Below the pieces are notes generated by a model, which saw only the letters and a list, made by a program, of their open reading frames with translations, searched no databases and had not been told where the DNA came from. The position numbers were made by a program, and so were the translations under genes. Below, one piece after another: positions 1 through 64,000 of a DNA stretch of 64,000 bases; the first letter of the stretch is position 1; every line of letters begins with the position of its first letter. The stretch covers positions 5,282,501-5,346,500 of the forward strand of contig NZ_CP097800.1 of assembly GCF_000612545.2 (NCBI RefSeq), in the 5' to 3' direction. Source of the stretch: Streptomyces sp. PCS3-D2 (GTDB lineage: Bacteria > Actinomycetota > Actinomycetes > Streptomycetales > Streptomycetaceae).

Positions 1-396
1 GACGCACGTCGCGAAGTCCCCTGTCGCGGAAGGGTCTGCCCCCTCATCCACGATGAGCTCGCGAGCCCAAATCCTGCTGCCCTGCACACTGAGCGGCTGC
101 TGCCACTCACCGGCTGCCGTCCGGCCGAGGAACCCGTGGCGTACGCCGTCGGCCAGCCATTCCGCCTGATCGACGCGGGCGCCCACGATGGTCACCTGGT
201 AGGTGAGATGGGCGTCCTCCCCGGCGTCGGAGAACGGTGCTCCGTCCACGGGTCCCCCCAGCGGGTAGAGGACGGTGTACGGCAGCGGCGCCGGCCGCCC
301 GTCCACCAGGGGTAGCGAGCCGAGCCCGCACGGCCTTCTGGTTGCCGTGACCAGCATGGCCCGGACCGCAGCTGTGATCGGGGCGCGGTCGATCAT
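1..396 (-). CDS. Phage head-tail or tail-completion protein, cut by window edge
   Basis: Open frame of 132 codons from an ATG at 396 that runs off the left edge without a stop, so the C-terminus is missing. The visible part carries a short hydrophobic and proline-rich stretch (YTVLYPLGG) followed by an alternating pattern (DAHLTYQVTIVGAR) typical of small tail-terminator or minor tail proteins. It is the last visible gene of the leftward late run and overlaps the stop of the gene before it by 4 bp (ATGA), so the two are probably translationally coupled. Its role is inferred from position after the head-tail joining genes. Confidence 0.6.
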   Translation of the reverse strand, partial: MIDRAPITAAVRAMLVTATRRPCGLGSLPLVDGRPAPLPYTVLYPLGGPVDGAPFSDAGEDAHLTYQVTIVGARVDQAEWLADGVRHGFLGRTAAGEWQQPLSVQGSRIWARELIVDEGADPSATGDFATCV

Positions 397-632
397 TCCG
401 GGCCTCCGGCGAAGTGCGCGGCGGCCGGTCCTTCGATCGAGAGGACGCCGTACCGGCACAGGCCGAGCGCGTCCCACTCTGTGACGCCCGGCGTCGTGAT
501 GATGGACAAGGCGCGTTCGCCGTCGCCGTCCAGCATCTCGGCGACGATCACGGCCCGGGACAGGATCCCTCGCTCGTGCCCGCCCAGGACTTCGGTCAGC
601 GCCATCTCAACGTCGGTGGACAGCTCGCTCAC
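393..632 (-). CDS. Small phage protein of unknown function
   Basis: Codes for 79 aa from a GTG at 632 whose GTGA overlaps the stop of the upstream gene. A longer in-frame reading from further upstream would overlap that neighbour extensively, so the GTG was preferred. The protein is acidic, starts SELSTDVEMALTEVL, and has no motif I recognise. It lies between an HK97-gp10-like protein and a tail-completion-like protein, so a head-tail or tail assembly role is likely but unproven. Confidence 0.55.
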   Translation of the reverse strand: MSELSTDVEMALTEVLGGHERGILSRAVIVAEMLDGDGERALSIITTPGVTEWDALGLCRYGVLSIEGPAAAHFAGGPE

Positions 633-1039
633 AGGGCACGCTCCACAGCCGCACCGAGGAGCCGCACGACGGTCGGTCCCGTGGCTTCCAGGGCAGGCCC
701 GGCGTGCGGGAATGGCGGCTGGGCGTACCGGCGGCCGAGGGAGTCCGTGCCGACGAAGCCGTACTCCAGCCGCCGGGCCTGCGGGGCGCTGGTGCCGACC
801 TCCGCGACCCACACCGGGCCGCCGCCGTGGACCTCCGACCGCCACGATGCGCGGTACTGGCCGGTGATCACCCGCGGGCCCGGACGGCCGGAAGCGCGGG
901 CCCGGACCGCTGCGACGATCGCCGCCGCGCTGAAACGCACCGCGGCCTCGGACTCGCCGCGCAGCACCAGCGCGCCCTGGTCGAGAGCAGCCGCAAGGGC
1001 GGCGGGGTGGTTGAAGGAGCCGGCCTTCTTCTTGCTCAC
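629..1039 (-). CDS. HK97 gp10-like head-tail joining protein
   Basis: Codes for 136 aa from GTG 1039, which overlaps the upstream stop in GTGA form. The N-terminus is lysine-rich (SKKKAG). The C-terminal part (ARRLEYGFVGTDSLGRRYAQ, then PPFPHAGPALEA) matches the usual pattern of HK97 gp10-family proteins, where an aromatic 'EYG' is followed by a P-x-x-P segment before a terminal helix. Such proteins help close the head and join it to the tail. Position between a DUF6093-like protein and tail genes supports this. Family assignment is by pattern only. Confidence 0.65.
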   Translation of the reverse strand: MSKKKAGSFNHPAALAAALDQGALVLRGESEAAVRFSAAAIVAAVRARASGRPGPRVITGQYRASWRSEVHGGGPVWVAEVGTSAPQARRLEYGFVGTDSLGRRYAQPPFPHAGPALEATGPTVVRLLGAAVERAL

Positions 1040-1446
1040 GATGCGCTCCGGTCGCGCTGCTCCAGCCACACCGTCCGCAGCACCGGGAAGGAGGACACCT
1101 CGCCCAGCGTGGTCACCTCGTACGTACGGCCCACGGCCTGGGTGTCACGGGCCTCCTTCACCAGCACCTCGTCGTGGTCCTCCAGCTCCGCGGCCTCCAG
1201 CGGCAGGAGCAGCCGGTACCCGGCCCGGATCTCCTCCTCCCACGCCCCGTCTCGGCCCCGGGAGCGGATCTTCTCCTGCTGCGGGTACAGCCCGGCCTTG
1301 CCCTCGTACACGATGAGGGGGGCGGCCGGGACGAGCGCACCGGTCGCCGGGTCCAGGACGTCTTCCCCGCCAACCCGGATCACACGGACCTTGTCCGGCA
1401 TCATGTGGCGCTCGGCGAAGAGGGCGATGCCGCGAGCGTTAAGCAC
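1036..1446 (-). CDS. Phage structural protein, DUF6093-like head-tail adaptor candidate
   Basis: Codes for 136 aa from GTG 1446, whose reading frame overlaps the end of the preceding gene by 8 bp. It is beta-rich (VRVIRVGGEDVLDPATG, YRLLLPLEA, RTYEVTTLGEV) and resembles the small DUF6093-type proteins found beside gp10-like proteins in Streptomyces phages. Its place in the order (adaptor, gp10-like, small protein, tail completion) fits head-tail joining. No enzymatic motif is visible. Confidence 0.6.
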   Translation of the reverse strand: MLNARGIALFAERHMMPDKVRVIRVGGEDVLDPATGALVPAAPLIVYEGKAGLYPQQEKIRSRGRDGAWEEEIRAGYRLLLPLEAAELEDHDEVLVKEARDTQAVGRTYEVTTLGEVSSFPVLRTVWLEQRDRSAS

Positions 1447-1807
1447 TGGCAGCCCACTCCCGCAGCTGTGCCAGGACCCCGCGGGTCAGCTCGCCAGGCT
1501 GGCCGTCGAGGTCATCGCGGTTCAGCACGGCCTCGTCGAGCTTCTGCCACTGCACCGCATCCAGGAACTGGATCACAACGTGCCGCAGATCCGCCGGCTC
1601 GGCCATCACCTCTGCGAGACCGTCGAAACCGAACCCCTGCCACTCGGTCTTCACGTACAGGGTGACTTCCGGGGCCTCGCCCGGGGCCTGCATGACCCTG
1701 TAGACCTCCACAGCCGCAGAGACGTCTTGGCCGTCGAGCTCGATCACCGGAGGCTCATCGTGGGGTGCGGCGATCCGAATGCGACGGGACCGATCGAAGT
1801 TGCTCAT
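1439..1807 (-). CDS. Phage protein of unknown function (head-tail region)
   Basis: Codes for 122 aa. The ATG at 1807 (SNFDRSRRIRI) was chosen because an earlier start would run back into the divergent gene at 1890. The protein is acidic and mostly helical in its second half (DAVQWQKLDEAVLNRDD). It is the first gene after a gap in the leftward late operon occupied by three moron-like genes, and its stop overlaps the next start. Function is not recognised; a tail or connector role would fit position. Confidence 0.55.
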   Translation of the reverse strand: MSNFDRSRRIRIAAPHDEPPVIELDGQDVSAAVEVYRVMQAPGEAPEVTLYVKTEWQGFGFDGLAEVMAEPADLRHVVIQFLDAVQWQKLDEAVLNRDDLDGQPGELTRGVLAQLREWAASA

Positions 1808-1889
1808 GGTCTGGACACTAGGTGTGCGAAACGCACGCCAACCTGGTCGTTCCCATACGACCGACCCAAGGGCTGATGATCCTGGACCG

Positions 1890-2555
1890 GTGAAAACGGA
1901 ACACCTCATTGCCCTCTGGGGGTGGCCCGTGGCCCTCCTGACCGCCTTCGCGGCGACCGCCCTCGGCGTTCACCTCAACGCCCGCGCGACGCAGCGGCGA
2001 GACGACCAGAAGGCTCGCGAGGAACTGGAAGCGCAGGCCGATGAGTTCGCCAGCGCGGCTTTGGCTGTCCGGGTCACCGGCTACACGAACGAGTACCTCT
2101 GGAACGGCCGGACACCCGTCCTGAAGGCCGCGATGATGGTCGGCGCCCAGTTCGCCGCCGGCATGTTGGACCCCCGACGAACCGGCGCCTCCGCAACCTG
2201 GGAGGCCGCGGCCCGCTCCTCCGTTTTGATCGCCTACCTCGACCGAGACCGCAACAGGGCGGCCGCCGACGTCACTGACTCCCTCAAGCACGCGCTGCGC
2301 GTCGCCATGCCCCTCGCTCGGCACGCGGACCCGGCCGTCGAGTCCACCACGGACGCGGTCCTCGATGCCCTGATCCATCACCACAGCCAAGCTGTCCTCG
2401 ACCAGCGACTCCGCGCCTTCCGCCAGGCCGTGCGGGAGGCCGCGATGCCCCCCTCGCCCACCTGGCGACGGGTTGCCCAGCGGATCGCGGCGCTGCCAGC
2501 GGCAGGGTTCCAGGCCGCTCGCTCCCGCCTCCGCCGTACACCAGCAGGCCCGTGA
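1890..2555 (+). CDS. Membrane-anchored protein, moron candidate
   Basis: Codes for about 221 aa from a GTG at 1890, read against the surrounding late genes. One N-terminal membrane segment (about residues 7-23, WPVALLTAFAATALGV) is followed by a charged helical region and a largely alpha-helical cytoplasmic or extracytoplasmic part. No catalytic motif is visible. The opposite orientation, the position inside a structural operon and a strong hairpin just downstream (2642-2675) are typical of a phage moron with its own transcription unit. It might act in superinfection exclusion, but that is inference from topology only. Confidence 0.6.
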   Translation: MKTEHLIALWGWPVALLTAFAATALGVHLNARATQRRDDQKAREELEAQADEFASAALAVRVTGYTNEYLWNGRTPVLKAAMMVGAQFAAGMLDPRRTGASATWEAAARSSVLIAYLDRDRNRAAADVTDSLKHALRVAMPLARHADPAVESTTDAVLDALIHHHSQAVLDQRLRAFRQAVREAAMPPSPTWRRVAQRIAALPAAGFQAARSRLRRTPAGP

Positions 2556-2641
2556 ACTCGGGCCACCAGACCGTCCCGTTCGGTGCCGTAGCGTGAAGCG
2601 CGTCCACTAATCAGAGCTGGCTGCTGTGCTTATCGGACCCA

Positions 2642-2675
2642 TGTGCCCCGTCCTCCGCAACGAGGACGGGGCACA
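2642..2675. terminator. Hairpin terminator, 14-bp perfect stem
   Basis: A perfect 14-bp stem (2642-2655 with 2662-2675) around a 6-nt loop lies 86 bp beyond the rightward gene ending at 2555 and about 100 bp beyond the leftward gene ending at 2780. It sits between convergent genes, so it could stop transcripts from both sides. No strong T-run follows, which is common for high-GC terminators. Confidence 0.8.
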
Positions 2676-2779
2676 GTCACGTCGGCCGCCGGTGCGCCCC
2701 GGCGTTGACCGTTTTCTCTTCTGCCCGTTACCCGGCCACTCTGGTACCCAGGATGAACCGCACCGGCTGGCCTGAGCCG

Positions 2780-4093
2780 TCATTCCGAGCCTCCGCGGAG
2801 CGCCTTCAGCAGCAACGGCGCAACGTCCTTCATCTCGATCCATGCTCCTTCGAAGTCAATCCCTGACCCGGTCCAGGCCACGGCCCGCACGCGCCGAGGC
2901 ATCGCCCGGTGATCGCGGCCGAGCCGGGCGACCGCGTGACCCAACTCGGCTGCGTTGGCCATCGCCTTACCGCCCGCGTGGCTGCCCAAGCGGAAGGGAA
3001 GCTGCTTCCTGCCGCCAATCCCGTCCGCAGGGAAGATGTAAGGCACGGGGGCTTCCGCCCCGTAGTCAAGCTCGATGCGTACGCCCTCTATCTCCACGTC
3101 GTGGACACCGCGGTTGGCGGCCTTCACAGTGAGGTAGTACGGCTCGGAGAAGATCTGGCGTCCCTCCTGGCCGGCAAGGCCTACGGGAATGGTGATGATC
3201 CGGCCGTCCTTCAGGTTGGCCCCGGCAAGGAGCTCCACCCCGATGTCCGGCGTGCCGTCCCCTCCTCCCTGGGACTTGGCGCCATGCTGAACCGGCTCGC
3301 CAGGTGAAAGCAGGCCCCGAGCATTCAGCAGATTCACCAGACTTCTGTAGGCGTCCAGAAACCCGTCCCGGGCTTGGCATGCCTGCCTGTTGAGGTCGTT
3401 GCGCTCGGCCTCGGTGCCTGGATAGCTCATCTCCAGGACTGGTTTCCCTTCGTCGGAGACGTCGTGCATGCCGTTCAGCTCACCGTAGAACTCCTCCAGG
3501 CCGGCCATGACGGCCTCGTGCGCTTCCTGGAGCACGGGGTCGACGTAGTCCAGTGCGTCATCCTCCAGCGCCTCGTACGCATCGCACACGGGATGGCTCA
3601 CGGAGAGTGGAATCCGGAAGAGCGTCGGCGCCTTGCGAAGCCAGGTGCGCCAAGGCCCGTCATGGGGCAACAGGTTCAGCAGCCGGGCCGCCTTGAGCCG
3701 GTCGGAGTCGGACGGCAGACCGACCGGTGCAACAGGGGCGTCGCTTACGGTGGCGGCCGGCGGAGGCTCTGCGGTGTCCGAGTCCGACGGTTGCAAGCGG
3801 CGCTCCTCAGCCGCTGCTTTGCGTAGGCGCTCCCACCGGCCTACTCCCCACTTCGGGCGGCCTACCTTCTGCTGGGCTCGCCCCTCGAGGTAGTCGACCA
3901 GGACCGTGAACGGCCGTCCGGCTTCTGGCACGGATTTCCCCGTGAACCACGGGCTGGTCTTACTCCTACCCAAGTTCACAGGGGGCTGCTGAGCCCTTCC
4001 GTAGGTCTCGATCTGGCCCAGCGACAGGTTCGTGACCTTCCTGAGCTCCGCCAGCGCGGCGGCGAGGGTATCGACGGCTGGGGTGTCGCTCAT
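2780..4093 (-). CDS. HTH-domain protein with unknown C-terminal region
   Basis: Codes for 437 aa from ATG 4093, with GGGAG a few bases upstream. The first 70 residues look like an XRE-type HTH domain of the kind that selects a prepared residue stretch before 'RPFTVLVDYL' in Streptomyces regulators. A proline- and serine-rich linker follows (about 100-125), then about 300 residues rich in helices with no motif I can name. The start is preceded by repeated GTTCAG/CTGAAC sites (4104-4179), which suggests autoregulation. It lies inside the late operon and probably is a moron-type regulator or host-interaction protein. Confidence 0.55.
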   Translation of the reverse strand: MSDTPAVDTLAAALAELRKVTNLSLGQIETYGRAQQPPVNLGRSKTSPWFTGKSVPEAGRPFTVLVDYLEGRAQQKVGRPKWGVGRWERLRKAAAEERRLQPSDSDTAEPPPAATVSDAPVAPVGLPSDSDRLKAARLLNLLPHDGPWRTWLRKAPTLFRIPLSVSHPVCDAYEALEDDALDYVDPVLQEAHEAVMAGLEEFYGELNGMHDVSDEGKPVLEMSYPGTEAERNDLNRQACQARDGFLDAYRSLVNLLNARGLLSPGEPVQHGAKSQGGGDGTPDIGVELLAGANLKDGRIITIPVGLAGQEGRQIFSEPYYLTVKAANRGVHDVEIEGVRIELDYGAEAPVPYIFPADGIGGRKQLPFRLGSHAGGKAMANAAELGHAVARLGRDHRAMPRRVRAVAWTGSGIDFEGAWIEMKDVAPLLLKALRGGSE

Positions 4094-4103
4094 GGGGCTC
4101 CCT

Positions 4104-4179
4104 GTTCAGTCTGAACGTTCGTTGAACGGCAATTCCACCAGGTCTGACCTGCCCGAACACCCCGTTCAGCGGAGTTCAG
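4104..4179. promoter_or_regulatory. Cluster of GTTCAG operator-like sites
   Basis: The perfect dyad GTTCAG-T-CTGAAC spans 4104-4116. The overlapping palindrome GAACGTTC lies at 4113-4120, an extra TTGAACG follows at 4122-4128, and GTTCAG recurs at 4164-4169 and 4174-4179. The cluster sits in the divergent gap between the HTH gene (start 4093) and the small gene at 4253. It looks like the binding region of the adjacent HTH protein. A related GTTCAG dyad precedes the XRE gene at 43595. Confidence 0.55.
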
Positions 4180-4252
4180 CCAACGACGAGACGTGCGTCT
4201 GACCGGCTCCATGGGGCCTCGACCACACGGGTCGACCCGAAGGAGGGAAACC

Positions 4253-4387
4253 ATGGACAAGTTCAAGGCCGCTTGGCAGGACAAGGAGCTGCGGCACAGC
4301 GCGGCAAAAGCCGCTGGCAAGTGGCTCGGGTGGCAGGTGGTGAAGGCCCTCCTGCGTCTGGCTCTGGAGTTCTGGCTCCAGACCTGA
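4253..4387 (+). CDS. 44-residue amphipathic small protein
   Basis: A short frame from ATG 4253 with an excellent ribosome binding site (AAGGAGGG at 4240-4247). The product starts MDKFKAAWQDKEL and ends with an amphipathic or membrane-seeking helix containing tryptophans and leucines (LALEFWLQT). It is divergent from the HTH gene at 4093 and shares its operator-rich upstream region. The strong ribosome binding site is the main support. It could be a peptide inhibitor, an antirepressor or a membrane-active peptide; nothing in the sequence decides between these. Confidence 0.55.
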   Translation: MDKFKAAWQDKELRHSAAKAAGKWLGWQVVKALLRLALEFWLQT

Positions 4388-4451
4388 TGGGCCACCACGG
4401 AGCACGGGGCCGTGCAATCCAGATTCGCGGCCCGGCGCTCACGTGGACAGG

Positions 4452-4772
4452 TCACCGTCGCCGGCGCGGGACGAGCGGGACGCTCGTCAGGAGGTCATCG
4501 GCCCCCTCGGGGACCTCGTCGGGAGCGGGCTGCGAGGTGACCTGGGCAAGCCGCCGTTCGAAGGCGGCGAGGTTGCCTGTCTGGTCGATCGTGGCGATGC
4601 CGTTGACGGTGACGCGCAGAGGTTCGGCGAGCAGGGCGGAGATCCGCTCTTGCAGCATTTCCTGCACAACCGCCCGTGCGGAGCCCAGCCGTTCGTACCG
4701 TTGCGCCAGGTCATCAGGGTTGGTGTCGGGCCCGAGCTGCGCCAGTAGCCAGCGCAGCACCTCGGTGTCCAT
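4452..4772 (-). CDS. Phage protein of unknown function (106 aa)
   Basis: Codes for 106 aa from ATG 4772. The protein is acidic and helical at the N-terminus (MDTEVLRWLLAQLGP), with a basic tail PRRRR. It is the third gene downstream of the major capsid gene in the leftward late operon, after a 64-aa protein, at the place where head-completion or connector proteins usually lie. No family recognised. Confidence 0.6.
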   Translation of the reverse strand: MDTEVLRWLLAQLGPDTNPDDLAQRYERLGSARAVVQEMLQERISALLAEPLRVTVNGIATIDQTGNLAAFERRLAQVTSQPAPDEVPEGADDLLTSVPLVPRRRR

Positions 4773-4827
4773 GAAGGTCCTTCCACGTGTGGGCCGGGGA
4801 GGAGCGGTTGCTCCTCCCCGGCTGGGC

Positions 4828-5022
4828 CTACGTCGTCTTGCGGAGTGCCTTGGCCTTCGGGGGCGGCTCGCCCTCCCAGCAGGCGGGGTTGGTGATCTGC
4901 TCGGCGATGGCCGGGTCCGTCACCTCCGTGCCGACCGTCAGGACGACGGGGACGCGTTCCTCGGGGTCGAGGACGTGCACCGTGGCCGCGAGGACGCCTA
5001 CGGCCTTCACGGCGGCGCTCAC
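4828..5022 (-). CDS. Small phage head-region protein (64 aa)
   Basis: Codes for 64 aa from GTG 5022, coupled to the end of the capsid gene by a GTGA overlap. The N-terminal half is hydrophobic beta (KAVGVLAATVHVL, RVPVVLTVG), followed by a pattern 'ITNPACWEG' and a lysine-rich end. Small proteins of this kind directly follow capsid genes in many Streptomyces phages. Function unknown; a capsid-associated role is likely from position. Confidence 0.6.
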   Translation of the reverse strand: MSAAVKAVGVLAATVHVLDPEERVPVVLTVGTEVTDPAIAEQITNPACWEGEPPPKAKALRKTT

Positions 5023-6068
5023 AGGACGGTCGCCGTGATGTGGCAGTCCGGCGAGGCCAGGACCGGCATGGCGACGGCGGCGCCCTTGGTCCAGATTTGC
5101 ACCGGGTCATCCTGTGCATCCCGCGTGATCACGATGCCGGGCGCCTCCTGCCGTTCGATCTGCGGGTCCGTGCCCCGGGACAGGGCCAGGGACTCGGCCG
5201 TGGTGCCGTACTGCGTCTGGCCCCATCGCTGGCGGTCCGGCGGGAGGAGGATCCACTTGTCCTCGGGCAGGACACGCTTGGACACGTCGTCCTGCCAGAC
5301 CTGCGCCTTGTACTGCGTGATCGGCGGCAGGCCATATGTACCGCGCACGGAGTTGACCTGCTCTGGGGTGAGCGCGGACGTCGGGGTCTGCCCACCGGCC
5401 GGGGTGCCGTAGTACGCGGCCCGGTAGGCCTGGTTCCCCGCGAGGTGGGAGGCGGCCTTGCGGGAGGTGAGGACCATCTCGGGGGCCGGGGCGCCGATGG
5501 AGTCGAGGTAGTCGATCCAGCGCAGCTCGTCGGCGAGTGGATCCGCTGCCGGGTCCGACCAGGGCTTCGGCGCGGTCGGCATGTTCGCCGCGGGGACGCC
5601 GTAGTCCACCTCGACGGTCAGCCCGTTCTCTCCGGCCAGGGTGAAGCGGCCGTCCACGAGGACGTCGCCGGCGGCGAGCTCCAGGCGGGAGCGGATGGCT
5701 TCTACGTGCCGCTCGACGTCGTCGTAGAGCAGTTCGATCAGCCGGTCCTCGTCCGCGCCGCGCGTCGCGTCGAGGAGCAGCTGCTCCATCTCGCCCACGA
5801 GGAGCTTCTGACCCAGGGCGGGCAGGGTGCCCTCCGTGGTCGTCTGCTCCGCCTGCCGGCGGGCGATCGGCACGCTGGCGTCGTAGGCGCGGTAGGACGC
5901 CGTGTTCACACGGCGCTTTGTGTTGCGGATGCGCCACTTCACGTCCTGGACCTGGGTCTCCGCGAAGACGGTCTGGGTGAGCAGGAAGTCAGCCGGATTG
6001 GGGATGGAGCGGGCGTAGACGGTGAGGTCTGCGACGGACACGTTCTTCAGCAGGTCGGCGATGCTCAT
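5019..6068 (-). CDS. Major capsid protein, capsid-E (lambda gpE) type
   Basis: Codes for 349 aa, the usual length for capsid-E proteins. The N-terminal half includes the repetitive 'RNTKRRVNTASYRAYDASVP' region with a helical spine after it (EQLLLDATRGADEDRLIELL), and the C-terminal half ends in a beta-rich domain with 'GIVITRDAQDDPVQIWTKG', which is typical of this family. It forms the shell of prophage 1. Its start overlaps the decoration-protein stop as TGATG, and the pairing with a lambda-D-type decoration protein strongly supports the call. Unlike prophage 2, there is no prohead protease here in view. Confidence 0.88.
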   Translation of the reverse strand: MSIADLLKNVSVADLTVYARSIPNPADFLLTQTVFAETQVQDVKWRIRNTKRRVNTASYRAYDASVPIARRQAEQTTTEGTLPALGQKLLVGEMEQLLLDATRGADEDRLIELLYDDVERHVEAIRSRLELAAGDVLVDGRFTLAGENGLTVEVDYGVPAANMPTAPKPWSDPAADPLADELRWIDYLDSIGAPAPEMVLTSRKAASHLAGNQAYRAAYYGTPAGGQTPTSALTPEQVNSVRGTYGLPPITQYKAQVWQDDVSKRVLPEDKWILLPPDRQRWGQTQYGTTAESLALSRGTDPQIERQEAPGIVITRDAQDDPVQIWTKGAAVAMPVLASPDCHITATVL

Positions 6069-6490
6069 CAGCTCACCGCCAGGAAGCGGATCTGCGCGCC
6101 CGCCGGGTTTGCGGCGATCTTCGTGACGTCGATGCCGCCCGGTATCCTCGCGGCCTTGACGGTGCCGTGCCAGAACAGCGCGGCCGGGATCTTGGTCTGG
6201 CCGGACGTGAACGCGGCCTCCGCGAACACCAGGCCGGCGAGAACCTGGCGGCCGTCGGTCGCGGCGGGGTCGTACGCCCCGTACAGGCCGGAGGCGGTGA
6301 TGCGGCCCACGGGCACGCCGGAACGGACGAAGCCGTGCGGGCCGGCGGCCGTTGGCTCAACGTAGTGGGTGCTCTTGGTCAGTTTGGCGAGGTCGAGGGT
6401 GATCGTCTCGGTGGAGTCGGTGCCGTGCCGGGAGGCGAGCCAGTCCCGGTCAGCGGTGAGGGTCACGGTGGTGGTGGACGGCTGGATCAA
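6068..6490 (-). CDS. Head decoration protein, lambda gpD type
   Basis: Codes for 140 aa from a TTG at 6490 with a strong AGGAGAA six bases upstream. The sequence has the repeated beta pattern of head decoration proteins (GRITASGLYGAYDPAATDG, then VLAGLVFAEAAF) and ends in RFLAV. Such proteins bind the expanded capsid surface and stabilise it. It directly precedes the capsid-E gene, which is the normal lambda order (D then E). The TTG start is unusual but has the best ribosome binding site. Confidence 0.82.
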   Translation of the reverse strand: MIQPSTTTVTLTADRDWLASRHGTDSTETITLDLAKLTKSTHYVEPTAAGPHGFVRSGVPVGRITASGLYGAYDPAATDGRQVLAGLVFAEAAFTSGQTKIPAALFWHGTVKAARIPGGIDVTKIAANPAGAQIRFLAVS

Positions 6491-6599
6491 GCCGCTTCTC
6501 CTATGTGCCGGAGCGGCCTGCTCTCACCGGATGGTGGAGCGGTCCACGAGAGATGTGGGGCGTGGTCCCCGAAGGCGCGCCGTCGGACGTGCGCGTGGA

Positions 6600-7274
6600 T
6601 CAGGAGCTCGGCGGCAGCAGACCGCGCCGCCGGGCCATCGCGAGACCGCCCTCGCCCGGCTTGGGAGCCGGACCGCCGGGGCGGGCCGGAGGTACGGACG
6701 CCGGAGCACCGCCCGGAGCCGGCGGAACTTGGCTCGTCCCCGGAGTAGACACGCGGAACAGCTCCGGCCTGCGGCTCTGGAGTTCCGTGACGGCCTGGTC
6801 GAGCGCCGTGTCGTCGGCGTCGTCCGGAAGCCGCAGCAGCGCCACCGCGTCCTCCAGGTTGTCTCCGACTGCGCCCCGGCCAGCGAGCGCGGACCGGCGG
6901 ACGGCACTTCGCTCCCGCGCGACAGCTGCGGCCTCGCGCTGCGCCGCTGCCGTTTCCCGGGCCGTGAGGTCCTGCTCGCGGCGCTGGGTGTCGGTGAGCT
7001 GCTGCTGCTCTGCGTCGCGCTGCTGCGTGACCCACTGCTCCAGCTCGGCGGCGGAGGCGAAACCGAGCTTCTCGACCAGGTCGCGGCGCCCAGCCCGGGA
7101 ACCCTGGTCCTTCTCGCGGGCCATCATCTGCTGAAGCTGCTGCTGCCCCAGGGTGACCTGCGGCTCGCCTCCGTTGGAGGGGTCTTCCGAGGAGGCGCCC
7201 AGGACGGGGTAGATCGGGCGGCCGTCGCGACGGTAGCCGAGCACGGCGTGCGGAGGCGGGAGAAGGCGGGACAT
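6600..7274 (-). CDS. Scaffolding protein
   Basis: Codes for 224 aa from ATG 7274 (SRLLPPPHAVLGYRRDG). The middle (about residues 55-140) is a long charged, glutamine- and alanine-rich coiled coil, and the last 60 residues are proline- and glycine-rich with a basic end (MARRRGLLPPSS). The order portal, scaffold, decoration, capsid is canonical, and the N-terminal 'GYRRDGRPIYPV' motif is common in actinophage scaffold proteins. It would guide capsid assembly and then leave the head. Confidence 0.75.
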   Translation of the reverse strand: MSRLLPPPHAVLGYRRDGRPIYPVLGASSEDPSNGGEPQVTLGQQQLQQMMAREKDQGSRAGRRDLVEKLGFASAAELEQWVTQQRDAEQQQLTDTQRREQDLTARETAAAQREAAAVARERSAVRRSALAGRGAVGDNLEDAVALLRLPDDADDTALDQAVTELQSRRPELFRVSTPGTSQVPPAPGGAPASVPPARPGGPAPKPGEGGLAMARRRGLLPPSS

Positions 7275-7401
7275 CAGGACGTGACTCTCCTCGACGTCCC
7301 CGCGCCGTAACCGAGTGTACGGAGCCCAGCGGCACGCCTTCGGACGGGCCGCGCCACCCACCTGGCATGATCACCGGTAGAGCGACCAGGTGGGGGGCAC
7401 C

Positions 7402-7911
7402 GTGGAAGACAATCAGGTCTCGCTGGACAAGACGCCGCAGCCAGCGCCCAGGGGGAAGATCGCGATCGTGGCCGGGGCCGTCACCGTCGCGGTCGGCATC
7501 GGGCTCGCCTTGTGGCAACCGTGGGTCGACCGGACCCCGTTCACGGCCTACGAGGTGGCCGTGCAGGACGCCGAGTACACGACGCCTGGGTCAACACCGG
7601 GGACCTGCGTACGCACGAGCGCATCCGAGGAGGAGCGTGTCATCTTCGACGAGGACGGAACGCGTCTCGCCTCAGCCCGGGACCCCCGGGAGGGGGAGGT
7701 CCTGGGGCCGGAGTTCGGCGAGTTCGCCGGTGCCTGCCTCTTCGTCTCGCGGATCGACGGTGTGCCCGGCGGCCGGGGCACCTACGTGACGCAGTGGGCT
7801 GGAGGCACGAAGTCCACGATGTCCGAAGAGGATCTTCGGGAGTCCCCGGAAGACCAACGCGAGCGCGTCAAGACGTGGAAGCGGAAGAACTTCCGGCCGG
7901 CGGAGGACTGA
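7402..7911 (+). CDS. Membrane-anchored or exported protein, moron candidate
   Basis: Reads rightwards against the late operon and codes for about 169 aa. GTG 7402 was preferred over GTG 7390 because a purine-rich ribosome binding site (GGGGGG) lies just upstream. Residues of about 20-40 (IAIVAGAVTVAVGIGLAL) form one membrane segment, and the rest would be outside, with two cysteines (CVRTS and ACLFVS) that could form a disulfide. The 3' end overlaps the convergent portal gene by 44 bp. No family recognised. Superinfection exclusion or lysogenic conversion is possible, by analogy with other phage morons. Confidence 0.6.
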   Translation: MEDNQVSLDKTPQPAPRGKIAIVAGAVTVAVGIGLALWQPWVDRTPFTAYEVAVQDAEYTTPGSTPGTCVRTSASEEERVIFDEDGTRLASARDPREGEVLGPEFGEFAGACLFVSRIDGVPGGRGTYVTQWAGGTKSTMSEEDLRESPEDQRERVKTWKRKNFRPAED

Positions 7912-9619
7912 CCAGCCCGGGCACGGGGGCGGACTCCTTACCGGCGGTGATCCGATCGATTTCCGCGTGGGCATCGTCGATCGGATACCCGGCCTCTTGC
8001 AGCATCCGCACGCCCGTCTCCAGGGACAACAGGCCAGCGCCTACCGCCCGCACGACCTCTTCGAGGACGGCAGCGCGATCGGTGGGGGTGTGCGGGCCGA
8101 ACACCAGCCGCACGGGGGTGGTCGGCCCGGCAGGCCACCCCTCGGCTTGCCCAGCCTGGTGGAGCCTCTGCACGAACCGGAGCAACAGCGCGTACTTGTG
8201 CGCGCGGGCAAGCCGCATCGACTCCACGAGGGAGTCCAGCGGCCCCAGCGAGAGCTGAAGGGCATATCCGCTGGGGACCCTGGACGGGTCGGCGGTGCCC
8301 AGGCTCACCGCAGGGAGCCGGGCGTTCACCGCGGCCCGCTCCCGTACCTCCTCGACCCGCGCGCGCAATTCCGCGAGCTGCGCGGAGGTATCGAGGACGT
8401 CCATTCGCCCTCCGTCGCCCAGCTGGAACACGGTGCCCGGCTCGACGGCGAGCGGCCGGGGCCGGCCGGTGACCCGGTCCACTTCGATGCGCACCCCGGC
8501 CAGGCCGATGATCGGGGCGCCGGTCGTGGCCGATGCGCGGGCCGAGTCCGTGTCGGACTCCGCGAGCTCGTCGAGAGCCTGCATCACCGGAGCCAGGGCT
8601 GACTGGCCGAAGTGCTCGCCGTCAGAGACCGAGTTGGTGACGTGCACGATCGGAAGGAAGTCGATACGCAGATCCAGCCGGTCAAGAACCTCCCCATCGG
8701 CCCTGGTCTTGACCCGGGCCTTCTCCATCGGCAGGTCATCGAGCTGTTGGCCCAGACGGAGATCGTCAAGCTCCCACTCGGCGTCCGTGAGGTAGCAGGT
8801 GACGGCGGAAGGCCGCTCGGCCCACGGGTAGGTGCGCTCGATTTGCCCGGTCTCCGGATGGACTACGTCGCCCTGCTCAAGGAGCCATCCACCGGATTCG
8901 TCACCGACCAGGGCACGACGGCCGGCGCCCGTGCTGCGGGTGGCTGCGGAGATCGGTCCCAGCTCGTACGTGATCCGCCGAACTCGCGCCTTGGTACCGC
9001 GGGCCGGGTCCTCGGGGATCTCCCACGCCAGGTGAACCCTGGACGGGTAGTCGCCAGGGTCGGCGTCCTCATCGAGGACGGGAAAGTAGAACCCCGGGTC
9101 GAGCGTCCGCAGGCGAACGCGCCCCTTCTCCGGATCCCAGGCCAGCAGGTACACGGCGTCCCCGAGCAGCACGGCCTTTCGCTCGGCGGCCTGCATCCGC
9201 AGCGGCAGCAGCTCGTGCTCCGCCCAGTCCCGCAGGCGTTGCTGCACCTCTGCAGCCGCGACCGCCTCGGGTGCCGGTTCCTCGTGGCCAGCGTGCTCGG
9301 CGCCCGGCGCCACGATCTGCTGCGTCCTGCCCAGCAGGTGGGCGAGGGTGGTGTTCACGAACGCTGCTGCGTCGCCGAACTCCCGTCGTTCAACGCCTGC
9401 TTCGTTGCCGGTGAGGAGGGCCAGTTCACCGGCCTGGTTGGAGTCGTAGGCGGCGAGGATCTTGTAGGCCGCCAGGCGGCGGGCAGCGTCGGGCGGCAGC
9501 CAGCCCGGCCGGGCCGCCGGTGCGAGGGCCCGGTGGGGGAGGCCGGTGCTGGCGGTGGTCATCATCGGCTTGTAGTTCAGCCACGACCAGGCGTCGGAAA
9601 CGAACTCGCGCAGGCCCAA
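7868..9619 (-). CDS. Portal protein
   Basis: Codes for 583 aa from a TTG at 9619 with GAGGAG eight bases upstream. The central part carries portal features: 'ERKAVLLGDAVYLLAWDPEKG' followed by 'RTLDPGFYFPV', a clip-like beta region, and the long helix 'VESMRLARAHKYALLLRFVQRL' near residues 470-500. The portal forms the ring through which DNA enters. It lies between large terminase and scaffold, separated from the terminase by a terminator-like hairpin. Length is normal for actinophage portals. Confidence 0.85.
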   Translation of the reverse strand: MGLREFVSDAWSWLNYKPMMTTASTGLPHRALAPAARPGWLPPDAARRLAAYKILAAYDSNQAGELALLTGNEAGVERREFGDAAAFVNTTLAHLLGRTQQIVAPGAEHAGHEEPAPEAVAAAEVQQRLRDWAEHELLPLRMQAAERKAVLLGDAVYLLAWDPEKGRVRLRTLDPGFYFPVLDEDADPGDYPSRVHLAWEIPEDPARGTKARVRRITYELGPISAATRSTGAGRRALVGDESGGWLLEQGDVVHPETGQIERTYPWAERPSAVTCYLTDAEWELDDLRLGQQLDDLPMEKARVKTRADGEVLDRLDLRIDFLPIVHVTNSVSDGEHFGQSALAPVMQALDELAESDTDSARASATTGAPIIGLAGVRIEVDRVTGRPRPLAVEPGTVFQLGDGGRMDVLDTSAQLAELRARVEEVRERAAVNARLPAVSLGTADPSRVPSGYALQLSLGPLDSLVESMRLARAHKYALLLRFVQRLHQAGQAEGWPAGPTTPVRLVFGPHTPTDRAAVLEEVVRAVGAGLLSLETGVRMLQEAGYPIDDAHAEIDRITAGKESAPVPGLVSPPPAGSSSASTS

Positions 9620-9698
9620 GGGACGGACTCCTCAACGGCCCCCGCGCCGGATTCAGCCTAAGCGAGCGAGCCTCACGGCAGTTCGTCGCTACGCTTAC

Positions 9699-9744
9699 GC
9701 AGGGGCCGTCCCGGCGCATCCCCCGTCGCCGGGACGGCCCCTGC
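9699..9744. terminator. Hairpin terminator, 18-bp perfect stem
   Basis: A perfect 18-bp inverted repeat (9699-9716 with 9727-9744) with a 10-nt loop lies in the 133-bp gap between large terminase (stop 9753) and portal (start 9619). On the leftward strand it would end or attenuate the terminase transcript before the structural genes, so portal and downstream genes may use their own promoter or depend on antitermination. Confidence 0.8.
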
Positions 9745-9752
9745 ATAAAGCC

Positions 9753-11291
9753 CTACCGGCGTCCGGCCAGGCGCCCGTCCCGGTAGCCGCCCAAGGCGGG
9801 CTCGCCGTGCTGGGGACTGGCCAGCTCGGTGAGCGCATGAACGGCGGCGTCCATCCGGTCCGGACTGTCCATCCCCGCCACCCAGGTCACCATCTGCTGC
9901 TCCAAGGTCGGCCACTGCCCGACGTGGTGAACGCGCCCCTGCTCATAGAGCTGAGCGATCGGCTCGGCGCGCAGACGTTTGCCGTGCTTGGCGGTGACCG
10001 GGATGATCGCGGGCATCAGCATCTGCTCGGTCTTGTTCTCGCGGTGCAGGTCCTCCCAGGCCTGCGCGATCACCTGGCGGCTCATGTCCCCGCCGTAGTT
10101 CGACTCCACCACGATCGCGTCCGCGCGGAGTTCGATCGCCAGCAGGCACGTTTCCCTGCCCCACGAGTCCGCGCCCCGGTTCCCGCTGCGGTCATCAAGG
10201 AGATACAGCTGCCCGTCCGCGTCGCGAGCCGCTGCGACGATGCCTGTCTCGTCCCCGACGGTGGATTCGCCGCCAGCCGGGTCAACGGCGACCACGATGC
10301 GGGTGAGGTCGATGCCGCGTAGCTGAGCTGCGGATACCCGGTTGTCGGTGATCCACGCCCAGTCCCAGACGCCGCCGTCCTGCGGCCGAGGCTGCTGCAT
10401 GTACAGCGACCACCACACGCGCTCGCCCACGGACGCGCGAATCTCCGCAAGGGCGCCCTCGTCGTATCGGTCCGGCCAGAGTGCGCCGCCGACGGAGCGG
10501 CCGAGCGCGTCGTCCTCGGCGAGAGCGAGGGCGGGCAGGTCGATGACGGTCCACCGGTGCCGCTCCTCGGCCAGCACTCGGCCGGCCAGGTCGTCCTCAT
10601 CCCAGCGGGTCTGGATGAGGATGACGGACCCGCCGGGCTCGATGCGCGTCAGGAGGACGGCCTGCCACCACTCCCAGAGGCGGCGCCGCATGGTGGGCGA
10701 GCTGGCTTCCGCAGCGTCCTTGATCGGGTCGTCGACCACCGCGAGGTGGGCGCCCTTGCCGGTGAGGCCGCCGCCCACGCCGGCCATGACCGCGCCGCCC
10801 TCGGTTCCGAGGAGGTCGAACCGGTTGGCGGCCGAGGAGCCGGGGCGAAGACCGATGCCTATCTGCGGTCCGTGGGCGAGGATCGCGTCCCGGATCCACC
10901 GGCCGTGATCATCGGCCAAGTCCGAGGAGTACGAGGCGATCATCACCCGGTGCTCCGGACGCCGCCGCAAGTACCACAAGGGCGCCCAGCGGGCCGCGCG
11001 CCGGGACTTGCCGTGGCGAGGCGGCATCGTGAGCAGCAGCCGGGTCGGTACCCCGGCGGCGACCCGCTCGAAGGCGCGGTCGATCAGCCCGAGGTGCGGG
11101 GCTTGCATCTCCTTCCCGTCGGTGAGGACCGCCGCCATTGCGCCGGGGGAGCGGTCCATCGCCAGGCCTCGCTCGATTTCGGCGAGGCGGGCCCGGAGCT
11201 GTGGTGTGGAGGCTGCGGCGATCTCACGGCGACGCGACGCGGGCAGCGTGCGGTACAGCTGGAGGACCGCAGCCTCGTCAGCCCTCCCCAC
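9753..11291 (-). CDS. terL: Terminase large subunit
   Basis: Codes for 512 aa from GTG 11291. The ATPase part has a Walker A-like motif (MPPRHGKS, about 89-96), a Walker B motif (LAVVDD, about 183-188) and a coupling motif (ILIQTRWDEDDLAG). The RNase H-like nuclease part has an acidic first motif (VVAVDPAGG), a second acidic region (IVVESNYGGD) and a C-terminal 'DRMDAAVHAL'. It cuts and pumps DNA into the capsid. Its start overlaps the small subunit stop by 14 bp. Confidence 0.93.
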   Translation of the reverse strand: MGRADEAAVLQLYRTLPASRRREIAAASTPQLRARLAEIERGLAMDRSPGAMAAVLTDGKEMQAPHLGLIDRAFERVAAGVPTRLLLTMPPRHGKSRRAARWAPLWYLRRRPEHRVMIASYSSDLADDHGRWIRDAILAHGPQIGIGLRPGSSAANRFDLLGTEGGAVMAGVGGGLTGKGAHLAVVDDPIKDAAEASSPTMRRRLWEWWQAVLLTRIEPGGSVILIQTRWDEDDLAGRVLAEERHRWTVIDLPALALAEDDALGRSVGGALWPDRYDEGALAEIRASVGERVWWSLYMQQPRPQDGGVWDWAWITDNRVSAAQLRGIDLTRIVVAVDPAGGESTVGDETGIVAAARDADGQLYLLDDRSGNRGADSWGRETCLLAIELRADAIVVESNYGGDMSRQVIAQAWEDLHRENKTEQMLMPAIIPVTAKHGKRLRAEPIAQLYEQGRVHHVGQWPTLEQQMVTWVAGMDSPDRMDAAVHALTELASPQHGEPALGGYRDGRLAGRR

Positions 11292-11829
11292 CCTCGGAAC
11301 TTGCGTCGCCGGCCAGTGCGATCAGCCGCTCTAGCTCATCAAGGCCAGTGGTCTCCACCTGGACGGCGCCACCGTCCGCGCCGGTGATCTCCGTCCGGAC
11401 GGGGCGGTTCAGGCCGAGGAGGTGGCTGCTGCGCTCGATGATGCGCACGGCGCGGTCCACGGCGGCCAGGTCACCGGTCCGGATCGCGGAGCGGTACACG
11501 CCGAAGAAGAGCCGCTCCAGCCGCTCGGCCATCAACTTGCGCAGCTCATCGGTGCTTTCGTCCAGCACCGTGCTGCGCTCTGCGAGCGCCTTCGACACGT
11601 CCTTGCAGGCGAGTTCGATCAGACGGCCATCGCTCGGCGGTTCGGCGCCGCGCCGGTACGCCTCGATGCCGTACCCCTGCGGGTAGGCGATGCCGTCGCT
11701 GTTCACCGCTGGATCGGCAGCCAGCTTGCGGCCGATGGTCAGCCAGTCGACTCCGGCCAGCTTCAGGTCGATGGCGTCGGTACGCCGCTGGGTGATGGCG
11801 GCCCTTGCGGCCCTGTTGGGGCGGCCCAT
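11278..11829 (-). CDS. terS: Terminase small subunit candidate
   Basis: Codes for 183 aa from ATG 11829. The N-terminal 40 residues look like an HTH (AITQRRTDAIDLKLAGVDW, then TIGRKLA), then 'YPQGYGIEAYRRG' and a long helical oligomerisation region rich in ELRKL and AERLERL. Together with its overlap with the large subunit, this matches small terminases, which recognise the packaging site. The packaging site itself is likely to be in or just upstream of this gene, but I cannot place it. Confidence 0.75.
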   Translation of the reverse strand: MGRPNRAARAAITQRRTDAIDLKLAGVDWLTIGRKLAADPAVNSDGIAYPQGYGIEAYRRGAEPPSDGRLIELACKDVSKALAERSTVLDESTDELRKLMAERLERLFFGVYRSAIRTGDLAAVDRAVRIIERSSHLLGLNRPVRTEITGADGGAVQVETTGLDELERLIALAGDASSEGGEG

Positions 11830-11905
11830 GTGCGCAGCTCCTCGAAGCCCCCGCGCCGCCCTTCCATGATCCTGTATCGGAGGGCGGCGGCGGGGCTGCG
11901 GGCTG

Positions 11906-12118
11906 CTAGCGGGCGAGCGTCCACTTCGTCAGACGGTCCACGATCTCGAGGACCGACCTGCGCGCGCCGGCGGAGATGAACGCGAAGACGACGAACGACG
12001 GGATCAGCGCCACGACCACGACCAACGCGGGCAGCAGACGGACCACGATGGTGCAGAAGTCGAGCACGGAGCGGAGGGTCCGGGTCTGAGACAGGAGGTC
12101 GATCAAACGGTCCAGCAA
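11906..12118 (-). CDS. Small single-span membrane protein
   Basis: Codes for 70 aa. The TTG at 12118 was chosen because GAGGAG lies six bases upstream; no ATG is available without a much longer, unlikely N-terminus. One long hydrophobic segment (about residues 22-48, VVRLLPALVVVVALIPSFVV) is flanked by charged helices. It lies immediately upstream of the small terminase in the late direction. It could be a holin or a membrane accessory, but there is no lytic enzyme next to it, so the function is open. Confidence 0.5.
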   Translation of the reverse strand: MLDRLIDLLSQTRTLRSVLDFCTIVVRLLPALVVVVALIPSFVVFAFISAGARRSVLEIVDRLTKWTLAR

Positions 12119-12362
12119 GGTGCACTCCTCGGATACGCGAGCGGGGTCACCTGGTGTCCGACTGAGGGCATACGTCTCCCTCGGACGGTGCCCCGGTGGG
12201 GCAACCAAGTGGATGAAGAACCCCGCTGGCCCGCGTTTCACGAGTCAGCGGCAGGTTCGGCACCTGCTGCGCATCCCTGTCTCCCCTGCATATGGACCTG
12301 CGGCGCCGGACAGCAGTCCGGCGGCCAGCTGAATTTACTGGCCGCCACACTGCCATTCAAGG

Positions 12363-12392
12363 GCGCATTTTGGTCACTGTCTAAAAATGCGC
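12363..12392. terminator. Hairpin after gene 12397-12924, possible terminator
   Basis: GCGCATTTT (12363-12371) pairs with AAAATGCGC (12384-12392) across a 12-nt loop, in the AT-richest part of a 278-bp gap (12119-12396) with no gene. It starts five bases after the stop of the leftward gene at 12397. The rest of the gap holds no open frame I can support. It is also the most likely place for the promoter of the terminase operon and possibly the packaging site, though no clear consensus is visible. Confidence 0.45.
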
Positions 12393-12396
12393 GAAA

Positions 12397-12924
12397 CTAA
12401 TCGCCGAAGGCCAGCTGGGTCACTCCCGGCTGCTCCTCCAGCCGCGGCCCGGCCGGAGCCGCTGGGACATTGCGGTGCTGCTTCAGCCACCAACCGAACT
12501 GCCAGTTCCGGCAGGTTCGGAACAGTCGGGCATGGCGGAGTGGTTCCCCGGCGGGGATGGAGTGCTCCCCCCACCCGGTGATGGGCCGCGCGTTCCGAAG
12601 TCGTACCGCCAGGCCGGGCACGAGGGCGTCCCCCTCCCACTCATGGCCGGGCGCGTACTCGAAGCCGAGGTGTGCGTTGCGCCCCCAGTCCCACGGGATC
12701 GGCAGAGCGCACAGGTACCAGGCTGCCGGCGGATTCGCCGCCGGCAAGAGCAAGCTCTGACGCTTCAGCCGGTGGTTCACGGCTGGCCTGTCGCACTCCG
12801 CGAAGGTCTTCAGGCAGTGCTGAGTCAGATCGACCTGACGCACCCCTGCGAGCCACATGATGCGGAACGCGTCGCGCGACTCTATTTCTATGCGAACCCC
12901 ATCCGAGTTCGCTCCCGATTTCAT
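12397..12924 (-). CDS. Protein of unknown function beside ParB-methyltransferase
   Basis: Codes for 175 aa from ATG 12924, two bases after the stop of the ParB-methyltransferase gene, so the two are co-transcribed. The protein is rich in tryptophan, with 'PPAAWYLCALPIPWDWGRNAHLGFEYAPG' split over a central region and 'RNWQFGWWLKQHRN' near the end. I recognise no family. The tight linkage suggests a shared role in the predicted modification or partition unit upstream of the terminase. Confidence 0.6.
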   Translation of the reverse strand: MKSGANSDGVRIEIESRDAFRIMWLAGVRQVDLTQHCLKTFAECDRPAVNHRLKRQSLLLPAANPPAAWYLCALPIPWDWGRNAHLGFEYAPGHEWEGDALVPGLAVRLRNARPITGWGEHSIPAGEPLRHARLFRTCRNWQFGWWLKQHRNVPAAPAGPRLEEQPGVTQLAFGD

Positions 12925-12926
12925 TT

Positions 12927-14366
12927 CTACCCCTCCGAATGAGCGTTCCTTTCCTTGATCAATTCTATCAATATTTCCACAATTCCGAAATGCTTGTCGT
13001 GTCGATGCCCGTTGGGGTAAGGCATATTGAATTCATTCCGGAAAGCCTCCTCGTATTCCTCGGCGGGGAACGCGCGGGGCTTGCGGCACACGGCCTTGAG
13101 GGTTGCCCTGGTGGCGTCGCTGAGCTCGACCTCTTCGAAGTACCGAGACAGCAGACCGCGCAGGCTTTCCGGGGTGTGGTACCTGATCCGCTGCCACTTG
13201 CCGCGCACGAACCGCATGTCCACGTTCTCGCTGTCGAGAAATTTCAGCCGCTCCGCATCCCGGCTGATGGAGTGTTCCGAGTTCTCGTATGCCTGCTCGC
13301 GGTGCAGGTTGCGGGTGCCAATGGCGACCGTGCCGTCCTTGGCGCACAAGGCGTTGACCGTGAGCAGCACCCAATGCTGGTACTCCAGGCTCGTCGTCGC
13401 GTTGATCACCGAGTCCAGGACGACAACCTCGTACAGGCCCCGCTCGCGCAAGTCCCGTTCGATGGTGCGGATCATGCCGACGATGCCTCGGATGTCCAGG
13501 CTGTACTTGCCCTTGAGGGTGCGGTACGGCTCATAGTCGTGGACCTGGTAACCCTGCGCCTTCAGGTGGCGGGCGTAGTCCCCGTGGCCGGCGCCGAAGT
13601 CGACGACGCGGTGCCCGGTCGTCAGCCACGGCAGGACCAGCTGCTCCCACGTCTCGCTCTTGTACCGGACCTGGTCCGCCTTGGCCTTCGAGGAGTGCTC
13701 GCGAAGGCGGTTGGGCTGCACGATGTGCTGGTTCCACACGGGGGCCTGCTCCTCCAGACCGGTCCAGTCGTAGACGCCGTACTCGCCGGTCAGGTCCTCC
13801 ACGAGCTGGCCGGCGTCGAAGGAAGCGACGGTCCAGGCCAGGACATCGAACCGCTGCGCCTTCGCGACCGCGGCGTACTCCGCGTTGAGGACAACACGGC
13901 CCTGGTCGTCGATCACGACCGACCCCCAGGGGCCGTGGCCAGCGGTCATGAAGCCGATGGCCTGCTGGAAGGGGATGTTCTTGGAAGCGACGACCTCGAT
14001 CGTCTGCCACGGGATCCAGCACCACTGACCGATCGGCCCCGCCTCCGCGTACACGACGGACGACTCGGTCTCGACTCGGTTGTGGAGCAGGTTGAACTTG
14101 ATCTCGTCCTGGAGGCGGACCTTCTGCGGGAGGATCATCGCGGGCACCGTCTCCTGCCCGATGGCCTTCAGGCCCTTGGTTCGCTGGTGACCTGCGACCA
14201 GCGTCCCGTCGGCGTTCAGGATGACGGGCTTGACGACGCCGTGACGGCGCAGGGAGCCCTGGAGCCGCACGAACGACGCCTCGGACAGGCGGCGCGGGTT
14301 GTAGTCGGCGGGGCGGAGGTCGGACAGCGGGTACGCCGGATCGAACCGGACGTCGAGCGGGTTCAC
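12927..14366 (-). CDS. ParB/Srx-like domain fused to class I methyltransferase
   Basis: Codes for 479 aa. Residues 1-100 form a ParB/sulfiredoxin-type domain: 'DYNPRRLSEASFVRLQGSLR', then 'GVVKPVILNADGTLVAGHQR', with GHQRTKG in place of the usual GERR box. From about 250 there is a Rossmann-type SAM-binding motif (VVDFGAGHGDY, 253-263) and a later acidic loop (VVVLDSVINATTS). The DPPY/NPPY motif of typical adenine or N4-cytosine DNA methylases is not seen, so the methylated target is unclear. Phages often use ParB-plus-methylase genes for DNA modification. It starts in ATGA overlap with the second ParB-like gene. Confidence 0.8.
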   Translation of the reverse strand: MNPLDVRFDPAYPLSDLRPADYNPRRLSEASFVRLQGSLRRHGVVKPVILNADGTLVAGHQRTKGLKAIGQETVPAMILPQKVRLQDEIKFNLLHNRVETESSVVYAEAGPIGQWCWIPWQTIEVVASKNIPFQQAIGFMTAGHGPWGSVVIDDQGRVVLNAEYAAVAKAQRFDVLAWTVASFDAGQLVEDLTGEYGVYDWTGLEEQAPVWNQHIVQPNRLREHSSKAKADQVRYKSETWEQLVLPWLTTGHRVVDFGAGHGDYARHLKAQGYQVHDYEPYRTLKGKYSLDIRGIVGMIRTIERDLRERGLYEVVVLDSVINATTSLEYQHWVLLTVNALCAKDGTVAIGTRNLHREQAYENSEHSISRDAERLKFLDSENVDMRFVRGKWQRIRYHTPESLRGLLSRYFEEVELSDATRATLKAVCRKPRAFPAEEYEEAFRNEFNMPYPNGHRHDKHFGIVEILIELIKERNAHSEG

Positions 14367-15033
14367 GCGCTGATCTCCTCTGCGGCGGCGTGGTGCTCCT
14401 CGTTCAGGACGTGCCAGCCGAACCCGAGGTCAGAGTCGTGCTCGTCGACGAACTTCCGGTAGAGGCCGTTCAGGAACTCGACCTCGTCCTGGGTGATCCG
14501 TACGCGGGTCGAGGACCACTGGAGGTACCCCCACTGGAGGTAGTCCACCGTTGCCGCCGCACCGGTCCCCGCTCCATCGCTGGGCAGCTCGATCGGCGCC
14601 GGCAGAGAGGTGTCATCGAGGAGGTCGTCCAGCTGCGCCTGGTCGTAGCCGGTGCCGTCGAGGTCGGGTAGATCAGTGAGGATGTCCGCCAGGAGCTGCG
14701 TGTCGTACCCGGCCAGGTCACTCGTCCGGTTGTCGACGATGACGATCTTCGCGGCCGTGTCCTCGTCCACGTCGAGCCAGGTGACCGCGACCTCCTCCCA
14801 CCCCAGGGCCCGGGCGGCCTTGACGGTGTGGTTGCCCGCCAGGATCTCGTTCGGCGCCCGGTGACGGACCCCTTGTTGACCACGACCGGCTTGTACTGGC
14901 CGTGGGTGGCCAAGGACTCGGTGATCGCCGCGAGGTCGCCGGTTCGCGGGTTGCGGTAGTAGTGCGAGAGGCCTTCGAGCGGCACAGCCAGTGCCGCGAG
15001 GGAGTCGGGGATGCGGGGTGCAGCAGTAGACAC
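14363..15033 (-). pseudogene. ParB/Srx-like protein with a single-base frameshift
   Basis: The first half (ATG 15033 to about 14855) reads as a ParB-like domain (YYRNPRTGDLAAITESL, HGQYKPVVVNKG). The second half continues in another frame with the expected 'PNEILAGNHTVKAARALG' and a further 130 aa ending at 14363. The two halves join if one C is restored in a run near 14857, turning CGCCG into CGCCCG and giving the family's usual G-R-P-N-E. The repaired protein would be about 223 aa. This is either a true inactivating deletion or a sequencing error in a C-run. The downstream half alone could start internally at the GTG or ATG near 14770. Confidence 0.75.
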
Positions 15034-15096
15034 GTGGGCTCCAGCCCCGCGCCCACCTTCGACCTTAGGTGATCAAGCAGGAGGCCCCGCGGCCCT

Positions 15097-15894
15097 TCAT
15101 CCGCGGACCGCCACCGTGCACACGACTCGGCGCGCATGGTGGAACACCCCCGCAGGGGAGTACGACCGGAGAGCCGCGCGCAGGTCTCGTTCGTACGCTG
15201 CCGTCCTGGTCCCCAGGATCTCCGGGCTCGTGTAGGACATGGAGAACTGCAATCCAACCAGGTCGTCCAGCCCGTACGTGAGGGGCTGATCGAACACGGC
15301 GGTGTCCGCCCGCGGGAACGGCGATGCCGACAAGTCGAGCTCTGGATCGTCCCCGCGGTGATGGGGTCCATGGCGTTCCCGGTAGTCAGGCCCCAGGTAC
15401 TCGGCACCGACGGACTCGATCACGTCCAGCCAGCCGGGCCGAGTGCTCGTGTCGCTGCTGCCGACGAACACCACCCCGCCGGCGGGCTCGACGAGGTCGT
15501 CCAGATCGGACAGCACCTGTGCGGCGTCCATCCAGCCGAGGGACCTGCCGAGCGTGGCCACTGCGATCTGCGGGAGCCCAAGCACCGGGAGGTCGGCAGC
15601 CCACGCCACCCGCCAGGCGACACCCACCGCCTTCTCGGAGGCGGCGAGTCGTACACCCTCGGCGACCATGGCCGGCTCAGGATCAACGGCGTGGACGACC
15701 TTGACGTACCGGGACAGTGGGATCGCCAGCGTTCCCGGACCGCACCCGAGGTCGAGCAGCTGCTGCGTCCCATCAAGCTGGAAGCGGTCACGGATCAACT
15801 CGAACACCGCGCTCGGGTACCCGGGCCGGTAGGCGGCGTAGAACGGCGCCGCTGCCGCGAAATTCGTCACGCCACCATCTACAGCGGCTGCCAC
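15097..15894 (-). CDS. Class I SAM-dependent methyltransferase
   Basis: Codes for 265 aa. GTG 15894 gives the longest form; GTG 15870 is an alternative. SAM-binding motif I is clear ([10 protein letters not shown], 46-55), followed by an acidic residue at the end of the second strand (HAVDPEPAM) and a post-motif ([14 protein letters not shown]). This is the pattern of methyltransferases acting on small molecules. It is divergent from the glutamyl-tRNA synthetase across 101 bp and 63 bp upstream of the frameshifted ParB-like gene, so it may belong to either the ParB unit or the cargo pathway. Confidence 0.8.
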
Positions 15895-15962
15895 CTGCGC
15901 AGATGTGCTGGCGCACGGCGTGCCGCCTACGCCACCCAGTAGGAGGGCAAAAAAGGCCGTCT

Positions 15963-15989
15963 TTGACGGTCTGTCGGGACCGCTACGCT
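15963..15989 (+). promoter_or_regulatory. Promoter of the gltX gene, probably leaderless
   Basis: TTGACG (15963-15968) and TACGCT (15984-15989) form a -35/-10 pair with a 15-16 bp spacer; the -10 fits the TANNNT form seen in Streptomyces. The ATG of gltX is only seven bases after the -10, so transcription would start at or next to the ATG. No ribosome binding site precedes it. This fits a leaderless mRNA. Confidence 0.55.
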
Positions 15990-15995
15990 GGGCCG

Positions 15996-17417
15996 ATGAA
16001 GCCGATCCGCGTCCGATTCGCCCCCTCGCCGACGGGCATGTTCCACGTCGGCGGAGCCCGCTCCGCCCTCTTCAACTGGGTCATCGCTCGACAGGACGAA
16101 CAGGGGAAGTTCGTCCTGCGGATCGAGGACACCGACGAGGAGCGCAACCGTCCGGAGTGGGTGGAAGGGATCATCAACGCCCTCGCCGCCATCGGCATCA
16201 ACGCCGACGATCCGCACTTCGAGGGGCCCTTCTTCCAGTCGAAGAACAAGGACGCCCAGCGCGAGGCCGCCCTCCGGCTGTACGCCGAGGGGAAGGCGTA
16301 CTACTGCGACTGCACCCGCGAAGAGCTCGTCGCACGTACCGGCTCGCAGCACCTCGGGTACGACGGCCACTGCCGGGGCCGCGGACTCGAGTTCGTCGAG
16401 GGACGAGCCCTGCGGTTCCGCACCCCCGACGACGCCGCGACCGTCGTGAACGACCTGGTGCGCGGCCGTACGGAGTTCCCGAACAACGCGATGGAGGACT
16501 TCGTCATCGCCCGGGGCAACGGCAGCCCCGTCTTCCTTCTGGCCAACGCCGTGGACGACATCGACCAGGGCATCACCCACGTGGTCCGCGGCGAGGAACA
16601 CCTCTCGAACACACCCAAGCAGCAGGTCCTGTGGGAGGCGCTGGGCGCGGAACCGCCCGTCTGGGCTCACCTCCCGGTCATCGTGAACGAGAAGCGGCAG
16701 AAGCTCTCGAAGCGCCGCGACAAGGTGGCGCTGGAGGACTACCTCGGCGAGGGGTACCTCCCTGACGCGCTCGTCAACTACCTGATGCTGCTCGGCTGGG
16801 GTCCCTCGGACGGGGTGGAGATCCGGCCCTTCGCCGAGTTCGCGGAGCTGTTCCGGCTGGAGGACGTCAACAAGGCGTCCGCCTTCTTCGACGTGAAGAA
16901 GCTGTCCGCCTTCAACGGCGACTACATCCGAGCCCTGACCCCGCGGGCGTTCGTCGAGGCGTGCCGGCCGTGGCTGTCCGGCGATGTCGTCCCCTGGCAG
17001 GCTGAGGAGTACGACGAAGCCACCTGGCAAGCCGTCGCCCCGTACGCACAGACCCGGATCGCCGTGCTGTCGGAGATCACCGCCTACGTGGACTGGCTGT
17101 TCCTCCCGGAACCGCCGCAGGACGAAGCCTCGTGGACGAAGGCTATGAAGCCGGGGGCCGAGGCGATGATCGCGGGCGCGAGGAAGGCGTGGGGCGCGCT
17201 GGACGAGTGGACCACCGAGCACCTGAGGAGTGCCCTGGAAGGCGTCGCGGTCGAGCAGGGCCTGAAGCTGGGCAAGGCGCAGGCGCCGGTGCGGGTCGCT
17301 GTCACAGGCCGGACGGTCGGCCTGCCGCTCTTCGAATCGGTCGAGGTCCTGGGCAGGGATCGGACCCTGGCTCGCCTGGATGCCGCAACCGGCCGCCTGG
17401 AGAGCCAGGATCGCTAG
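15996..17417 (+). CDS. gltX: Glutamyl-tRNA synthetase, extra copy in prophage cargo
   Basis: Codes for 473 aa, the full length of a bacterial GluRS with its anticodon-binding half, so not a short Glu-Q-RS. The class I signature is present ([18 protein letters not shown], with HVGG for HIGH, residues 11-27) and KLSKR at 236-240. The zinc site C104, C106, Y122, C126 is intact. It attaches glutamate to tRNA-Glu in the cytoplasm. It is the only rightward gene in the cargo region and ends three bases from the convergent glycosyltransferase stop. In this setting it may be a resistant copy that protects the producer, or may supply Glu-tRNA to a biosynthetic step. It could also be just the host gene displaced into the element. 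ATG 15996 was chosen from the motif position and the -10 spacing. Confidence 0.92.
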
Positions 17418-17420
17418 GAC

Positions 17421-18407
17421 TCAGGTGATCTTGGCGAGTACCTTGCTCCACTCCTCGGCGAAATAGGCCTGATTGAACTGGGCCAGGGTCTCGTACGCGG
17501 CCCTGGCCTCTTCGCCGGGCGCCTGCGCGCGCCTTCGGACCTGCTCGGCGAGGCGATTCGTATCCGGCGGCGGCTGCTGCGTCAGCGCCGCGAGGTCACG
17601 AAGCCCTGCGAGGGGCTGCACCAGGCTGGGCAGCCCCAACAGCAGGGCCTCGGCCGCGCAGCGGCTCCAGCCCTCGTGCATCCGTGGCCGGAACACCCCA
17701 ACATCGCAGGCCCGGAGTAGACGCAGGTACCGGTCGCGGGGCAGGTCCAGGTGGGTGCCGGTGAAGCCGATCGTGTTGTTCCCGCTCGCCACGACCTGGA
17801 TCCCGTGGGCGCCGGCGAGCTCCTTGGCCACGCATTCGGTGCCTTTCCAGTGCACGGCCTTGCCCGTGTAGACGGCGATGGTGCCGGGCTCGAAGGAGAA
17901 CTCCGCACGGCAGCGAGCACGATCGACGGCGCGGGCCTTGTCGATCTCCGCCATGTCGAAGGCGTTGTAGATCACGCGGACATCCCGCACCCCTCTCTCG
18001 CGAAGGAACTCGGCCCAGTACGGGGCCACGCAGACCACGGCCGCGCACTCGGGTAGCAGCGAGAAGAGGTATTGCCAGAGTGCCGCTTCGAGCGGGGCCG
18101 AGTCGTGCTGAAGAGGTTCGTAGTGGTGCAGGATGAAGATTGTTCTCTGCCGCATCTCGCGGCTGAAGAGGATCAGGCTCAGGTCGTCCCACACGAACGA
18201 GATGTCCGGGCGGTCCAGCGGCGGCATGAGCGGAGCCAGCCGCTGCAGGTGGCGGATCTTCCGCCACCTGCGCACCGGGTCCTGCCGCTTGTGATCGGTC
18301 AGCGTCTGCCACTCGACCAGGTCAGCGGTCACCTCGTGGAGCATGCGGAGGTACACCCTGCCGCCGGTCCGGCCGATCGGTTCCATGGAGTACACGGTCT
18401 GTGCCAC
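17421..18407 (-). CDS. GT-B glycosyltransferase (cargo operon, last gene)
   Basis: Codes for 328 aa from GTG 18407, which has GGAGGAA six bases upstream; the frame is open further up but overlaps the HD gene. The C-terminal half has GT4/GT1-type signatures: 'VYTGKAVHWKGTECVAKEL' and 'EGWSRCAAEALLLGLPSLV', with the E-x7-E motif that binds the nucleotide-sugar donor. The N-terminal half contains 'FVWDDLSLILFSREMRQRTIF'. It would transfer a sugar to the pathway product or to DNA. It is the eighth gene of the operon and overlaps the HD gene by 86 bp. Confidence 0.82.
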   Translation of the reverse strand: MAQTVYSMEPIGRTGGRVYLRMLHEVTADLVEWQTLTDHKRQDPVRRWRKIRHLQRLAPLMPPLDRPDISFVWDDLSLILFSREMRQRTIFILHHYEPLQHDSAPLEAALWQYLFSLLPECAAVVCVAPYWAEFLRERGVRDVRVIYNAFDMAEIDKARAVDRARCRAEFSFEPGTIAVYTGKAVHWKGTECVAKELAGAHGIQVVASGNNTIGFTGTHLDLPRDRYLRLLRACDVGVFRPRMHEGWSRCAAEALLLGLPSLVQPLAGLRDLAALTQQPPPDTNRLAEQVRRRAQAPGEEARAAYETLAQFNQAYFAEEWSKVLAKIT

Positions 18408-19017
18408 GGCGTTCCTCCTTTTCCTCGTACCGGTGGTACTCGGATCGCAGCAGCTCCGCGGCGGCTGCCAGGTGGGGGCTGAGGTGCCGACACCGTTCCG
18501 CGAGCGGCAGTTGGAACTCCACCAGGTCCTCGATGTAGCGGTCCCGCCGGCCTGCATCCGGGGACCGGGACAGGTCCCTGAGGTTGTGGATGCGGTCGGC
18601 GAAGCGGATCACCAGCGGCACCGGTGCCAGGGCGGACGTCTTGGCCCGCCACGCCTCCCGGTCTCCGGGCCCCTTCGCCCTGCCCTGAAGGCGGTGGTCG
18701 GGGGTGATCGCCGCGATTCGGTCGGCGAACTTCTCACCGAGCCGCGCGGCGATCACCGGGCGCGACTCCGGGGAGACCTCCAGGGCATCGTGGAGGAGCC
18801 CCACCATCAGGGCCGTCGTGCAGGTCACCCGGAGCTCGTCGCGCAGGATCCGTACGACCGCCGCCGGGTGCTCAACGTACGGGGTGCCCTGGTCACGGGT
18901 CCGCCCGTCGTAGATGGCCAGCGCGACGGGGACGCACACGGCGGCCGTCCTCTGCTCATCGGGGGTCCACCCGTCCGCGCCGAGCGCGTCCCAGAGCGCG
19001 AGCGCGTCTTCCTTCAT
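18322..19017 (-). CDS. HD-domain phosphohydrolase related to (p)ppGpp hydrolases
   Basis: Codes for 231 aa from ATG 19017. It matches the HD hydrolase domain of RelA/SpoT/Mesh1 proteins: 'GTPYVEHPAAVVRIL', 'MVGLLHDALEV' and 'VIRFADRIHNLRDL'. The catalytic HD pair is present. The usual E-D pair after HD reads E-V (HDALEVS instead of HDxxED), so activity may be altered. No synthetase domain is attached. It probably cleaves a phosphate or pyrophosphate from a nucleotide, which fits a nucleotide-modifying operon. Its start overlaps the carbamoyltransferase stop by 4 bp. Confidence 0.8.
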   Translation of the reverse strand: MKEDALALWDALGADGWTPDEQRTAAVCVPVALAIYDGRTRDQGTPYVEHPAAVVRILRDELRVTCTTALMVGLLHDALEVSPESRPVIAARLGEKFADRIAAITPDHRLQGRAKGPGDREAWRAKTSALAPVPLVIRFADRIHNLRDLSRSPDAGRRDRYIEDLVEFQLPLAERCRHLSPHLAAAAELLRSEYHRYEEKEERRGTDRVLHGTDRPDRRQGVPPHAPRGDR

Positions 19018-20735
19018 GCCGACATCTCCAGAGGCGGTCGGCCGTGAGACAGCCGGTCAGGGACAAAGAGGGAGTCACCGACGGCCAGAGCGTCGAGGCC
19101 GAGGGAAGCAGCTGCCTCCACCGCCTGGGCCGCGGTGCGCAGGATCGGGGTGCCCTTCAGGTTGAAGGACGTGTTCAGGAGCATCGGCAGGCCGGTGCGG
19201 CGGCAGAACTGCTCCAGTACCTCTTCCAGCCCGCTGTGCCCCGGGTGGACGACCTGCGCCCGCGCCGTCCCGTCACGGTGGACGATCGCCGGAACGCGGT
19301 CCGCCTTCCCGGGGAGGATCCGAACAACCCGGTTCATGAACGGATCACCCTCGCCCGCGAACCACTGGGAGGCGTAGCGGGCCAGCACGGCAGGCGCGAA
19401 CGGCCGGTAGTCGGCCCGGCGCTTGAGCTGGTTGATCGTGTCCCTGGTGTCGCGGCGGCCGGGGTGCGCCAGGATCGACCGGTGCCCCAGGGCGCGCGGC
19501 CCGAACTCCATCGCACCCTGCACCCAGCCGACGACATAGCCGTCAGCGAGGAGCCCGGCCACGGCAGGCGCCACACTGCCGCCGAGCCGGGGCACGGCGT
19601 GCCAGTCGGTCGGCAGCAGGCCCAGGCCTGCCCCGTCGGGTTCCGGGCCCCAGCCGGCATCGGTCGGCCGGGCCAGCGGCTCCTGTTGCAGCTGGTGGTG
19701 CCACCCGTACAAAGCGGCGCCCACAGCGGTACCTGCGTCATGCGGTGCGGGGGCGACGAAGACGCGGTCGAACCCGGACTGCTCGGCGAGGGAGCCGTTT
19801 AGGGCGGAGTTGAGGGCGCAGCCGCCGGAGAAGACCAGGTCCGCGGCGCCGGTCAGCTGGCGCAGGTGCTGAGCGACGTGGACGACGGCCCCGGCGAACG
19901 CCTCCTGGACGGCGGCCGCGAAGTCCGCGCGGACGTCGAGCGGGATCACCCCAGCGTTGGCGGACGTCCACTCGTAGCCGCCGGCACGTAGCGGGGTTGC
20001 GGCATCGGCCGAACCGTACGGCGCCAGGACGTGGATCTCGCCGTCCTCGCCCAGGCCGATCACGTGGGACATCTGGGAACGGAACCGCTCGGGGTCGCCG
20101 TAGGCGGCCAGCGCCATCATGCTCCCCTCGGGTTCGTCGCCCGGCGGGATCACTCGGTGGGCCATGTTGCGGTAGAAGTGCCCCAGGGAGTGGTGGATCC
20201 GTTCGATCCCGCTCCTTCCGGCGGCGAGGGTGGGCAGAGCCTGGTGGATCCGGTCAATCTTGCCGTGGCGCAGGTCGTAGCCGGTGATCCTCTCCCGCCC
20301 GGGTCCGTACTCGAACCCGAGCGGCGAGCCGCCGGCGTCGATGACGAGCCCGGCCGCGTGGTCGAGGTCGGACATGAGGTACCCGGCCAGGACGTGCGCG
20401 GTGTGGTGGGAGACCAGGCGGAGCTTGCGGCCCAGCGGGTCCGGGAGCATCGCCGCCAGCTCTTCGTGCTCGGTCGCGAGCCACTGGCCCGACGACGGGC
20501 TCGGACGCATGGCTGCGGCCCACACGGTATCGACCTCGTGCGGGTCGATGCCCGCCGCCTCGAGGCACCAAGCCAGGGATTCGGTGGGCGCGGTGAGGAC
20601 GCCCTTCCGTCCGCCGTGCCGCCGGTTGTGCTTGAGGCCGGACCAGCGTTCCTCTTCGGCCGCGTACAGCTGGCCGTCCACGACGAGCGCCGCGGAAGTG
20701 TCGTGGTGGAAGTTCAGGCCCAGGGCGACAGCCAT
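19014..20735 (-). CDS. Carbamoyltransferase, NodU/CmcH/TobZ family
   Basis: Codes for 573 aa from ATG 20735, which overlaps the preceding stop as TGATG. The N-terminal Kae1-like domain is typical (GLNFHHDTSAALVVDG, then EEERWSGLKHN) and the active centre histidines at 'SHHTAHVLAGYL' are present. The C-terminal carbamoyltransferase domain is clear (GAMEFGPRALGHRSILA, RADYRPFAP). Enzymes of this family move carbamoyl from carbamoyl phosphate through carbamoyl-AMP to a hydroxyl group of antibiotics or sugars. Here it would decorate the pathway product; length is normal for the family. Confidence 0.93.
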   Translation of the reverse strand: MAVALGLNFHHDTSAALVVDGQLYAAEEERWSGLKHNRRHGGRKGVLTAPTESLAWCLEAAGIDPHEVDTVWAAAMRPSPSSGQWLATEHEELAAMLPDPLGRKLRLVSHHTAHVLAGYLMSDLDHAAGLVIDAGGSPLGFEYGPGRERITGYDLRHGKIDRIHQALPTLAAGRSGIERIHHSLGHFYRNMAHRVIPPGDEPEGSMMALAAYGDPERFRSQMSHVIGLGEDGEIHVLAPYGSADAATPLRAGGYEWTSANAGVIPLDVRADFAAAVQEAFAGAVVHVAQHLRQLTGAADLVFSGGCALNSALNGSLAEQSGFDRVFVAPAPHDAGTAVGAALYGWHHQLQQEPLARPTDAGWGPEPDGAGLGLLPTDWHAVPRLGGSVAPAVAGLLADGYVVGWVQGAMEFGPRALGHRSILAHPGRRDTRDTINQLKRRADYRPFAPAVLARYASQWFAGEGDPFMNRVVRILPGKADRVPAIVHRDGTARAQVVHPGHSGLEEVLEQFCRRTGLPMLLNTSFNLKGTPILRTAAQAVEAAASLGLDALAVGDSLFVPDRLSHGRPPLEMSA

Positions 20736-21535
20736 CAGGCACCTCCGATCAGGGCGGGCACGACGGCGTGCCCGGAGTCGCTGTACTCGTGGCACTTCAG
20801 GCAGAACTTGTAGTGGACGGCCCGCGGTGCGAAGACCTTGTCGGCGAAGTCGCTGTCCCACACGGAGAACTCCGAGTCCTCCTTGGCCATGGCGTTGAAG
20901 CAGCGGTAGCAGGACCCGTCGGTCTCGACCATGAGGTGCTGGTCGAGGTAGCGGGCGCACAGGCCACCGAGAAGGTTGTCGGGCTGCCCGACGTCGATGT
21001 GGTGGACGTCGTTGGTCACGTGGATCGAGCCGGTGGCGCGGGCCAGAGCGGCGAAGCCTTCCATCCGTTCGTCGGAGACCTTGCCGCGGATTGAGTTCAG
21101 CACGACGGTCTTGCCGGCCGCACGCAGGACCGGAACGACCTGGTGGACCTCGTTGTAGTTGTCGTGCTCGTCGTCCGCGCCGATGAGGACCTGGTCGTAT
21201 ACCTCCAGGGTCACGTCCATGAGCCTGCGGTTCCGGGCAAGCGTGATTGCGTTGGTCCCGAGCACCATCACCACGTGAGGCAGGCGGTCGTGCGCGAGCT
21301 GGGAGAGCTCCGGGAAGCCGCGGTGCACCGTGGGCTCGCCGCCGTTGATGTGCAGCTGGGCGAACGGAACGCGGTCCAGTTGGTCGAGCACGGCGGAGAA
21401 GGTCTCGATGGGCATGTTCACGCCGTGCGCGCCGTCCGCGAAGATACAGAAGTCGCAGGACCGGTTGCACTTCGTGGTGATCTTCACCTTGGCGGTCTTG
21501 AGGGTCCGCGTGGGTAACCGAGACTGAGTGATCAC
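20735..21535 (-). CDS. Radical SAM enzyme with C-terminal cysteine cluster
   Basis: Codes for 266 aa from GTG 21535 (GTGA overlap with the preceding gene). The radical SAM cluster motif C-x3-C-x2-C is at C23, C27, C30, and GGEP at 65-68. Five further cysteines lie at 193, 209, 212, 245 and 248 (ETDGSCYRCFNA and YKFCLKCHEYSD), which fits one auxiliary iron-sulfur cluster in a SPASM or twitch-like region. The substrate cannot be told from sequence. It is much shorter than peptide-modifying SPASM enzymes, and no precursor peptide gene is seen nearby. Confidence 0.85.
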   Translation of the reverse strand: MITQSRLPTRTLKTAKVKITTKCNRSCDFCIFADGAHGVNMPIETFSAVLDQLDRVPFAQLHINGGEPTVHRGFPELSQLAHDRLPHVVMVLGTNAITLARNRRLMDVTLEVYDQVLIGADDEHDNYNEVHQVVPVLRAAGKTVVLNSIRGKVSDERMEGFAALARATGSIHVTNDVHHIDVGQPDNLLGGLCARYLDQHLMVETDGSCYRCFNAMAKEDSEFSVWDSDFADKVFAPRAVHYKFCLKCHEYSDSGHAVVPALIGGA

Positions 21536-22656
21536 GAGTTGGGGTCCCTTACCTGTGTGATCGGGCCGCTCAGGAAGTCCTGAACGACGGACCGGGCCAC
21601 GTTCCAGCGGGTGAGGAGGTCCCGCAGGGTACTGGCCGTGGTCGTGGTTCCTTGTGGGGGCAGAAGGTCCGCCATCGCGCCGGCCAGGCCCCGGTGGGCG
21701 CCCGGACCGCTGAGGGCCAGGGCCTGAAGGGCGTCCCGGGCGCTGCTCAGCTCCTTTGCCTCCCGGGCGATCAGGTAGTTGGTGTGCACGCCGGGAGGCG
21801 GGGTGAGGTAGTAGCGCCACCTTGCCGTCTTCGTCCGCAGCATGCCTGCCGTCATGGTCCACGCACGGACCGCCCCGATGGCGGGGTCCTCGTCGGGGAC
21901 GGTCTGGTCCGAGGGGCGGATGAGGCGAGTGGCCGCGTCCACTGCTGCGTGCGCGGACCGCAGCAGCTCGTCCACGGGCAGAGCAGGGCGGGAATGGACG
22001 GGGCCGGAGTGGGAGGAGAACAGCTCTGCGTACGGCACCGCGTCCTGCGGCCTCCACCGGACGAGGGCTTCCAGCTTCCCCTGGAGGCGGGTGCGCTTGG
22101 ACAGGCAGGCGGCGGCGAACCAGCAGGGGGCGACGTAGTGCCAGGCGACACAATGGCGGGCGTAGCCGGTGAGGTCTCCGGTGACGTTGTCGGCCGAGTC
22201 GACCCCCAGGCGGTACCGGCCGCCGATGCGGGATTTGAGCAGGGCGCCATAGAAGCGGGCGTCAGCGGTCGTCCAGGGAGCGGAGTCGGCGTCCTTGGCC
22301 CACGGCTCCAGGAGCTGGTGCTCGCCGTGGGCGACGGACCAGGTAGCGACCTCCGCGGGTTGGACCAGGCCCGCATCCAGCTCGGCGGTGGTGAAGATGA
22401 AGCCGGGCGGGTGTTCCAGGATCCGGGCATGCAGGGGGTCCGCCGCCACGGCCCGGGTGTGGGCCCGGAACAGGCGGTCCCCGTAGTTCGCCCATGAGGG
22501 CGGGGTAGAGCTGAGGATCAGCCGGAGGTCGAGGTCGGAGTGCGGGGCGATGAGGTCGGGGCGCTGCCACTTGTGGGTGATCAGGACCGGTCGAAGGCCC
22601 GCCCCGGTGAGCTCGCGCAGGTAGCGGTCAGTCGCCTGTGCGTAGAGGCCGGTCAC
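21532..22656 (-). CDS. Nucleotidyltransferase-like protein
   Basis: Codes for 374 aa from GTG 22656 (GTGA overlap with the MoaA-like gene). The N-terminal part has 'HSDLDLRLIL', which looks like the metal-binding D-x-D of the polymerase-beta nucleotidyltransferase fold, although the normal preceding G-S helix start is weak (LIAPHSD). The rest is helical and rich in tryptophan, with 'DSADNVTGDLTGYARHCVAWHY' and a later 'KSRIGGRYRLG'. It may transfer a nucleotide to a sugar or another acceptor, or bind nucleotides. The fold assignment rests on one short motif. Confidence 0.5.
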   Translation of the reverse strand: MTGLYAQATDRYLRELTGAGLRPVLITHKWQRPDLIAPHSDLDLRLILSSTPPSWANYGDRLFRAHTRAVAADPLHARILEHPPGFIFTTAELDAGLVQPAEVATWSVAHGEHQLLEPWAKDADSAPWTTADARFYGALLKSRIGGRYRLGVDSADNVTGDLTGYARHCVAWHYVAPCWFAAACLSKRTRLQGKLEALVRWRPQDAVPYAELFSSHSGPVHSRPALPVDELLRSAHAAVDAATRLIRPSDQTVPDEDPAIGAVRAWTMTAGMLRTKTARWRYYLTPPPGVHTNYLIAREAKELSSARDALQALALSGPGAHRGLAGAMADLLPPQGTTTTASTLRDLLTRWNVARSVVQDFLSGPITQVRDPNS

Positions 22657-23762
22657 TCGCCGGCGCCTTCGGGCTGGCGCACCGCGCACCCGCCGCCGAC
22701 GTTGTTGCTGAGGATGGGGAGCAGGATGGGGGTGCCCTCTGGGCGGGGCGTGCGGTCCCAGCGCAGGTCGTAGTCCACGTAGTGCTTGCCACCCCATGCC
22801 TCGTTGCTGTCGCGCTCGAGCATGGCGGTGAACAGGTGGGCGAACGCGTCGTCCAGCGTGCCGCCCGCGATGTGGGGGCGGAGCTGGATGTCACGGTTGT
22901 GCAGGATGCAGGGACGGGCCACCCCGCTCGCGGTCACCTTGATCCGGTTCGCGTCCGAGCAGGTGGCACACGAGCTGTTCGAGATGAAGCCGATGGACCC
23001 TTTCCAGCCCTCCGGCTGGCTGTACTGGCCCGGGCTGCGGACGCCGAGGCTGGTACGCGAGACCTCTCCGGCTCCCGTGAACCAGTCGGACAACAGGGTG
23101 CGCACCTCGGCCTCGGGGACGAACTCCTCGTCGAAGAACTCCTGCGCCGGGCCGATGTTCTGGAGCTCGATGAGACGCACCGCCACGGGCAGGGTCCGGG
23201 CGATGGAGGCGACGGCGAACGCGTCCTCGACGTAGGAGCGCATCAGGACGCAGTTCAGCTTTACACGCAGGCCGAGCTTCAGCGCCTCTTCGACGGTGGC
23301 CATGGAGACGTAGGGGTCGCCGCCGCCCATGATCTTCCGCGACCGCGCAGGGTCCAGGCTGTGGATGGACACGTTCAGGTACGTCAGGCCGGCCTCGGCG
23401 AACGCGGGCATGGAGAGGCCGCGGCGCAGGTTGCCGTGCGTGGTCATCCCGATCTGCGCTCCGTCGCCGAGTCCGTCGGCCAGCGCGCGGACGACCCCGA
23501 GGATGTCCTTGCGGAGGGTCGGCTCGCCGCCGGAGCAGTGCGCCTTCCGTAAGCCCCAGCGGCCCCCGGCAGCGGCGAGCGCGGTGAACTCGTCGACGCT
23601 GAGCAGCTTGTCCTTGTGGCCGTAGTCCGGCATGCAGTGCGGCTTGCAGAACACGCAGTCGAGGTCACAGATCCCGTTCAGGGTGAACGCGTAGTACGGG
23701 TGGTTACGGCCCGTTGCCCGGAACGCTTCCAGCACGCGCTGGTGCTCGGCGGTCAGTTCCAT
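22653..23762 (-). CDS. MoaA-like radical SAM enzyme
   Basis: Codes for 369 aa from ATG 23762 (TGATG overlap). The first cluster motif is C32, C36, C39; 'SGGEPTLRKDI' (77-87) and 'VKLNCVLMRS' and 'VRLIELQNIG' align with GTP 3',8-cyclase (MoaA). A second cysteine set at C265, C268 and C285 follows 'GFISNSS', as in MoaA, but the spacing is CX2CX16C instead of CX2CX13C. MoaA makes a GTP-derived cyclic compound for molybdopterin; a divergent copy in a cargo operon without moaC or other cofactor genes suggests use on a different purine nucleotide. An NNVGGG stretch lies near the end, where MoaA has its C-terminal GG. Confidence 0.82.
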   Translation of the reverse strand: MELTAEHQRVLEAFRATGRNHPYYAFTLNGICDLDCVFCKPHCMPDYGHKDKLLSVDEFTALAAAGGRWGLRKAHCSGGEPTLRKDILGVVRALADGLGDGAQIGMTTHGNLRRGLSMPAFAEAGLTYLNVSIHSLDPARSRKIMGGGDPYVSMATVEEALKLGLRVKLNCVLMRSYVEDAFAVASIARTLPVAVRLIELQNIGPAQEFFDEEFVPEAEVRTLLSDWFTGAGEVSRTSLGVRSPGQYSQPEGWKGSIGFISNSSCATCSDANRIKVTASGVARPCILHNRDIQLRPHIAGGTLDDAFAHLFTAMLERDSNEAWGGKHYVDYDLRWDRTPRPEGTPILLPILSNNVGGGCAVRQPEGAGE

Positions 23763-24751
23763 CAGTAGCTTCCTTCGATCTGGTGGAGGGCGGTCTCGGC
23801 CATGCCACGCATGGGCCGGCCGGAAAGGTAGTTGTGGAGGTTGGCCGCGAAGAAGCGGAGAGCGCCGTCCATGTACGCCCTGGAGAAGGCCGCGCTCTTC
23901 GGCGTGAGGAGGACCCGGGGGTGCCGGCGGAGGGGATGCTTGCGGGGAAGCGGACGCGGAGTGGTGACGTCCAGGGCGACGCGCAGCCTGGGCTTCTCAT
24001 GCAGGGCCTGCGTCATCGCCTGGTGATCGACCGTGGACCCGCGGCCAAGGTTGAGGAACACAGAGTCCGGCTTGAGCGCGGCGAAGGCCGCCGCGTCGAA
24101 CATGCCGTCCGTGGTCGGGGACTTGGGGAGGAGGTTCACGACGACATCCGCGTTCGGCAGGTGATCACGCCACTGGGTCGCGGGCACGTAGTCGATGAAA
24201 GTGTGCTGCCCCTGGGGGAGGGTCCGCCGTACGCCCGTCACGTCCATGCCGAAGGCGTGCCCGAGGAGCCCGAGGTGGGCGCCGATGCTGCCGCAGCCGA
24301 CGATCAGCATGCGCGAGCCGGCCAGGTCGAAGAACTCCTCGGCCATGGCCTCCTTCCACGAGGACCGGTTCCTCTGGAGGCGGGAGCTGGTGATGATCCC
24401 GCGGGAGAAGGCCAGGAGCATGCCCATGGCGTGCTCGGCGACCGGCTGGGCGTGGAATCCGTAGGACCGAGTCACCGTGATGCCGGAGGACAGGAGCTGC
24501 GGGACGGGCAGGTGGTCGGTGCCGGCGGACGGCGTTGCGAACCAGCGGAGTCCGAGGTGGTTCCGAAGCCAGTCCGGGTCGAATTGCCACCCGAGGTAGA
24601 CATCGGCCTCCGCGAGGGCAGCGGGCAGCTCGTGATCCGAGACCGCGTGGAACCGCACCGTCGGGAACGAGGTCTGGAGGCCGACCAGGTGGTGGTCGCG
24701 GATGGTGAAGAACTCCTGCTCGGAGTTCAGGGCGATGATGACGGCGGTCAC
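23762..24751 (-). CDS. D-2-hydroxyacid dehydrogenase-like protein lacking catalytic Glu/His
   Basis: Codes for 329 aa from GTG 24751 (GTGA overlap). The NAD-binding motif is intact (VGCGSIGAHLG) and the catalytic arginine segment is present (FLNLGRGSTVD). The usual 'EPLP' reads 'RPLP' and the usual 'TPH' reads 'TPKSAAF', so the catalytic Glu and His of this family are replaced by Arg and Lys. It may bind NAD and a different substrate, or act in a non-classical way. Fold assignment is firm, activity is not. It is second in the operon. Confidence 0.82.
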   Translation of the reverse strand: MTAVIIALNSEQEFFTIRDHHLVGLQTSFPTVRFHAVSDHELPAALAEADVYLGWQFDPDWLRNHLGLRWFATPSAGTDHLPVPQLLSSGITVTRSYGFHAQPVAEHAMGMLLAFSRGIITSSRLQRNRSSWKEAMAEEFFDLAGSRMLIVGCGSIGAHLGLLGHAFGMDVTGVRRTLPQGQHTFIDYVPATQWRDHLPNADVVVNLLPKSPTTDGMFDAAAFAALKPDSVFLNLGRGSTVDHQAMTQALHEKPRLRVALDVTTPRPLPRKHPLRRHPRVLLTPKSAAFSRAYMDGALRFFAANLHNYLSGRPMRGMAETALHQIEGSY

Positions 24752-26091
24752 AGCAGCTCTCCTCCGTTTGGCGTGAGGGCCCAGGCTGCGCACCGCTGCA
24801 TGGCGCGGCGGATCGTGGAGGCGTAGTCGTGCTTCTCGGTGAGCAGTCGGGTTCCTGCCTGCGCGAGGCGGGCGCGATCCGCGGGGGTCGTGGCCAGCGC
24901 CCGCCGGAGTGCCTGGGCTAGGGCCGGTGGCTGCTCGGGCGGAGCCGAGAACCCCGTCGAGCCCTCCACCACGGTGCGGGCCAGACCGCCGGCGGAGGTG
25001 GCCACGACGGGGCCCGCGCCTGCGGCGAAGCACTCCAACGGGATCCGGCCGAAGGGTTCCTTGCGGGAGGGGACGACCAGGGCGCGCATCCTGGCATCGT
25101 TCACCCAGCCTCGAATCGCGGGGTCAAAGCGCGTGAGCAAGGTGGCGTTGACGTTGTGGCGCTTCAGCAGGTCGGCCAGCCGACGCTGGAGCGGGTTTTG
25201 CTGGTATGCGGAGGTCACGGCTGCGAGGACGAGATGCGGGAGCGGGAGTCCGTCCACGCGGAGTATCGCGAAGGCCTCCACCAGGTCCTCGAATCCCTTC
25301 GACGGCTCGGCGCGGCCGAAGGAGAGAACGAACCCGTCCTCCGCGGCTGGCGGGAGCTGTGGCGCCGTGACCTCCTGCAAGTCCTCTTCACCGAGGAGCA
25401 GACCGTTTGGGAGGTCGATCACTGCGGCCTCGGGTATGCCGCAGGCGGTGATGAGGTGTTCGCGCATGTGGGGGGAGATCGCTGCCACCCAGCCACCGCG
25501 CTGAACGGCAGTGGCCATCCCCCGCCGCTCCCAAGCGATCTGTTCGTACGCGGCCGGCTCGGTGAGCAGGGTCGAGGACCTGGGGATGAGCAGGATCTCC
25601 ACCCCCGGGGCGGCGTAGGAGCCCACGGCCAGGAACGGAACGTCGCACCCGATCAGCAGGCTCCCGCGCCCCAGATAGGGCGCGGCGCGGCGCACGGCCA
25701 TGGCACACAGGACCTCGAGGTCTGATGGGGTTGAGAGCAGAGACGCGCCGTCCACCGGCAGGACGATCGCTCGGACTTCCGTCAGCAGGGCCCCCATCTC
25801 GCGACTCCACCGAGGGTCGTACCCTGCGGTCTGTGGGGTGTGGAGAACAGGCACCACCACGAGCCGGCCCCGAGGAACCATCCGCGCCAGAGCCGTGATG
25901 AACGTGCGGTTACTGAATCCGCTGCCGGAGCACGCGCCGTAGACGCCCTCGTGAGCGAGTACCACCACGAACCGGTCCGCATGGGCGTCTCGCGCTCGGG
26001 TAGCCCCCCTCGGGGCCTTGATCCTCGGTTCGGCGGTGAGACGTCTCAGGGCTAACGGGGCTGTGGGGCCGTCAGGTTCAACGATGGTCAT
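24748..26091 (-). CDS. GT-B glycosyltransferase (cargo operon, first gene)
   Basis: Codes for 447 aa from ATG 26091, chosen for the GGAAGG seven bases upstream; the frame is open further up to 26364. Features of GT4-type enzymes are visible: 'LSFGRAEPSKGFEDLVEAF' in the donor half and 'EPFGRIPLECFAAGAGPVVA', the E-x7-E donor site. The N-terminal domain contains 'VLAHEGVYGACSGSGFSN' and 'YEQIAWERRG'. It is the first gene of the eight-gene operon, divergent from the Scr1-like regulator. The sugar and acceptor are unknown. Confidence 0.85.
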   Translation of the reverse strand: MTIVEPDGPTAPLALRRLTAEPRIKAPRGATRARDAHADRFVVVLAHEGVYGACSGSGFSNRTFITALARMVPRGRLVVVPVLHTPQTAGYDPRWSREMGALLTEVRAIVLPVDGASLLSTPSDLEVLCAMAVRRAAPYLGRGSLLIGCDVPFLAVGSYAAPGVEILLIPRSSTLLTEPAAYEQIAWERRGMATAVQRGGWVAAISPHMREHLITACGIPEAAVIDLPNGLLLGEEDLQEVTAPQLPPAAEDGFVLSFGRAEPSKGFEDLVEAFAILRVDGLPLPHLVLAAVTSAYQQNPLQRRLADLLKRHNVNATLLTRFDPAIRGWVNDARMRALVVPSRKEPFGRIPLECFAAGAGPVVATSAGGLARTVVEGSTGFSAPPEQPPALAQALRRALATTPADRARLAQAGTRLLTEKHDYASTIRRAMQRCAAWALTPNGGELL

Positions 26092-26205
26092 CGGCAGACC
26101 TTCCAGGAATGCGACCACATGCAGCCGGTCACGCCCAGCGTGCACGTCGATGCGAAGCGTTGCTGTGCGACAGCGTGAACCCGGCGGCGGCATCACGTCA
26201 AGCAT

Positions 26206-26240
26206 GTGACTGGCATCGTGCCAACTTTCGCGCCAGTCAC
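26206..26240. promoter_or_regulatory. 9-bp inverted repeat in the divergent control region
   Basis: GTGACTGGC (26206-26214) is repeated inverted as GCCAGTCAC (26232-26240), 17 bp apart, in the 245-bp gap between the cargo operon start (26091) and the Scr1-like gene (26337). A TTGACG on the leftward strand just before it is a weak -35 candidate. It is the best candidate operator for control of the cargo operon. Another short dyad, GCTGT-GCG-ACAGC, lies about 40 bp to the left. Confidence 0.5.
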
Positions 26241-26336
26241 GTGAAGTGCCGGTGCGGCCGTACCCTGTTGACCACACCGGGGTGAATTCGCCCCTGCGTT
26301 TCAAGAGGCCTGGCCCCGATCTCGAAGGAGCGAGAA

Positions 26337-27212
26337 ATGCCGCCAGCTGTCCCCAGCAATCCACGCTCCGCCCGCAAGCAGTTCGGCGCCGACCTCCGTC
26401 GGCGGCGCGAAGAGCGAGGGCTCAGCGCCGAGGAAGTTGGTACGGAGATCGGCTGCTCCGCCTCGAAGGTCACGCGCATCGAGACCGGTGACCGTTCGGC
26501 CAACCCGGATGATTTCGGGAGGCTGATGGACTTCTACGACGTCCCCGAGGCCGATCAGGAACACCTGGGGGACCTCTTCAGGGCAGGGCGGCGGCGCACG
26601 AAGGAGTGGTGGCACAGTTACGGCGATGTCCTGACCAAGAACTACGCCGAGTACATCGCGCGCGAAGCCGAATCGGACGAGGCCTGCGATGTGCAGCAGG
26701 GTTTCGTGCCTGCCATGTGCCAGACCGAGGCGTACGCCCGGGCAGTGACCAGCATCGGCTACGCCGCTTTGGGACCGGACCAGATAGACGCTCTGGTCGA
26801 GGTCAAGATGCGCCGCCAGCGTCGCATCCTGTCCGAGGACCCCATGCGGTTCAACGCAGTGATCACCGAGGCCGCACTGCGTTTCGAGTGCGGGGGAAGG
26901 GATGCGCACCTCGAACAGCTCCAGCACCTGCGGAGGGTGATGGAGCTGCCCCACGTCGACCTGCGCATCATTCCGTTCAGTAAGGGCGAATCCGGCATCG
27001 TCACCGGTGGGTACACACTGTTCTGGAACGACGGCCAGGACGAGCCCACCGCCGCGTTCGCCGAGTCCGTCGCCGGCAACGTCCACATCGACGATGCCCT
27101 GGGCCTGAGGCGTCTCAGCAGGCTCTACCGCTACCTCTCCGAGGCGGCACTTCCTGCCGAGGAGAGCATCGACCTGATCGACCGAACCCAGAAAGAACTG
27201 AAGACATCATGA
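26337..27212 (+). CDS. XRE/DUF5753 regulator, Scr1 family
   Basis: Codes for 291 aa from ATG 26337 with AAGGAG at the right distance. The N-terminal XRE HTH (FGADLRRRREERGLSAEEVG, CSASKVTRIETGDRS) is followed by a DUF5753-type domain with 'VQQGFVPAMCQTEAYARA' and 'LPHVDLRIIPFSKG'. In Streptomyces coelicolor the related Scr1 works with a small DUF397 protein and activates antibiotic production. Here the same arrangement, followed by two DUF397-type genes, diverges from the cargo operon, so control of that operon is a reasonable inference. Confidence 0.85.
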   Translation: MPPAVPSNPRSARKQFGADLRRRREERGLSAEEVGTEIGCSASKVTRIETGDRSANPDDFGRLMDFYDVPEADQEHLGDLFRAGRRRTKEWWHSYGDVLTKNYAEYIAREAESDEACDVQQGFVPAMCQTEAYARAVTSIGYAALGPDQIDALVEVKMRRQRRILSEDPMRFNAVITEAALRFECGGRDAHLEQLQHLRRVMELPHVDLRIIPFSKGESGIVTGGYTLFWNDGQDEPTAAFAESVAGNVHIDDALGLRRLSRLYRYLSEAALPAEESIDLIDRTQKELKTS

Positions 27213-27445
27213 GCTCTCCGAATCCGGACCTCTACACCGCCGACATCGACCCCGACAGCTGGCACCGCAGCAAGTTCACCGCGAACAACGGCAACTGCGT
27301 GGAACTGGGCCAGATCCCGTCGCTCCCTGAAGCCATTGCCGTTCGGGACTCCTGGTATCCGGAGCGGCCTGCCCTCCGCGGCAGTAAGGGTGCGCTCCGT
27401 GAACTCAACGATGCCGTTCTCGCCGGACGGCTGATCACGGCATGA
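27209..27445 (+). CDS. DUF397 protein (Scr2-like), first copy
   Basis: Codes for 78 aa, starting in ATGA overlap with the regulator. The DUF397 pattern is complete: W-x-K-S/F (WHRSKFTANNGNCVELG), then 'AIAVRDSWYPERPAL'. These small proteins pair with Scr1-type regulators, and one such pair behaves as a toxin-antitoxin-like unit in S. coelicolor. Coupled to the next gene by another 4-bp overlap. Confidence 0.85.
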   Translation: MSSPNPDLYTADIDPDSWHRSKFTANNGNCVELGQIPSLPEAIAVRDSWYPERPALRGSKGALRELNDAVLAGRLITA

Positions 27446-27711
27446 CCACGCGCGCCGAGAAGGATGGCTTGTACGCCCTCCCCCTGGACGGCGTGACCTG
27501 GCTGGCCGCCGAAGGAAGTAACCCCAGCGACCGCTTCGAGATCGCGCACCTGCCCGGCGGGGCCGTGGCCGTGAGGCAGAGCGGCGACCCAGCTCGGGGC
27601 GTGCTGCGGTACACGGCGGCGGAATGGTCGGCGTACCTCGATGGGGCTGCCGACGGAGAGTTCGATCCGGACCTCACGCCGCAGACCACGGTGTCGCGCG
27701 CGGCAACGTGA
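27442..27711 (+). CDS. DUF397-like protein, second copy
   Basis: Codes for 89 aa from ATG 27442 (ATGA overlap). It contains 'DGVTWLAAEGSNPSDRFEIAHL' with 'AVAVRQSGDP', a looser DUF397 match, and ends with an acidic extension (DGAADGEFDPDLTPQ). Having two such genes in a row behind one Scr1-like regulator is common in Streptomyces. A perfect 17-bp hairpin follows it and closes this unit. Confidence 0.75.
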   Translation: MTTRAEKDGLYALPLDGVTWLAAEGSNPSDRFEIAHLPGGAVAVRQSGDPARGVLRYTAAEWSAYLDGAADGEFDPDLTPQTTVSRAAT

Positions 27712-27729
27712 GCGCGAGACCGCAACGCC

Positions 27730-27770
27730 CGTCTGGCCTTCCCTCGCCCAAATCGAGGGAAGGCCAGACG
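27730..27770. terminator. Hairpin terminator, 17-bp perfect stem
   Basis: Arms 27730-27746 and 27754-27770 pair perfectly across a 7-nt loop, 19 bases after the stop of the second DUF397 gene. It ends the regulator unit. The next gene is leftward, so it may also limit transcription coming from the right. Confidence 0.85.
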
Positions 27771-27865
27771 GAGCCCAGTCTCCCCGCCCGCACTGACAAC
27801 AGCACCACCGCGTCCGCGAGCTGAGACCGCGAACATGACCTGGCTCGAGCCGAGCCGCTAAACGA

Positions 27866-28102
27866 CTAGGCCGCCTTCGCCCAGGCGCGGGCCCTGGCTG
27901 CTCGCCGCAGCTCCACCAAGTCGGCATGTGAGTGTCCGGGCTCCGCCCAGTACGGATGGGCGTACAGGTCGCGGAGGTCTGCTAGCAGCCGGTGCCGCAG
28001 GTCGGTGGTGCGGCCGCCGCAGAGGCCGGCGAGCGCGGCGTAGGTCTGGATCACGCGGACCTGGGTGAGCAGAAGATCGTCAGGAAATGCTGTTCGCGCC
28101 AT
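27866..28102 (-). CDS. Small prophage protein of unknown function (78 aa)
   Basis: Codes for 78 aa from ATG 28102. A helical protein with 'RVIQTYAALAGLCGG' and an arginine- and alanine-rich end. It is the last gene of the leftward early-region series and lies after the tRNA-like gene. No family recognised. Confidence 0.5.
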   Translation of the reverse strand: MARTAFPDDLLLTQVRVIQTYAALAGLCGGRTTDLRHRLLADLRDLYAHPYWAEPGHSHADLVELRRAARARAWAKAA

Positions 28103-28203
28103 GCCCCGATTAGGCCACCTGTTCGATTTTCAATGCAAGTCGATCCGTGTTGCTGCGGTATCGCACATGTGGACGATGGATCGCCCTAGCGGTCGCGAGA
28201 AGA

Positions 28204-28228
28204 CCCCTTGGGCGGAAGCGCCAAGGGG
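28204..28228 (-). terminator. Hairpin terminator of the tRNA-like gene
   Basis: CCCCTTGG (28204-28211) pairs with CCAAGGGG (28221-28228). On the leftward strand the stem lies about ten bases after the CCA end of the tRNA-like gene and is followed by TCTT. Confidence 0.6.
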
Positions 28229-28237
28229 CCATGACGG

Positions 28238-28331
28238 TGGTGCCCACCCCGGGAGTCGAACCCGGATCTCTGCGGCCGATGTCCTGGCGTAAGCCGGTGC
28301 CGCGCACCTCTACCAGTTGGGTCAGGCGGGC
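28238..28331 (-). tRNA. tRNA-like gene with 22-nt anticodon loop
   Basis: On the leftward strand it shows a 7-bp acceptor stem (GCCCGCC with GGTGGGC, one G-U), discriminator A and an encoded CCA. It has a perfect T-arm (CCGGG, TTCGACT loop, CCCGG) and a short D-arm (ACC with GGT around a CAACTGGTAGA loop). The length is 94 nt. The only good anticodon stem is GCGGC/GCCGC, which leaves a 22-nt loop instead of 7, and no 5-bp stem with a normal loop can be found. I cannot assign an anticodon. It may be a degenerate phage tRNA or carry an insertion, and it is not obviously an attachment site. Confidence 0.6.
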
Positions 28332-28344
28332 AAGGGCCCCAGCC

Positions 28345-28614
28345 CTACGGGCCGGCGGCCTCGGGGGCCCCGACGTAGCGCGCCCAGACCGCCCCGCTCG
28401 TCTCGCCGGTCTTGCGCGAGGTTGCCTCGAAGGCGCCGGCCGGACGGAAGGCCCTGATCTTGCCCTGCCGGATGCGGTAGGCCAGGTTCGCGGCCTGGGT
28501 CTTCAGGTCGTGGTCGGAGATGTGCGCCCAGTCGCCCGGGCGCTCGCGAAGAGCGCGTGCAGTGCGACCTGCCTCGGTCTCGTCGTCCGGCAGCGGGTCG
28601 AAGCGGGCGTGCAT
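28345..28614 (-). CDS. Small prophage protein of unknown function (89 aa)
   Basis: Codes for 89 aa from ATG 28614, which overlaps the previous stop as TGATG. Mostly helical and charged, with 'RPGDWAHISDHDLKTQAANLAYRI' and 'RAFRPAGAFEA', which suggests a compact DNA- or RNA-interacting protein. I recall similar proteins in actinobacterial prophages but no function. Confidence 0.55.
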   Translation of the reverse strand: MHARFDPLPDDETEAGRTARALRERPGDWAHISDHDLKTQAANLAYRIRQGKIRAFRPAGAFEATSRKTGETSGAVWARYVGAPEAAGP

Positions 28615-28775
28615 CAGTGTTCTCCGTTCGTGGCTGCGGCGGATTCGGCCAGAGCCCGAATGCGGGCCGCTGTCTCGAACTGCGCGTCGGCGAGGTGGTC
28701 GCAGAGCTTGTTGGCGAGCGCCGCGATCTCCGCGAAGGTGGCGGTGACCGCGGCTGTCGCGTCGGTGGTGGTCAT
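28614..28775 (-). CDS. Small helical protein (53 aa)
   Basis: Codes for 53 aa from ATG 28775, coupled at both ends by TGATG overlaps. Alanine-rich and helical throughout (FAEIAALANKLCDHLADAQF). Too small to classify. Its tight coupling to neighbours is the main reason to keep it. Confidence 0.5.
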   Translation of the reverse strand: MTTTDATAAVTATFAEIAALANKLCDHLADAQFETAARIRALAESAAATNGEH

Positions 28776-28882
28776 CAGCGGTGGTTGCAGCGGCACGTAT
28801 TCGTGATCGGGTTGAACCATGATTCGCAGGAATTGCACCAGATGGCGCCGGGAACTGGCGGGTTGGACGGGTCGGGGCTCAC
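28775..28882 (-). CDS. 35-residue zinc-ribbon-like protein
   Basis: Codes for 35 aa from GTG 28882, in GTGA overlap with the nuclease gene stop and TGATG overlap with the next gene. It carries a C-x2-C plus C-x-C-x-H pattern (WCNSCESWFNP, then TCRCNH), which would bind one zinc. Likely a small nucleic-acid-linked or partner protein of the nuclease gene. Confidence 0.5.
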   Translation of the reverse strand: MSPDPSNPPVPGAIWCNSCESWFNPITNTCRCNHR

Positions 28883-29217
28883 GGTGTCTTTCCGGGTCGG
28901 AGGGTTGTGGGCAGGGTGGCGCGGGGGCCGTCGGGGGCAAGGGTGGCGACGATCTGCACCAGGTCGCGGGGCCGCCAGAGGGCGACTTCGAAGCCGCAGG
29001 CGGCTAGGTGCTGAAGCCATTCCTCCTGGGCCGGCCGGATGCGACCCGTGTCGCTCTTGAGCTCGACGAAGAGGGTCCGGCGAGTCTGTGGATGTCCGTA
29101 GACCTCGTCCGGCCATCCCGCGTCGCTGCGACGTGAGTTGTGCGTGTGGTAAGCGAGTGACCATCCGCGCATCGCGGCCAGCTGGCGAACGCGACGCCGG
29201 AACTGCTCCTCGGTCAC
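28879..29217 (-). CDS. VRR-NUC domain nuclease
   Basis: Codes for 112 aa from GTG 29217 or the equivalent overlapping start. The VRR-NUC signature is clear: 'RRSDAGWPDEVYGH', then 'TLFVELKSDTGRIRPAQEEWLQHL', with the catalytic D...E-x-K arrangement, and 'GFEVALWRPRD'. Stand-alone phage VRR-NUC proteins cut branched DNA. It is part of the leftward early-gene operon with ParB, so a role in replication or recombination of the prophage is likely. Confidence 0.85.
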   Translation of the reverse strand: MTEEQFRRRVRQLAAMRGWSLAYHTHNSRRSDAGWPDEVYGHPQTRRTLFVELKSDTGRIRPAQEEWLQHLAACGFEVALWRPRDLVQIVATLAPDGPRATLPTTLRPGKTP

Positions 29218-29462
29218 GTGCCGGGCCGGTAGGTCCAGTCCGCGATGGCCGCGGCGAGCACTTTGCGGTGCTGCGCGGCCAGCGGGTCCGGGCGCGGCTT
29301 GCGCACCGGCGGTGGAGGGGTGTTGCGGCTGGTCCGGCGGACGCGCTCCTTGAGCACGTCCTGAACGCGGTACCGCTCGCTGAGCAGTTCGGCGAGCGGG
29401 TGCCCGTACTGCTCCAGGATGTGCTGCTCGTCCAGGTCGGCAAGGGTCGTGGTTGCAGGCAT
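29214..29462 (-). CDS. Prophage early protein of unknown function (82 aa)
   Basis: Codes for 82 aa from ATG 29462; GGAG eight bases upstream decided this over ATG 29474. Sequence: 'TTTLADLDEQHILEQYGHPLAELL' then a proline-rich linker and 'HRKVLAAAIADWTYRPGT'. Overlaps the VRR-NUC gene start by 4 bp. No family known to me. One copy of the TGGCCTAT motif lies 184 bp upstream. Confidence 0.55.
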   Translation of the reverse strand: MPATTTLADLDEQHILEQYGHPLAELLSERYRVQDVLKERVRRTSRNTPPPPVRKPRPDPLAAQHRKVLAAAIADWTYRPGT

Positions 29463-29655
29463 GTGGATCTCCATGGGTGGGCCGGGACCCGCAGTGGGGG
29501 CGGGTCCCGGCCGGAGGGGGTGGCTCGTATCGGACGAGCCGGTCCGGGCGGGCTGGGCGCGGGGTGTCGCTGCCCGTCCGGAAGTTGGTGGGTGTCGGGC
29601 CGTGCCTTCGGCTTGACGATCAGACCGTAACACGAAAATAGATGGTGGCCTATAT

Positions 29656-29850
29656 CTAGTCCACTTCGATCACCTCGGGCAGCGGGTGCGAAGAGGGTCG
29701 CGGTCGTCCTGGCCACTGGACTCGGACGAAGCGCCCGCCGGTGAAAGGGTCGGTGGCGTGACCCACGACTTCCCCGAGCGGCCGCAGTTGACCTGGAGGT
29801 GTGGGCGCCGCGGGCGTGACGGTCGCACCCCTGGCGGGCTCGGCCCCCAC
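29656..29850 (-). CDS. Small prophage protein (64 aa)
   Basis: Codes for 64 aa from GTG 29850 with GGAGG just upstream, and directly abuts the stop of the preceding gene. The C-terminal half (TDPFTGGRFVRVQWPGRP) looks like a small beta-barrel or SH3-like fold. Its 3' end coincides with the TGGCCTAT motif at 29646-29660. Function unknown. Confidence 0.5.
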   Translation of the reverse strand: MGAEPARGATVTPAAPTPPGQLRPLGEVVGHATDPFTGGRFVRVQWPGRPRPSSHPLPEVIEVD

Positions 29851-30117
29851 TTAAACCTCCCGGCTGGTGGCGAGATGTTCGAGGCCGCGGCCCCAGGGTG
29901 CGGTGACCGGTTCATTGAAGGCGCAGCCGCCGCCGCTCCCTTCGAGGTCGGTGGCCTTCCAGTCGCCGCCTCCGCCGCCGGCGGGGCGTTCGAAGTGCTG
30001 AACGTCCCCGGTGTCCAACTGGATGGCCAGCCGGAGGCCGCCGGCCCCGGTCGGGCTGACGCTGAATGCGGTGCCGGTGGTGATCGCCTCGCGGGTGAGC
30101 GTGTCTCCGAGCGTCAT
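29851..30117 (-). CDS. Small prophage protein (88 aa)
   Basis: Codes for 88 aa from ATG 30117 with AAAGGAG at the right distance. It is beta-rich in the first half (TAFSVSPTGAGGLRLAIQL) with a glycine-rich middle. It is preceded by another TGGCCTAT motif (30135-30150), so a small regulated transcription unit may begin here. No family recognised. Confidence 0.55.
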   Translation of the reverse strand: MTLGDTLTREAITTGTAFSVSPTGAGGLRLAIQLDTGDVQHFERPAGGGGGDWKATDLEGSGGGCAFNEPVTAPWGRGLEHLATSREV

Positions 30118-30134
30118 GATGCTCCTTTTGATGA

Positions 30135-30150
30135 TGGCCTATTTGGGGCT
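30135..30150. promoter_or_regulatory. TGGCCTAT operator-like motif
   Basis: TGGCCTATTTGGGGCT lies just upstream of the gene starting at 30117 and just after the stop of the zinc protein at 30149. Related copies are TGGCCTATATCTAGT at 29646-29660, and, on the opposite strand, TGGCCTATTAGAT at 37526-37538 and TGACCTATATCTGAT at 37724-37738. Four copies in control regions of one prophage suggest a shared regulator. This is a pattern observation, not a tested site. Confidence 0.4.
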
Positions 30151-31041
30151 AGAAGAGGGCGCCGAAGCCGTCACAGGTCGGGCAGGTGTCGCCGCTGGCG
30201 GTTGTGCCGTCCTCGCAGGAGGGGCAGTCGTGGCGCCGCCCGACTCCCCGGCAGTCCTCGCATTCCCGGGTCTGCTCGTGCCAGCCGTGGAGGTAGAGCT
30301 CCGTGCCGGAGCCTTCGCAGGTCGCGCACTCGGGGGCGTCGATGCCGAGGATGTCGGCGCAGTCGACCGGGGTGAAGACGGGCATGTGAACCTCTCGATC
30401 GGGAGGGGTTCACCCCCTCTTGGTATCTCAATTCTACTATCTCTGTGGGGGGTGTCCACCTCTTCGGTGATCCAGTTCTCGGTGGCATCCAGCGCGGCAT
30501 CCACGCACAGTGCGGCCGCGATGCTGCCCAGGCGCCGTTCGCGCGCCCACCGCCAGGCCATGGCGATGCGGCCGGCGGCGGACACCCGGACTCTGCTACT
30601 ACCAGGCGCCCGCCCTATCCAGCCGCGCCGCAGCAGTAGTGCGGTGGCGGCGGGCGGGATGCGGGTGAGTCCCGCTTCGATGTGGACCTCATCGCCGGGG
30701 CCGGTCACCAGGCTGGCTCCGGCGGCCCCGAGGATCAGCAGCTGGAGGTCTTGGTTTTGCCGCGCGGTGAGAGCTTTCGGCGCGGCGACCGGATCGAGGA
30801 CTGTCCGTCGCCCCCGCTTCTCGAGGACCAGCGTCCCGTACGCCCTGGCCCGAACCACGCCCCACGGGCTGCCCGAGATGCGGGCGATCAGCCGGTCGGC
30901 CTCCCACGCGGTGAGGTAGCCGAACTCCGCCGCACCCGAGAGCGGCGTCTGCCTGTACGAGGCGTACTCGAATCCGCCGTCCAGGTGTGGTCGAGGCGTC
31001 AGCACCCAGTCCTTCCCGTACCGGGTGTCAGGGTGCGGCAT
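30139..31041 (-). CDS. Prophage protein, C-terminal extent doubtful
   Basis: From ATG 31041 the first 195 codons look like a genuine helical protein: 'GAAEFGYLTAWEADRLIARI', 'WGVVRARAYGTLVLEKRG' and 'LTARQNQDLQLLILGAAGAS'. The frame stays open to 30139, but its last 100 codons run through an AT-rich upstream element shared with the parB-like gene and then across the zinc-finger gene in a different frame. The real stop may have been lost by a frameshift near 30440. I give the open frame as it stands. It overlaps the next upstream gene by 14 bp. Function unknown. Confidence 0.5.
   Translation of the reverse strand: MPHPDTRYGKDWVLTPRPHLDGGFEYASYRQTPLSGAAEFGYLTAWEADRLIARISGSPWGVVRARAYGTLVLEKRGRRTVLDPVAAPKALTARQNQDLQLLILGAAGASLVTGPGDEVHIEAGLTRIPPAATALLLRRGWIGRAPGSSRVRVSAAGRIAMAWRWARERRLGSIAAALCVDAALDATENWITEEVDTPHRDSRIEIPRGGEPLPIERFTCPSSPRSTAPTSSASTPPSARPAKAPARSSTSTAGTSRPGNARTAGESGGATTAPPARTAQPPAATPARPVTASAPSSSPK
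30149..30385 (-). CDS. DnaJ-type zinc-finger small protein
   Basis: Codes for 78 aa from ATG 30385. It carries paired C-x2-C-x-G-x-G units like the DnaJ central zinc domain: 'CATCEGSG', 'CEDCRGVG', 'CPSCEDG' and 'CPTCDGFG'. It has no J domain. Such small proteins are common in actinophage early regions and probably act as protein-binding zinc modules. It is nested in the 3' half of the longer overlapping frame 30139-31041, and the conserved cysteines make this frame the more credible one. Confidence 0.8.
   Translation of the reverse strand: MPVFTPVDCADILGIDAPECATCEGSGTELYLHGWHEQTRECEDCRGVGRRHDCPSCEDGTTASGDTCPTCDGFGALF
30422..30462. promoter_or_regulatory. Shared upstream element, copy 1 (before zinc-finger gene)
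   Basis: On the leftward strand, a GGTGGACACCCCCC box, then TAGTAGAATT and GAGATACC precede the zinc-finger gene by about 37 bp. The same arrangement occurs at 32332-32372 before the parB-like gene, with small changes. The AT-rich TAGAAT part is a plausible -10 and the C-rich box could be an activator or repressor site. Both copies sit just upstream of early genes. Confidence 0.5.
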
Positions 31042-31270
31042 CGAACAACTCCGCCTGTCCGGGGCCCGGCGCCCGGCGGACCTTCGGGGTGCGGCTGGCG
31101 GGCGGGACTGCGGGTTCGTCGCCGAACAGCGCGTCCGTGCCGGATCGGTGCTGCGCCGCCACGATGCGGGCCGGCCCCGGAGGGACGGCCAGCGCCAGAG
31201 GCGCATCGGTGTCGAAGTCCGCGGTGGTCATGCTCGCCCAGTGGCTCGGCGCGCTGCTGCTGTCGTTCAT
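31028..31270 (-). CDS. Small prophage protein (80 aa)
   Basis: Codes for 80 aa from ATG 31270 with GAGGAGGG upstream. Low-complexity N-terminus (NDSSSAPSHW) then 'PARIVAAQHRSGTDALFGDEP' and a short end 'AELFDAAP'. Lies between the parB-like gene and a 300-codon frame. No family recognised. Confidence 0.5.
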   Translation of the reverse strand: MNDSSSAPSHWASMTTADFDTDAPLALAVPPGPARIVAAQHRSGTDALFGDEPAVPPASRTPKVRRAPGPGQAELFDAAP

Positions 31271-31337
31271 CGTTCCCTCCTCGTGCTGGTCGGGGTGGAG
31301 CCAGGGGCGGGGCCTTGGCGCCCCGCCCCTGCTGGCA

Positions 31338-32285
31338 TCAGGCCGCAACCGGCTCGGCCTGCTGGCTGTGCTCCTCGGCCTCGGCCTCGGGGTTGACCAG
31401 GATCTCCTTGGCCTCCGCGTGAGCCTTGGCCTGCTTGAGCTGGAACCTGGCCTTGGTCAGCGACTCGGCCACCCGGTCCAGCTGCTCCAGCCGCTTGCCG
31501 ACCTCGCCCTCCAGGGCCTCGGCGAGCTTGAGTTCGCTGGTTGCGCCGATCTCGTCGAGCAGCACGCGGATCTGCTCGATCCGGTCGAGCGTCGTCTTCG
31601 TCTTGCGCTTCGCGGCGGCGCGCTTCTCCTTCTGCTCCGGCGTCAGCTCCTCAGTGATCATCAGGACTGCCTGGTTCTGCTGCTGCTTCATCGCGTAGGC
31701 GAAGTGGACGATCGCGTTGTCGCTCTCGAACTCGCCTCGGGTGAACTTGGCCAGCATGGCGCCCTGGTTGGCGAGGCTGAGCTGCGCGATCTGCACGGCC
31801 GCCTGCGTGCCGATCTTCCCCTCGGAGACGATCTGCTGGAACTCGTGGCGCAGGTTGAGCAGCTGGAGGCGGAGGCGCACGTACGCCGTCGTCTTGCCGA
31901 AGTCGGCGGCCACCGACTTCTCCGTGGCGCCGTCCTCCTCGTCCAGGATGCGCTGGTAGGCGTTGGCCTCCTCGAAGGGGGTCATGTCCTCGCGGTTCAC
32001 GTTCTCGCTCACCGACCGCTTGAAGGCCTTCAGGTCGTTCTTCTCGGAGATGATCGAGACCTTGATCGTGGCCTTGTTCAGGAGCTGGTGCGCCCGCCAG
32101 CGGCGCTCGCCGGAGACGATCTGATATCCACCCTCGTCCATCGGGCGGACCTCGATCGGCGTCATCTGCCCGTACGTCTTGATGGCCGTGGCCAGCTCCT
32201 GGAGCTTCGCCTCGTCGAAGAACTCGCGGGGCTGGTTCGGGTTGCGGTGGACCTGGGTCATCTTGACGGTGCGGATCGTGGACAT
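31338..32285 (-). CDS. ParB-like partition or DNA-binding protein
   Basis: Codes for 315 aa from ATG 32285 with GGAGAG upstream. It has a complete ParB N-terminal part: 'NPNQPREFFDEAKLQELATAI', 'YQIVSGERRWRAHQLL' (the GERR nucleotide-binding box), 'ENVNREDMTPFEEANAYQ', and a ParB-type HTH (GKTTAYVRLRLQLL). The C-terminal third is a lysine- and glutamate-rich coil. No ParA is visible in the window. It may act in replication or partition of an extrachromosomal state, or as a regulator of the early operon it heads. Confidence 0.85.
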   Translation of the reverse strand: MSTIRTVKMTQVHRNPNQPREFFDEAKLQELATAIKTYGQMTPIEVRPMDEGGYQIVSGERRWRAHQLLNKATIKVSIISEKNDLKAFKRSVSENVNREDMTPFEEANAYQRILDEEDGATEKSVAADFGKTTAYVRLRLQLLNLRHEFQQIVSEGKIGTQAAVQIAQLSLANQGAMLAKFTRGEFESDNAIVHFAYAMKQQQNQAVLMITEELTPEQKEKRAAAKRKTKTTLDRIEQIRVLLDEIGATSELKLAEALEGEVGKRLEQLDRVAESLTKARFQLKQAKAHAEAKEILVNPEAEAEEHSQQAEPVAA

Positions 32286-32331
32286 CTCGTGCTCTCCAAG
32301 AGGTAGTCGGTGTGGCTTCTCGCTCTCACCT

Positions 32332-32372
32332 TGTATCTAAATTCTACTACCTATGAGGGGGGTGTCCAGCTC
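32332..32372. promoter_or_regulatory. Shared upstream element, copy 2 (before parB-like gene)
   Basis: Same order of blocks as the copy at 30422-30462: a C-rich box, TAGTAGAATT and AGATAC, ending 46 bp before the parB-like start codon. The match between the two copies covers most of about 40 bp, far more than expected by chance in this base composition. Confidence 0.5.
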
Positions 32373-32439
32373 GGGAGAGTTGGGGCGGTGTGACCCCTGA
32401 CACATCTTCAGGGGTGCGGTGACCTGCGGAAACGACAAA

Positions 32440-32463
32440 GGGGCGCCGGATTCCCGGCGCCCC
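32440..32463 (-). terminator. Hairpin terminator, 10-bp perfect stem
   Basis: GGGGCGCCGG (32440-32449) pairs with CCGGCGCCCC (32454-32463) over a 4-nt loop. On the leftward strand it follows the WhiB-like gene by 13 bases and is followed by TTTG, as expected for an intrinsic terminator. Confidence 0.75.
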
Positions 32464-32476
32464 ATCCAGCCCGGCC

Positions 32477-32800
32477 CTATGCGGCGAGCAGCCCCCCGGC
32501 CTCAACGCGGTCGCGCCATGCCCGGACCTCCGCCGGAGCGCCAGCCAGCAAGGCGCCGGCGCAGTCATGGCGGATCGGACACGTTCTGCACAGGTCGGCG
32601 GGAGAACCTGCGCTCTGCATTGCCGCTGCGGCCGATCGGCACGCCGCGGCACTCCAGGCGATTGGCCGCGCGAGCGGCTCGGACGTGTTCCCCAGATCGC
32701 TCAGCAGCATCAGGGCGCGCGAAGGGTCCACCGGTGTGCCGGTCGTGCTTCCCTGCCGTGGCTGCTGAGACAGCGCGATCACGCGCTGCACGTCGATCAC
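32477..32800 (-). CDS. WhiB-like iron-sulfur protein candidate
   Basis: Codes for 107 aa from GTG 32800. The second half has 'DLCRTCPIRHDCAGALLAG', which equals the C-x2-C-P-x-R-x2-C core of WhiB proteins, with a further cysteine 20 residues earlier (AAACRSA). The fourth WhiB feature, the G-x-W-G-G turn, is replaced by 'VRAWRDRVEAGG'. Actinophages often carry WhiB-like regulators that act on host transcription. It lies next to the lysogeny control region and is transcribed away from it. Confidence 0.6.
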   Translation of the reverse strand: MIDVQRVIALSQQPRQGSTTGTPVDPSRALMLLSDLGNTSEPLARPIAWSAAACRSAAAAMQSAGSPADLCRTCPIRHDCAGALLAGAPAEVRAWRDRVEAGGLLAA

Positions 32801-33204
32801 GTGCCCCCCAAGGGTCGGTCGAGGCTTTGGTACGGTCCCGCCTCGATAGCCCCGGCGCCCCCCGCGGACGCCGTTGTTGGTGTTCCGTCCGGGGCCGCGC
32901 GCCTGACCACCCGGGATCCTAGACGGGAGCCGCCGAGCTGGCCCGCCGGCCGGGGTCCGCTTGTGGCGGATCGGGTCGGTCGCGGACGTGCTGGGGCGGC
33001 TGATTGAGCCTCGACCCCGCTGTCATCGAGGTGAGGTGGCCGCCTCAGGGGCGGCCGTGGTGGCGTAAGGGCGCCCCTCGTGGAAACACGCACTGCTCCG
33101 CTGTCAGGCCCGGAGTCTCGGCGCCGGGCAGGGTGGATCGGCCCTGCCAGAGAGCGCAGTCGCCCGAAGGGCGAGCCTGCCGACGATCACCTGAGAGGGG
33201 CCGA

Positions 33205-33242
33205 TGGGACGAACATACGTCCCACAACCGACACACTGTCAA
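33205..33242 (-). promoter_or_regulatory. Leftward early promoter with dyad over the -10
   Basis: On the leftward strand a perfect TTGACA (33242-33237) lies 19 bp from TATGTT (33217-33212). The -10 is inside the inverted repeat TGGGAC...GTCCCA (33205-33210 and 33219-33224). It would drive the WhiB-like and parB-like genes and could be shut by the XRE protein next door. The spacer is longer than ideal. The rest of the 550-bp gap 32801-33352 has no gene I can support, only a 7-bp hairpin near 33038-33056. Confidence 0.45.
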
Positions 33243-33352
33243 GTCAACGAGACACCATGGCGGGGGTGCCTGCAAACCTGTTAAGCAAACTAGCTACCCT
33301 GGTAGTCATCACCAGGACAGGCCCCCCGAGGGCAAGAGCAGATAGGACGGCC

Positions 33353-33865
33353 ATGGGAGAGGGCGCTCCCCCCAGCCGTGGCGTGATCGGCGACCGACTC
33401 GACCACCTGATCAAGGAGCTGCACCCGCCGGGGCGGCCCCCCTTCAGCGAGCGGGAGATCGCGCGCAAGATGGCGGAGAAGGCCGAGCCGGACGTGCCGA
33501 CCCTCACGCATGCCAGCATCAGCAACATCCGCAACGGCACCACCAAGAACCCCGGGGTCGACAGCCTCCGGGCCCTCGCCAAGTTCTTCGGCGTACCCGT
33601 CGCCTACTTCCTCGACGACAACGTGGCCGAAGTCACGGACCGCCGTATGCGGGAGATCAAGGAGGGCGCCGAGCGCGCCCGAGCGAGCGACGAGCTCGCC
33701 GAGGTGCTGGAGGACAACGACGTCCGGGCGATAGCCTTCCGTCTCAACGGCCTTTCCACAAAGGCACTTAGAGGCATCCGAGGAATCGTCGAAGGGGCCC
33801 GCGACTCCGAAGGCCTTCCGCAGGTTGAAGAGAAAACCACCTGGCGGCGCCGCAGTCGATCTTGA
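33353..33865 (+). CDS. XRE-family repressor candidate of prophage 1
   Basis: Codes for 170 aa from ATG 33353 with AGGACGG upstream. A long XRE HTH covers residues 10-90 (FSEREIARKMAEKAEPD, LTHASISNIRNGTTKNPGVD, RALAKFFGVPVAYFLDD), followed by a helical oligomerisation part. It is in the position of a lysogeny repressor: it reads rightwards from the early-operon promoter region and is followed by an ImmA/IrrE-type protease gene and a perfect TTTCACC-A-GGTGAAA operator. This pairing is known from ICEBs1 and many actinobacterial prophages. Confidence 0.75.
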   Translation: MGEGAPPSRGVIGDRLDHLIKELHPPGRPPFSEREIARKMAEKAEPDVPTLTHASISNIRNGTTKNPGVDSLRALAKFFGVPVAYFLDDNVAEVTDRRMREIKEGAERARASDELAEVLEDNDVRAIAFRLNGLSTKALRGIRGIVEGARDSEGLPQVEEKTTWRRRSRS

Positions 33866-33894
33866 ACGCTCCCCGCATCCCGTCTCACCCGCTT

Positions 33895-33909
33895 TTTCAC
33901 CAGGTGAAA
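33895..33909. promoter_or_regulatory. Perfect 15-bp palindrome, probable operator
   Basis: TTTCACC-A-GGTGAAA lies 29 bp after the XRE gene stop and 117 bp before the ImmA-like gene. A related TCACC-A-GGTGA lies at 37592-37602 beside the excisionase gene, and a half-site (TCACCAGGTC) at 37709-37718. Sites with the same core at both control points suggest one regulator, probably the XRE protein. Confidence 0.6.
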
Positions 33910-34026
33910 TAGCGTCGGCACTGTCGGTGGCGCCGGTTAGTCTTGGCGCAGCGCCGAGGTCACCAAAGGCGCCTAGGGGAGACGTATCGGGGGGTCCGGC
34001 CAAGGGCCGGAATGCGAGGCACGACC

Positions 34027-34707
34027 ATGTGGTGGAGAAGGCGTAGGCAGAGCAGCGACCCGCTCGAGGCCATCCTCGCCAAGCTCCGGATCCCGCAGCC
34101 CTTCGAACTCCACGCTCTGCTCGAAGCCGTGGCCGCCGAGCGCGGCCGGCCGCTGATCATCGCCGAACTCGACGAGATCAACCCCGCCATCCCGTGCGGC
34201 ATGTGGATGAGCACCGGTGAGGCGGATCACATCCTCTACAAGCCGGCCGCCAGCCCGATCCTGCGTACGCAGATCATCCTGCACGAGCTCGCCCACATGC
34301 TCCTGGAGCACAAGGGGCCGGAGTTCGACCTCTCGGCGCAGGCCAGCGACGAGGATGTGCAGCTCGCCACCAAGGCGATGACCTCGCTCCTGGCCCATGA
34401 GTCCCAAGCGTTCGGCGCACCGGAACCCGTCCTGCCCGCCGCGGCCGTCCTGCGCGCGGAGGCCGCCCGCATCAGGGCGGCTGTCACCGCGACGACCGAG
34501 CTCGACGACGACATGGGCATCAACCCGGACGCGATGTTCGCGCTCCTGGGCCGGACGAAATACAGCGGACCGCAAGAGGCCGACGCCGAAAATCTCGCCA
34601 CCCGCATTCACGAAAAGGCAAGCCGCACCGAAGCCCGTTCCCGAACCAAGGACGGATCAGACGTCCTGGAACGCCTTAACGACGCCTTCGGCCACCCCAC
34701 TCAGTAA
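34027..34707 (+). CDS. ImmA/IrrE-type zinc peptidase
   Basis: Codes for 226 aa. ATG 34027 (MWWRRRR) has a GAGG seven bases upstream; ATG 34012 is an alternative. The zinc protease motif H-E-x2-H is in 'TQIILHELAHMLLEH', about residues 84-98, and the N-terminal part matches ImmA/IrrE proteins. In other prophages ImmA-type proteases cut the phage repressor after DNA damage. The C-terminal 90 residues are helical and of unknown role. Confidence 0.85.
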   Translation: MWWRRRRQSSDPLEAILAKLRIPQPFELHALLEAVAAERGRPLIIAELDEINPAIPCGMWMSTGEADHILYKPAASPILRTQIILHELAHMLLEHKGPEFDLSAQASDEDVQLATKAMTSLLAHESQAFGAPEPVLPAAAVLRAEAARIRAAVTATTELDDDMGINPDAMFALLGRTKYSGPQEADAENLATRIHEKASRTEARSRTKDGSDVLERLNDAFGHPTQ

Positions 34708-34720
34708 GAAAGAACGACCC

Positions 34721-35875
34721 ATCAAAACCGCAGTTGTCATCGCCCTTTGGGTAGTGGCCCTCTGGCGCCTGCCCGCAGCAATCCGCATACCCCGCCAGCG
34801 CCCCCTGTGGACTGCGTTCGCGTGCATCGCGCTGGCCTCCACGATCGCCCGGCCGGCGGTCAAGCACATCGTTGTTGAGCCGACCGGCGTCAACAACCTC
34901 GCCACGGTCCTCCAGCACATCCTGGGCATGGGCGGCAGCACCGCCGTGCTGTTCTTCGTCATCGCCATGGCGAAGCCCGACGCGCTGAGGTGGGGCCGAC
35001 CCCTGCTCTACTCGTGCGCGGCCGTCGGCTCCGCTCTGCTGGTGACGTTCTTCGCGCTCACCCCGCGCCCCACCGAAGTACACAACTTCTTCGAAGCGAA
35101 CCTCGGGCAGCCCACCGGAACCGCGTACTGCCTCGTGTTCCTCGGGTACCTCACGATCGCCATGACCATCTCGTCCTGGCTGTTCTGGTCCTACGGGCGC
35201 CGCGCGGCCGGCGCCTCCCTCAGGGCCGGGCTGCGGCTCCTGGGCGCCGGGACCGCCTTCGGGGCGCTCTACACCACCTGGCGCATCGCCCACATGACGA
35301 CCCGCCTCGCCGACGTCCCGTTCGTCACCGACGACGACACCACCCAGCTCATCGCGGACCTGGTCGAGTACACGAGTATCGCGCTGATCATCCTCGGCAA
35401 CAGCGTTCCTGCGGTGGGCGTCCTGTGGCGGTCGGTCACCTACCGGCGAGCCCTCAGGGAGGTGCGTCCGCTGTGGGCCGAGCTGATCGAGGCCGCCCCC
35501 GGTGTCGTGCTGGACCAGCCCGCCGGCCGCGGCCCGCGTCTTCAGCTCCACCGGCAGCTCATCGAAATCTGGGACGTCGTCCTCATCTTGCGGGCCTACG
35601 CGTCCGCAGACCTGATCGCAGCCGCGCAGCAGCAGGCCCAGGCCGCAGGGCTCGACGAGGAAGGCACCGCCCGGCTCGCCGAAGCCATGTGGATCCGCGT
35701 TGCGTGGCTGGCCGCCCTAAAGGGCGAAGCACCCCACACGGACGCGCCCGAAGAGAGCGCCGAGCAGGACACGGACTTCGACGCCGAAGTCCGCAAGGCC
35801 CTGGGCCTGGCCCGCGCCTTCCAGGACCCGCGCACCGCGGAGTTCGCACGCCACCACCAGGAGCAGCCCGCATGA
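34721..35875 (+). CDS. Multi-span membrane protein, MAB_1171c-like
   Basis: A membrane protein of about 384 aa with 7 predicted spans in the first 230 residues (e.g. LWVVALWRLPAAI, GSTAVLFFVIAMA, YCLVFLGYLTIAMTISSWLFW) and a helical cytoplasmic C-terminus. It matches the MAB_1171c putative transporter group that follows XRE/ImmA genes in actinobacteria. The start is odd: sequence similarity would begin at ATC 34721 (IKTAVVIALW) with AAGAAAG upstream, while the first regular codon, GTG 34754, would cut the first membrane span. A longer ATG at 34397 lies inside the ImmA-like gene. Confidence 0.7.
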   Translation: MKTAVVIALWVVALWRLPAAIRIPRQRPLWTAFACIALASTIARPAVKHIVVEPTGVNNLATVLQHILGMGGSTAVLFFVIAMAKPDALRWGRPLLYSCAAVGSALLVTFFALTPRPTEVHNFFEANLGQPTGTAYCLVFLGYLTIAMTISSWLFWSYGRRAAGASLRAGLRLLGAGTAFGALYTTWRIAHMTTRLADVPFVTDDDTTQLIADLVEYTSIALIILGNSVPAVGVLWRSVTYRRALREVRPLWAELIEAAPGVVLDQPAGRGPRLQLHRQLIEIWDVVLILRAYASADLIAAAQQQAQAAGLDEEGTARLAEAMWIRVAWLAALKGEAPHTDAPEESAEQDTDFDAEVRKALGLARAFQDPRTAEFARHHQEQPA

Positions 35876-36486
35876 CCGCTACCCTCACCCCCGACGCACC
35901 GACGCCGGCCCGAGCGAAGAGCCCCCTGACGGCCGTAGGCACCGACGTACTTGAGCCCCGGACCTGGATCATCGGCGTCACGCTGCTCATGGGCTGGCAC
36001 GCCGACCGGCTGACCGGTATCGGCTGGGGCCTGGTGGCGGCCGTGTTCTGCGGAGTTGTCCCCATGCTGTGGATCAAGTGGGGCCAGCGCCGTGGTTACT
36101 GGGGAGACCGGCACGTGCGCCGCCGCCAGGATCGGCTGATCGTCCTGCCGGGCGTCATCATCTCCGTCGCCACGTGCATCACGCTCATGTTCACGCTGAG
36201 CGCGCCCCGGGAAATGAGCGCCCTGGTCCTGGCCATGCTCGCCACGCTCGTTGCGATCCTGGCCATCACCACGGCCTGGAAGATCAGCGTGCACACTGCG
36301 GTCTCCGCTGGCGCGCTCGTCATGCTCGCCTTCGCCTACGGTCCGTGGGTACTCGTGGCCGTGCCACTGGTGGCCCTCGTCGGCTGGTCCCGCGTTGTCC
36401 TGCGTGATCACACGCTTGCCCAGGTCCTGGCCGGGACCGTGCTGGGCGCCGTACTTGCCGGAGCGGTCTTCACCTGGCTGCGCTAA
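35872..36486 (+). CDS. PAP2-type membrane phosphatase
   Basis: Codes for 204 aa from ATG 35872 (ATGA overlap). Six hydrophobic segments; the PAP2 signatures are 'KISVHTAVSAGALVML' (motif 2, S-x-H) and 'WSRVVLRDHTLAQVLAG' (motif 3, S-R-x5-H). Proteins of this type remove phosphate from lipids. It is the last gene of the XRE / ImmA / MAB_1171c / PAP2 cassette and ends just before a 16-bp terminator. Its purpose in a prophage is not known. Confidence 0.8.
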   Translation: MTATLTPDAPTPARAKSPLTAVGTDVLEPRTWIIGVTLLMGWHADRLTGIGWGLVAAVFCGVVPMLWIKWGQRRGYWGDRHVRRRQDRLIVLPGVIISVATCITLMFTLSAPREMSALVLAMLATLVAILAITTAWKISVHTAVSAGALVMLAFAYGPWVLVAVPLVALVGWSRVVLRDHTLAQVLAGTVLGAVLAGAVFTWLR

Positions 36487-36497
36487 GCCGCATAGCG

Positions 36498-36532
36498 CGA
36501 GGCGGGCCCGACCACCGGTCGGGCCCGCCTCG
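36498..36532. terminator. Bidirectional hairpin terminator, 16-bp perfect stem
   Basis: Arms 36498-36513 and 36517-36532 pair perfectly around a 3-nt loop between the convergent PAP2 gene (stop 36486) and recombinase remnant (stop 36546). Confidence 0.85.
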
Positions 36533-36545
36533 TCGTACTTGCCGC

Positions 36546-37466
36546 TCAGCTGACCGACGTACGCCAGTCGATACGAATCCGGCTGCGCGGGTCAACAGCT
36601 CCACCGCCGGCCGCGAGGACGTGCACCTTCGCCACCGACAGCATGACCAGGCCCCGCTGGCTCGCCCGGGGTGCGGTGTTCCACCAGCCGACCACCTCGC
36701 GAGGGTCGGTCAGCGGCACGCTCGTGATCTGCTCCAGGAACCGCAGGCGGGCCCGAGACGCAGCCAGATCGCTCTTGGTGGCCTTCTCCGCTGCCTTGTA
36801 CGCATCCGGCACCATCTGCTGGCGGAACGCCTTCAGGGAGGCGAACCGGGTGTCGGCGTCCTTGATGTGGGCAACCAGCCGCTCGGCCTCTTCAAGAGCG
36901 TCCCGCTGGAGACGCAGCAGCTTCTCGTGCTGGCCCGGCCGGAGCAGATCGGCAAGAACCTCCTCGGCCACCACCGGCTCGAGCCGGTCGGCGTCCATGC
37001 GGATCTTGCCGCAACCCTGGCACCGGTAGTTCGGGCCAGCCTCGGCGTTGACCCGGCCGCCGGTCAGGTCGAAGCCGCACTCGTCGCAGTCGGCGATGCC
37101 CTTGGTGAGCAGGTAGTCGTGGGCCTCGCGCCGCTGTACCGATTCGCCCCGGATGGCTGCGCGCGCTTCCAGCAGCTCCCGCTGCTCGTCGGGAGTGAGC
37201 ACGGTCTCCCCGAAGCCGTCGATGGGGTCGCCTGCGCTGTCGAGGCCAGCCATCCGAGGGTTGGAGAGCGTCTTCATCAGGGTGTCACCCCGCCAGAGCC
37301 CGCCCAGGGGAGTGCGCCCACCGTTCTGGTTCACCCACTCGGCCACCGCGTTCTGCGACTCCGGCGGATCAACGATGGACAGCCGTGATGCCGCGCGCCG
37401 CAGGAACGCCGCTTCTGCGTGGACGAGCCCGCCCCCGCCGTTGGCGTATCCGCACAGCCTCGCCAT
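36546..37466 (-). pseudogene. Large serine recombinase lacking its catalytic domain
   Basis: A 306-aa frame from ATG 37466 that begins directly at the recombinase domain (EAAFLRRAASRL, WVNQNGGRTPLGG, LMKTLSNPRMAG) and continues with the zinc ribbon (CDECGFDL, then CQGCGK) and the coiled-coil region (ALEEAERLVAHIKDADTRF). The N-terminal resolvase domain with the catalytic serine, about 150 residues, is not found upstream. It is therefore a truncated integrase remnant, or a protein that keeps only DNA binding. The start lies at once after the deletion point. Confidence 0.8.
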
Positions 37467-37525
37467 GTCCCGCTGATCTCCGATCGGTACCGCCCTGATC
37501 GACTGTCGATGAGGGGCTGATCTCT

Positions 37526-37738
37526 ATCTAATAGGCCAACGCCTGTGATGCATAACTCGCAGCTCGCCTACAACCTTCCTGCGGCGGCATATCACCAGGT
37601 GAGGGCGGTAAAGGGTTGTAGTGAAGTGATGGAGGTCACAAAGGTGCCCGTGACGGAACCGCCCACTCCGGCATGCCGTCCCGGGGGAAATGCCTGATGG
37701 CCCAACCCTCACCAGGTCGAGCCATCAGATATAGGTCA
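37526..37738. promoter_or_regulatory. Control region of recombinase remnant and excisionase
   Basis: This 280-bp gap holds the leftward motif TGGCCTATTAGAT (37538-37526), the palindrome TCACC-A-GGTGA (37592-37602), a half-site TCACCAGGTC (37709-37718), and the leftward TGACCTATATCTGAT (37738-37724). The two motif types also occur at 29.6-30.2 kb and 33.9 kb. I see no gene in the gap. Confidence 0.5.
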
Positions 37739-37747
37739 GCGTGCATT

Positions 37748-38002
37748 TCATGCCTGCACGCCCAGTACCTCCCACAGTGACGCCGTCGCGACCCGCGTCG
37801 TAGCGCCCAGCGGAATCACCCGGGCCGGAAACACCCCGCCCTTGATCAACGCGTGCGCCTTGTCCTGCCCGATCCCCAGCGCCCGCGCGGCCGTCGCCAC
37901 GCTCACCGCCGGCGGCAGCCCAAGCAGCTCCGCCATCGTCATCCCGGCGCCCCGCGCCCCACGCGCAGAACCCTCCGCGCTCACAACCGCAGATGAGGAC
38001 AT
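37748..38002 (-). CDS. Excisionase-type HTH protein
   Basis: Codes for 84 aa from ATG 38002; ATG 37942 (MTMAELLG) is the alternative start. A compact winged-HTH of the helix_turn_helix_17/Xis kind is visible: 'SVATAARALGIGQDKAHALIKGG' followed by 'FPARVIPLG' and 'TRVATASLWEVLG'. It is divergent from the integrase across 126 bp, the usual place for the recombination directionality factor. Confidence 0.75.
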   Translation of the reverse strand: MSSSAVVSAEGSARGARGAGMTMAELLGLPPAVSVATAARALGIGQDKAHALIKGGVFPARVIPLGATTRVATASLWEVLGVQA

Positions 38003-38128
38003 AGGTGGTCACATCCCTCTTCCCCGCGCCACCTGACCAGAAGCCTACGGTGTCGAACGAGGCGTCCCGCTCGCTACAGAAGGATGAGGACACGTAAGGA
38101 CAGCCCAGGTCAGACGGGGGGACACCAC

Positions 38129-39748
38129 GTGTTCAAGGGGAGCATCTACAAAAGGTGCGGCTGCACCACGCCCAAACTGGACGAGGCCGGCGAGCCCATC
38201 CTGAACGCCAAGGGCAACCCCGTCATGCGGGAACTCAAGGACGACTGCCCCCGGCTCAAGAAGCGGGAGAAGGGCCACGGGTCCTGGTACTACTACGTCC
38301 ACCTGCCCGACGACGCCAAAGGCGACCGGCGCCGCCCCCGCAAAGGCGGCTACCTGACCAAAGAGGAGGCCGAGAAGGCCGCCCAGAAGCTGTGGGACGA
38401 GGCGGCCGACGGCGTAGACGTCGAGAACAAGATCACCGTCGCCGAGTTCCTCCGTACCTGGATCGCCAACCGCGCGGACCTCAAGGACACCATGAAGGAG
38501 GAGTACGCCGACGACCTCGAAAAGATCTTCATCCCCGCCTTCGGCCACCGTCTCCTGCGGGAGCTCCGCACCTCGCACGTACAGGCGGTCTTCGCGGACA
38601 TCTGGGCATTCAACGAGGTCAAGGCCGCCAACCAGGTCGCAGCTGATCAAGCTCGCGCCGTCTGCGCCGCAGCCCACGCCGCCTGGAAGGACGCCCCGCG
38701 GCCCCGCCCGCCGGAGCTCCGTGCGGCGTGGAACGCCGCCCGTGCCAACCTGAAAGAAGCCCTCTCCAAGCCTCGCCGCGACACCGGCCCCGGCCGACAG
38801 CTCAAGCTACTCAACACCCTGTCCGGCGCAATGAAGCACGCAGTCAAGACCAAGGTCCTCACCGACAACCCGTGCGAGCACGTCAACCTGCCCAAGTACG
38901 AAGCGCCCGACCCTCTGGTCTGGACTGACGAGCGCGTCGCGCACTGGAGGGCAACCGGCGAGATCCCCGGCCCGGTCATGGTGTGGACCCCGGAGCAGAC
39001 CGGCGAGTTCCTCGATCGCAGCACCGATCACCGCCTCTACCCTGCCTGGCACATGCAGGTCTTCCGGGCACCCCGGCGAGGCGAATCGGCTGGCCTGCGC
39101 TGGACCGAGCTCGACCTCAAGCAGGCCACCGCGACCATCTCCCACACCCTGGTGACCAACCGCAACCACAAGGTCCGCGCGGAATCCCCCAAGAGCCGGG
39201 CGAGCAACCGGACCTTCACCCTCGACAGCAGCACCCTCGCTCTCCACATCGCCCTGCGCGACACCCAGCAGACTGAGAAGGCCCAGTGGCAGGCCAAGTA
39301 CCGCAAGGACCCGAAGAAGTACGAGCCGTACATGGACACCGGGTACGTCTACGTCCAGCCCGACGGCCGGCCGTGGCACCCCGACTCCATGAGCCAGGCG
39401 TTCGCCCGCCACATCAAGCGCCTGGGACTGCCACCGATCCGCCTGCACGACCTCCGCCACTGCGCGGCATCCCTCAGCCTCGCCGCCGGCCTGTCCATGA
39501 AGGCCATCCAGGCACTGCTGGGGCACGCCTCCTACGCGCTCACCGCCAACACGTACACCAGCCTGATGCCGCAATTCGCCCAGGTCGAGGCCGACGCGAC
39601 GGTGGCCGTAGTGCCCCGGAAGAACGCCCCGACCCCGACTCCCGACCCGGAGGGCGGAGACCGCTCAACCGAGCCCTCGGAAGGACAGGCCGGACCGCAG
39701 CTCACCCTGGTACCCACCCCACGAGATGCCGCTCCAGCGGCAGCCTGA
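38129..39748 (+). CDS. int: Tyrosine-type site-specific integrase
   Basis: Codes for 539 aa. GTG 38129 (VFKGSIYKRCGC, the usual family beginning) with a GGGGG box was preferred over ATG 38084, which has no spacing for a ribosome binding site. An N-terminal arm-binding domain is followed by a SAM-like core-binding domain (TVAEFLRTWIANR) with an extra region (residues 180-215) between them. The catalytic domain has 'FRAPRRGESAGLRW', 'LHDLRHCAASLSL' (H-x2-R), 'LGHASYALTANTY' with H and the tyrosine nucleophile. It integrates prophage 1, probably into tRNA-Val. Confidence 0.92.
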   Translation: MFKGSIYKRCGCTTPKLDEAGEPILNAKGNPVMRELKDDCPRLKKREKGHGSWYYYVHLPDDAKGDRRRPRKGGYLTKEEAEKAAQKLWDEAADGVDVENKITVAEFLRTWIANRADLKDTMKEEYADDLEKIFIPAFGHRLLRELRTSHVQAVFADIWAFNEVKAANQVAADQARAVCAAAHAAWKDAPRPRPPELRAAWNAARANLKEALSKPRRDTGPGRQLKLLNTLSGAMKHAVKTKVLTDNPCEHVNLPKYEAPDPLVWTDERVAHWRATGEIPGPVMVWTPEQTGEFLDRSTDHRLYPAWHMQVFRAPRRGESAGLRWTELDLKQATATISHTLVTNRNHKVRAESPKSRASNRTFTLDSSTLALHIALRDTQQTEKAQWQAKYRKDPKKYEPYMDTGYVYVQPDGRPWHPDSMSQAFARHIKRLGLPPIRLHDLRHCAASLSLAAGLSMKAIQALLGHASYALTANTYTSLMPQFAQVEADATVAVVPRKNAPTPTPDPEGGDRSTEPSEGQAGPQLTLVPTPRDAAPAAA

Positions 39749-39757
39749 CTTACCCCT

Positions 39758-39792
39758 CCGCAGGCCCCGCACCGTCCGTGCGGGGCCTGCGG
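39758..39792 (+). terminator. Hairpin terminator of the integrase gene
   Basis: Arms 39758-39772 and 39778-39792 pair perfectly (15 bp) around a 5-nt loop, ten bases after the integrase stop, with CCTTTCCC following. The remainder up to the tRNA fragment (39793-40067) contains no gene I can support. Confidence 0.85.
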
Positions 39793-40067
39793 CCTTTCCC
39801 ACCTGGGACATCTGGGTACGCCCTGGGGACAGGCTGGGGACAAGGCCCCTCCTGGGGACACCACGGGGACAGAAGGGCGAGGACGGATAAGGGCAGACGA
39901 GGTCACATGAGGTGAGGCAGGGACCGCGCCTGAGCCCCAGGTCCGGCAGCGTTACCTGCCTCTGACCTGGGAAGACGCCGCCTCAATCAGCCGGAGCCCG
40001 TATCCCGCAAGGGCTGAACGCCGTTCCGGCCACCTCCGGCAGCGGAGCCGCAACTCGCCCGTCCGAG

Positions 40068-40115
40068 GCTCTTACAAAGCAGATGTCGGCGGTTCGAAAC
40101 CGTCCGCGCCCACCA
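40068..40115 (+). other. tRNA-Val(UAC) 3' half, attachment site of prophage 1
   Basis: From the anticodon loop (CTTACAA, anticodon UAC) to the encoded CCA, the sequence is a proper tRNA 3' half: anticodon stem AGCAG, variable loop, T-arm GGCGG-TTCGAAA-CCGTC, acceptor strand CGCGCCC, discriminator A and CCA. The matching 5' half (acceptor strand GGGCGCG and D-arm) is missing upstream. This is what integration into the 3' end of a tRNA gene leaves at the far end of the element. It follows the integrase gene directly, so I take it as the right attachment site. Confidence 0.8.
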
Positions 40116-40147
40116 AGACCTAACCGGCAGGTCAAAGCCGGTACAGG

Positions 40148-40176
40148 GGCCCTCCGTTCAATTCGAACGGAGGGCC
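40148..40176 (+). terminator. tRNA terminator hairpin
   Basis: GGCCCTCCGTTC (40148-40159) pairs with GAACGGAGGGCC (40165-40176) over a 5-nt loop, followed by TTCCTC. It lies 33 bases after the CCA of the tRNA fragment, as expected for the original terminator of the host tRNA gene. Confidence 0.8.
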
Positions 40177-40189
40177 TTCCTCATGCCCG

Positions 40190-40210
40190 GATGCCACATA
40201 GATGCCACAT
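40190..40210 (+). repeat. Direct repeat GATGCCACAT, two copies
   Basis: GATGCCACAT occurs at 40190-40199 and 40201-40210, directly after the tRNA terminator. Short repeats beside an attachment core can be arm-type integrase sites. If so, the DNA right of the core would also be phage-derived. Two more hairpins follow: a perfect 13-bp stem at 40381-40393/40401-40413 and an interrupted stem at 40430-40459. No gene is visible between 40116 and 40668. Confidence 0.5.
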
Positions 40211-40668
40211 CCCCCCGGGGAGGCTCCTCTGCCATCACCCAAACGGGGGGTCACAACTGGCACATCATCGGGTTAGAGTGCAGGCCGAGAGCAGGGCCGG
40301 CGCTTCTCCCCATGCGCGCCAGATTCACGCTGCTCCACACCTGGGGTGTTCGGGCGGGGAGGCCCGACCTCCGGGACAAGGAACCCCCCGTCGTCTATGT
40401 CGACGGGGGGTTCTGTCGTACACGCTAAACCGCCCGGCCCCTTTCTGGGGACCGGGCGGCTGCCTCGGCCGAAACCGAGACCGGGGCGAAGGGCGGGCGG
40501 ATTCACGTACGCCGGCCGCTCCGTCCCGCTCACCCTGATCGCGCGAGGCGCGGGGGCGAGTCAGGGGTGCATATATGCATGGGGCGCAGATGCCCCGAGC
40601 CCTCCATGATCACGCAATGTAGGATTTGGCCAACTGACTTTCGATCATGGCTGCCCCAGCGTGGACAG

Positions 40669-40908
40669 GTGCCGCGCTCCGCCCCACCCGACGACGACAT
40701 CCTTGCCCGTCGAAGACGCATCGCGCTCCAGATCCGGGCCGCGCGCGAGTACCGGAACTTCACTCAGGAGCGGCTCGCCAACGCCATGGGCATGGACCGG
40801 CCGTCGTACACCCTGCTGGAGCAGGGCAAGGTCAGCCCTCGCCTGGACACCCTGCTGCGGATCTCTGACGCGCTCGGGATGCCGCTGTCGGAGCTGGTCA
40901 GGGAGTAG
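40669..40908 (+). CDS. Small XRE-family HTH protein
   Basis: Codes for 79 aa from GTG 40669; an ATG at 40606 is possible but lacks a good ribosome binding site. It is almost only an XRE HTH: 'RRRRIALQIRAAREYRNFTQ', 'LANAMGMDRPSYTLLEQG' and 'RISDALGMPLSELV'. Small Cro-like proteins of this kind regulate phage or host genes. It lies between the attachment site of prophage 1 and the small genes at 41-43 kb, which run the other way. Confidence 0.7.
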   Translation: MPRSAPPDDDILARRRRIALQIRAAREYRNFTQERLANAMGMDRPSYTLLEQGKVSPRLDTLLRISDALGMPLSELVRE

Positions 40909-41070
40909 GGCCTCGGTGGGCCGCAGATAAGATCCGCGTCAGGTGCATGGTGCAACCATACGGATTACGCGGCTAAACGGAAGACTCAATTCCGCATCGA
41001 ATCTGCGAGACCCCTTGCCAGGTGGCCCCGGCCGGAGGGGGGGGCAACCGGCCGGGGCGGTTTCCGCTCG

Positions 41071-41322
41071 TCAGGCTGAGGTGTGCTCGCGGTCGCTGGA
41101 TCCACCGCCGCGGCACGCGAGGCACGGCTGGCTATACACGACCTGGTACTGGCCGTCTACGAGGATGGTCCGTGCGAGACCCCGACACGCGCCGCACCCG
41201 GCGGTAGCCACGTCTCTGCGACGGGATACCGCACCCTTACGGCGCAGCTCCTGCAGGTGATTGATCAACGGACCGTAGTCGGGGCGTTCCTGCGCGCTCA
41301 TGCCCGTCAGCCTAGCGAGCAT
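41071..41322 (-). CDS. Small zinc-ribbon protein
   Basis: Codes for 83 aa from ATG 41322, two bases after the preceding stop; ATG 41301 is an alternative. Two C-x2-C pairs (GCGACRG and PCLACRGG) bracket a beta hairpin (TILVDGQYQVVYSQ), as in small zinc ribbons. It is the last gene of a leftward four-gene group. No further function can be seen. Confidence 0.6.
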   Translation of the reverse strand: MLARLTGMSAQERPDYGPLINHLQELRRKGAVSRRRDVATAGCGACRGLARTILVDGQYQVVYSQPCLACRGGGSSDREHTSA

Positions 41323-41324
41323 GT

Positions 41325-41810
41325 CTAGTTGGGGTGGTCCGCGCGGCAGTTCGCCTCGCAGTTCCCGTCGGCGCAGCCGTTGTCGTGCTGGCAGGTGGCA
41401 GCGACGGGGATCCCCTCCAGTGGGGCGGTCCACAGCTCCATGTCGACCTCGAAGCCAGCCGTGCGGATCCGGTCGATGGTGTGGTCGAGCGCGCCCGGCT
41501 GGTACCGGGTGGGGTCGGGCAGCTCGGGGACGTGGTGCACGAACCGGCCGAGGCGTGTGCACAGCTGGGCGTACACGATGGTGTGCAGGATGAGCGCGTG
41601 CCATCCCTCGTCGACGACCCGGGACGGGCGCATGCCGCCGGGGAACTGGGCGGCGGCCGCGACGAACTTCAGCCCCTCCTCGGTGATCCGGTCGGCGTCG
41701 GCGCTGGACATGTCGGGGTTGTTGCTGGCGACGGTCGCGGCGACGGCCTCGAACTCGGTCTCGGAGATGAGGGCGCGGGCGCTGCGGGTGCGAGGGGTGG
41801 CGAGCGTCAT
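41325..41810 (-). CDS. Glycine-rich-domain-like protein
   Basis: Codes for 161 aa from ATG 41810 with a near-perfect GGAGGAACC before it. The core 'DEGWHALILHTIVYAQLC' and 'RFVHHVPELPDPTRYQPG' resembles the glycine-rich-domain/DUF1399 type family of actinobacteria. The C-terminus adds a cysteine-rich tail (CQHDNGCADGNCEANC), which could bind metal. Function unknown. It lies in a leftward set whose genes overlap or nearly touch, typical of Streptomyces chromosomal regulator-linked small genes. Confidence 0.6.
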   Translation of the reverse strand: MTLATPRTRSARALISETEFEAVAATVASNNPDMSSADADRITEEGLKFVAAAAQFPGGMRPSRVVDEGWHALILHTIVYAQLCTRLGRFVHHVPELPDPTRYQPGALDHTIDRIRTAGFEVDMELWTAPLEGIPVAATCQHDNGCADGNCEANCRADHPN

Positions 41811-41925
41811 GGTTCCTCCGGAGTGAGAGGGTGGGGGCGGAGTGTCGGGTCCGGTGCTGCACGGGGGCGGTACGGGCGTGGACATGGCTGTCCCCTTCGC
41901 GTCGCAAATGCGGGATACGGGATGG

Positions 41926-42081
41926 TCAGGTGATGCCGTGGCGGCCGCCGCGCGGGCAGCCCTTCGCGTGGACGACGGCGCCGCCCTCGGGGCCGCCGAG
42001 CGGCAGCGGTCGCGCGCCGCACGAGCAGGGCCGCGGCGGCTGCTGGGCCGCCCGCTGGTAGGTGACCTCGTTGGTCGTCAC
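41926..42081 (-). CDS. Small cysteine-containing protein (51 aa)
   Basis: Codes for 51 aa from GTG 42081, in GTGA overlap with the preceding stop. Contains 'PCSCGARPLP' and 'VHAKGCPRGGRHG', a possible single metal site. Coupling to its neighbour is the main support. The gap 41811-41925 shows no gene. Confidence 0.5.
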   Translation of the reverse strand: MTTNEVTYQRAAQQPPRPCSCGARPLPLGGPEGGAVVHAKGCPRGGRHGIT

Positions 42082-42302
42082 CGGATGGCCTGGATGTTCG
42101 CGATGGCCGTGGACAGTTCGCGGCCGCCGCCGACCGGCCGGATGTAGGCGATCTCCGCCCAGTGCTCCGGCTGGCCGGCCCCGGCCGCGTTCTCCACCAG
42201 CACGGCCATCAGCGTGCCCTCGGTGCCGGACGCGATGTCGCGTACCGGCTTGCGGAGGAGCGGGTGCGGGATCTCTGTGTGCGCGTCTTGCGGGGTGGCC
42301 AT
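42078..42302 (-). CDS. Small protein of unknown function (74 aa)
   Basis: Codes for 74 aa from ATG 42302. Beta-rich centre (GTEGTLMAVLVENAAG, HWAEIAYIRPVGGGREL) and an end 'AIANIQAI'. Proteins of this look often sit next to XRE-TPR regulators in Streptomyces, but I know no function. It is followed directly by the coupled 51-aa gene. Confidence 0.55.
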   Translation of the reverse strand: MATPQDAHTEIPHPLLRKPVRDIASGTEGTLMAVLVENAAGAGQPEHWAEIAYIRPVGGGRELSTAIANIQAIR

Positions 42303-42358
42303 GGCGGGGCTCCCTACCGTCGTCAGCGGGTGGTGAGACGAGTGTGGGAGCACGACAA

Positions 42359-42394
42359 GGCCCTGGCTGACACACACATGTGTCAGCCAGGGCC
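42359..42394 (-). terminator. Hairpin terminator, 16-bp perfect stem
   Basis: Arms 42359-42374 and 42379-42394 pair perfectly over a 4-nt loop, 16 bases after the stop of the XRE-TPR gene on the leftward strand. It separates that gene from the small genes downstream. Confidence 0.85.
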
Positions 42395-42410
42395 AGAGAT
42401 TGACGGAGCG

Positions 42411-43595
42411 TTAGGCCCCGAGCCAGGAGCCGTATGAAAGGAACGAGTCCGGGAGGAGGCGGCGGGCGGCCTCCAGCCCCGCGTACGTCTCCCGCACCGT
42501 CTGGTGATAGCGGGCCTGCTGCGGCGCGGCCTTGCGGGCCCTCAGCAGGTTCTGGAAGGAATCGTCGAGGTCACCCGTCCACATCTGCGCGCGCGCCAGC
42601 TCCGCGTAGTGGTGGCTCCTGCGGGACTTCGGCCAGTCCTTCGGGATCGTCACCCCCCGCCCGGCCTGCGCCGCCTGCCCGTACTCGTCCAGCTCGGCCA
42701 GCACGCTGACCCGGTGCACCTGGACGTTGGTCGGGCCGAACGCCAGCCAGTGCGTGCTCACCGCCTCGCCGGTCCCGGCCGCGATCCGCTCCGCCTCATC
42801 CAGGTGCCCGTCTGCGCGGCCGCGATTCTTCGACCGGCCGGCCATCACTGCGGCGCCGAGGTGCAGCTGCCCGGTGACGACCTCCCGCTCCCGGGACGGG
42901 TCCGCCTGCGCGAGGGTGCGCAGGCCGAGCTGGACGAGGCGCTCGCCGGTGCGGTACTCGCCTTCGCGGAGATACGTCAAGGCGCGCATGTAGCGGTACA
43001 TGCCGCCGACCACTGCGTCCGACCCGCGCTCGGCGGCCCAGTCCATGCGGGCCAAGCTGAGTGCGGCCAAGTCGTAGAACCCGAGCTTGGAGGCGACGTC
43101 GTACGCCGTGCGGTACAGGCTGGCGAGGAGGAGCCAGGCGTCCCGGCCGGGCGCCGTGTGCGCGGCCGTGGTCGCTTCCTGGATGACGCTCGGGAGTTGG
43201 GCGGCGACCTGCTTGATCTCGCCCGCGCGGACGGCGACGAGGAAGGCCTCGGCGTCGTCTGCGAGGAGCTGGTGCGGGCGAGGGTGGATCTCTGGGTCCG
43301 GGCCGAGGTCGTATACGTCCAGGGCCTGGCGGATGGGCCTTATCAGCACGTCGAGTTGGTCGGCGCGCAGCTCGGCGGTGTATGGCTGGCCGGTGACGGT
43401 ACCGATGTCCACGCGGAGTGCGCGGGCGAGGCAGGCTACGACGTAGGGGGTGGCGGGGCGTTCTTTGCGTTCGATCTTTGTGAGCAGGCTGGCGGAGATT
43501 CCGGCCAGGTCTGCGAGGGCTGTCTGAGTGAGGTGGCGTTCGAGGCGCAGGCGCTTGATGCGTGCGCCGGTGTGGTCGTGCGGTAGAGAGTGCAT
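42411..43595 (-). CDS. XRE regulator with TPR-like C-terminus
   Basis: Codes for 394 aa from ATG 43595. Residues 8-75 are an XRE HTH (GARIKRLRLERHLTQTALAD, LAGISASLLTKIERKERPAT). The rest is all helical with repeated TPR-like units (WLLLASLYRTAYDVASKLG, ALTYLREGEYRTGERLVQLG). Such proteins are common in Streptomyces and may sense peptides or other ligands. A GTTCAG-N9-CTGAAC dyad lies just upstream of its start. It may be a host gene or a regulator of prophage 2. Confidence 0.8.
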   Translation of the reverse strand: MHSLPHDHTGARIKRLRLERHLTQTALADLAGISASLLTKIERKERPATPYVVACLARALRVDIGTVTGQPYTAELRADQLDVLIRPIRQALDVYDLGPDPEIHPRPHQLLADDAEAFLVAVRAGEIKQVAAQLPSVIQEATTAAHTAPGRDAWLLLASLYRTAYDVASKLGFYDLAALSLARMDWAAERGSDAVVGGMYRYMRALTYLREGEYRTGERLVQLGLRTLAQADPSREREVVTGQLHLGAAVMAGRSKNRGRADGHLDEAERIAAGTGEAVSTHWLAFGPTNVQVHRVSVLAELDEYGQAAQAGRGVTIPKDWPKSRRSHHYAELARAQMWTGDLDDSFQNLLRARKAAPQQARYHQTVRETYAGLEAARRLLPDSFLSYGSWLGA

Positions 43596-43604
43596 ACTGG
43601 CTCC

Positions 43605-43627
43605 CGTTCAGACTCGACACCTGAACG
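43605..43627. promoter_or_regulatory. CGTTCAG inverted repeat upstream of XRE-TPR gene
   Basis: CGTTCAG (43605-43611) and CTGAACG (43621-43627) are separated by 9 bp, ten bases before the XRE-TPR start codon. The position suggests autoregulation. The half-site is the same as in the cluster at 4104-4179. Confidence 0.55.
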
Positions 43628-43647
43628 ATAGCTGGACACGCAGAAAT

Positions 43648-43681
43648 CGCCCCCTCCCGGCCCGAAGGCCGAGAGGGGGCG
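43648..43681 (-). terminator. Terminator of the prophage 2 late operon
   Basis: Arms 43648-43662 and 43667-43681 form a 15-bp stem with one mismatch and a CGAA tetraloop, seven bases after the stop of the fibre gene on the leftward strand, followed by ATTTCTG. It marks the end of the late operon. Confidence 0.8.
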
Positions 43682-43687
43682 CTGTGT

Positions 43688-45793
43688 TCAGGCCGCGAGT
43701 TCTTGGATTGCCGAGACCACCCGCGAAGCGAGGTACTTGTGCCCCGCGTCCGTGGGGTGGGTCGCGTCCGTCCCGATATAGAGGTCGGCATTCCCCGACC
43801 CGGTGGGCGCGCCGACCCGGCCGGTGCCGGTGACCCACGGCCCGTGCGTCGCCACGAGCGCCCCGGCAGCGTCGTACACCGCTCCCGTGATGGGGGAGAT
43901 GAACGGCAGGCCCGCAGCGGCCGCGGCCAGCCGGAGTGTCTCGTCCGTGGTTGTCAGCGAGGCTCCCGGTGAGCCGGTCGGAGCCCAGCAGCCGAGGATG
44001 TAGATCCGCGCCGCCGGTAGCCCGGCGGTCACCGCGCTGTACAGGCTGGCCGCGGCCGCCGAGATGGCCGGCTGGCTGCCGGCGGAGTCGTTGTACCCGG
44101 CGAAGATCAGCAACGTGTCCGGGTTGTGCGGGATCACGTCGATCGGCGCGCGCGTGCCCAGCGTGGCCGTGGACCCGGCGGTGATGTAGCCGGTGGAGCC
44201 GAGCGCCTCGTTCCAGGCGTCCGTGTACCCGAGTGCGCGGGCCGCCCGCGGGAAGAAGGTGCCCGCGCCGCCGGCGGTATTCATGCTGGAGCCGCCCGGG
44301 ATGGAGTCCCCGAGCACCATGATCCGGCCGGACGGGGCCGGCGGTTTCCACATCGTCGCACCGGGCGGGAGGAAGATCCCGCCGAACGGGGCCACGCTGA
44401 AGTCCAGCCGGATCACGCGCGGCTGCGCGGCGCCCAGCGTCACGGTCAGCATGTGCGTGTTGCCGGGCGTTGTCCCGCCGAGGGACTGCATCAGGTCCGT
44501 CATGCGGCGGCCGTCCACCCACAGCCGGTAGGAGCCGCCGGTCTGCCAGTTGAATCGGAGCTGGAACGCGGTGGCGTCCGTGCCGAACTCCACCGACCAG
44601 ATCGACTGACTCGACGACAGGACGCCGCGGGTGTTCGGGTAGCGGGTCGTCGGCAGGACGTAGGTGCTGTCGGGTGTGCCCGAACCGATCTGGAACCCCC
44701 CAGCCCCCAGATACGAGAACGGGCCCGTCACATCGCTGCCCGACAGCGCCACTCCGGGCGGCGCGTACTTGACGTACCCGGACGCTGGCGTCGACGTCTG
44801 CGCCACGCTGATCGCCGACGGGGCTGGTGCGGGCCCCATGTTCGTCAGCGTCATCCGCCACGGATAGCCGGAGTACGCGTACACCCGGCCGGCGCCGGTG
44901 CCCTGGTTGACGAGTGCGATCGTCGCCTGCCCGCCGGCGAGGTGGCTGGCGGCCACCGTGAACGTGCCGCCACTGGTCGCCTTCCCGAACGAGGTGGACG
45001 GGTAGAACTCCGGCGCGCCCTCCGCGAGCGGCGACGACGTCCCAGACGCCCCGTACTGGGCGATGGCGCCTGCGGAGTCGAGGAGCGCCAGGTCGAGGTA
45101 CCTCGTGCCGCTGTAGAGCATGCCGAGGTCTACGCGGATCCGGTCCCCGGGCTCGGCCGGGATGCTGCACTTGAGTTGGGTGCCGACGCTCGTCGCCGCG
45201 ATCGTCCACGATGCGGCGCTGGCCAGGTCCTGTACCGCGCCGTCGGAGATCCGGACCTCTGCGGTACGGCTCGGGGCGCCGTCCGCTCCCGCCAGGCCCT
45301 GGAGACCCTGCGCGCCGTCCGCGCCCGCGGGCCCGGCCGCTCCGGTCTCTCCGGCAGGGCCAGTTTCGCCCTGCGGGCCGGTCGCCCCGTCCGCGCCGTC
45401 GGCGCCTGCCGGTCCGGCCGGACCCTCGGGGCCGCGCAGGTAGGTGACGTTCCCGGGGTCGGTCTGGATCAGGTCGGTGATGGGGACAGGGCTCCCGTCG
45501 CCGTAGGGCAGCAGGAAGTGGAGCACCTTGACGATGACGCCCTGGTGGTACTCCTCGTAGCGCCACAGGCGGCCGGTTGCCGGCTCGATGGTGGTGTCGT
45601 CGGTGGTGACTAGCTCGGCGGACCAGGCGCCGTTGGTGATGGTCTGTTCCTCGCCCGGCGAGGCGAGGATGGTGTCTCCGTCGGTGTCGGTCCAGCGGGC
45701 CGGGTAGGGGGCCAGGACGACCCGCCGGATCCCTGACGACGCCCCGATGATCTGGCTGCCGACCAGCCCGGTCACGGTACGGGTGGTGGGCAT
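43688..45793 (-). CDS. Collagen-like fibre protein with C-terminal SGNH hydrolase
   Basis: Codes for 701 aa. Residues of about 1-117 are a structural N-terminus. About 118-170 is a collagen-like run of G-x-y triplets (GPEGPAGPAG, GADGADGATG), then a beta-rich region. The last 220 residues are an SGNH/GDSL hydrolase: block I 'IMVLGDSIPGGSS', block III 'FAGYNDSAGS' and block V 'DATHPTDAGHKYL'. A fibre that ends in an esterase could remove acyl groups from the cell surface during adsorption. As the last gene after the lysis genes, it might instead help release. Confidence 0.85.
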   Translation of the reverse strand: MPTTRTVTGLVGSQIIGASSGIRRVVLAPYPARWTDTDGDTILASPGEEQTITNGAWSAELVTTDDTTIEPATGRLWRYEEYHQGVIVKVLHFLLPYGDGSPVPITDLIQTDPGNVTYLRGPEGPAGPAGADGADGATGPQGETGPAGETGAAGPAGADGAQGLQGLAGADGAPSRTAEVRISDGAVQDLASAASWTIAATSVGTQLKCSIPAEPGDRIRVDLGMLYSGTRYLDLALLDSAGAIAQYGASGTSSPLAEGAPEFYPSTSFGKATSGGTFTVAASHLAGGQATIALVNQGTGAGRVYAYSGYPWRMTLTNMGPAPAPSAISVAQTSTPASGYVKYAPPGVALSGSDVTGPFSYLGAGGFQIGSGTPDSTYVLPTTRYPNTRGVLSSSQSIWSVEFGTDATAFQLRFNWQTGGSYRLWVDGRRMTDLMQSLGGTTPGNTHMLTVTLGAAQPRVIRLDFSVAPFGGIFLPPGATMWKPPAPSGRIMVLGDSIPGGSSMNTAGGAGTFFPRAARALGYTDAWNEALGSTGYITAGSTATLGTRAPIDVIPHNPDTLLIFAGYNDSAGSQPAISAAAASLYSAVTAGLPAARIYILGCWAPTGSPGASLTTTDETLRLAAAAAGLPFISPITGAVYDAAGALVATHGPWVTGTGRVGAPTGSGNADLYIGTDATHPTDAGHKYLASRVVSAIQELAA

Positions 45794-45802
45794 GCGGTGC
45801 TC

Positions 45803-46048
45803 CTATCGGCCGAAGAGGGTGTAGAGGAGCGAGCCGACGCCTGCCAGGGTGGCGATGGTGGCCAGGGGCCAGCGGTTCCGCTCGAGGGCGTCCAGCCGCG
45901 TCTCATGGTCGGCGAGCTGCTTGTCCGTTTGGTCACTCCGCTGGACGAGGAGCGCCAGGGCCCCGTCGACCCGGGCGAACCCGGTGTCGACGGACCCTCG
46001 CAACTTGGCGATTTCGGTGGCCACGTGCTGCGACTCGGAGGGCGTCAT
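45803..46048 (-). CDS. Coiled-coil protein with C-terminal membrane span
   Basis: Codes for 81 aa. An amphipathic coiled coil (GSVDTGFARVDGALALLVQR, DKQLADHETRLDALERN) ends in one membrane span (LATIATLAGVGSLLYTLF), like XhlA-type or other tail-anchored holin partners. It overlaps the holin candidate by 4 bp, which supports a lysis role. Confidence 0.65.
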   Translation of the reverse strand: MTPSESQHVATEIAKLRGSVDTGFARVDGALALLVQRSDQTDKQLADHETRLDALERNRWPLATIATLAGVGSLLYTLFGR

Positions 46049-46272
46049 GCCGCGTCGTCCGGGTCGGCGGTGCGCAGCCAGCCCGGGAGGAGCTGCTGCA
46101 CGCTGGGGAGGGCCATGACGCGGGCGAGTCCGCCGGCCACGGCCAGGGCGCCGGCGACCCAGGGGAGGGCCTCGGGGATGCCGGAGGCGTCCACGATCGC
46201 GGGCAGCGCGACGGCCAGGCCGAGCCCGGTCTGCAGCATGGTGCGGGCGGTGCGCTTGGTGGTGTCCTTCAT
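46045..46272 (-). CDS. Holin candidate
   Basis: Codes for 75 aa from ATG 46272. Two hydrophobic segments (MLQTGLGLAVALPAIVDAS and VAGALAVAGGLARVMAL) are separated by a short loop, with charged ends, as in small phage holins. It follows the endolysin gene directly, with 14 bp between. Confidence 0.7.
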   Translation of the reverse strand: MKDTTKRTARTMLQTGLGLAVALPAIVDASGIPEALPWVAGALAVAGGLARVMALPSVQQLLPGWLRTADPDDAA

Positions 46273-46286
46273 GGCGGGTCTCCTGG

Positions 46287-47099
46287 TCAGTCGATGACGG
46301 TGAAGCCGTGGGCGGTGCCCAGGCGGGTCAGGCTGCTCTTGCCGGGGATGCCGTCGGCGTCCGCGCCGCGGTAGCCGCAGCGCTGTTGCCAGGCCCGGTA
46401 GGCGGTGATGGTCGACGTGCCGAAGTGCCCGTCGACGTAGGTGGCGGACAGGAGTCCCTCGGCGCGGAGCGCGGCCTCGACGGTGCGGACGCCCGCGTAG
46501 GACACGGGGGTGCCGGACTTGGGCGGGTCGACGGTCGCGGCCGAGATGAGTCGGGACAGGTCCACCACGGGCGTGCTCTGCGCGGGTGTGCTGCTCGGTC
46601 GGGGTGCGCCGCGCTTGACCCAGTCGTAGAGCGGGGCGCCGGGGCAGGTGGTGGCGTAGCCGTCGCGGTGGCCGCCGATGTAGTTGCCGGCCTCGCCCTC
46701 GGCGCGCAGCCACTCGATCGCGTCGCGGAGGCCGTGCAGCTGGGCGTCGGTGGGGGTGTCCAGGCCTCCGCCGGCCTTGGCGACGAGGGCGACGACGGAG
46801 TAGTCGCGGGTGTTCAGCGCGGCGGTTCCGTTGGCGCCGGAGCGGTGGTGAGGGCCGCGGCCCTCGAACACGGTGCCGTGCTCGCACACGGCCGCGTTGT
46901 AGGCGATGTCGACGTAGTTCTCGGTGGTGTTGGCGAGGTGGCTGGCGCGGATCGCGCGGACGTAGTCGTCGCACAGGTCGTGTCGGCGGCTGGTGTATGC
47001 GGAGCCGAGGTAGTGCACCTTCACGCCGTTGGTGCTGGCGATGTAGGCGGCGGGGGAGGTGGCGGGCAGGCCGTACTGGGATCTGCGGACGAGGTCCAT
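46287..47099 (-). CDS. N-acetylmuramoyl-L-alanine amidase endolysin
   Basis: Codes for 270 aa from ATG 47099 with GGAGA upstream; the longer start at 47117 has none. An amidase_2/PGRP domain fills residues 1-170: 'VKVHYLG', 'YNAAVCEHGTVFEGRG', 'GANGTAALNTRDYSVVALV', and zinc ligands at 'GHRDGYATTCPG'. The last 80 residues hold a peptidoglycan-binding type module (VRTVEAALRAEGLL, DGHFGTSTITAYRAWQQRCG). It cleaves the amide bond between MurNAc and L-Ala. Confidence 0.9.
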   Translation of the reverse strand: MDLVRRSQYGLPATSPAAYIASTNGVKVHYLGSAYTSRRHDLCDDYVRAIRASHLANTTENYVDIAYNAAVCEHGTVFEGRGPHHRSGANGTAALNTRDYSVVALVAKAGGGLDTPTDAQLHGLRDAIEWLRAEGEAGNYIGGHRDGYATTCPGAPLYDWVKRGAPRPSSTPAQSTPVVDLSRLISAATVDPPKSGTPVSYAGVRTVEAALRAEGLLSATYVDGHFGTSTITAYRAWQQRCGYRGADADGIPGKSSLTRLGTAHGFTVID

Positions 47100-47166
47100 G
47101 GTGTGTCTCCAGGGCATGAGGAACGCCCCGGCCGGCGGGCGCGGGGCGTCGTGTGGGTGGGGTGGT

Positions 47167-47427
47167 CTACCAGCCGGGTGGCATGCGTCGCTTGGGTGGG
47201 CCGCCGGGCCGGTCCTCGTTGCCGGTGAACGGGAACTCGGGCGTGGCCGGGGCCGGGCATCCGCAGCTCTTGCCGGGGCCGGGGCACGTCGCCTCGTGGA
47301 CGTAGCCGGCGGCCGCGGGGGTCATGGCGTGGTCGGCGCAGCCGCCGACGGGCTCGGTGGCCCTCTTGTCGGGGGTGCGGCGGCGCCACTGCACCACCGC
47401 CTCGGCCCCGCACGTGGTGCAGATCAT
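47167..47427 (-). CDS. Small cysteine-rich phage protein
   Basis: Codes for 86 aa from ATG 47427, in ATGA overlap with the C1q-like gene stop. Several cysteines (MICTTCGAEAVVQW, ATCPGPGKSCGCP) suggest a zinc site. It lies between a tail protein and the endolysin; no known function. Confidence 0.55.
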   Translation of the reverse strand: MICTTCGAEAVVQWRRRTPDKRATEPVGGCADHAMTPAAAGYVHEATCPGPGKSCGCPAPATPEFPFTGNEDRPGGPPKRRMPPGW

Positions 47428-47900
47428 GCGTGGATCCATTCGACGTACATCATGGACGCGGACTCGAACGTCACCGCGGTGGACAGGGCGCCGCCGGAGT
47501 TGTGGCCGCCGGCGATCTCGACGTAGTCGCCGACGTTCAGGTACAGGATGTGCTCGGTGTACGGGTTGCCGGCGAGGGTGCCGGCGCCCTGCAGCGTGGC
47601 CGCGCCGGGGATGTAGTTGGCGTTGACGTGGACGCGGGCGCCGCGGGACCCGGTGGCGTTCGCGACGAAAGCGGCCCTACCGCCGACCCGGTACCAGCCT
47701 GCGTACTGGCAGGTGTAGCGGGAGGTGTTGACGCTGATGGAGTGGCCGCCGTAGGTGTCGACGTCCTCAGTGTCGAAGGCGATGATGCCCCAGGTCCCGT
47801 TAGGGACGGACTGGCTCACGGTCTGCTTGAGGACGGCCAGCGGCGGCCGCTCCATTCGAGTGCACCACTCGGCGTCGATGATCTCCCCGGCTTGGGTCAC
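47424..47900 (-). CDS. C1q-like tail or receptor-binding protein
   Basis: Codes for 158 aa from GTG 47900 with AGGAGGGAG upstream. The beta-strand pattern from residue 35 on (TWGIIAFDTEDVDTYGG, AGWYRVGGRAAFVANATG, ILYLNVGDYVEIAGGHNSGG) is that of C1q/TNF-like jelly rolls, common at phage tail tips. It probably binds the host surface. It follows the large tail protein in the operon. Confidence 0.7.
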   Translation of the reverse strand: MTQAGEIIDAEWCTRMERPPLAVLKQTVSQSVPNGTWGIIAFDTEDVDTYGGHSISVNTSRYTCQYAGWYRVGGRAAFVANATGSRGARVHVNANYIPGAATLQGAGTLAGNPYTEHILYLNVGDYVEIAGGHNSGGALSTAVTFESASMMYVEWIHA

Positions 47901-47909
47901 GGCTCCCTC

Positions 47910-50900
47910 CTACAGGGCGGCTCGGGCGGGCTGGGCGAGACGGATCCGCTCGCCGGCCGCATGGGACTTGGTGACGTCGTTCACGGCGCGCGTCACCGTG
48001 ATGCGCTGCGGCGACTCGACGAGGAAGTTGTCGAAGCGGTACTCCACGCCCGTGTTGGTGTTGCCGGTGCCGCCGTGGCAGCTGAGACCGATGGCGCCGG
48101 CCGGGTTGGTGGCGGAGACGTCGGTGCGGTCGATGTGCCAGAGGATCGGCTCGGTGGTGCCGGTGCGCCACACCCGCATCAGGACCCGGTAGCCGATGAT
48201 CCGCACCCGCACCTCGAAGGTGTCGCCCGGGCTGTAGGTCAGGCCGGTGGCTTCGTTGGTGCCGATGATCGTGGACCCGTTGGTGACGGACACGTTGATG
48301 GCGCCGCCGGTGGTGAACTCCAGCCGCGCCCGGTAGTGCGCGGTGGTCGACGTCCAGCGCAGCAGCACGCACCCGGTCAGGTTGCCGCCGGTGGCGGTGG
48401 CGGACACGGCCATCTGGCAGCGCACGTCGGCGTCCTGGCAGGTCTCGGAGACGGTCTGCTGCCGGTGCAGGGTCTGCGAGCTCGTCACGGTGACCACGCC
48501 GCGGTTGGACGCCACGGACCGCTCGTTGTTGCTGACGCCACCGTTGAGTGTCCAGGCGTGCCCGTCGGCGGCGAGGCCCCACCCGCCCGCGGCGACGGTC
48601 CGGGTGAAGTCGTCCTCGGCCAGCGAGGTGGCCGCGCTCGCGGTGACGACCTCGCCGTCGACGCGGAGGTCCATCGGGTACTGCGCGGGGTCCTGGGGCC
48701 ACCGTTCGCGGGACCAGGCGACGGCCGTCTGCTCGGTGTGCACCACCAGCGTCGTCGCCGAGTCGGTGGCGTCGGCGCCGAGGACCGACCCGGTAGTGTC
48801 CGCCCGCCCATAGACCGGGTCCTCGACGACGGCGACGTTCCACGGGCCGGCGGGCGAGCAGTTCAGCACGATGTCCCAGCTGTTCGGGTGGCCGAACGCT
48901 TCGGTGTAGCCCTCGACGAGGAGGTCGATCGGGCCGGGCGGCAGCCAGGCCGGGGGGTTGACGATCTGGATCCGGTCGCCGATGTCCAGTGCGAGGACGG
49001 CCGGGATCAGGGACGGTGCCGCTGCCAGGTTGATGTGGACGGTCGGGTAGCGCGGCTCGTCCCACGTGCCCAGGTGCAGGGCCCACGCGGCGATCTGCTC
49101 GACCTGGCTGTCGGCGCGGAGGTTCAGCGTGCGCGAGTCGTCGTAGGGGCCCACCCCCAGCGGCGGTGGCAGCACCGACAGGGCGCTGGTCTCGTCGACT
49201 GCGCGGGCGGAGGAGCCGCCGGTGCGGGTGATCGTGCGGTCGTTGCGGATCCGCTGGTCGTCGTCGATCGGCTCCAGCGGCGGCGACACGTGGCCGTCGG
49301 CCTCGTAGTCCAGGGTGAGCGCGACGGGCTGGGTGTAGAGGGACTCCCGGGACCGGTAGACCAGCGCCAGCCGCTCCCGGTCCTCGAACAGCACCCCACC
49401 GTCGGCGGCCTCGCACTCACCGAACAGGGAGAGCAGCGAGTTCGGGCGTTGCGCGCCCAGGGGTGTTGAGCCGCCGTGTGTCCGGATTCCGACGCCCTCC
49501 TCTGCGCCGAGCCGGTTGAGCCGGACATCCGCGGGTTCCCCGCCGTACCCGTTGTCGCTGCCGCCCCACACGCCGAGGTCGGAGCTGGGGAAGACGGTCA
49601 GGTGGCCGATTTTCATGCCGCTGAAAGCCGCCCCGAAGGCGGTGTCGAACTCCTCGACGGTGCCCACGGTCCCGGCCTCGGACCAGTTCCATGCGCTGCC
49701 GACCCCGTCGACCTCAACCCAGCCAGCGTGGTAGTCGACGTTCCCGCCGTTCTGCTGGGCGGAGAAGTCGAAGCGCCACCAGCGGCCCGGCCCGTAGGTG
49801 TCGCTGTTGCCGAAGCTCTCGTTCCAGATCAGGGCGCTGGAGGAGTCGTAGCCGTCGATCTCGATCGTGCCCGCGGTGTAGCTGATGACGATGCCAGCCG
49901 CGGTGCCGGTCGTGCGGAAGGACAGCCAGGGCTGTTTCGATCCGCTCGGCGCGTCCAGCTGGAACACCAGGGAGATCAGGTAGCCGTTGCCGGTGCTGGT
50001 GTACTCGGGCACGGCTCCGGCCATGATGGCGGCGGCGCCGAGGGACGGGAGGGCCGCCGACCCGGGACAGCTGTCATCCTGGCCGAAGGAGAACCCGGGG
50101 GTGGTGAGCGGGGCGCAGCCCACCAGCGGCGAGTAGGCCTGCACGGCGTCGCGGCCCTCCTCCATGGGCCAGTACGCCACCGGGCCCTGCGACGGCAGCC
50201 GGCGGGCCAGCGTCGAGGCGAGCGCCTTCTGGCCCTGGCCGAGACGGCGCAGGATTCCCGCGGCCTCGATGGGCACGTACACGTCACGCCCGGAGACGTC
50301 CCAGCGGGCGGGCCAGGACGACACCTCGGCGTGCAGCCGATACCAGCGGTCCCGGATCGCCGCATCCCCGGCGATGGTCCAGGTGCGTCCCGCGCCGTCC
50401 GCGAACGAGGTCGTGCCCGCAGGCTGCGCCCGGAAATCGGGGCTGGCGACCACCGTCCCGGCGATGCCGTCGCGGACCTCCGCCCGGTGCACACGGCCGG
50501 CCATGGGCAGGACGGACCCGGACGTCGGCGCGATCTGCAGCGCGGACGTCCCCGAGTGGATGCTGGTGACACCGGTCCCGGACAGCTGGTCGCCCTCCAG
50601 GAGCTCCGTCCACGGCCCGTCCATAGTCCGCGCCCAGTACAGATGCGCGGTCCACCCGCCGGTCCCGTCGTTGACGTCCAGGGCCCCGCGGACAGCGGCC
50701 CGGGCGGGGATCGTGGAGGGCAGCGGAGCCTGCGCGAAGGCTGTTGTCGTGCCGTCGGTGGTCCACACCAGTTGCAGGTAGTTGGAGTTGATCGACAGCC
50801 GGTAGGAGCGCTGCCCCGTGGTCGCACTCCACTTGCCCATGAGGATCGTGGGAGTGGTGCTCGCCCAGTCGACCGTTGCTTCGATCCGCAGGTCGATGTC

Positions 50901-51224
50901 GCCGGTGATGTCGAGGCTGGCATGGTCCGGGGTGCTGATCAGGTCCGGGCTCAGGCCGGTCAGGTCCAGGTAGGACTCGCCGGGCACGGAGAACCGGATG
51001 GGCGCGTTGCGGCCGAACAGCCCGTAGTTCGCCGAGCGGGGGTTGCCCGGACTGTGCCGGCCGTCCCGGTTGTCGAGCTGCAGCCGCGCCCTGCTGGGGC
51101 CGACGACGGCGTCTTCATCGCGCCGGCCCCGCTCGACCACGAGCGGCGACCGCGCGTACACGCTGGCCTGGATGGGGGTCCACACTCCGCCGATCTGCAG
51201 CTCGGTCATCAGGCCGTGGGCCAT
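47910..51224 (-). CDS. Large tail protein with concanavalin-like domains
   Basis: Codes for 1104 aa. The N-terminal 60 residues (LMTELQIGGVWTPI, RDEDAVVGPSRARLQLDNRD) are those of actinophage minor tail proteins of the distal tail type. Two regions (about 90-200 and 380-500) look like LamG/concanavalin folds that bind sugars, and about 880-1040 forms a third similar beta domain (FTRTVAAGGWGLAADGHAW). It follows the tape measure, so it belongs to the tail tip or baseplate. It has no protease or lysin motif. Confidence 0.75.
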   Translation of the reverse strand: MAHGLMTELQIGGVWTPIQASVYARSPLVVERGRRDEDAVVGPSRARLQLDNRDGRHSPGNPRSANYGLFGRNAPIRFSVPGESYLDLTGLSPDLISTPDHASLDITGDIDLRIEATVDWASTTPTILMGKWSATTGQRSYRLSINSNYLQLVWTTDGTTTAFAQAPLPSTIPARAAVRGALDVNDGTGGWTAHLYWARTMDGPWTELLEGDQLSGTGVTSIHSGTSALQIAPTSGSVLPMAGRVHRAEVRDGIAGTVVASPDFRAQPAGTTSFADGAGRTWTIAGDAAIRDRWYRLHAEVSSWPARWDVSGRDVYVPIEAAGILRRLGQGQKALASTLARRLPSQGPVAYWPMEEGRDAVQAYSPLVGCAPLTTPGFSFGQDDSCPGSAALPSLGAAAIMAGAVPEYTSTGNGYLISLVFQLDAPSGSKQPWLSFRTTGTAAGIVISYTAGTIEIDGYDSSSALIWNESFGNSDTYGPGRWWRFDFSAQQNGGNVDYHAGWVEVDGVGSAWNWSEAGTVGTVEEFDTAFGAAFSGMKIGHLTVFPSSDLGVWGGSDNGYGGEPADVRLNRLGAEEGVGIRTHGGSTPLGAQRPNSLLSLFGECEAADGGVLFEDRERLALVYRSRESLYTQPVALTLDYEADGHVSPPLEPIDDDQRIRNDRTITRTGGSSARAVDETSALSVLPPPLGVGPYDDSRTLNLRADSQVEQIAAWALHLGTWDEPRYPTVHINLAAAPSLIPAVLALDIGDRIQIVNPPAWLPPGPIDLLVEGYTEAFGHPNSWDIVLNCSPAGPWNVAVVEDPVYGRADTTGSVLGADATDSATTLVVHTEQTAVAWSRERWPQDPAQYPMDLRVDGEVVTASAATSLAEDDFTRTVAAGGWGLAADGHAWTLNGGVSNNERSVASNRGVVTVTSSQTLHRQQTVSETCQDADVRCQMAVSATATGGNLTGCVLLRWTSTTAHYRARLEFTTGGAINVSVTNGSTIIGTNEATGLTYSPGDTFEVRVRIIGYRVLMRVWRTGTTEPILWHIDRTDVSATNPAGAIGLSCHGGTGNTNTGVEYRFDNFLVESPQRITVTRAVNDVTKSHAAGERIRLAQPARAAL

Positions 51225-51236
51225 GGGGGCTCCCTT

Positions 51237-53303
51237 CTAGCGGCCGGTGCTGAAGTACGTTGCGGCGTCGCCGCGGCCGTCGGTGCGCACGGACTTCTTG
51301 ATGGCGGTGGCGAATGCGGAATCGACGTTGCTGTCGATGACGAGTCGGGTGACGATCTCCTGGCGGCCGCCGCCGGCCGCCCCGACGCCGACGTTGACGT
51401 TGTGGGGGATGTCGGAGGTGACGCCCTGGAGGGTGCGCCGCAGGGCGGGCAGGCGGTCCTCGACGCCGTCCATGAGGCCGCTCATGAGGGCCTCGCCCGA
51501 CGGGGTCAGGAGCCGCATGTCCAGGGACATCGGGCCTTTCCAGTCCGGGATCATGTTGGTGATCGTGGAGAACCGGCGCTGCAGGCTGCCGATCATGCCG
51601 GTGACGCCGTCGATCAGGCCCTGGATGATGGAGCGTCCGGCGCCGCGCAGCAGACCGCCGAGGTCCCCTACGGCGGACTGGACGCTGCCGGGGATGCCGT
51701 GGACCCAGTTGATGAGGGACTCGCCCTTGGCCTTGGCCTCGGAGACCATGCCGCCGAAGTAGGCGCCGACGCGGCCGGGCAGAGCCTGCAGCCAGTCGAT
51801 CGTCGCGGTGATGTCCTCGACGGTCTCCTGCACGTTGTTGCTCACCCAGGCGCCGGCCGCTGCGACACCGGCCTTGATCTGGTCCCAGTGGTCGATGACG
51901 AACTTCCAGCCGGTCCACGTCAGCAGGAAGTTCGCGATCTTCATGAACTCGGCCGAGACCTGCTCCCACAGCCACTTTGCGGCTGCGACCACCGCGTCGA
52001 CGGTGACCTTCCACGCGGTCTGGAACCAGGTGGTCTGCGTCGCGACGTACACGATCGCGGCGACGAGGGCCACGATGGCGAGGATGATCCACGTGATCGG
52101 GCTGGCGAACATGGCGGCGTTCATCGCCCACTGCGCGGCGGCGGCGATGGCCATGGCCACGGCGAAGACACCCAGCGCGATGGCGATGGCCTTGAACGCC
52201 TCGGGGTGTTCCTTGGCGAAGGTGGCCACCGTGGCCAGGGCGGGGGCCAGGTATTCGCCGAGGGCGGTGGTCAGGGACCGGACGATGGAGTCGTAGGCCA
52301 TCATCGGGTCGGCGGCCAGGGCGTCCTCCATGGAGGCGGCGGCGCCGGCGGCCTCCGCCATCCCGGAGGAGACAGCCGCGGTGGCGGGGTCCATCGCCCA
52401 CAGCGCGTCGGCGCCCTCACCGGCCATGTCGCCGAACAGTTCGATGGCCAGCGCGGACTGTTCGCCGCTGTCCTCCACCCCGCGCAGGGCCTCGATCGTT
52501 TTCTGCAGCGCGGCCTTGGCGGCGGGACCGCCCTTGTGGATCTCGGCCAGCATCTCCTTGGCCGGCAGCCCCAGCCCCTTGAACGCCTCGGCGGCCTTGT
52601 CGGTCTCCTCGGAGGTGATGCGCGCGAACTCGTGGAGGACGTCGCCGGCCTGGTCGATGTCCCGGCCGCCCGCCTTGACGTACTGGGACATCATGCCCAT
52701 CGCGTCCTTGGCGTCCAGGCCTATACGCGCCCAGTGCTTGCCGTACTCGTTGATGGCCAAAGGGATGTCGGCCATCATCGACTTGGGCAGCGTCTGGGCT
52801 GCCTTGGTCAGGACGTCGAAGGCCTCCTCGCCGTCCTTGACCAACTTGTTGTTGATCATCGCTCCGGCGGCCGTCGCCGCCTCCGACACGTCCAGCTCGA
52901 AGGTCTTGGCCAGCGCCAGGGCCGAGCGGGTCATCGACTCCAGCTCGGAGTCGGTCAGCTCGGACAGCCCGCCCAGGGCGGACCCGACCGAGCCGAGCGC
53001 CTCGTTCACCTCCGCGATCGACTCGCCCCAGCCGTCGGAGAAGACCTCTCCCGCGACGTCTCCCGCGCGGGCCGCCTCCGCCTCGGTCAGGCCCAGCTGC
53101 GCGGTCAGCTTGGCGTTCGCCGCGCTGGCGTCCATCGCGGAGGACAGCCCGGCCGCGAACATCGCGCCGACCGCCGCGCCGGCGGCCGCGCCACCGATGC
53201 CCATGAGCGAGTGGTTGACCTCCTGCGCCGCGCCCTCAGCGCCGTCGGTCAGCTCCTGGGCGTCGATACCGAGCTTGACCAGGAGTGTCGACAGCAGTGC
53301 CAT
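51237..53303 (-). CDS. Tape measure protein
   Basis: Codes for 688 aa. The N-terminal third is a helical 'TP901' type tape-measure part (AAEAFKGLGLPAKEMLAEIHK, ALRGVEDSGEQSALAIELFGD), followed by several hydrophobic segments near 360-420 (AIALGVFAVAMAIAAAAQWAM, WIILAIVALVAAIVYVATQT). It ends in an amphipathic part. It sets tail length and is ejected with the DNA. Position after the chaperone frameshift gene is canonical. At 688 aa it implies a short tail, about 100 nm by the usual 0.15 nm per residue rule. Confidence 0.9.
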   Translation of the reverse strand: MALLSTLLVKLGIDAQELTDGAEGAAQEVNHSLMGIGGAAAGAAVGAMFAAGLSSAMDASAANAKLTAQLGLTEAEAARAGDVAGEVFSDGWGESIAEVNEALGSVGSALGGLSELTDSELESMTRSALALAKTFELDVSEAATAAGAMINNKLVKDGEEAFDVLTKAAQTLPKSMMADIPLAINEYGKHWARIGLDAKDAMGMMSQYVKAGGRDIDQAGDVLHEFARITSEETDKAAEAFKGLGLPAKEMLAEIHKGGPAAKAALQKTIEALRGVEDSGEQSALAIELFGDMAGEGADALWAMDPATAAVSSGMAEAAGAAASMEDALAADPMMAYDSIVRSLTTALGEYLAPALATVATFAKEHPEAFKAIAIALGVFAVAMAIAAAAQWAMNAAMFASPITWIILAIVALVAAIVYVATQTTWFQTAWKVTVDAVVAAAKWLWEQVSAEFMKIANFLLTWTGWKFVIDHWDQIKAGVAAAGAWVSNNVQETVEDITATIDWLQALPGRVGAYFGGMVSEAKAKGESLINWVHGIPGSVQSAVGDLGGLLRGAGRSIIQGLIDGVTGMIGSLQRRFSTITNMIPDWKGPMSLDMRLLTPSGEALMSGLMDGVEDRLPALRRTLQGVTSDIPHNVNVGVGAAGGGRQEIVTRLVIDSNVDSAFATAIKKSVRTDGRGDAATYFSTGR

Positions 53304-53655
53304 GCTCGCCTCCTCGGGTCAGGTCGGTTCCGCCCAGAGAGGCGTTGATCGACTTCACGGCGGTGAGCATGTCCTGCCAGTTCATCCGCTTACGGGTGCG
53401 GTCCCAGGTGGGCAGGAAGTCTTTGACGCGGGCTTTGCGGCCCTTGCCGCGGTTCGCGTTGGAGACGGTCGCGGCGAGGATCGCCATCAGGATGTCGTCG
53501 CGGGCCGCGCCGATGGGTCCGGTGATCTGCTCGTAGGCGATCCACTCGGTGAGCTCGGCGGAGGAGTGCGTCGCCAACAGCTCGGCCACCGACACGCCCT
53601 TGGCCAGGGCTAGGCGGAAGTAGAACTGCCGCTCTGGGCGGCTGCGGAGTTTCCC
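53236..53655 (-). CDS. Tail assembly chaperone, frameshifted extension (T part)
   Basis: This reading has no start of its own. It is reached from the G gene by a -1 shift at GGGAAAC (53655-53649) and adds about 139 residues (QFYFRLALAKGVSVAELLAT, MLTAVKSINASLGG). The fusion would be about 258 aa. Such G/GT pairs, made in a fixed ratio, load the tape measure during tail assembly in siphophages. The extension overlaps the tape-measure start by 68 bp. Confidence 0.8.
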   Translation of the reverse strand, partial: GKLRSRPERQFYFRLALAKGVSVAELLATHSSAELTEWIAYEQITGPIGAARDDILMAILAATVSNANRGKGRKARVKDFLPTWDRTRKRMNWQDMLTAVKSINASLGGTDLTRGGEHGTAVDTPGQARYRRPGADRRR

Positions 53656-54011
53656 GCCGCGTCCTCGACGGACTCCTTGGCCAGGCCGGAGATTCGCTGT
53701 GCCTCCTTGAACAGCCGCCGGATCACGGCGCCGTTCTTCACACCGAGCGCCTTGACGTCCTTGTCGGTGTAGAGGCGGTTGAAGTCGGCGTCGACGATGC
53801 ACTTGGCCAGGAGGCGGGCGGAGGTGTCGGCGAGGTTGACGCCGGCGACGTTGCCCTGGGATCCCATGCGGACCATGGAGGCCTGGTAGGCGTCGCGTTC
53901 GGTCCCGGACAGGCCCAGGATCCGCACCTCGCCTCCCCACTCGGGCACGGGGACGTCTTCCCACGTGCGGTCGTCGACGGCGTCGATCTGTGCGCGGCTC
54001 AGGAGGGCCAT
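53610..54011 (-). CDS. Tail assembly chaperone (G part)
   Basis: Codes for 133 aa from ATG 54011. An alpha-beta protein starting 'ALLSRAQIDAVDDRTWEDVPVPEWGG', then 'MVRMGSQGNVAGVNLADTSARL' and a helical end. The gene stops with an alanine- and serine-rich tail after the slip site, so frameshifting replaces this tail. It sits between the tail tube gene and the tape measure, as expected. Confidence 0.85.
   Translation of the reverse strand: MALLSRAQIDAVDDRTWEDVPVPEWGGEVRILGLSGTERDAYQASMVRMGSQGNVAGVNLADTSARLLAKCIVDADFNRLYTDKDVKALGVKNGAVIRRLFKEAQRISGLAKESVEDAAGNSAAAQSGSSTSA
53649..53655 (-). promoter_or_regulatory. Programmed -1 frameshift site GGGAAAC
   Basis: The heptamer GGGAAAC has the canonical X-XXY-YYZ form. 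In the G frame it reads G-GGA-AAC and after slipping GGG-AAA-C. The codon registers of both frames fit this exactly: codon 120 of the G gene starts at 53654, and the -1 frame has a codon starting at 53655. A GC-rich stretch follows that could fold as a stimulatory structure. Confidence 0.85.
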
Positions 54012-54115
54012 GGGGGCTCGCTTTCCAGGGTGTTGCTGACCTGCACGCTGCGGGCGATCAGGGTCAGGGCGACGGTGGGGCCGGTGCGGGTGATGTCGAT
54101 ACGGTCGGCGGCCAT
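53999..54115 (-). CDS. 38-residue protein between tail tube and chaperone
   Basis: Codes for 38 aa from ATG 54115, overlapping the tail tube stop as TGATG and reaching 13 bp into the chaperone gene. Sequence: 'AADRIDITRTGPTVALTLIAR'. The coupling at both ends suggests it is translated. Function unknown. Confidence 0.5.
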   Translation of the reverse strand: MAADRIDITRTGPTVALTLIARSVQVSNTLESEPPWPS

Positions 54116-54528
54116 CAGCTGATGGTGGGCTTGCCGGACACCTTGAAGGTGATCGTTGCCGACAGCTTGTCGTCGTAGGGGGCCTCCGGCTCGAAGCCGG
54201 TCATCACCGCGGCGAACGACCACGTGGTCGTGTCGGGGTCGGGGAAGACGACCTGGTAGTTGCGCGGGGCGTCGTCGTCGAAGTCGGCGATCAGGTCGTC
54301 GTGGTTGGCGGGGGCATAGTTGACGTCCAGGCTGACCTCGCCGCCGTCCTTGAGGCCGCCGATGAACTCCATCCACGCGTCCGGTGAGTCGTGGGAGGTG
54401 ACGTCGATGGTCTCCCGGGACAGGCCCGGGCCGGAGACGTTGGTGACGTCCGCGAGAGCGGTGAACACCTCGGGGTCGGCGCCGTCGCCCCTCTTGAATG
54501 CGGTGCCGAATCCGTCGATTCCAGCCAT
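54115..54528 (-). CDS. Major tail tube protein
   Basis: Codes for 137 aa. It fits the phage tail tube family (GIDGFGTAFKRGDG, LSRETIDVTSHDSPDAWMEFIGG, DGGEVSLDVNYAP), with the typical 'VTSHDSP...EFI' motif and a C-terminal beta part. It forms the tail tube of prophage 2. Position directly before the chaperone pair is canonical. Confidence 0.88.
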   Translation of the reverse strand: MAGIDGFGTAFKRGDGADPEVFTALADVTNVSGPGLSRETIDVTSHDSPDAWMEFIGGLKDGGEVSLDVNYAPANHDDLIADFDDDAPRNYQVVFPDPDTTTWSFAAVMTGFEPEAPYDDKLSATITFKVSGKPTIS

Positions 54529-54532
54529 GGGT

Positions 54533-54949
54533 CTACTCCTGTTCGGTGGTGATGCGGAACCGCATCGGGATGTGCCGGATGTCCCCGGGCGGTTCCGGGT
54601 CGGTGAGGGTCTGGGAGAACTCGAACCGCGTGCTCACGTGGTGCAGGCCCTCGACGGTGAGGGGCCGGTGATCGAGGAGCGCGGTGACCCGGGCGGCGAT
54701 CCGCAGCCCGGGCCCGTGCCCGCGGTGCCGGCTCCACACGTGCAGGGCCGCCACCGTCTCCCGGCCGAAACCGCCGTGCCGGTTGTCGGGGACCTCAGTG
54801 CCCTCACCGATCACGACGTACGGGTAGGCGGCCGTCTCCGACACGTAGTCGTAGACGCCGGTGATGAGCGTCATGAGTTCCTCGTCGCCCGTCAGGCGCG
54901 CGTACACGGCCGCCTGTACGGGCCCCAGCGCGGAGGGTGCGTCGCTCAC
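54533..54949 (-). CDS. Tail completion protein, DUF3168 type
   Basis: Codes for 138 aa from GTG 54949 (GTGA overlap). The pattern 'VQAAVYARLTGDEELMTLITGVYDYV', 'AAYPYVVIGEGTEVP' and 'ALHVWSRHRGHG' is that of DUF3168 tail-completion proteins, which cap the tail and join it to the head. It lies between the gp10-like protein and the tail tube, as in HK97-like phages. Confidence 0.85.
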   Translation of the reverse strand: MSDAPSALGPVQAAVYARLTGDEELMTLITGVYDYVSETAAYPYVVIGEGTEVPDNRHGGFGRETVAALHVWSRHRGHGPGLRIAARVTALLDHRPLTVEGLHHVSTRFEFSQTLTDPEPPGDIRHIPMRFRITTEQE

Positions 54950-55311
54950 CGCAGGACCCGCCGGACTTCCTCGGTGAGGCGGGCCCGGTAGCGGCCGCGT
55001 TCGCGTTCGAGGGCGGGGCCGAGGGAGGGCCGGGCCGGGCGGGAGCGGGTGCCGTTCTCGAGGTAGGTGGCGTAGTACGACTCGTCGTCGAACCAGCCGA
55101 CCTCGGCGGTCAGCCCGTCGTTCTCGTAGCGGATGTCGACGTGCTCCTGCAGGTGCCCGCTGGCGCGCGGGACGGTGGCCTTGGTGTCGTCGCGGACCGC
55201 CTCCGCGGCCTCGCGTACGGCCTTCTTGAGGGCGGTGATGATGGTCTCGTCGAGCTGGTCGAGGTCGACCTGCAGACGGTCGGCGCCGAGGATCCGCGCG
55301 GTGACCGGCAT
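54946..55311 (-). CDS. HK97 gp10-type head-tail protein
   Basis: Codes for 121 aa. An N-terminal helix 'DLDQLDETIITALKKAVREAAEAVRDDTKATVPRAS' (split by charge pattern) leads to 'GHLQEHVDIRYENDGLTAEVGW' and 'YYATYLENGTRSRPARP', the gp10 signature. Ends in a basic helix. A head-tail joining role fits order and overlap with the DUF3168 gene. Confidence 0.82.
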   Translation of the reverse strand: MPVTARILGADRLQVDLDQLDETIITALKKAVREAAEAVRDDTKATVPRASGHLQEHVDIRYENDGLTAEVGWFDDESYYATYLENGTRSRPARPSLGPALERERGRYRARLTEEVRRVLR

Positions 55312-55314
55312 GGG

Positions 55315-55485
55315 CTACCTCCCCTTGCGGAGCTCGCGGCGGATCGCGCCGAGCTCGGTGGCGATGGCGATGAGCGCCCACGCTGTGGCGTGGCCGGTGC
55401 TGCCGGTCTCGGCGTTGCGTACGGCGTGGGCGATGCACTCGCGCGGTTCCGGCGGGAGCGGCGGCCGCGGGTCGGGGGTGGTCAT
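55315..55485 (-). CDS. 56-residue phage protein
   Basis: A short gene from ATG 55485, overlapping the preceding stop as TGATG. It codes for 56 aa: a proline-rich start (TTPDPRPPLPPEP) and a helix 'HATAWALIAIATELGAIRREL' with a basic end. Similar tiny proteins occur beside connector genes in Streptomyces phages. Function unknown. Confidence 0.5.
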   Translation of the reverse strand: MTTPDPRPPLPPEPRECIAHAVRNAETGSTGHATAWALIAIATELGAIRRELRKGR

Positions 55486-55820
55486 CAGGTGCCCAGTTCG
55501 AAGGCGCCGACGGTGAGGCTGGTGACGGCGCTGTAGGTGATGGCGGCGCGGCCGTTGGCGCCGGCGAACGCCCGGGAGAGCGGGATGATCGAGGTCTTCC
55601 CGGCGGCGACGACCACGGCGGCGTCGTCGATGTCGAGGCCGGAGACGGTTCCGGGGGTGGCGAGGGTGGCGGTGATGGATCCGCCGGATCCGTTGGCGAC
55701 GACGAGGAACCGGCCCGTTCCGGTGGGCGCGGTGTCCCCGCCGGCCTCGGCCGCGGTCAGGTTGTCGGTCAGGGATGCGCCGCCGTCGACGGGCAGCGCG
55801 TGCAGGCTCAGAGCAGCCAT
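55485..55820 (-). CDS. Small beta-rich structural protein
   Basis: Codes for 111 aa from ATG 55820. Regular beta pattern: 'GRFLVVANGSGGSITATLATPG', 'DDAAVVVAAGKTSIIPLS' and 'ITYSAVTSLTVGAFELGT'. Such immunoglobulin-like or decoration-like proteins are found at this place in actinophages. Probably on the particle surface or at the neck; not proven. Confidence 0.6.
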   Translation of the reverse strand: MAALSLHALPVDGGASLTDNLTAAEAGGDTAPTGTGRFLVVANGSGGSITATLATPGTVSGLDIDDAAVVVAAGKTSIIPLSRAFAGANGRAAITYSAVTSLTVGAFELGT

Positions 55821-55822
55821 GA

Positions 55823-56152
55823 TCAGGTTCCTTCGGGTTCGATGAGCTTGCACTCGGCCCGCCGGTAGCGGGTGGAGGAGGGCTCGGCGACGGCCAGCAC
55901 TTTGAGGACCTGGCCGCGGCCGCGGAGCTCGTCGCCGCGGGCGACGTCGGCGGACGGGAGCAGGTACACGGTGTGGGTGTGTTCGGCGCCGGCCTGCATG
56001 GCCAGAGTCCGCTCGGCGGCGCTGGGCTGGTCGACCTTGGCGCGGACGTCGTCGTCCTGGCGGACGAGGGTGACGTCCTGGCCGCCGATGTCGTCGGCGG
56101 TGGTGTGCGGGCGCCACACCTGCAGGCCGCGGTTGAGCCAGCGGCTGATCAT
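55823..56152 (-). CDS. Head-tail adaptor or closure protein
   Basis: Codes for 109 aa from ATG 56152 (ATGA overlap). Contains 'SRWLNRGLQVWRPHTTADDIGG' and 'MQAGAEHTHTVYLLPSADVARGD', with a beta-barrel pattern (RGRGQVLKVLAVAEP) typical of head-closure proteins. It follows the connector gene directly. Confidence 0.72.
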   Translation of the reverse strand: MISRWLNRGLQVWRPHTTADDIGGQDVTLVRQDDDVRAKVDQPSAAERTLAMQAGAEHTHTVYLLPSADVARGDELRGRGQVLKVLAVAEPSSTRYRRAECKLIEPEGT

Positions 56153-56730
56153 GTCCGGGCCCGGTAGGCGGCGATGGTCCGCAGCTCGGCCTTGGTCAGT
56201 TCCATGCCGAGGAGCTCGGCGGCGAAGCTGCGGGAGTGGTCGCCGAGCGACTCGGAGGCGAGGAGCTCGGGGTTGGTCCAGCCAGCCGCGGCCAGTCGCA
56301 GCTCGATCCGTTTCAGCCCGGTCGGCATAACGAGGAAACCGGCGGTGTAGGTGACCTCGACGACCTGGTCCCCGGACGGCCAGCAGGCGCCGCGGCGGGT
56401 GAGGATCCCGGACGCCGACCACGTGTAGTCGGCGGCCGGGCCGTGCGTGAGCTCCTCGCCGTCCTCGGTGACCGTGTGCACGGCGGTGACCGGCCACCGG
56501 GGCAGGACCAGCCGGGGGGATCGTGCCGCGGACTGGTACGGGGAGGAGTCGACGGTGGGGCCGTCGAGGACGACGGTGTCGGTGGAAGACTCCAGGAGCT
56601 GGCCGGCCTCCTCCTCGATGACGCCCCGGGCGAGGCCGAGGAGGAGTTCGGCGGTGGCTGTCTCGTCGTCGGTGAAGGCCTCCGGCAGGCGCAGCCACGC
56701 CCGCAGGTCGGCGGCCGTGGCTCCGGCCAT
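56149..56730 (-). CDS. Head-tail connector protein, HK97 gp6-like
   Basis: Codes for 193 aa from ATG 56730. A helical start 'AADLRAWLRLPEAFTDDETATAELL' and 'ARGVIEEEAGQLLESS', then a beta region (TVTEDGEELTHGPAADYTW) and an end rich in helices. This helical-plus-beta make-up is that of gp6/gp15-type connectors, which bind the portal. It lies between capsid and closure genes, as expected. Confidence 0.8.
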   Translation of the reverse strand: MAGATAADLRAWLRLPEAFTDDETATAELLLGLARGVIEEEAGQLLESSTDTVVLDGPTVDSSPYQSAARSPRLVLPRWPVTAVHTVTEDGEELTHGPAADYTWSASGILTRRGACWPSGDQVVEVTYTAGFLVMPTGLKRIELRLAAAGWTNPELLASESLGDHSRSFAAELLGMELTKAELRTIAAYRART

Positions 56731-57047
56731 CAGGCGTCGGCCTCTGCCCCGCGGGCCGCCTCGACAGCGGCCATGACGGCGGCCAGGACCTCGGCCTTGG
56801 TCTTGGCGCCGCTGAGGTCGATGCCGTGCTCGGCCGCGTACGCCTGCAACTCGGCCGCGGTCATCTTCTCCACCGGCTTCTCCACCGGCTCCTCGGCCGG
56901 CGCCTTGCGGCGGGGCTCGTCGGCGTAGACGCCGAACCCGCCGTCGACGAGACGGGCAGCCTCCTGCGCCTCGAACTCGGCGGTCTGCCCGGCCGCCACC
57001 GACCGCTCGGGGCCCGCGTACAGGGTGTGCAGGGTGACGCGTCGCAT
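56730..57047 (-). CDS. Phage protein with SAP/Rho-N-like C-terminal motif
   Basis: Codes for 105 aa from ATG 57047 (RRVTLHTLYAGPERSVAAG). The C-terminal part 'MTAAELQAYAAEHGIDLSG' followed by 'AKTKAEVLAAV' is a SAP- or Rho-N-like helix-extended-helix that can bind nucleic acid or proteins, preceded by a proline- and glutamate-rich linker. Common in the head region of actinophages. Role unknown. Confidence 0.7.
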   Translation of the reverse strand: MRRVTLHTLYAGPERSVAAGQTAEFEAQEAARLVDGGFGVYADEPRRKAPAEEPVEKPVEKMTAAELQAYAAEHGIDLSGAKTKAEVLAAVMAAVEAARGAEADA

Positions 57048-57060
57048 ACCCGGGCCGCCT

Positions 57061-57465
57061 CTACTTCGGGGCCTTGCGCGGGCTGCCGCGCAGGACCAGG
57101 CCGGTGCAGGGCAGCGTCGGCGTCGAGGTACCGCCGACGGCTTCGATGGTGACGCGCAGGTACCGCTTGCGGCCCCGGTAGCCGACCTTGTAGACGGCCT
57201 CGTCGTTGGCGTCGGTGATGACGGGCTCGGTGCCGTCGAGGTCGGCGTCCGCCACGGCGGTGAAGTCACCGGAGGTGGTGGTGTCGGACTCCTGCACCTC
57301 GAAGGTGAAGGACGGGGAGGTGCCCGTCGCGGTGCCCGCGTCGATGACGACGGTGGCGCTGCCGTAGCCCGTCAGGTCGACGGCCGCGCCGTCGGCGGCC
57401 GCGGTCCGCGCGGCGGGTGCCAGTGACTGCGCCACCGACACGTTGTTCTTCAGGTCCCGGCTCAT
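57061..57465 (-). CDS. Beta-rich head-region protein
   Basis: Codes for 134 aa from ATG 57465. Beta pattern: 'YGSATVVIDAGTATG', 'PSFTFEVQESDTTTSG' and 'RKRYLRVTIEAVGG'. It directly follows the capsid gene and could decorate the capsid. I cannot assign a family. Confidence 0.65.
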   Translation of the reverse strand: MSRDLKNNVSVAQSLAPAARTAAADGAAVDLTGYGSATVVIDAGTATGTSPSFTFEVQESDTTTSGDFTAVADADLDGTEPVITDANDEAVYKVGYRGRKRYLRVTIEAVGGTSTPTLPCTGLVLRGSPRKAPK

Positions 57466-57508
57466 GCCGATGCCCTTTCTGCTGGAGGGATGGAGGTGGG
57501 CGCGCCAG

Positions 57509-58699
57509 TCAGTTGGCGCACTTGACCCGGACGAAGGCCTCTTCCAGGACCGGCATGGCGTCGAGCTCCTGGCGGCCGATGAACCCGATCTGGTCGGTCT
57601 CGGCGTACAGCTCGTTCAGCCGCTGGATCTCCAGGCCGAGGGCCTCGGCGATCCAGTAGTAGGAGAAGTCGGCGATCATGCCGCCGTACAGGCCGTCGGT
57701 GAACGTGTTCGGCGCCCACTCCGAGATGACGTACGGCACGTCGAGGATGGTGTCCGGGCGGTCCGAGGCGAGCCCGGGCTGCCACACGTACTGCTCGTCT
57801 GTCGTCGTCTTCAGCTTGCGGATCGCCTTGAGGCCGTCGCGGTGGAACAGCCACCGCGCCGCGTTCCAGTACCCGGCCTTGAGCGTGTACTTGGCGTCGA
57901 TCAGGCCGTTGGCGGTGAACCCGGTCGCGGACCCGGAGTTGACATCCCGGCCGGTGGAGATGCCGTCGCTGCTGGCGGTAAAAAGGCCCAGCGGCTTCTT
58001 GTTGCCGTCGCCGGTCATGTACGCCTTCTCCTGCGTCACGCCGAACTTGTAGGCCATGCGGTCGCGGACGATGTCCTCGGCCTTGCCGGTCGTCAGCCGC
58101 ATCAGCTTGCGGGAGACCTTCACCCGCTTGGCGAGCGGGTTCGGGTCGAGCTCGCGCCGGCCGAAACGCAGGCTGTCGTCCTGGCTGCCGGTGCCGACCT
58201 CGGTGGTCCACTCGGCGTCGCTCAGGTCGGTGTCCAGGGTGGGCACGCCGAGGGACTCGGCCATGCGCAGCTGCCGGATGGTGGCCAGGCCGCGCAGCGG
58301 GACGGCGTCGTCGACGCGCTGGATGAGCTGGTTGACCCACTCCATCGGCGGGAGGAGGTAGCCGCCCTCGGGGTCGTTGCCCGCGTTGAGCGCGCGCGCC
58401 TGCGCCGGGGTGAGGGCGGTGCGGCCGCCGAGGAAGTAGGCGCGCAGCGCGCCCATCGCCTCCGCGTCGCCGGTGCCCGGCTCGGGCTCCTGGCGGGCGC
58501 CCTCCTGCCGGTCCTCCTCGCGCAGCCGCACGGCGCGCTCGATGGTGGCGTCGAGCTGGTCGCGCTCCTCGAGGAGGTTGTCGAACGCGGTCTCCTCCTC
58601 GACGGTCATGTTGCGGGAGGCGGCGGTGGCCGCGTCCATGATGGCCGCGGCATCGGCGCCGAGCTTGGTGCGCTTGGCGCGCAGTTCCCTGATGTTCAC
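57509..58699 (-). CDS. HK97-type major capsid protein
   Basis: Codes for 396 aa. The first 75 residues are a coiled-coil scaffold (delta) domain (VEEETAFDNLLEERDQLDATI), followed by the HK97 fold: 'NDPEGGYLLPPMEWVNQL', 'KVSRKLMRLTTGKAEDIV', 'FLHRD-like LFHRDGLKAIRKL' and 'YWIAEALGLEIQRLNELYA'. The protease encoded upstream removes the delta domain during maturation. Forms the shell of prophage 2. Confidence 0.93.
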   Translation of the reverse strand: MNIRELRAKRTKLGADAAAIMDAATAASRNMTVEEETAFDNLLEERDQLDATIERAVRLREEDRQEGARQEPEPGTGDAEAMGALRAYFLGGRTALTPAQARALNAGNDPEGGYLLPPMEWVNQLIQRVDDAVPLRGLATIRQLRMAESLGVPTLDTDLSDAEWTTEVGTGSQDDSLRFGRRELDPNPLAKRVKVSRKLMRLTTGKAEDIVRDRMAYKFGVTQEKAYMTGDGNKKPLGLFTASSDGISTGRDVNSGSATGFTANGLIDAKYTLKAGYWNAARWLFHRDGLKAIRKLKTTTDEQYVWQPGLASDRPDTILDVPYVISEWAPNTFTDGLYGGMIADFSYYWIAEALGLEIQRLNELYAETDQIGFIGRQELDAMPVLEEAFVRVKCAN

Positions 58700-58720
58700 G
58701 GTGTTCCTCTCGGGGTGGGG

Positions 58721-59434
58721 TCAGATGCCGGCGAGGCGGCGACGGCGCGCCGCAAGAGCCGGGTCGAAGGCGGCCGGAGCGGCCGGGGCGGGGACGGTGG
58801 TGAGGGAGCGGCCGGTGTCGTCGTCCTCGTCCTTGGCCGCGGAGTCGAGGAGCTCCTGCAGCGCGGTGATCGCGTTCTCGACGAGGCCCTTGTTCTTCTT
58901 GGACAGCACGGCGCCCGCGCGGGCGACGACGTCGGCGGGGTCGAGGCCGAGCGCGCGGGCCAGGGCGAACTCGCGGCCGGACTCGACGACGGCGTTGGGG
59001 TCCATCGGCAGGGGGACCGCGGAGACCTCGAATAGCTCCCAGCCGCGGGGCGTGCCGGAGTCGTCGACGTCCCACACGTCGAAACCGATGCTGAACGCGT
59101 TGAGGTAGCCGCCGCGGTACTTACGCTCAACCTTCCGCGCGAAGTCGTCCTCCTGGTCGAAGGAGACGTCCATCATCAGCTTCTCGCCGTCGATCCACGT
59201 CTTGTCGGAGCGGCCGATCGGCAGGCTCTCGCGGCCCCAATACTGGTGGCCGTACCCGACGACCGGGTTGGAATGGAACCGGCCTAGGTCGGCGCCCTCC
59301 ATCGTGAGGTTGAGGCCGTCGCCCTTGCGGCCGGCGGTCGCCGCGATGATCCGTAGCGGCTTCGTCTCGTCCTCGGTCTCGTCTGCCTTGTCGTCGGCGC
59401 GCAGCACGTAGCCGCGCAGGTAGTGCCGCGTCAT
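58721..59434 (-). CDS. HK97-family prohead protease
   Basis: Codes for 237 aa. Signature parts: 'NPVVGYGHQYWGRESLPIG', 'RKVERKYRGGYLNAFSIGF', and 'WELFEVSAVPLPMDPNAV', with the catalytic His and Ser in the usual places. It cleaves the capsid delta domain. The C-terminal tail is acidic and proline-rich. It lies between portal and capsid genes. Confidence 0.9.
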   Translation of the reverse strand: MTRHYLRGYVLRADDKADETEDETKPLRIIAATAGRKGDGLNLTMEGADLGRFHSNPVVGYGHQYWGRESLPIGRSDKTWIDGEKLMMDVSFDQEDDFARKVERKYRGGYLNAFSIGFDVWDVDDSGTPRGWELFEVSAVPLPMDPNAVVESGREFALARALGLDPADVVARAGAVLSKKNKGLVENAITALQELLDSAAKDEDDDTGRSLTTVPAPAAPAAFDPALAARRRRLAGI

Positions 59435-59465
59435 CTGCCCCTCCGGGGTGTCGTGGTGGTGTGGG

Positions 59466-61484
59466 TCATACGGGCACCAGCTCGCAGTCGCAGCCGGGGT
59501 GCACCGGCGGATGGAAGGTGTCCCGCTTGGCGACGAGCGCGGAGTTCTCCTCGTCGCCCTCGACTTCGTCGCCCTTGGCGACGAACGGCAGGTCGATCTC
59601 CCGGACGGTCCCGTCGAGCTTGGTGCAGTACGGGCAGTGCGCGGACCCGCGGGCGACCCACTTCACCTGGGTGACGCCGGCCGCCTTCCACGTCTCACGC
59701 GCGGCCGCGTTGGGCAGCTGGCTGGTCTCCCAGCGGGCCGTCCTCTCCGGCCGCTCCGTCTGCCACTTCTCAAGCCGATCCAGGACCCCGGCGACGATGT
59801 CCTCCGGAGTCTCCTTCGCCTGCGTGATCTTCGACAGCTGGCCGAGGCTGGAGGCGACCTGGTAGGCGACGTGGGCCAGGGTGTAGGCGCGCGCCCACAC
59901 CGACAGGTCGACGCCGTCCTCGTGCCCCACCTCGGCCGCCGCGTCCTCGGCGACGTCGCCGGCGTACGCGGTGAACAGCGGCAGCCACAACCCAGCCAGG
60001 GCCTCGGCGATCGGCCCCTCCGCCGCGTACAGGGTGCCGAGCCCGGCGAGGAACGCCGACACCGAGCGGGCCTCCCGGGCGCGCTGCGGGTCGAGGTGCT
60101 CGGCGAGCAGCGCGCCGACCTTCTCCGCCTCCAGCGCGGCGATCTTCTCGTCGCAGGCGCGGATCTTCTCGCCGTACTGCTCGGCGAGCGAGGCCCGCAC
60201 AACGCCGCCCCGGCCGGTGAGCATCCTCGCCCGCCGGAACGCGGCCCGGTCCTCGCGGGTCCGCGCGCGCCCGGCGGGGATCATGTTCATCGGGACGAGG
60301 TAGTCGTCGCCGCCTTCCACCGGGTTTTCGTTCTCCCGGTCGCGGATGTCGTTGGCGGACAGCCAGCCCCACTGACGGCCGATCGCGTAGGCCTGGTAGC
60401 GGGCGAGGGTATCGCCGCGCAGCAGCGAGTCCACCAGGTGCTCGGCGAAGTACCGCTCGCGCTCCTCGGGGAGCAGCAGCTGGGTGGTGATCGCCTGCTC
60501 CCACCGCACGATCCAGATGTTCAGCGCGCTGGTGACGTAGTCGAGCTGCTGCTGCTCGATGTTGGAGAACGTGGCCCGTTCCAGGTCCTGGATCTTGTGG
60601 GAGGGCAGCCGCAGCCAGCGGGCCAGCTCGGTCACCTGCAGCTTGCGGGTCTCCAGGAACTGCGCGGAATCGTTGGGGATGCCGACCTGCGTCCAGGTCA
60701 CGCCCTCCTCGAGGATGGCGACGCGGTGCGCCCGGTCGATCCCGGAGTGGATGTTCTCCCAGTCGGCGGCCATGCGCTTGCGGGCCTCGGGGGAGAGGTT
60801 CCCCGGGTGGGAGAGGGCGCCGCCCGGCGCCGACCCGTTGGAGAAGAACTTCGCGCCGTGGTGCTCGGTGGCCAGGCCGAGACCGATGGCGTTCGCGGCG
60901 AGCTGCACGACGTCGTACCCGCGGATCCCGTCGAAGCCGAGCCCGGCGACGTGCAGGACCTCATCCGCCATCAGCGTGGCGTTGATGCCGTTGACCTCGT
61001 CGCGGTACTGGTAGACCCGCTCGAAGGCGCCGACACCGGTGCGGCGCACGCAGATCCGCAGCCGGTCCGGGCGCAGCGGCCAAATCTCCTCGATCACCCC
61101 GGTCCGCGGGTGCGTCACCAGCTGGGCGACGCCGTTGCCCCACGTGATCGCGTGGGCCTGCAGCGTCTCGCGCAGCTGCACCGAGGACATCATCGGGTTG
61201 GGCTGGTCGTGCAGCAGGGAGTACAGCGAGTGCGCCCGGGCCCGGCTCTTGCCGCGGGGGGCGAGCCGCTCGTACAGGTGCAGGGGCAGCCCGGCGAGGT
61301 CTTCGGAGAGGACCCGCACACCGGCGAAGTACGGCGAGTACGTCAGGGCGGTGTCGTGGTCGACGCGGATGCCCGCGCTGTTAGCGGAGCCGCCGCGGAA
61401 CCAGTCCTCCACCCACTTCTCCGGGGTGGCCACCCCCGACAGCGGGCCGGCCGTGGCGCGTACGGCCTGGCGCAGGAAACCCAT
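59466..61484 (-). CDS. Portal protein fused to MuF-like minor head domain
   Basis: Codes for 672 aa, longer than a normal HK97 portal (about 400). Residues 1-400 are an HK97-type portal (YSPYFAGVRVLSEDLAGLPLHLY split by turns, 'AHAITWGNGVAQLV', 'SNGSAPGGALSHPGNLSPEA', 'LRLPSHKIQDLERATFSN'). Residues 560-672 are a Mu-F/SPP1-gp7-like domain: 'GSAHCPYCTKLDG' and 'FHPPVHPGCDCELVPV', with its cysteine and histidine signature. The middle is helical. Portal and minor head proteins are usually separate, so one protein supplies both. Confidence 0.88.
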   Translation of the reverse strand: MGFLRQAVRATAGPLSGVATPEKWVEDWFRGGSANSAGIRVDHDTALTYSPYFAGVRVLSEDLAGLPLHLYERLAPRGKSRARAHSLYSLLHDQPNPMMSSVQLRETLQAHAITWGNGVAQLVTHPRTGVIEEIWPLRPDRLRICVRRTGVGAFERVYQYRDEVNGINATLMADEVLHVAGLGFDGIRGYDVVQLAANAIGLGLATEHHGAKFFSNGSAPGGALSHPGNLSPEARKRMAADWENIHSGIDRAHRVAILEEGVTWTQVGIPNDSAQFLETRKLQVTELARWLRLPSHKIQDLERATFSNIEQQQLDYVTSALNIWIVRWEQAITTQLLLPEERERYFAEHLVDSLLRGDTLARYQAYAIGRQWGWLSANDIRDRENENPVEGGDDYLVPMNMIPAGRARTREDRAAFRRARMLTGRGGVVRASLAEQYGEKIRACDEKIAALEAEKVGALLAEHLDPQRAREARSVSAFLAGLGTLYAAEGPIAEALAGLWLPLFTAYAGDVAEDAAAEVGHEDGVDLSVWARAYTLAHVAYQVASSLGQLSKITQAKETPEDIVAGVLDRLEKWQTERPERTARWETSQLPNAAARETWKAAGVTQVKWVARGSAHCPYCTKLDGTVREIDLPFVAKGDEVEGDEENSALVAKRDTFHPPVHPGCDCELVPV

Positions 61485-61666
61485 CAGGCGCCCCCGTCCT
61501 GCTCGGCCGCCGGGGCGGGCCTGCGTTCAGCGGCGATGGCGCCGCCGAGGCCGACGGCCAGGAGCACGGCGCCGGCAACGGCGATGCCCAGCCAGGGAGC
61601 GAGGAGGAACAGGCCGCCGCCGAGCAGCGCGACGCCGGCCAGGCCGAGGACGTCCCAGCGGTCCAT
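61484..61666 (-). CDS. Two-span small membrane protein
   Basis: Codes for 60 aa from ATG 61666. Two hydrophobic segments (VLGLAGVALLGGGLFLLAP and GIAVAGAVLLAVGLGGAIA) and a short proline-rich end. Its stop overlaps the portal start as TGATG. Small membrane proteins between terminase and portal are frequent in actinophages; role unknown. Confidence 0.6.
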   Translation of the reverse strand: MDRWDVLGLAGVALLGGGLFLLAPWLGIAVAGAVLLAVGLGGAIAAERRPAPAAEQDGGA

Positions 61667-61682
61667 GGGGCCTCCGTAGGGG

Positions 61683-63494
61683 TCAGAGGGCCATGCCCTG
61701 CGATTCGTAGATGGACGGTGCGGGCATGCCGCGCATGGCGCCGTCGATGGCGAACAGCAGCGAGAGCATGCCGTCGATGCGCTTGCCGGACTTGTCACGG
61801 GCCGGCTTGACCGGCCGGATACGGTCCGGGTCGTCGCGGGGGCTCTTGCACTCGATGGCGTCGGCCATCCACTCGATGACGGGGTGGCCGTAGTGAGCCA
61901 GTTCGTGCGCCTTCATCCGGCGCATCAGCTCGGCCATCGGCGGGGTCATCCGCGTGTACGTGGTGTCGGACTCCACCATCTTCAGGCGGGTCCGCTTGGC
62001 GATCTCCTGCCGGACCGGCTCACCCGACCACTTGTCGTAGGTGATGTCGACGATCCGGTAGAGCTGGTGGTCGGTCTCGATGTCGTCGTAGATCCGGTCG
62101 TAGTCGATGGTGTCGCCGTCGGTCAGCGTCACCCATCCGTCCCGGGCCCACTCGGAGAACTTCCCGTCGGTGAAGCCGTCGAGGTGATCGGCCACCGACT
62201 CCGGCGCCCACAGCCGCCACAACACCTCCCCGTTGGGGAAGAGCAGCGACCACGCGGTCAGGTCGAGTTTCGAGGACAGGTCCAGCCCGCCCCAGCAGCG
62301 CTGTCCCTCGTGGCGGCCGGCGATCCAGCCGGGGGTCGGGGCGATCTCCCGGGCGGAGGCCACCCACAGATCCATCGGGATCCAGCGGCTGATCTGCGAG
62401 ACCCGCTGGTTCAGGCGGAACTGCATGAAGCTGTTGAGCTTGGCCAGCTTGCTCGCGGCCTCCGCGGCGTCCACCCGCAGGGCCTGGATCGCCAGGAACG
62501 TCCCCAGCGCGGGGTTGGGCCAGTACCAGTTCGCCTCGTCGAAGGGATCCAGGGAGACGGGCAGGTCGGGGCGGCCGGGGAAGAGCCGATGCAGCCGGTC
62601 CAGCTCGTCCTGCTTGCGCGGCATCTTCCGCACGTACGCGAAGTGGTGCCACGCCCGCGCCGGGTTCTCCATCACCCGGTCGGCGTCGTCGATGAAGTCG
62701 GCGCCGAAGCTCGCCTGATCGGAGGTCTCGGTCGTGATGGCCAGCATCAGCGGCTGCGTCCGGGCACCGGCGCCGGTGACCATCGCTTCCCACAGCGTGC
62801 CGTCCGGCTGCGACAGCACCTCATCGAGGATGAAGCAGTGCGGGGAGTGCCCGAGCTCGTTGTCCGCATCCGAGGTGATGACCTCGTAGTGCGAGCTCCT
62901 GGCCTCGTACACCAGCCGGCGGATGTTCTTGATGTGCTGGATCGAGCCCGCCAGGACCGGCGACTTCTTGACCATCTTGGAGCAGGGCTCGAACACCTTG
63001 CCCGCCTGGCGGGTGTTGGCGGCCGCACCGTAGACCTCGGCGGACTCCTCCCCGTCCCCGCACAGCATGTACAGCGCGATCCCCGACAGCAGGGCGCTCT
63101 TGCCGTTCTTGCGGGCCATCACGATCGTGGCCCGCGAGTAGCGGCGCACGTAACAGCCCCACTGGTCCGACCAGATCACCTCTCCGAAGAGAGGCCGGAT
63201 GATCTCGTGCTCCTGCCACGGCGCCAGCGTGAACCGGGTGTTCGCCAGCGCGCCGGCGGGGTGGACCAGGAGCTCGGCGAAGAACTTCACCACGCGGTCC
63301 GCGCGCGGCTCGCAGTAGTGCGCGCCCGACCGGGCGCACGTCTTGCCGTCGAGGGTGTACCCGCAGCGGCCGCCCTTGCGCGACGCCGGCCGCGGCCGCT
63401 TGTGGTGGTTGAACGTGAGCGTCCGGCGCCGGCCGGGCGGGCGGGCGGCGGCCTTGCTGCGGGCCGGGCGGCGGGTCGTGGTCCCGGCGGTCAT
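61683..63494 (-). CDS. terL: Terminase large subunit
   Basis: Codes for 603 aa. An N-terminal basic region has a cysteine cluster (CGYTLDGKTC, HYCEP). The ATPase has Walker A 'VMARKNGKSALL' (126-134), Walker B 'CFILDEVLSQPDG' and a coupling segment 'LMLAITTETSDQ'. The nuclease motifs are 'CWGGLDLSSKLDLTAW', 'DITYDKW' and 'KRIDGMLSLLFAIDGAMR'. It differs in type from the large terminase of prophage 1, confirming a separate phage. Confidence 0.93.
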   Translation of the reverse strand: MTAGTTTRRPARSKAAARPPGRRRTLTFNHHKRPRPASRKGGRCGYTLDGKTCARSGAHYCEPRADRVVKFFAELLVHPAGALANTRFTLAPWQEHEIIRPLFGEVIWSDQWGCYVRRYSRATIVMARKNGKSALLSGIALYMLCGDGEESAEVYGAAANTRQAGKVFEPCSKMVKKSPVLAGSIQHIKNIRRLVYEARSSHYEVITSDADNELGHSPHCFILDEVLSQPDGTLWEAMVTGAGARTQPLMLAITTETSDQASFGADFIDDADRVMENPARAWHHFAYVRKMPRKQDELDRLHRLFPGRPDLPVSLDPFDEANWYWPNPALGTFLAIQALRVDAAEAASKLAKLNSFMQFRLNQRVSQISRWIPMDLWVASAREIAPTPGWIAGRHEGQRCWGGLDLSSKLDLTAWSLLFPNGEVLWRLWAPESVADHLDGFTDGKFSEWARDGWVTLTDGDTIDYDRIYDDIETDHQLYRIVDITYDKWSGEPVRQEIAKRTRLKMVESDTTYTRMTPPMAELMRRMKAHELAHYGHPVIEWMADAIECKSPRDDPDRIRPVKPARDKSGKRIDGMLSLLFAIDGAMRGMPAPSIYESQGMAL

Positions 63495-63509
63495 CGCGCC
63501 TCCGTACGG

Positions 63510-63992
63510 TCAGGACAGGAGCCGCTCCGCTCCGGCCGGGTTGTCCTGCCCGCCGATCTTCAACTGCGCACGGTCGGAAGGGGTGAGCCCGAAGCGGGCG
63601 CCGTAGCGCTGGACCTGGGCGTCGGCGGCGTCCAGCGCCATCAGCCAGGGGGACTTGGCCAGCCGGACGCCGGTCTGCTCGCCGTTCTTGTTGAACACCG
63701 GCTGCTCCGTCACGGCGCCCTCGGTCTCGACGTGCCCGGCCGCGTCGCGCCGGCGGGCCACCGCGTCGCACCAGTTCGCGAACGCCTCGACGTCCCACGC
63801 CGTCAGCACCCCCTTGGCGGTCAGGTCATCGGCGAGGGTCTCCCACACCTCCAGGGCCGCGTCCGACAGCCAGCCCGGGGCCTCGACGCCGAGCTCGGAG
63901 GGCTGCGGCTCGTCCTTGTTGATGCGGTCCGCACGGTCGCCGTGCAGGACCCGCAGAGCGGTCGGCTTGGGAGCCGGTCCACGCCGTCCCAT
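63510..63992 (-). CDS. terS: Terminase small subunit, P27 family
   Basis: Codes for 160 aa from ATG 63992; a GTG at 63998 is also in frame. The P27-type beginning 'GRRGPAPKPTALRVLHGDRADRIN' is clear, then 'PGWLSDAALEVWETLADDL' and an end with 'RYGARFGLTPSDRAQLK'. It recognises DNA for packaging. The coding region is complete, eight bases from the window edge, and is 15 bp upstream of the large subunit. Confidence 0.88.
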   Translation of the reverse strand: MGRRGPAPKPTALRVLHGDRADRINKDEPQPSELGVEAPGWLSDAALEVWETLADDLTAKGVLTAWDVEAFANWCDAVARRRDAAGHVETEGAVTEQPVFNKNGEQTGVRLAKSPWLMALDAADAQVQRYGARFGLTPSDRAQLKIGGQDNPAGAERLLS

Positions 63993-64000
63993 GATCACCC

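Follow-up and report, generated by a model that had tools for sequence, protein, structure and literature searches.

An operon of eight leftward genes (A to H) and a convergent gene for a second, full-length glutamyl-tRNA synthetase (GluRS2) form a conserved, mobile cassette, which in Streptomyces sp. PCS3-D2 is carried as cargo in an accessory-gene gap of a prophage (Table 1). The cassette probably directs formation of a small antibiotic-like product from which GluRS2 shields the cell. We hold it somewhat better than an even chance that this is a mobile cassette for a GluRS inhibitor, with GluRS2 as its immunity gene, lodged in the prophage gap. A broader proposal, to which we give slightly less than an even chance, is that such cassettes specify the first natural-product family directed against GluRS. 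Its members would be nucleotide- or aminocyclitol-like, carbamoylated and glycosylated, and would be made by a new pathway with a MoaA-like radical SAM enzyme; the cassette would be a mobile one, spread among actinomycetes, that can ride a prophage, can settle among defence genes and leaves its resistant GluRS as a free-standing resistance gene. The window referred to below is the whole stretch of 64,000 nucleotides that was analysed.

Table 1. Features of the cassette and its surroundings (positions in the window)
Feature	Position	Strand	Basis
Prophage P1 late genes: capsid, decoration, portal, terminase, ParB-N/methyltransferase protein	5019..14770	-	
Left junction	15062..15094	.	End of prophage homology in nine relatives
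SAM methyltransferase, accessory gene of the window's cassette lineage	15097..15894	-	Methyltransf_25
GluRS2, second full-length glutamyl-tRNA synthetase, convergent with the operon	15996..17417	+	gltX_bact E=4.4e-126 (on longer ORF 15717-17417)
H, family 4 glycosyltransferase	17421..18407	-	Glyco_transf_4 E=3.5e-10
G, HD_4 phosphohydrolase, RelA/SpoT-hydrolase-like	18322..19017	-	HD_4 E=7.7e-10; SpoT-type model E=2.8e-15
F, O-carbamoyltransferase (NodU type)	19014..20735	-	Carbam_trans_C E=3.1e-55, Carbam_trans_N E=7.7e-24
E, small radical SAM enzyme	20735..21535	-	Radical_SAM E=1.9e-10
D, AadA / ANT(3'')(9)-fold nucleotidyltransferase with helical C-terminal domain	21532..22656	-	Fold only
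C, MoaA-like radical SAM, not canonical MoaA	22653..23762	-	Radical_SAM and Mob_synth_C
B, NAD-binding D-2-hydroxyacid-dehydrogenase fold	23762..24751	-	2-Hacid_dh_C E=8.5e-40
A, family 4 glycosyltransferase	24748..26091	-	Glycos_transf_1 E=1.5e-18, GT4-conflict E=2.6e-11
HTH/DUF5753 regulator, divergent from A	26337..27212	+	DUF5753 E=2.3e-42
Right junction zone	28236..28775	.	Prophage homology restarts in 8/9 fetched relatives

Gene order, mobility and prophage setting

All eight leftward open reading frames were verified in the window (17421..26091). The joins are overlaps of 4 bp for A/B (24748-24751), C/D (22653-22656), D/E (21532-21535) and F/G (19014-19017), 1 bp for B/C (23762) and E/F (20735), and 86 bp for G/H (18322-18407), the last contingent on the start chosen for H, which has alternative later starts at 18395 and 18386. 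The original prediction of eight genes joined in this way is borne out, and its domain calls agree with Pfam for the set, D being nucleotidyltransferase-like by fold only. The unit is larger than was described, as the GluRS gene and the methyltransferase gene had been overlooked. The most telling clue, the second GluRS, lies beyond the region which that prediction took in. Homologues of the methyltransferase are found in S. goshikiensis L031 (54%), in genome G025 (81%) and at the edge of viral contig L175 (86%). An Rfam scan gave no match.

A single gene order, eight genes plus convergent GluRS, is present in 41 of 42 actinomycete loci; the 42 were collected in a single scan for two peptide patterns found in E, which misses variants that lack E or carry other motifs. 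The exception is a Planomonospora locus without A and H, which retains the core and GluRS2. In one locus (L039) 4.5 kb with transposase-like open reading frames separate H from GluRS, and in another (L071) several frames run together. The A to H order, with GluRS beside it, is also kept in all 13 other genomes having gene C, and codon-position differences between the window and its closest relative show purifying selection on the cassette genes. Because the order is conserved (13/13 and 41/42) and the genes are under purifying selection, the eight-gene set is not a chance assembly.

ParB and integrase genes lie to the right of the insert, and capsid, decoration protein, portal and terminase genes to the left. 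Of 24 related viral contigs, 20 have the same phage genes in the same order flanking a variable gap, which in this strain is occupied by the insert; the remaining four show the left side only. On the left, the cassette homology to G025 stops at 15090. On the right, prophage homology restarts at 28236 (tRNA-Arg) in one relative, at 28360-28424 in six and at 28775 in one, and no restart is seen on that side in the ninth (L208). The reading of the operon as a coupled biosynthetic unit within a prophage is supported, and a biosynthetic cassette as prophage cargo is demonstrated. The flanks had been read as prophage regulators and terminase. This holds for the terminase side, but the HTH/DUF5753 regulator and its accompanying DUF397 partners on the right are not established phage genes and are presumably of a common Streptomyces type. 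The regulator is nearest to the Sco1979 family (NF058600 E=1.1e-46), under the family cut-off, and at a cut-off of 1e-10 it was found beside none of the other cassettes (0/42 and 0/13 loci).

Cassette flanks differ widely between genomes, so there is no single stable chromosomal locus and the behaviour is that of a mobile cassette. Terminase, portal and capsid genes of the window's phages were not found in any of the 42 stretches, whose flanks extend to 5-7 kb. The original prediction had named, as the finding that would tell against it, a stable chromosomal operon free of phage genes in many strains; this is largely what was seen, except that the flanks vary and no one locus is stable.

These comparisons bear on the suggestion that the operon is phage-specific and supplies the prophage with a precursor of a hypermodified DNA base, which we regard as very improbable. 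Location near the terminase genes of a prophage would suit it. However, among 50,697 phage records the best match to C has 31% identity, and the matches are mostly MoaA where annotated; E has no match in these records, and a search with C did not find the cassette in IMG/VR contigs. Plasmids likewise gave at best 35% identity for C, again mostly to MoaA where annotated, and just four weak haloarchaeal matches for E. The cassette also occurs in genomes without structural genes of the window's phages nearby, and it includes a GluRS, for which we know of no place in hypermodified-base pathways.

The second glutamyl-tRNA synthetase

A GluRS gene lies beside the operon in 42 of 42 loci. The genome of the window has a housekeeping gltX elsewhere, with 48% identity to GluRS2, and two GluRS are found in all 22 cassette genomes checked (the window's own, 13 and 8), one of which (G006) has its cassette GluRS split in two pieces. 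Four cassette-free genomes give a single GluRS match each at E<=1e-60. An extra full-length synthetase besides the housekeeping copy is what would be expected of a synthetase-inhibitor cluster with a resistant synthetase. Between the window and S. goshikiensis, GluRS2 tops the ten proteins in conservation (80%).

A screen of 296 genomes of the genus, in which the first look scored at most five GluRS candidates per genome, showed C together with this GluRS in 14, the GluRS alone in five and C alone in none. The numbers are small, five versus zero (0.5^5 = 0.03). All five genomes with an orphan GluRS2 also carry the housekeeping enzyme; one genome (G288) at first taken to have the cassette type as its sole copy was dropped when a housekeeping copy was found. 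In two of the five the 3′ end of gene H persists beside GluRS2 as a remnant of the operon since lost. The operon is never seen without the extra synthetase (14/14 in the genus sample and 42/42 loci), although two loci have a short frame, 303 aa in L043 and 399 aa in L071. Decay and sequencing error look alike in these frames, and the other eight genes of L043 appear whole.

The HVGG and KLSKR motifs of GluRS2 are intact in 41/41 copies compared, a set that omits L043 and L071. Nine of the 41 cassette copies and five of the 18 housekeeping ones went into the domain trees. In its catalytic half GluRS2 stands apart from the housekeeping enzyme of Streptomyces (AU p=0.00045), with which its C-terminal half groups; from the latter grouping GluRS2 should use host tRNA-Glu. 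GluRS2 is a different GluRS and not a duplicate of the host's, and the trees point to an exchange of GluRS sequence between the cassette and the housekeeping gene. Residue 180, in the presumed glutamate pocket, is F in 41/41 cassette copies and Y in 18/18 housekeeping copies. It was dropped as a resistance signature since G325 has F in its ordinary GluRS, as do 2 of 30 diverse GluRS. Fixed differences between cassette and housekeeping enzymes fall in 74 of 181 conserved columns of the catalytic half versus 0 of 63. Selection for resistance was likewise dropped as their cause; recombination explains them at least as well, because the C-terminal half of the Streptomyces housekeeping enzyme nests inside the cassette clade.

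The mechanism we propose is as follows. The core enzymes B, C, D, E, F and G would build and decorate a nucleotide- or aminocyclitol-like small molecule, to which A and H would add sugars. The product would inhibit GluRS, perhaps as a glutamyl-adenylate mimic whose nucleotidyl group is supplied by D, and an insensitive GluRS2 would continue to charge tRNA-Glu and so confer immunity. The diffusible nucleoside-like molecule first suggested is thus kept as a small molecule, and altered to a putative GluRS inhibitor. Some observations sit uneasily with a GluRS inhibitor: no exporter is found among the conserved cassette genes, the GluRS frames of L043 and L071 are short, defence genes are neighbours, and five versus zero is a small count.

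GluRS2 might instead be mainly biosynthetic, supplying Glu-tRNA or installing glutamate on the product. We consider this unlikely, though not negligible. A full-length, tRNA-binding GluRS accompanies the operon at every one of the 42 loci, and passages of PMC12945691 give precedents in SbzA (Ile) and AcmD/AcmF (Ala). However, the Pfam matches include no acceptor enzyme of the GNAT, Fem, CDPS or LanB-like kinds, and a purely biosynthetic GluRS2 would be idle in the five genomes that retain it without gene C. Immunity to a GluRS inhibitor is the role we prefer for it.

Enzymes of the operon and known pathways

Canonical D-2-hydroxyacid dehydrogenases have a catalytic Glu and His. In B the His position is occupied by Lys ('LTPK') in at least 95% of 43 sequences and the Glu is not conserved either, so that B falls outside these dehydrogenases. 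C resembles MoaA (GTP 3′,8-cyclase) in its radical SAM core, Mob_synth_C domain and CxxC..C second Fe-S site, but it scores 171.8 bits against the curated MoaA model, under the 284.05 cut-off, and is not a member. Its CATCSDANRIK..C segment is invariant in 43 sequences; unlike MoaA, it has NRIK in place of TRAR, and three extra residues separate the second Cys from the Arg motif. Ala presumably occupies the position of MoaA Arg17.

D has no Pfam match. The fold assignment comes from 9-14% identity to AadA / ANT(3'')(9) proteins in the best nine rows, with Foldseek E-values no better than 6.7e-03 and 31 of 42 loci in the fold alignment. D differs from these aminoglycoside adenylyltransferases in its extra C-terminal helical domain and its biosynthetic-operon setting. 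A search for D found it in six of 246 order-level and two of 396 phylum-level genomes, the window's included and all of the same genus. E carries CxxxCxxC and five more conserved Cys, invariant in 33 sequences (L048, with a stop in the chosen frame, was omitted); its fold alignment includes 32 of 42 loci. The predicted model of E (pLDDT 71) matches EpeE, SuiB, BlsE, MoaA, SpeY and BtrN. Twitch/SPASM-type enzymes are among these, but the model is too uncertain to suggest more than a radical SAM fold. In G the HD and ADR..N motifs are conserved in the 43-sequence alignment.

The two glycosyltransferases, the carbamoyltransferase and the nucleotidyltransferase would also fit a surface or storage glycoconjugate, with GluRS2 hitchhiking in some other role. 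That we think rather improbable, as it leaves unexplained both the linkage of GluRS2 to the operon (42/42) and its survival after operon loss.

The original prediction knew of no described pathway with this gene order, and none with this gene content was found in the literature searched. Passages of PMC12945691 describe two partial parallels: in the ascamycin cluster, a Streptomyces nucleoside pathway, an extra and more resistant AlaRS, AcmD; in the SB-203207/203208 cluster, an extra IleRS, SbzA, which is a self-resistance protein and also installs Ile. The cassette is like the ascamycin (acm) cluster in having a second synthetase, but the enzyme there is an AlaRS and the product an aminoacyl nucleoside sulfamate, whereas here it is a GluRS. 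To our knowledge the enzyme set (two radical SAM enzymes, carbamoyltransferase, AadA-like protein, HD_4) also differs from that of ascamycin. The sbz cluster shares the additional synthetase, there for self-resistance; its chemistry differs from that of the cassette. In polyoxin biosynthesis the radical SAM enzyme PolH and then the phosphatase PolJ act on a nucleotide, according to the relevant passages of PMC5365060. C, likened to PolH by description, and G may act in the same sequence. Unlike the polyoxin/nikkomycin clusters, the nine cassette genes are without an enolpyruvyl(-UMP) transferase domain and include a GluRS.

The GluRS passages of a 2021 review of synthetase inhibitors name only synthetic compounds (PMC7916415), and no natural small-molecule GluRS inhibitor appears in the titles and abstracts of the literature searched. 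Two further papers have no bearing on the matter: PMC13372681, in which gltX serves merely as a test template, and PMC10727000. With a dedicated second GluRS in a conserved cassette, a natural GluRS inhibitor becomes directly testable, about 40 carrier strains being indicated. The literature on GluRS inhibitors, as far as its abstracts go, includes the protein kinase toxin HipA.

Neighbouring defence genes and regulators

Restriction or CRISPR genes adjoin a good part of the cassettes. C5 DNA methyltransferases are found in 11 of 41 right flanks (the GluRS side), in no left flank and at 0 of 20 control places; Eco29kI-type, Mrr, GmrSD, HsdM and Cas1 proteins occur at single loci each, beyond GluRS. 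Flanks were covered to 5-7 kb, and the tallies hold the 25 commonest families of 269 (PADLOC) and of 50 (PHROG).

Such neighbours raise the possibility of an intracellular anti-phage system, in which infection would set off either a modified nucleotide or an arrest of translation, GluRS2 serving as the antidote; we judge it unlikely, if a little less so than a biosynthetic GluRS2. The absence of an exporter from the conserved genes would agree with it, as would the similarity of the two radical SAM enzymes to viperin. This similarity is weak and partial (E 1.8e-08 for protein E and 2.2e-07 for C), and neither is a viperin (pVip), with 23.7 and 22.7 bits versus an NCBIfam cut-off of 180. No known-system model of PADLOC fits the nine genes, which give weak partial matches only, leaving room for an undescribed system. 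Mobile DNA of many kinds collects at such places, and the loci are not independent of one another. The 20 control places form a single set, spread over 10 contigs from 10 genomes, and have a few PADLOC matches of their own. The commonest upstream neighbour is a relative of an NsdA-family regulator, present upstream of the cassette in 36 of 42 loci (family scan on two); it speaks for the inhibitor cassette and against a defence role.

Gene content and distribution of the cassette

The original prediction, a run of eight overlapping leftward genes (A, rightmost, to H, leftmost), is confirmed by ORF analysis of the window (G000:C1:5282501–5346500, from a 7.6 Mb genome that its relatives place in Streptomyces) and is extended by GluRS2, a complete glutamyl-tRNA synthetase gene outside the gene set it gave. 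GluRS2 lies on the strand opposite to H and its end is 3 bases beyond that of H.

Features of the cassette and of the second prophage (P2), in window coordinates
Feature	Position	Direction	Assignment
A		leftward	GT4 (Pfam/NCBIfam)
B		leftward	2-hydroxyacid-dehydrogenase fold (Pfam/NCBIfam)
C		leftward	MoaA-like radical SAM with Mob_synth_C (Pfam/NCBIfam)
D		leftward	no match in Pfam or NCBIfam
E		leftward	radical SAM (Pfam/NCBIfam)
F		leftward	carbamoyltransferase (Pfam/NCBIfam)
G		leftward	HD_4, SpoT-hydrolase-like (Pfam/NCBIfam)
H		leftward	GT4 (Pfam/NCBIfam)
GluRS2	15996–17417	opposite H	glutamyl-tRNA synthetase
P2 endolysin	46287–47117
P2 tape measure	51237–53303
P2 capsid	57509–58699
P2 portal	59466–61484
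P2 terminase	61683–63494

Gene C is found at ~70% identity in 14/296 genomes of the genus, counting that of the window, and the other 13 all display the same nine-gene order with GluRS convergent. A scan of E against genomes of 84,980 species gave 42 named loci, by label 40 Streptomyces, 1 Planomonospora and 1 Nonomuraea. All nine genes are present in 41/42, the Planomonospora locus being without A and H, and gene order and strands are concordant in 42/42. In one locus (L039), H and GluRS are 4.5 kb apart with transposase-like ORFs between (L039 14952–18075). The closest relative of the window cassette is that of S. goshikiensis (L031), where nucleotide homology covers window positions 15526–25969 and no further; third codon positions differ 1.5–3.4 times the mean of the first two, the highest value being in GluRS.

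The cassette glutamyl-tRNA synthetase

The window's genome also has a housekeeping GluRS, with 48% identity to GluRS2. Two GluRS are present in all 13 other cassette genomes of the genus sample (the cassette copy of genome G006 is in two pieces) and in 8 more cassette genomes with named loci, Planomonospora and Nonomuraea among them; cassette-free genomes show one GluRS match each (n = 4). In the same 296 genomes as in the C count, a cassette-type GluRS (at least 69% identity) is found in 19, 14 with C and 5 without, and housekeeping GluRS is also present in these 5/5. Two of the five retain an H remnant beside the cassette GluRS with the rest of the operon gone, matching residues 301–328 in G025 (L217 8029–10429) and 272–327 in G010 (L219 9229–10833). 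The other three show no further cassette gene in the 20 kb fetched. GluRS2 therefore outlives the operon, and the operon without GluRS2 was not seen in the 296 genomes. This is the behavior expected of an immunity gene.

HVGG and KLSKR are intact in 41/41 compared GluRS2 copies. F180, which sets GluRS2 apart from the Streptomyces enzyme, is also found in 2/30 diverse GluRS and in the ordinary GluRS of G325, a genome of the same phylum. Identity between cassette and Streptomyces housekeeping GluRS climbs near residue 305. The domain trees are quick trees that include a few long branches. For the catalytic half, cassette copies form one clade adjoining the G325 GluRS (64–68% identity), and the AU test (p = 0.00045) rejects a grouping of these with the Streptomyces housekeeping copies. 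For the C-terminal half, the cassette clade (97) includes the housekeeping copies, whose sister is the L058 copy (100). Because the two trees disagree, cassette and housekeeping genes probably exchanged anticodon-binding halves, and the nesting favors transfer from cassette type to housekeeping. Whichever the direction, GluRS2 should be compatible with host tRNA-Glu. The Streptomyces housekeeping gltX (e.g. L030) is probably a mosaic essential gene, its anticodon-binding half nesting within cassette-type GluRS in the tree and its catalytic half not.

Neighbors of the cassette and a candidate function

Upstream of A, 36/42 loci have a protein related to a divergently transcribed regulator with an NsdA-family score (two members scanned); in L032 the identity is only 35%. 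A DAO/ThiO-type FAD oxidase is present in 35/42. Most Streptomyces loci and the Nonomuraea locus have both beside the cassette, and the window has neither.

The cassette fits a predicted gene cluster that would make a GluRS inhibitor and confer resistance to it, because a foreign, dedicated GluRS is tied to the operon and persists without it, and because the set has small-molecule enzymes, optional glycosyltransferases and the NsdA-type regulator. Precedent for the principle, a resistant synthetase in an inhibitor cluster, is found in ascamycin AcmD and SB-203208 SbzA (PMC12945691). C and G are reminiscent of the radical SAM/phosphatase pair of polyoxin (PMC5365060), and as a guess might act as such a pair; equally speculatively, D might supply the nucleotidyl portion of a mimic of the adenylate. 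PMC4393105 terms glutamyl-sulfamoyl-adenosine the best known E. coli GluRS inhibitor. A synthetase-inhibitor cluster with resistant synthetase would be of a kind already known; within the scope of the literature search, its target and its combination of genes look novel.

Against the inhibitor, no exporter is found among the cassette genes, and cassette GluRS frames are short at two loci, 303 aa in L043 and 399 aa in L071, where several operon frames also merge into each other. Defense genes beside the cassette likewise count against it and would suit a possible intracellular role. A C5 DNA methyltransferase lies beyond GluRS in 11/41 flanks vs 0/20 control places (p = 0.011, computed on loci that are not independent), and PADLOC families at 1e-10 number 269 for 121 flank proteins vs 22 for 74 control proteins. 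The 121 right-flank proteins matched 50 PHROG families; among the commonest 25 of 50, DNA methyltransferases and an endonuclease lead, with 1 minor tail/lysin protein, 1 integrase and 2 transposase families, and no terminase, portal or capsid. Single loci hold confirmed proteins of the Eco29kI, Mrr, GmrSD, HsdM and Cas1 types. To the right of GluRS, the loci L033–L071 are unusually rich in genes for restriction, methylation and CRISPR.

The two prophages of the window

By their matches, genes on both sides of the insert are of one phage family. All 24 IMG/VR contigs retrieved with the protein of window 12927–14366 carry 14363- and 12927-type genes, with terminase in 22/24, a ParB gene in 17/24 and integrase-side genes in 14/24; in 20/24, recognizable genes flank both sides of a 1.2–4.8 kb gap. 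This prophage (P1) has a terminase with 58% identity to its counterpart in Streptomyces phage ZL12. Part of window 12950–15850 is matched in 23 further genomes of 393, 22 by phage genes and 1 (G025) by the methyltransferase only. In nine phage-bearing relatives fetched, homology stops at 15062–15094 and resumes at 28236–28775 in 8/9, no resumption being seen in L208. Since homology breaks off left and resumes right of the insert, the cassette, with a methyltransferase and a DUF5753 regulator, is placed here in the accessory gap of the phage. In contig L175 (1–711) the methyltransferase (86%) occupies the corresponding position beside the same phage gene and is cut by the contig end, and so this sister prophage may also carry the cassette.

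The interpretation of the original prediction is partly supported: a biosynthetic unit does lie inside a prophage, and a specific tie to the phage is not supported, since the 42 named and 13 other genus loci contain none of the terminase, portal or capsid genes of P1 or P2 at E ≤ 1e-10. A distant integrase relative is present in three named loci.

The insert has a tRNA-Arg gene (CCG; 28238–28331) at its right border, and L209, a region of a related prophage, also contains a match to it. The 306-aa protein at 36546–37466, with relatives at 33–36% in 14/24 viral contigs, matches only positions 262–575 of 651, the C-terminal part, of a phage integrase family and is thus perhaps an incomplete integrase. 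Window 38000–64000 is, by capsid, portal and terminase matches, a second, HK97-like prophage directly adjoining the first. A 1.7 kb stretch (40605–42341) has a second copy of 98% identity in the same genome, at C1:5905206.
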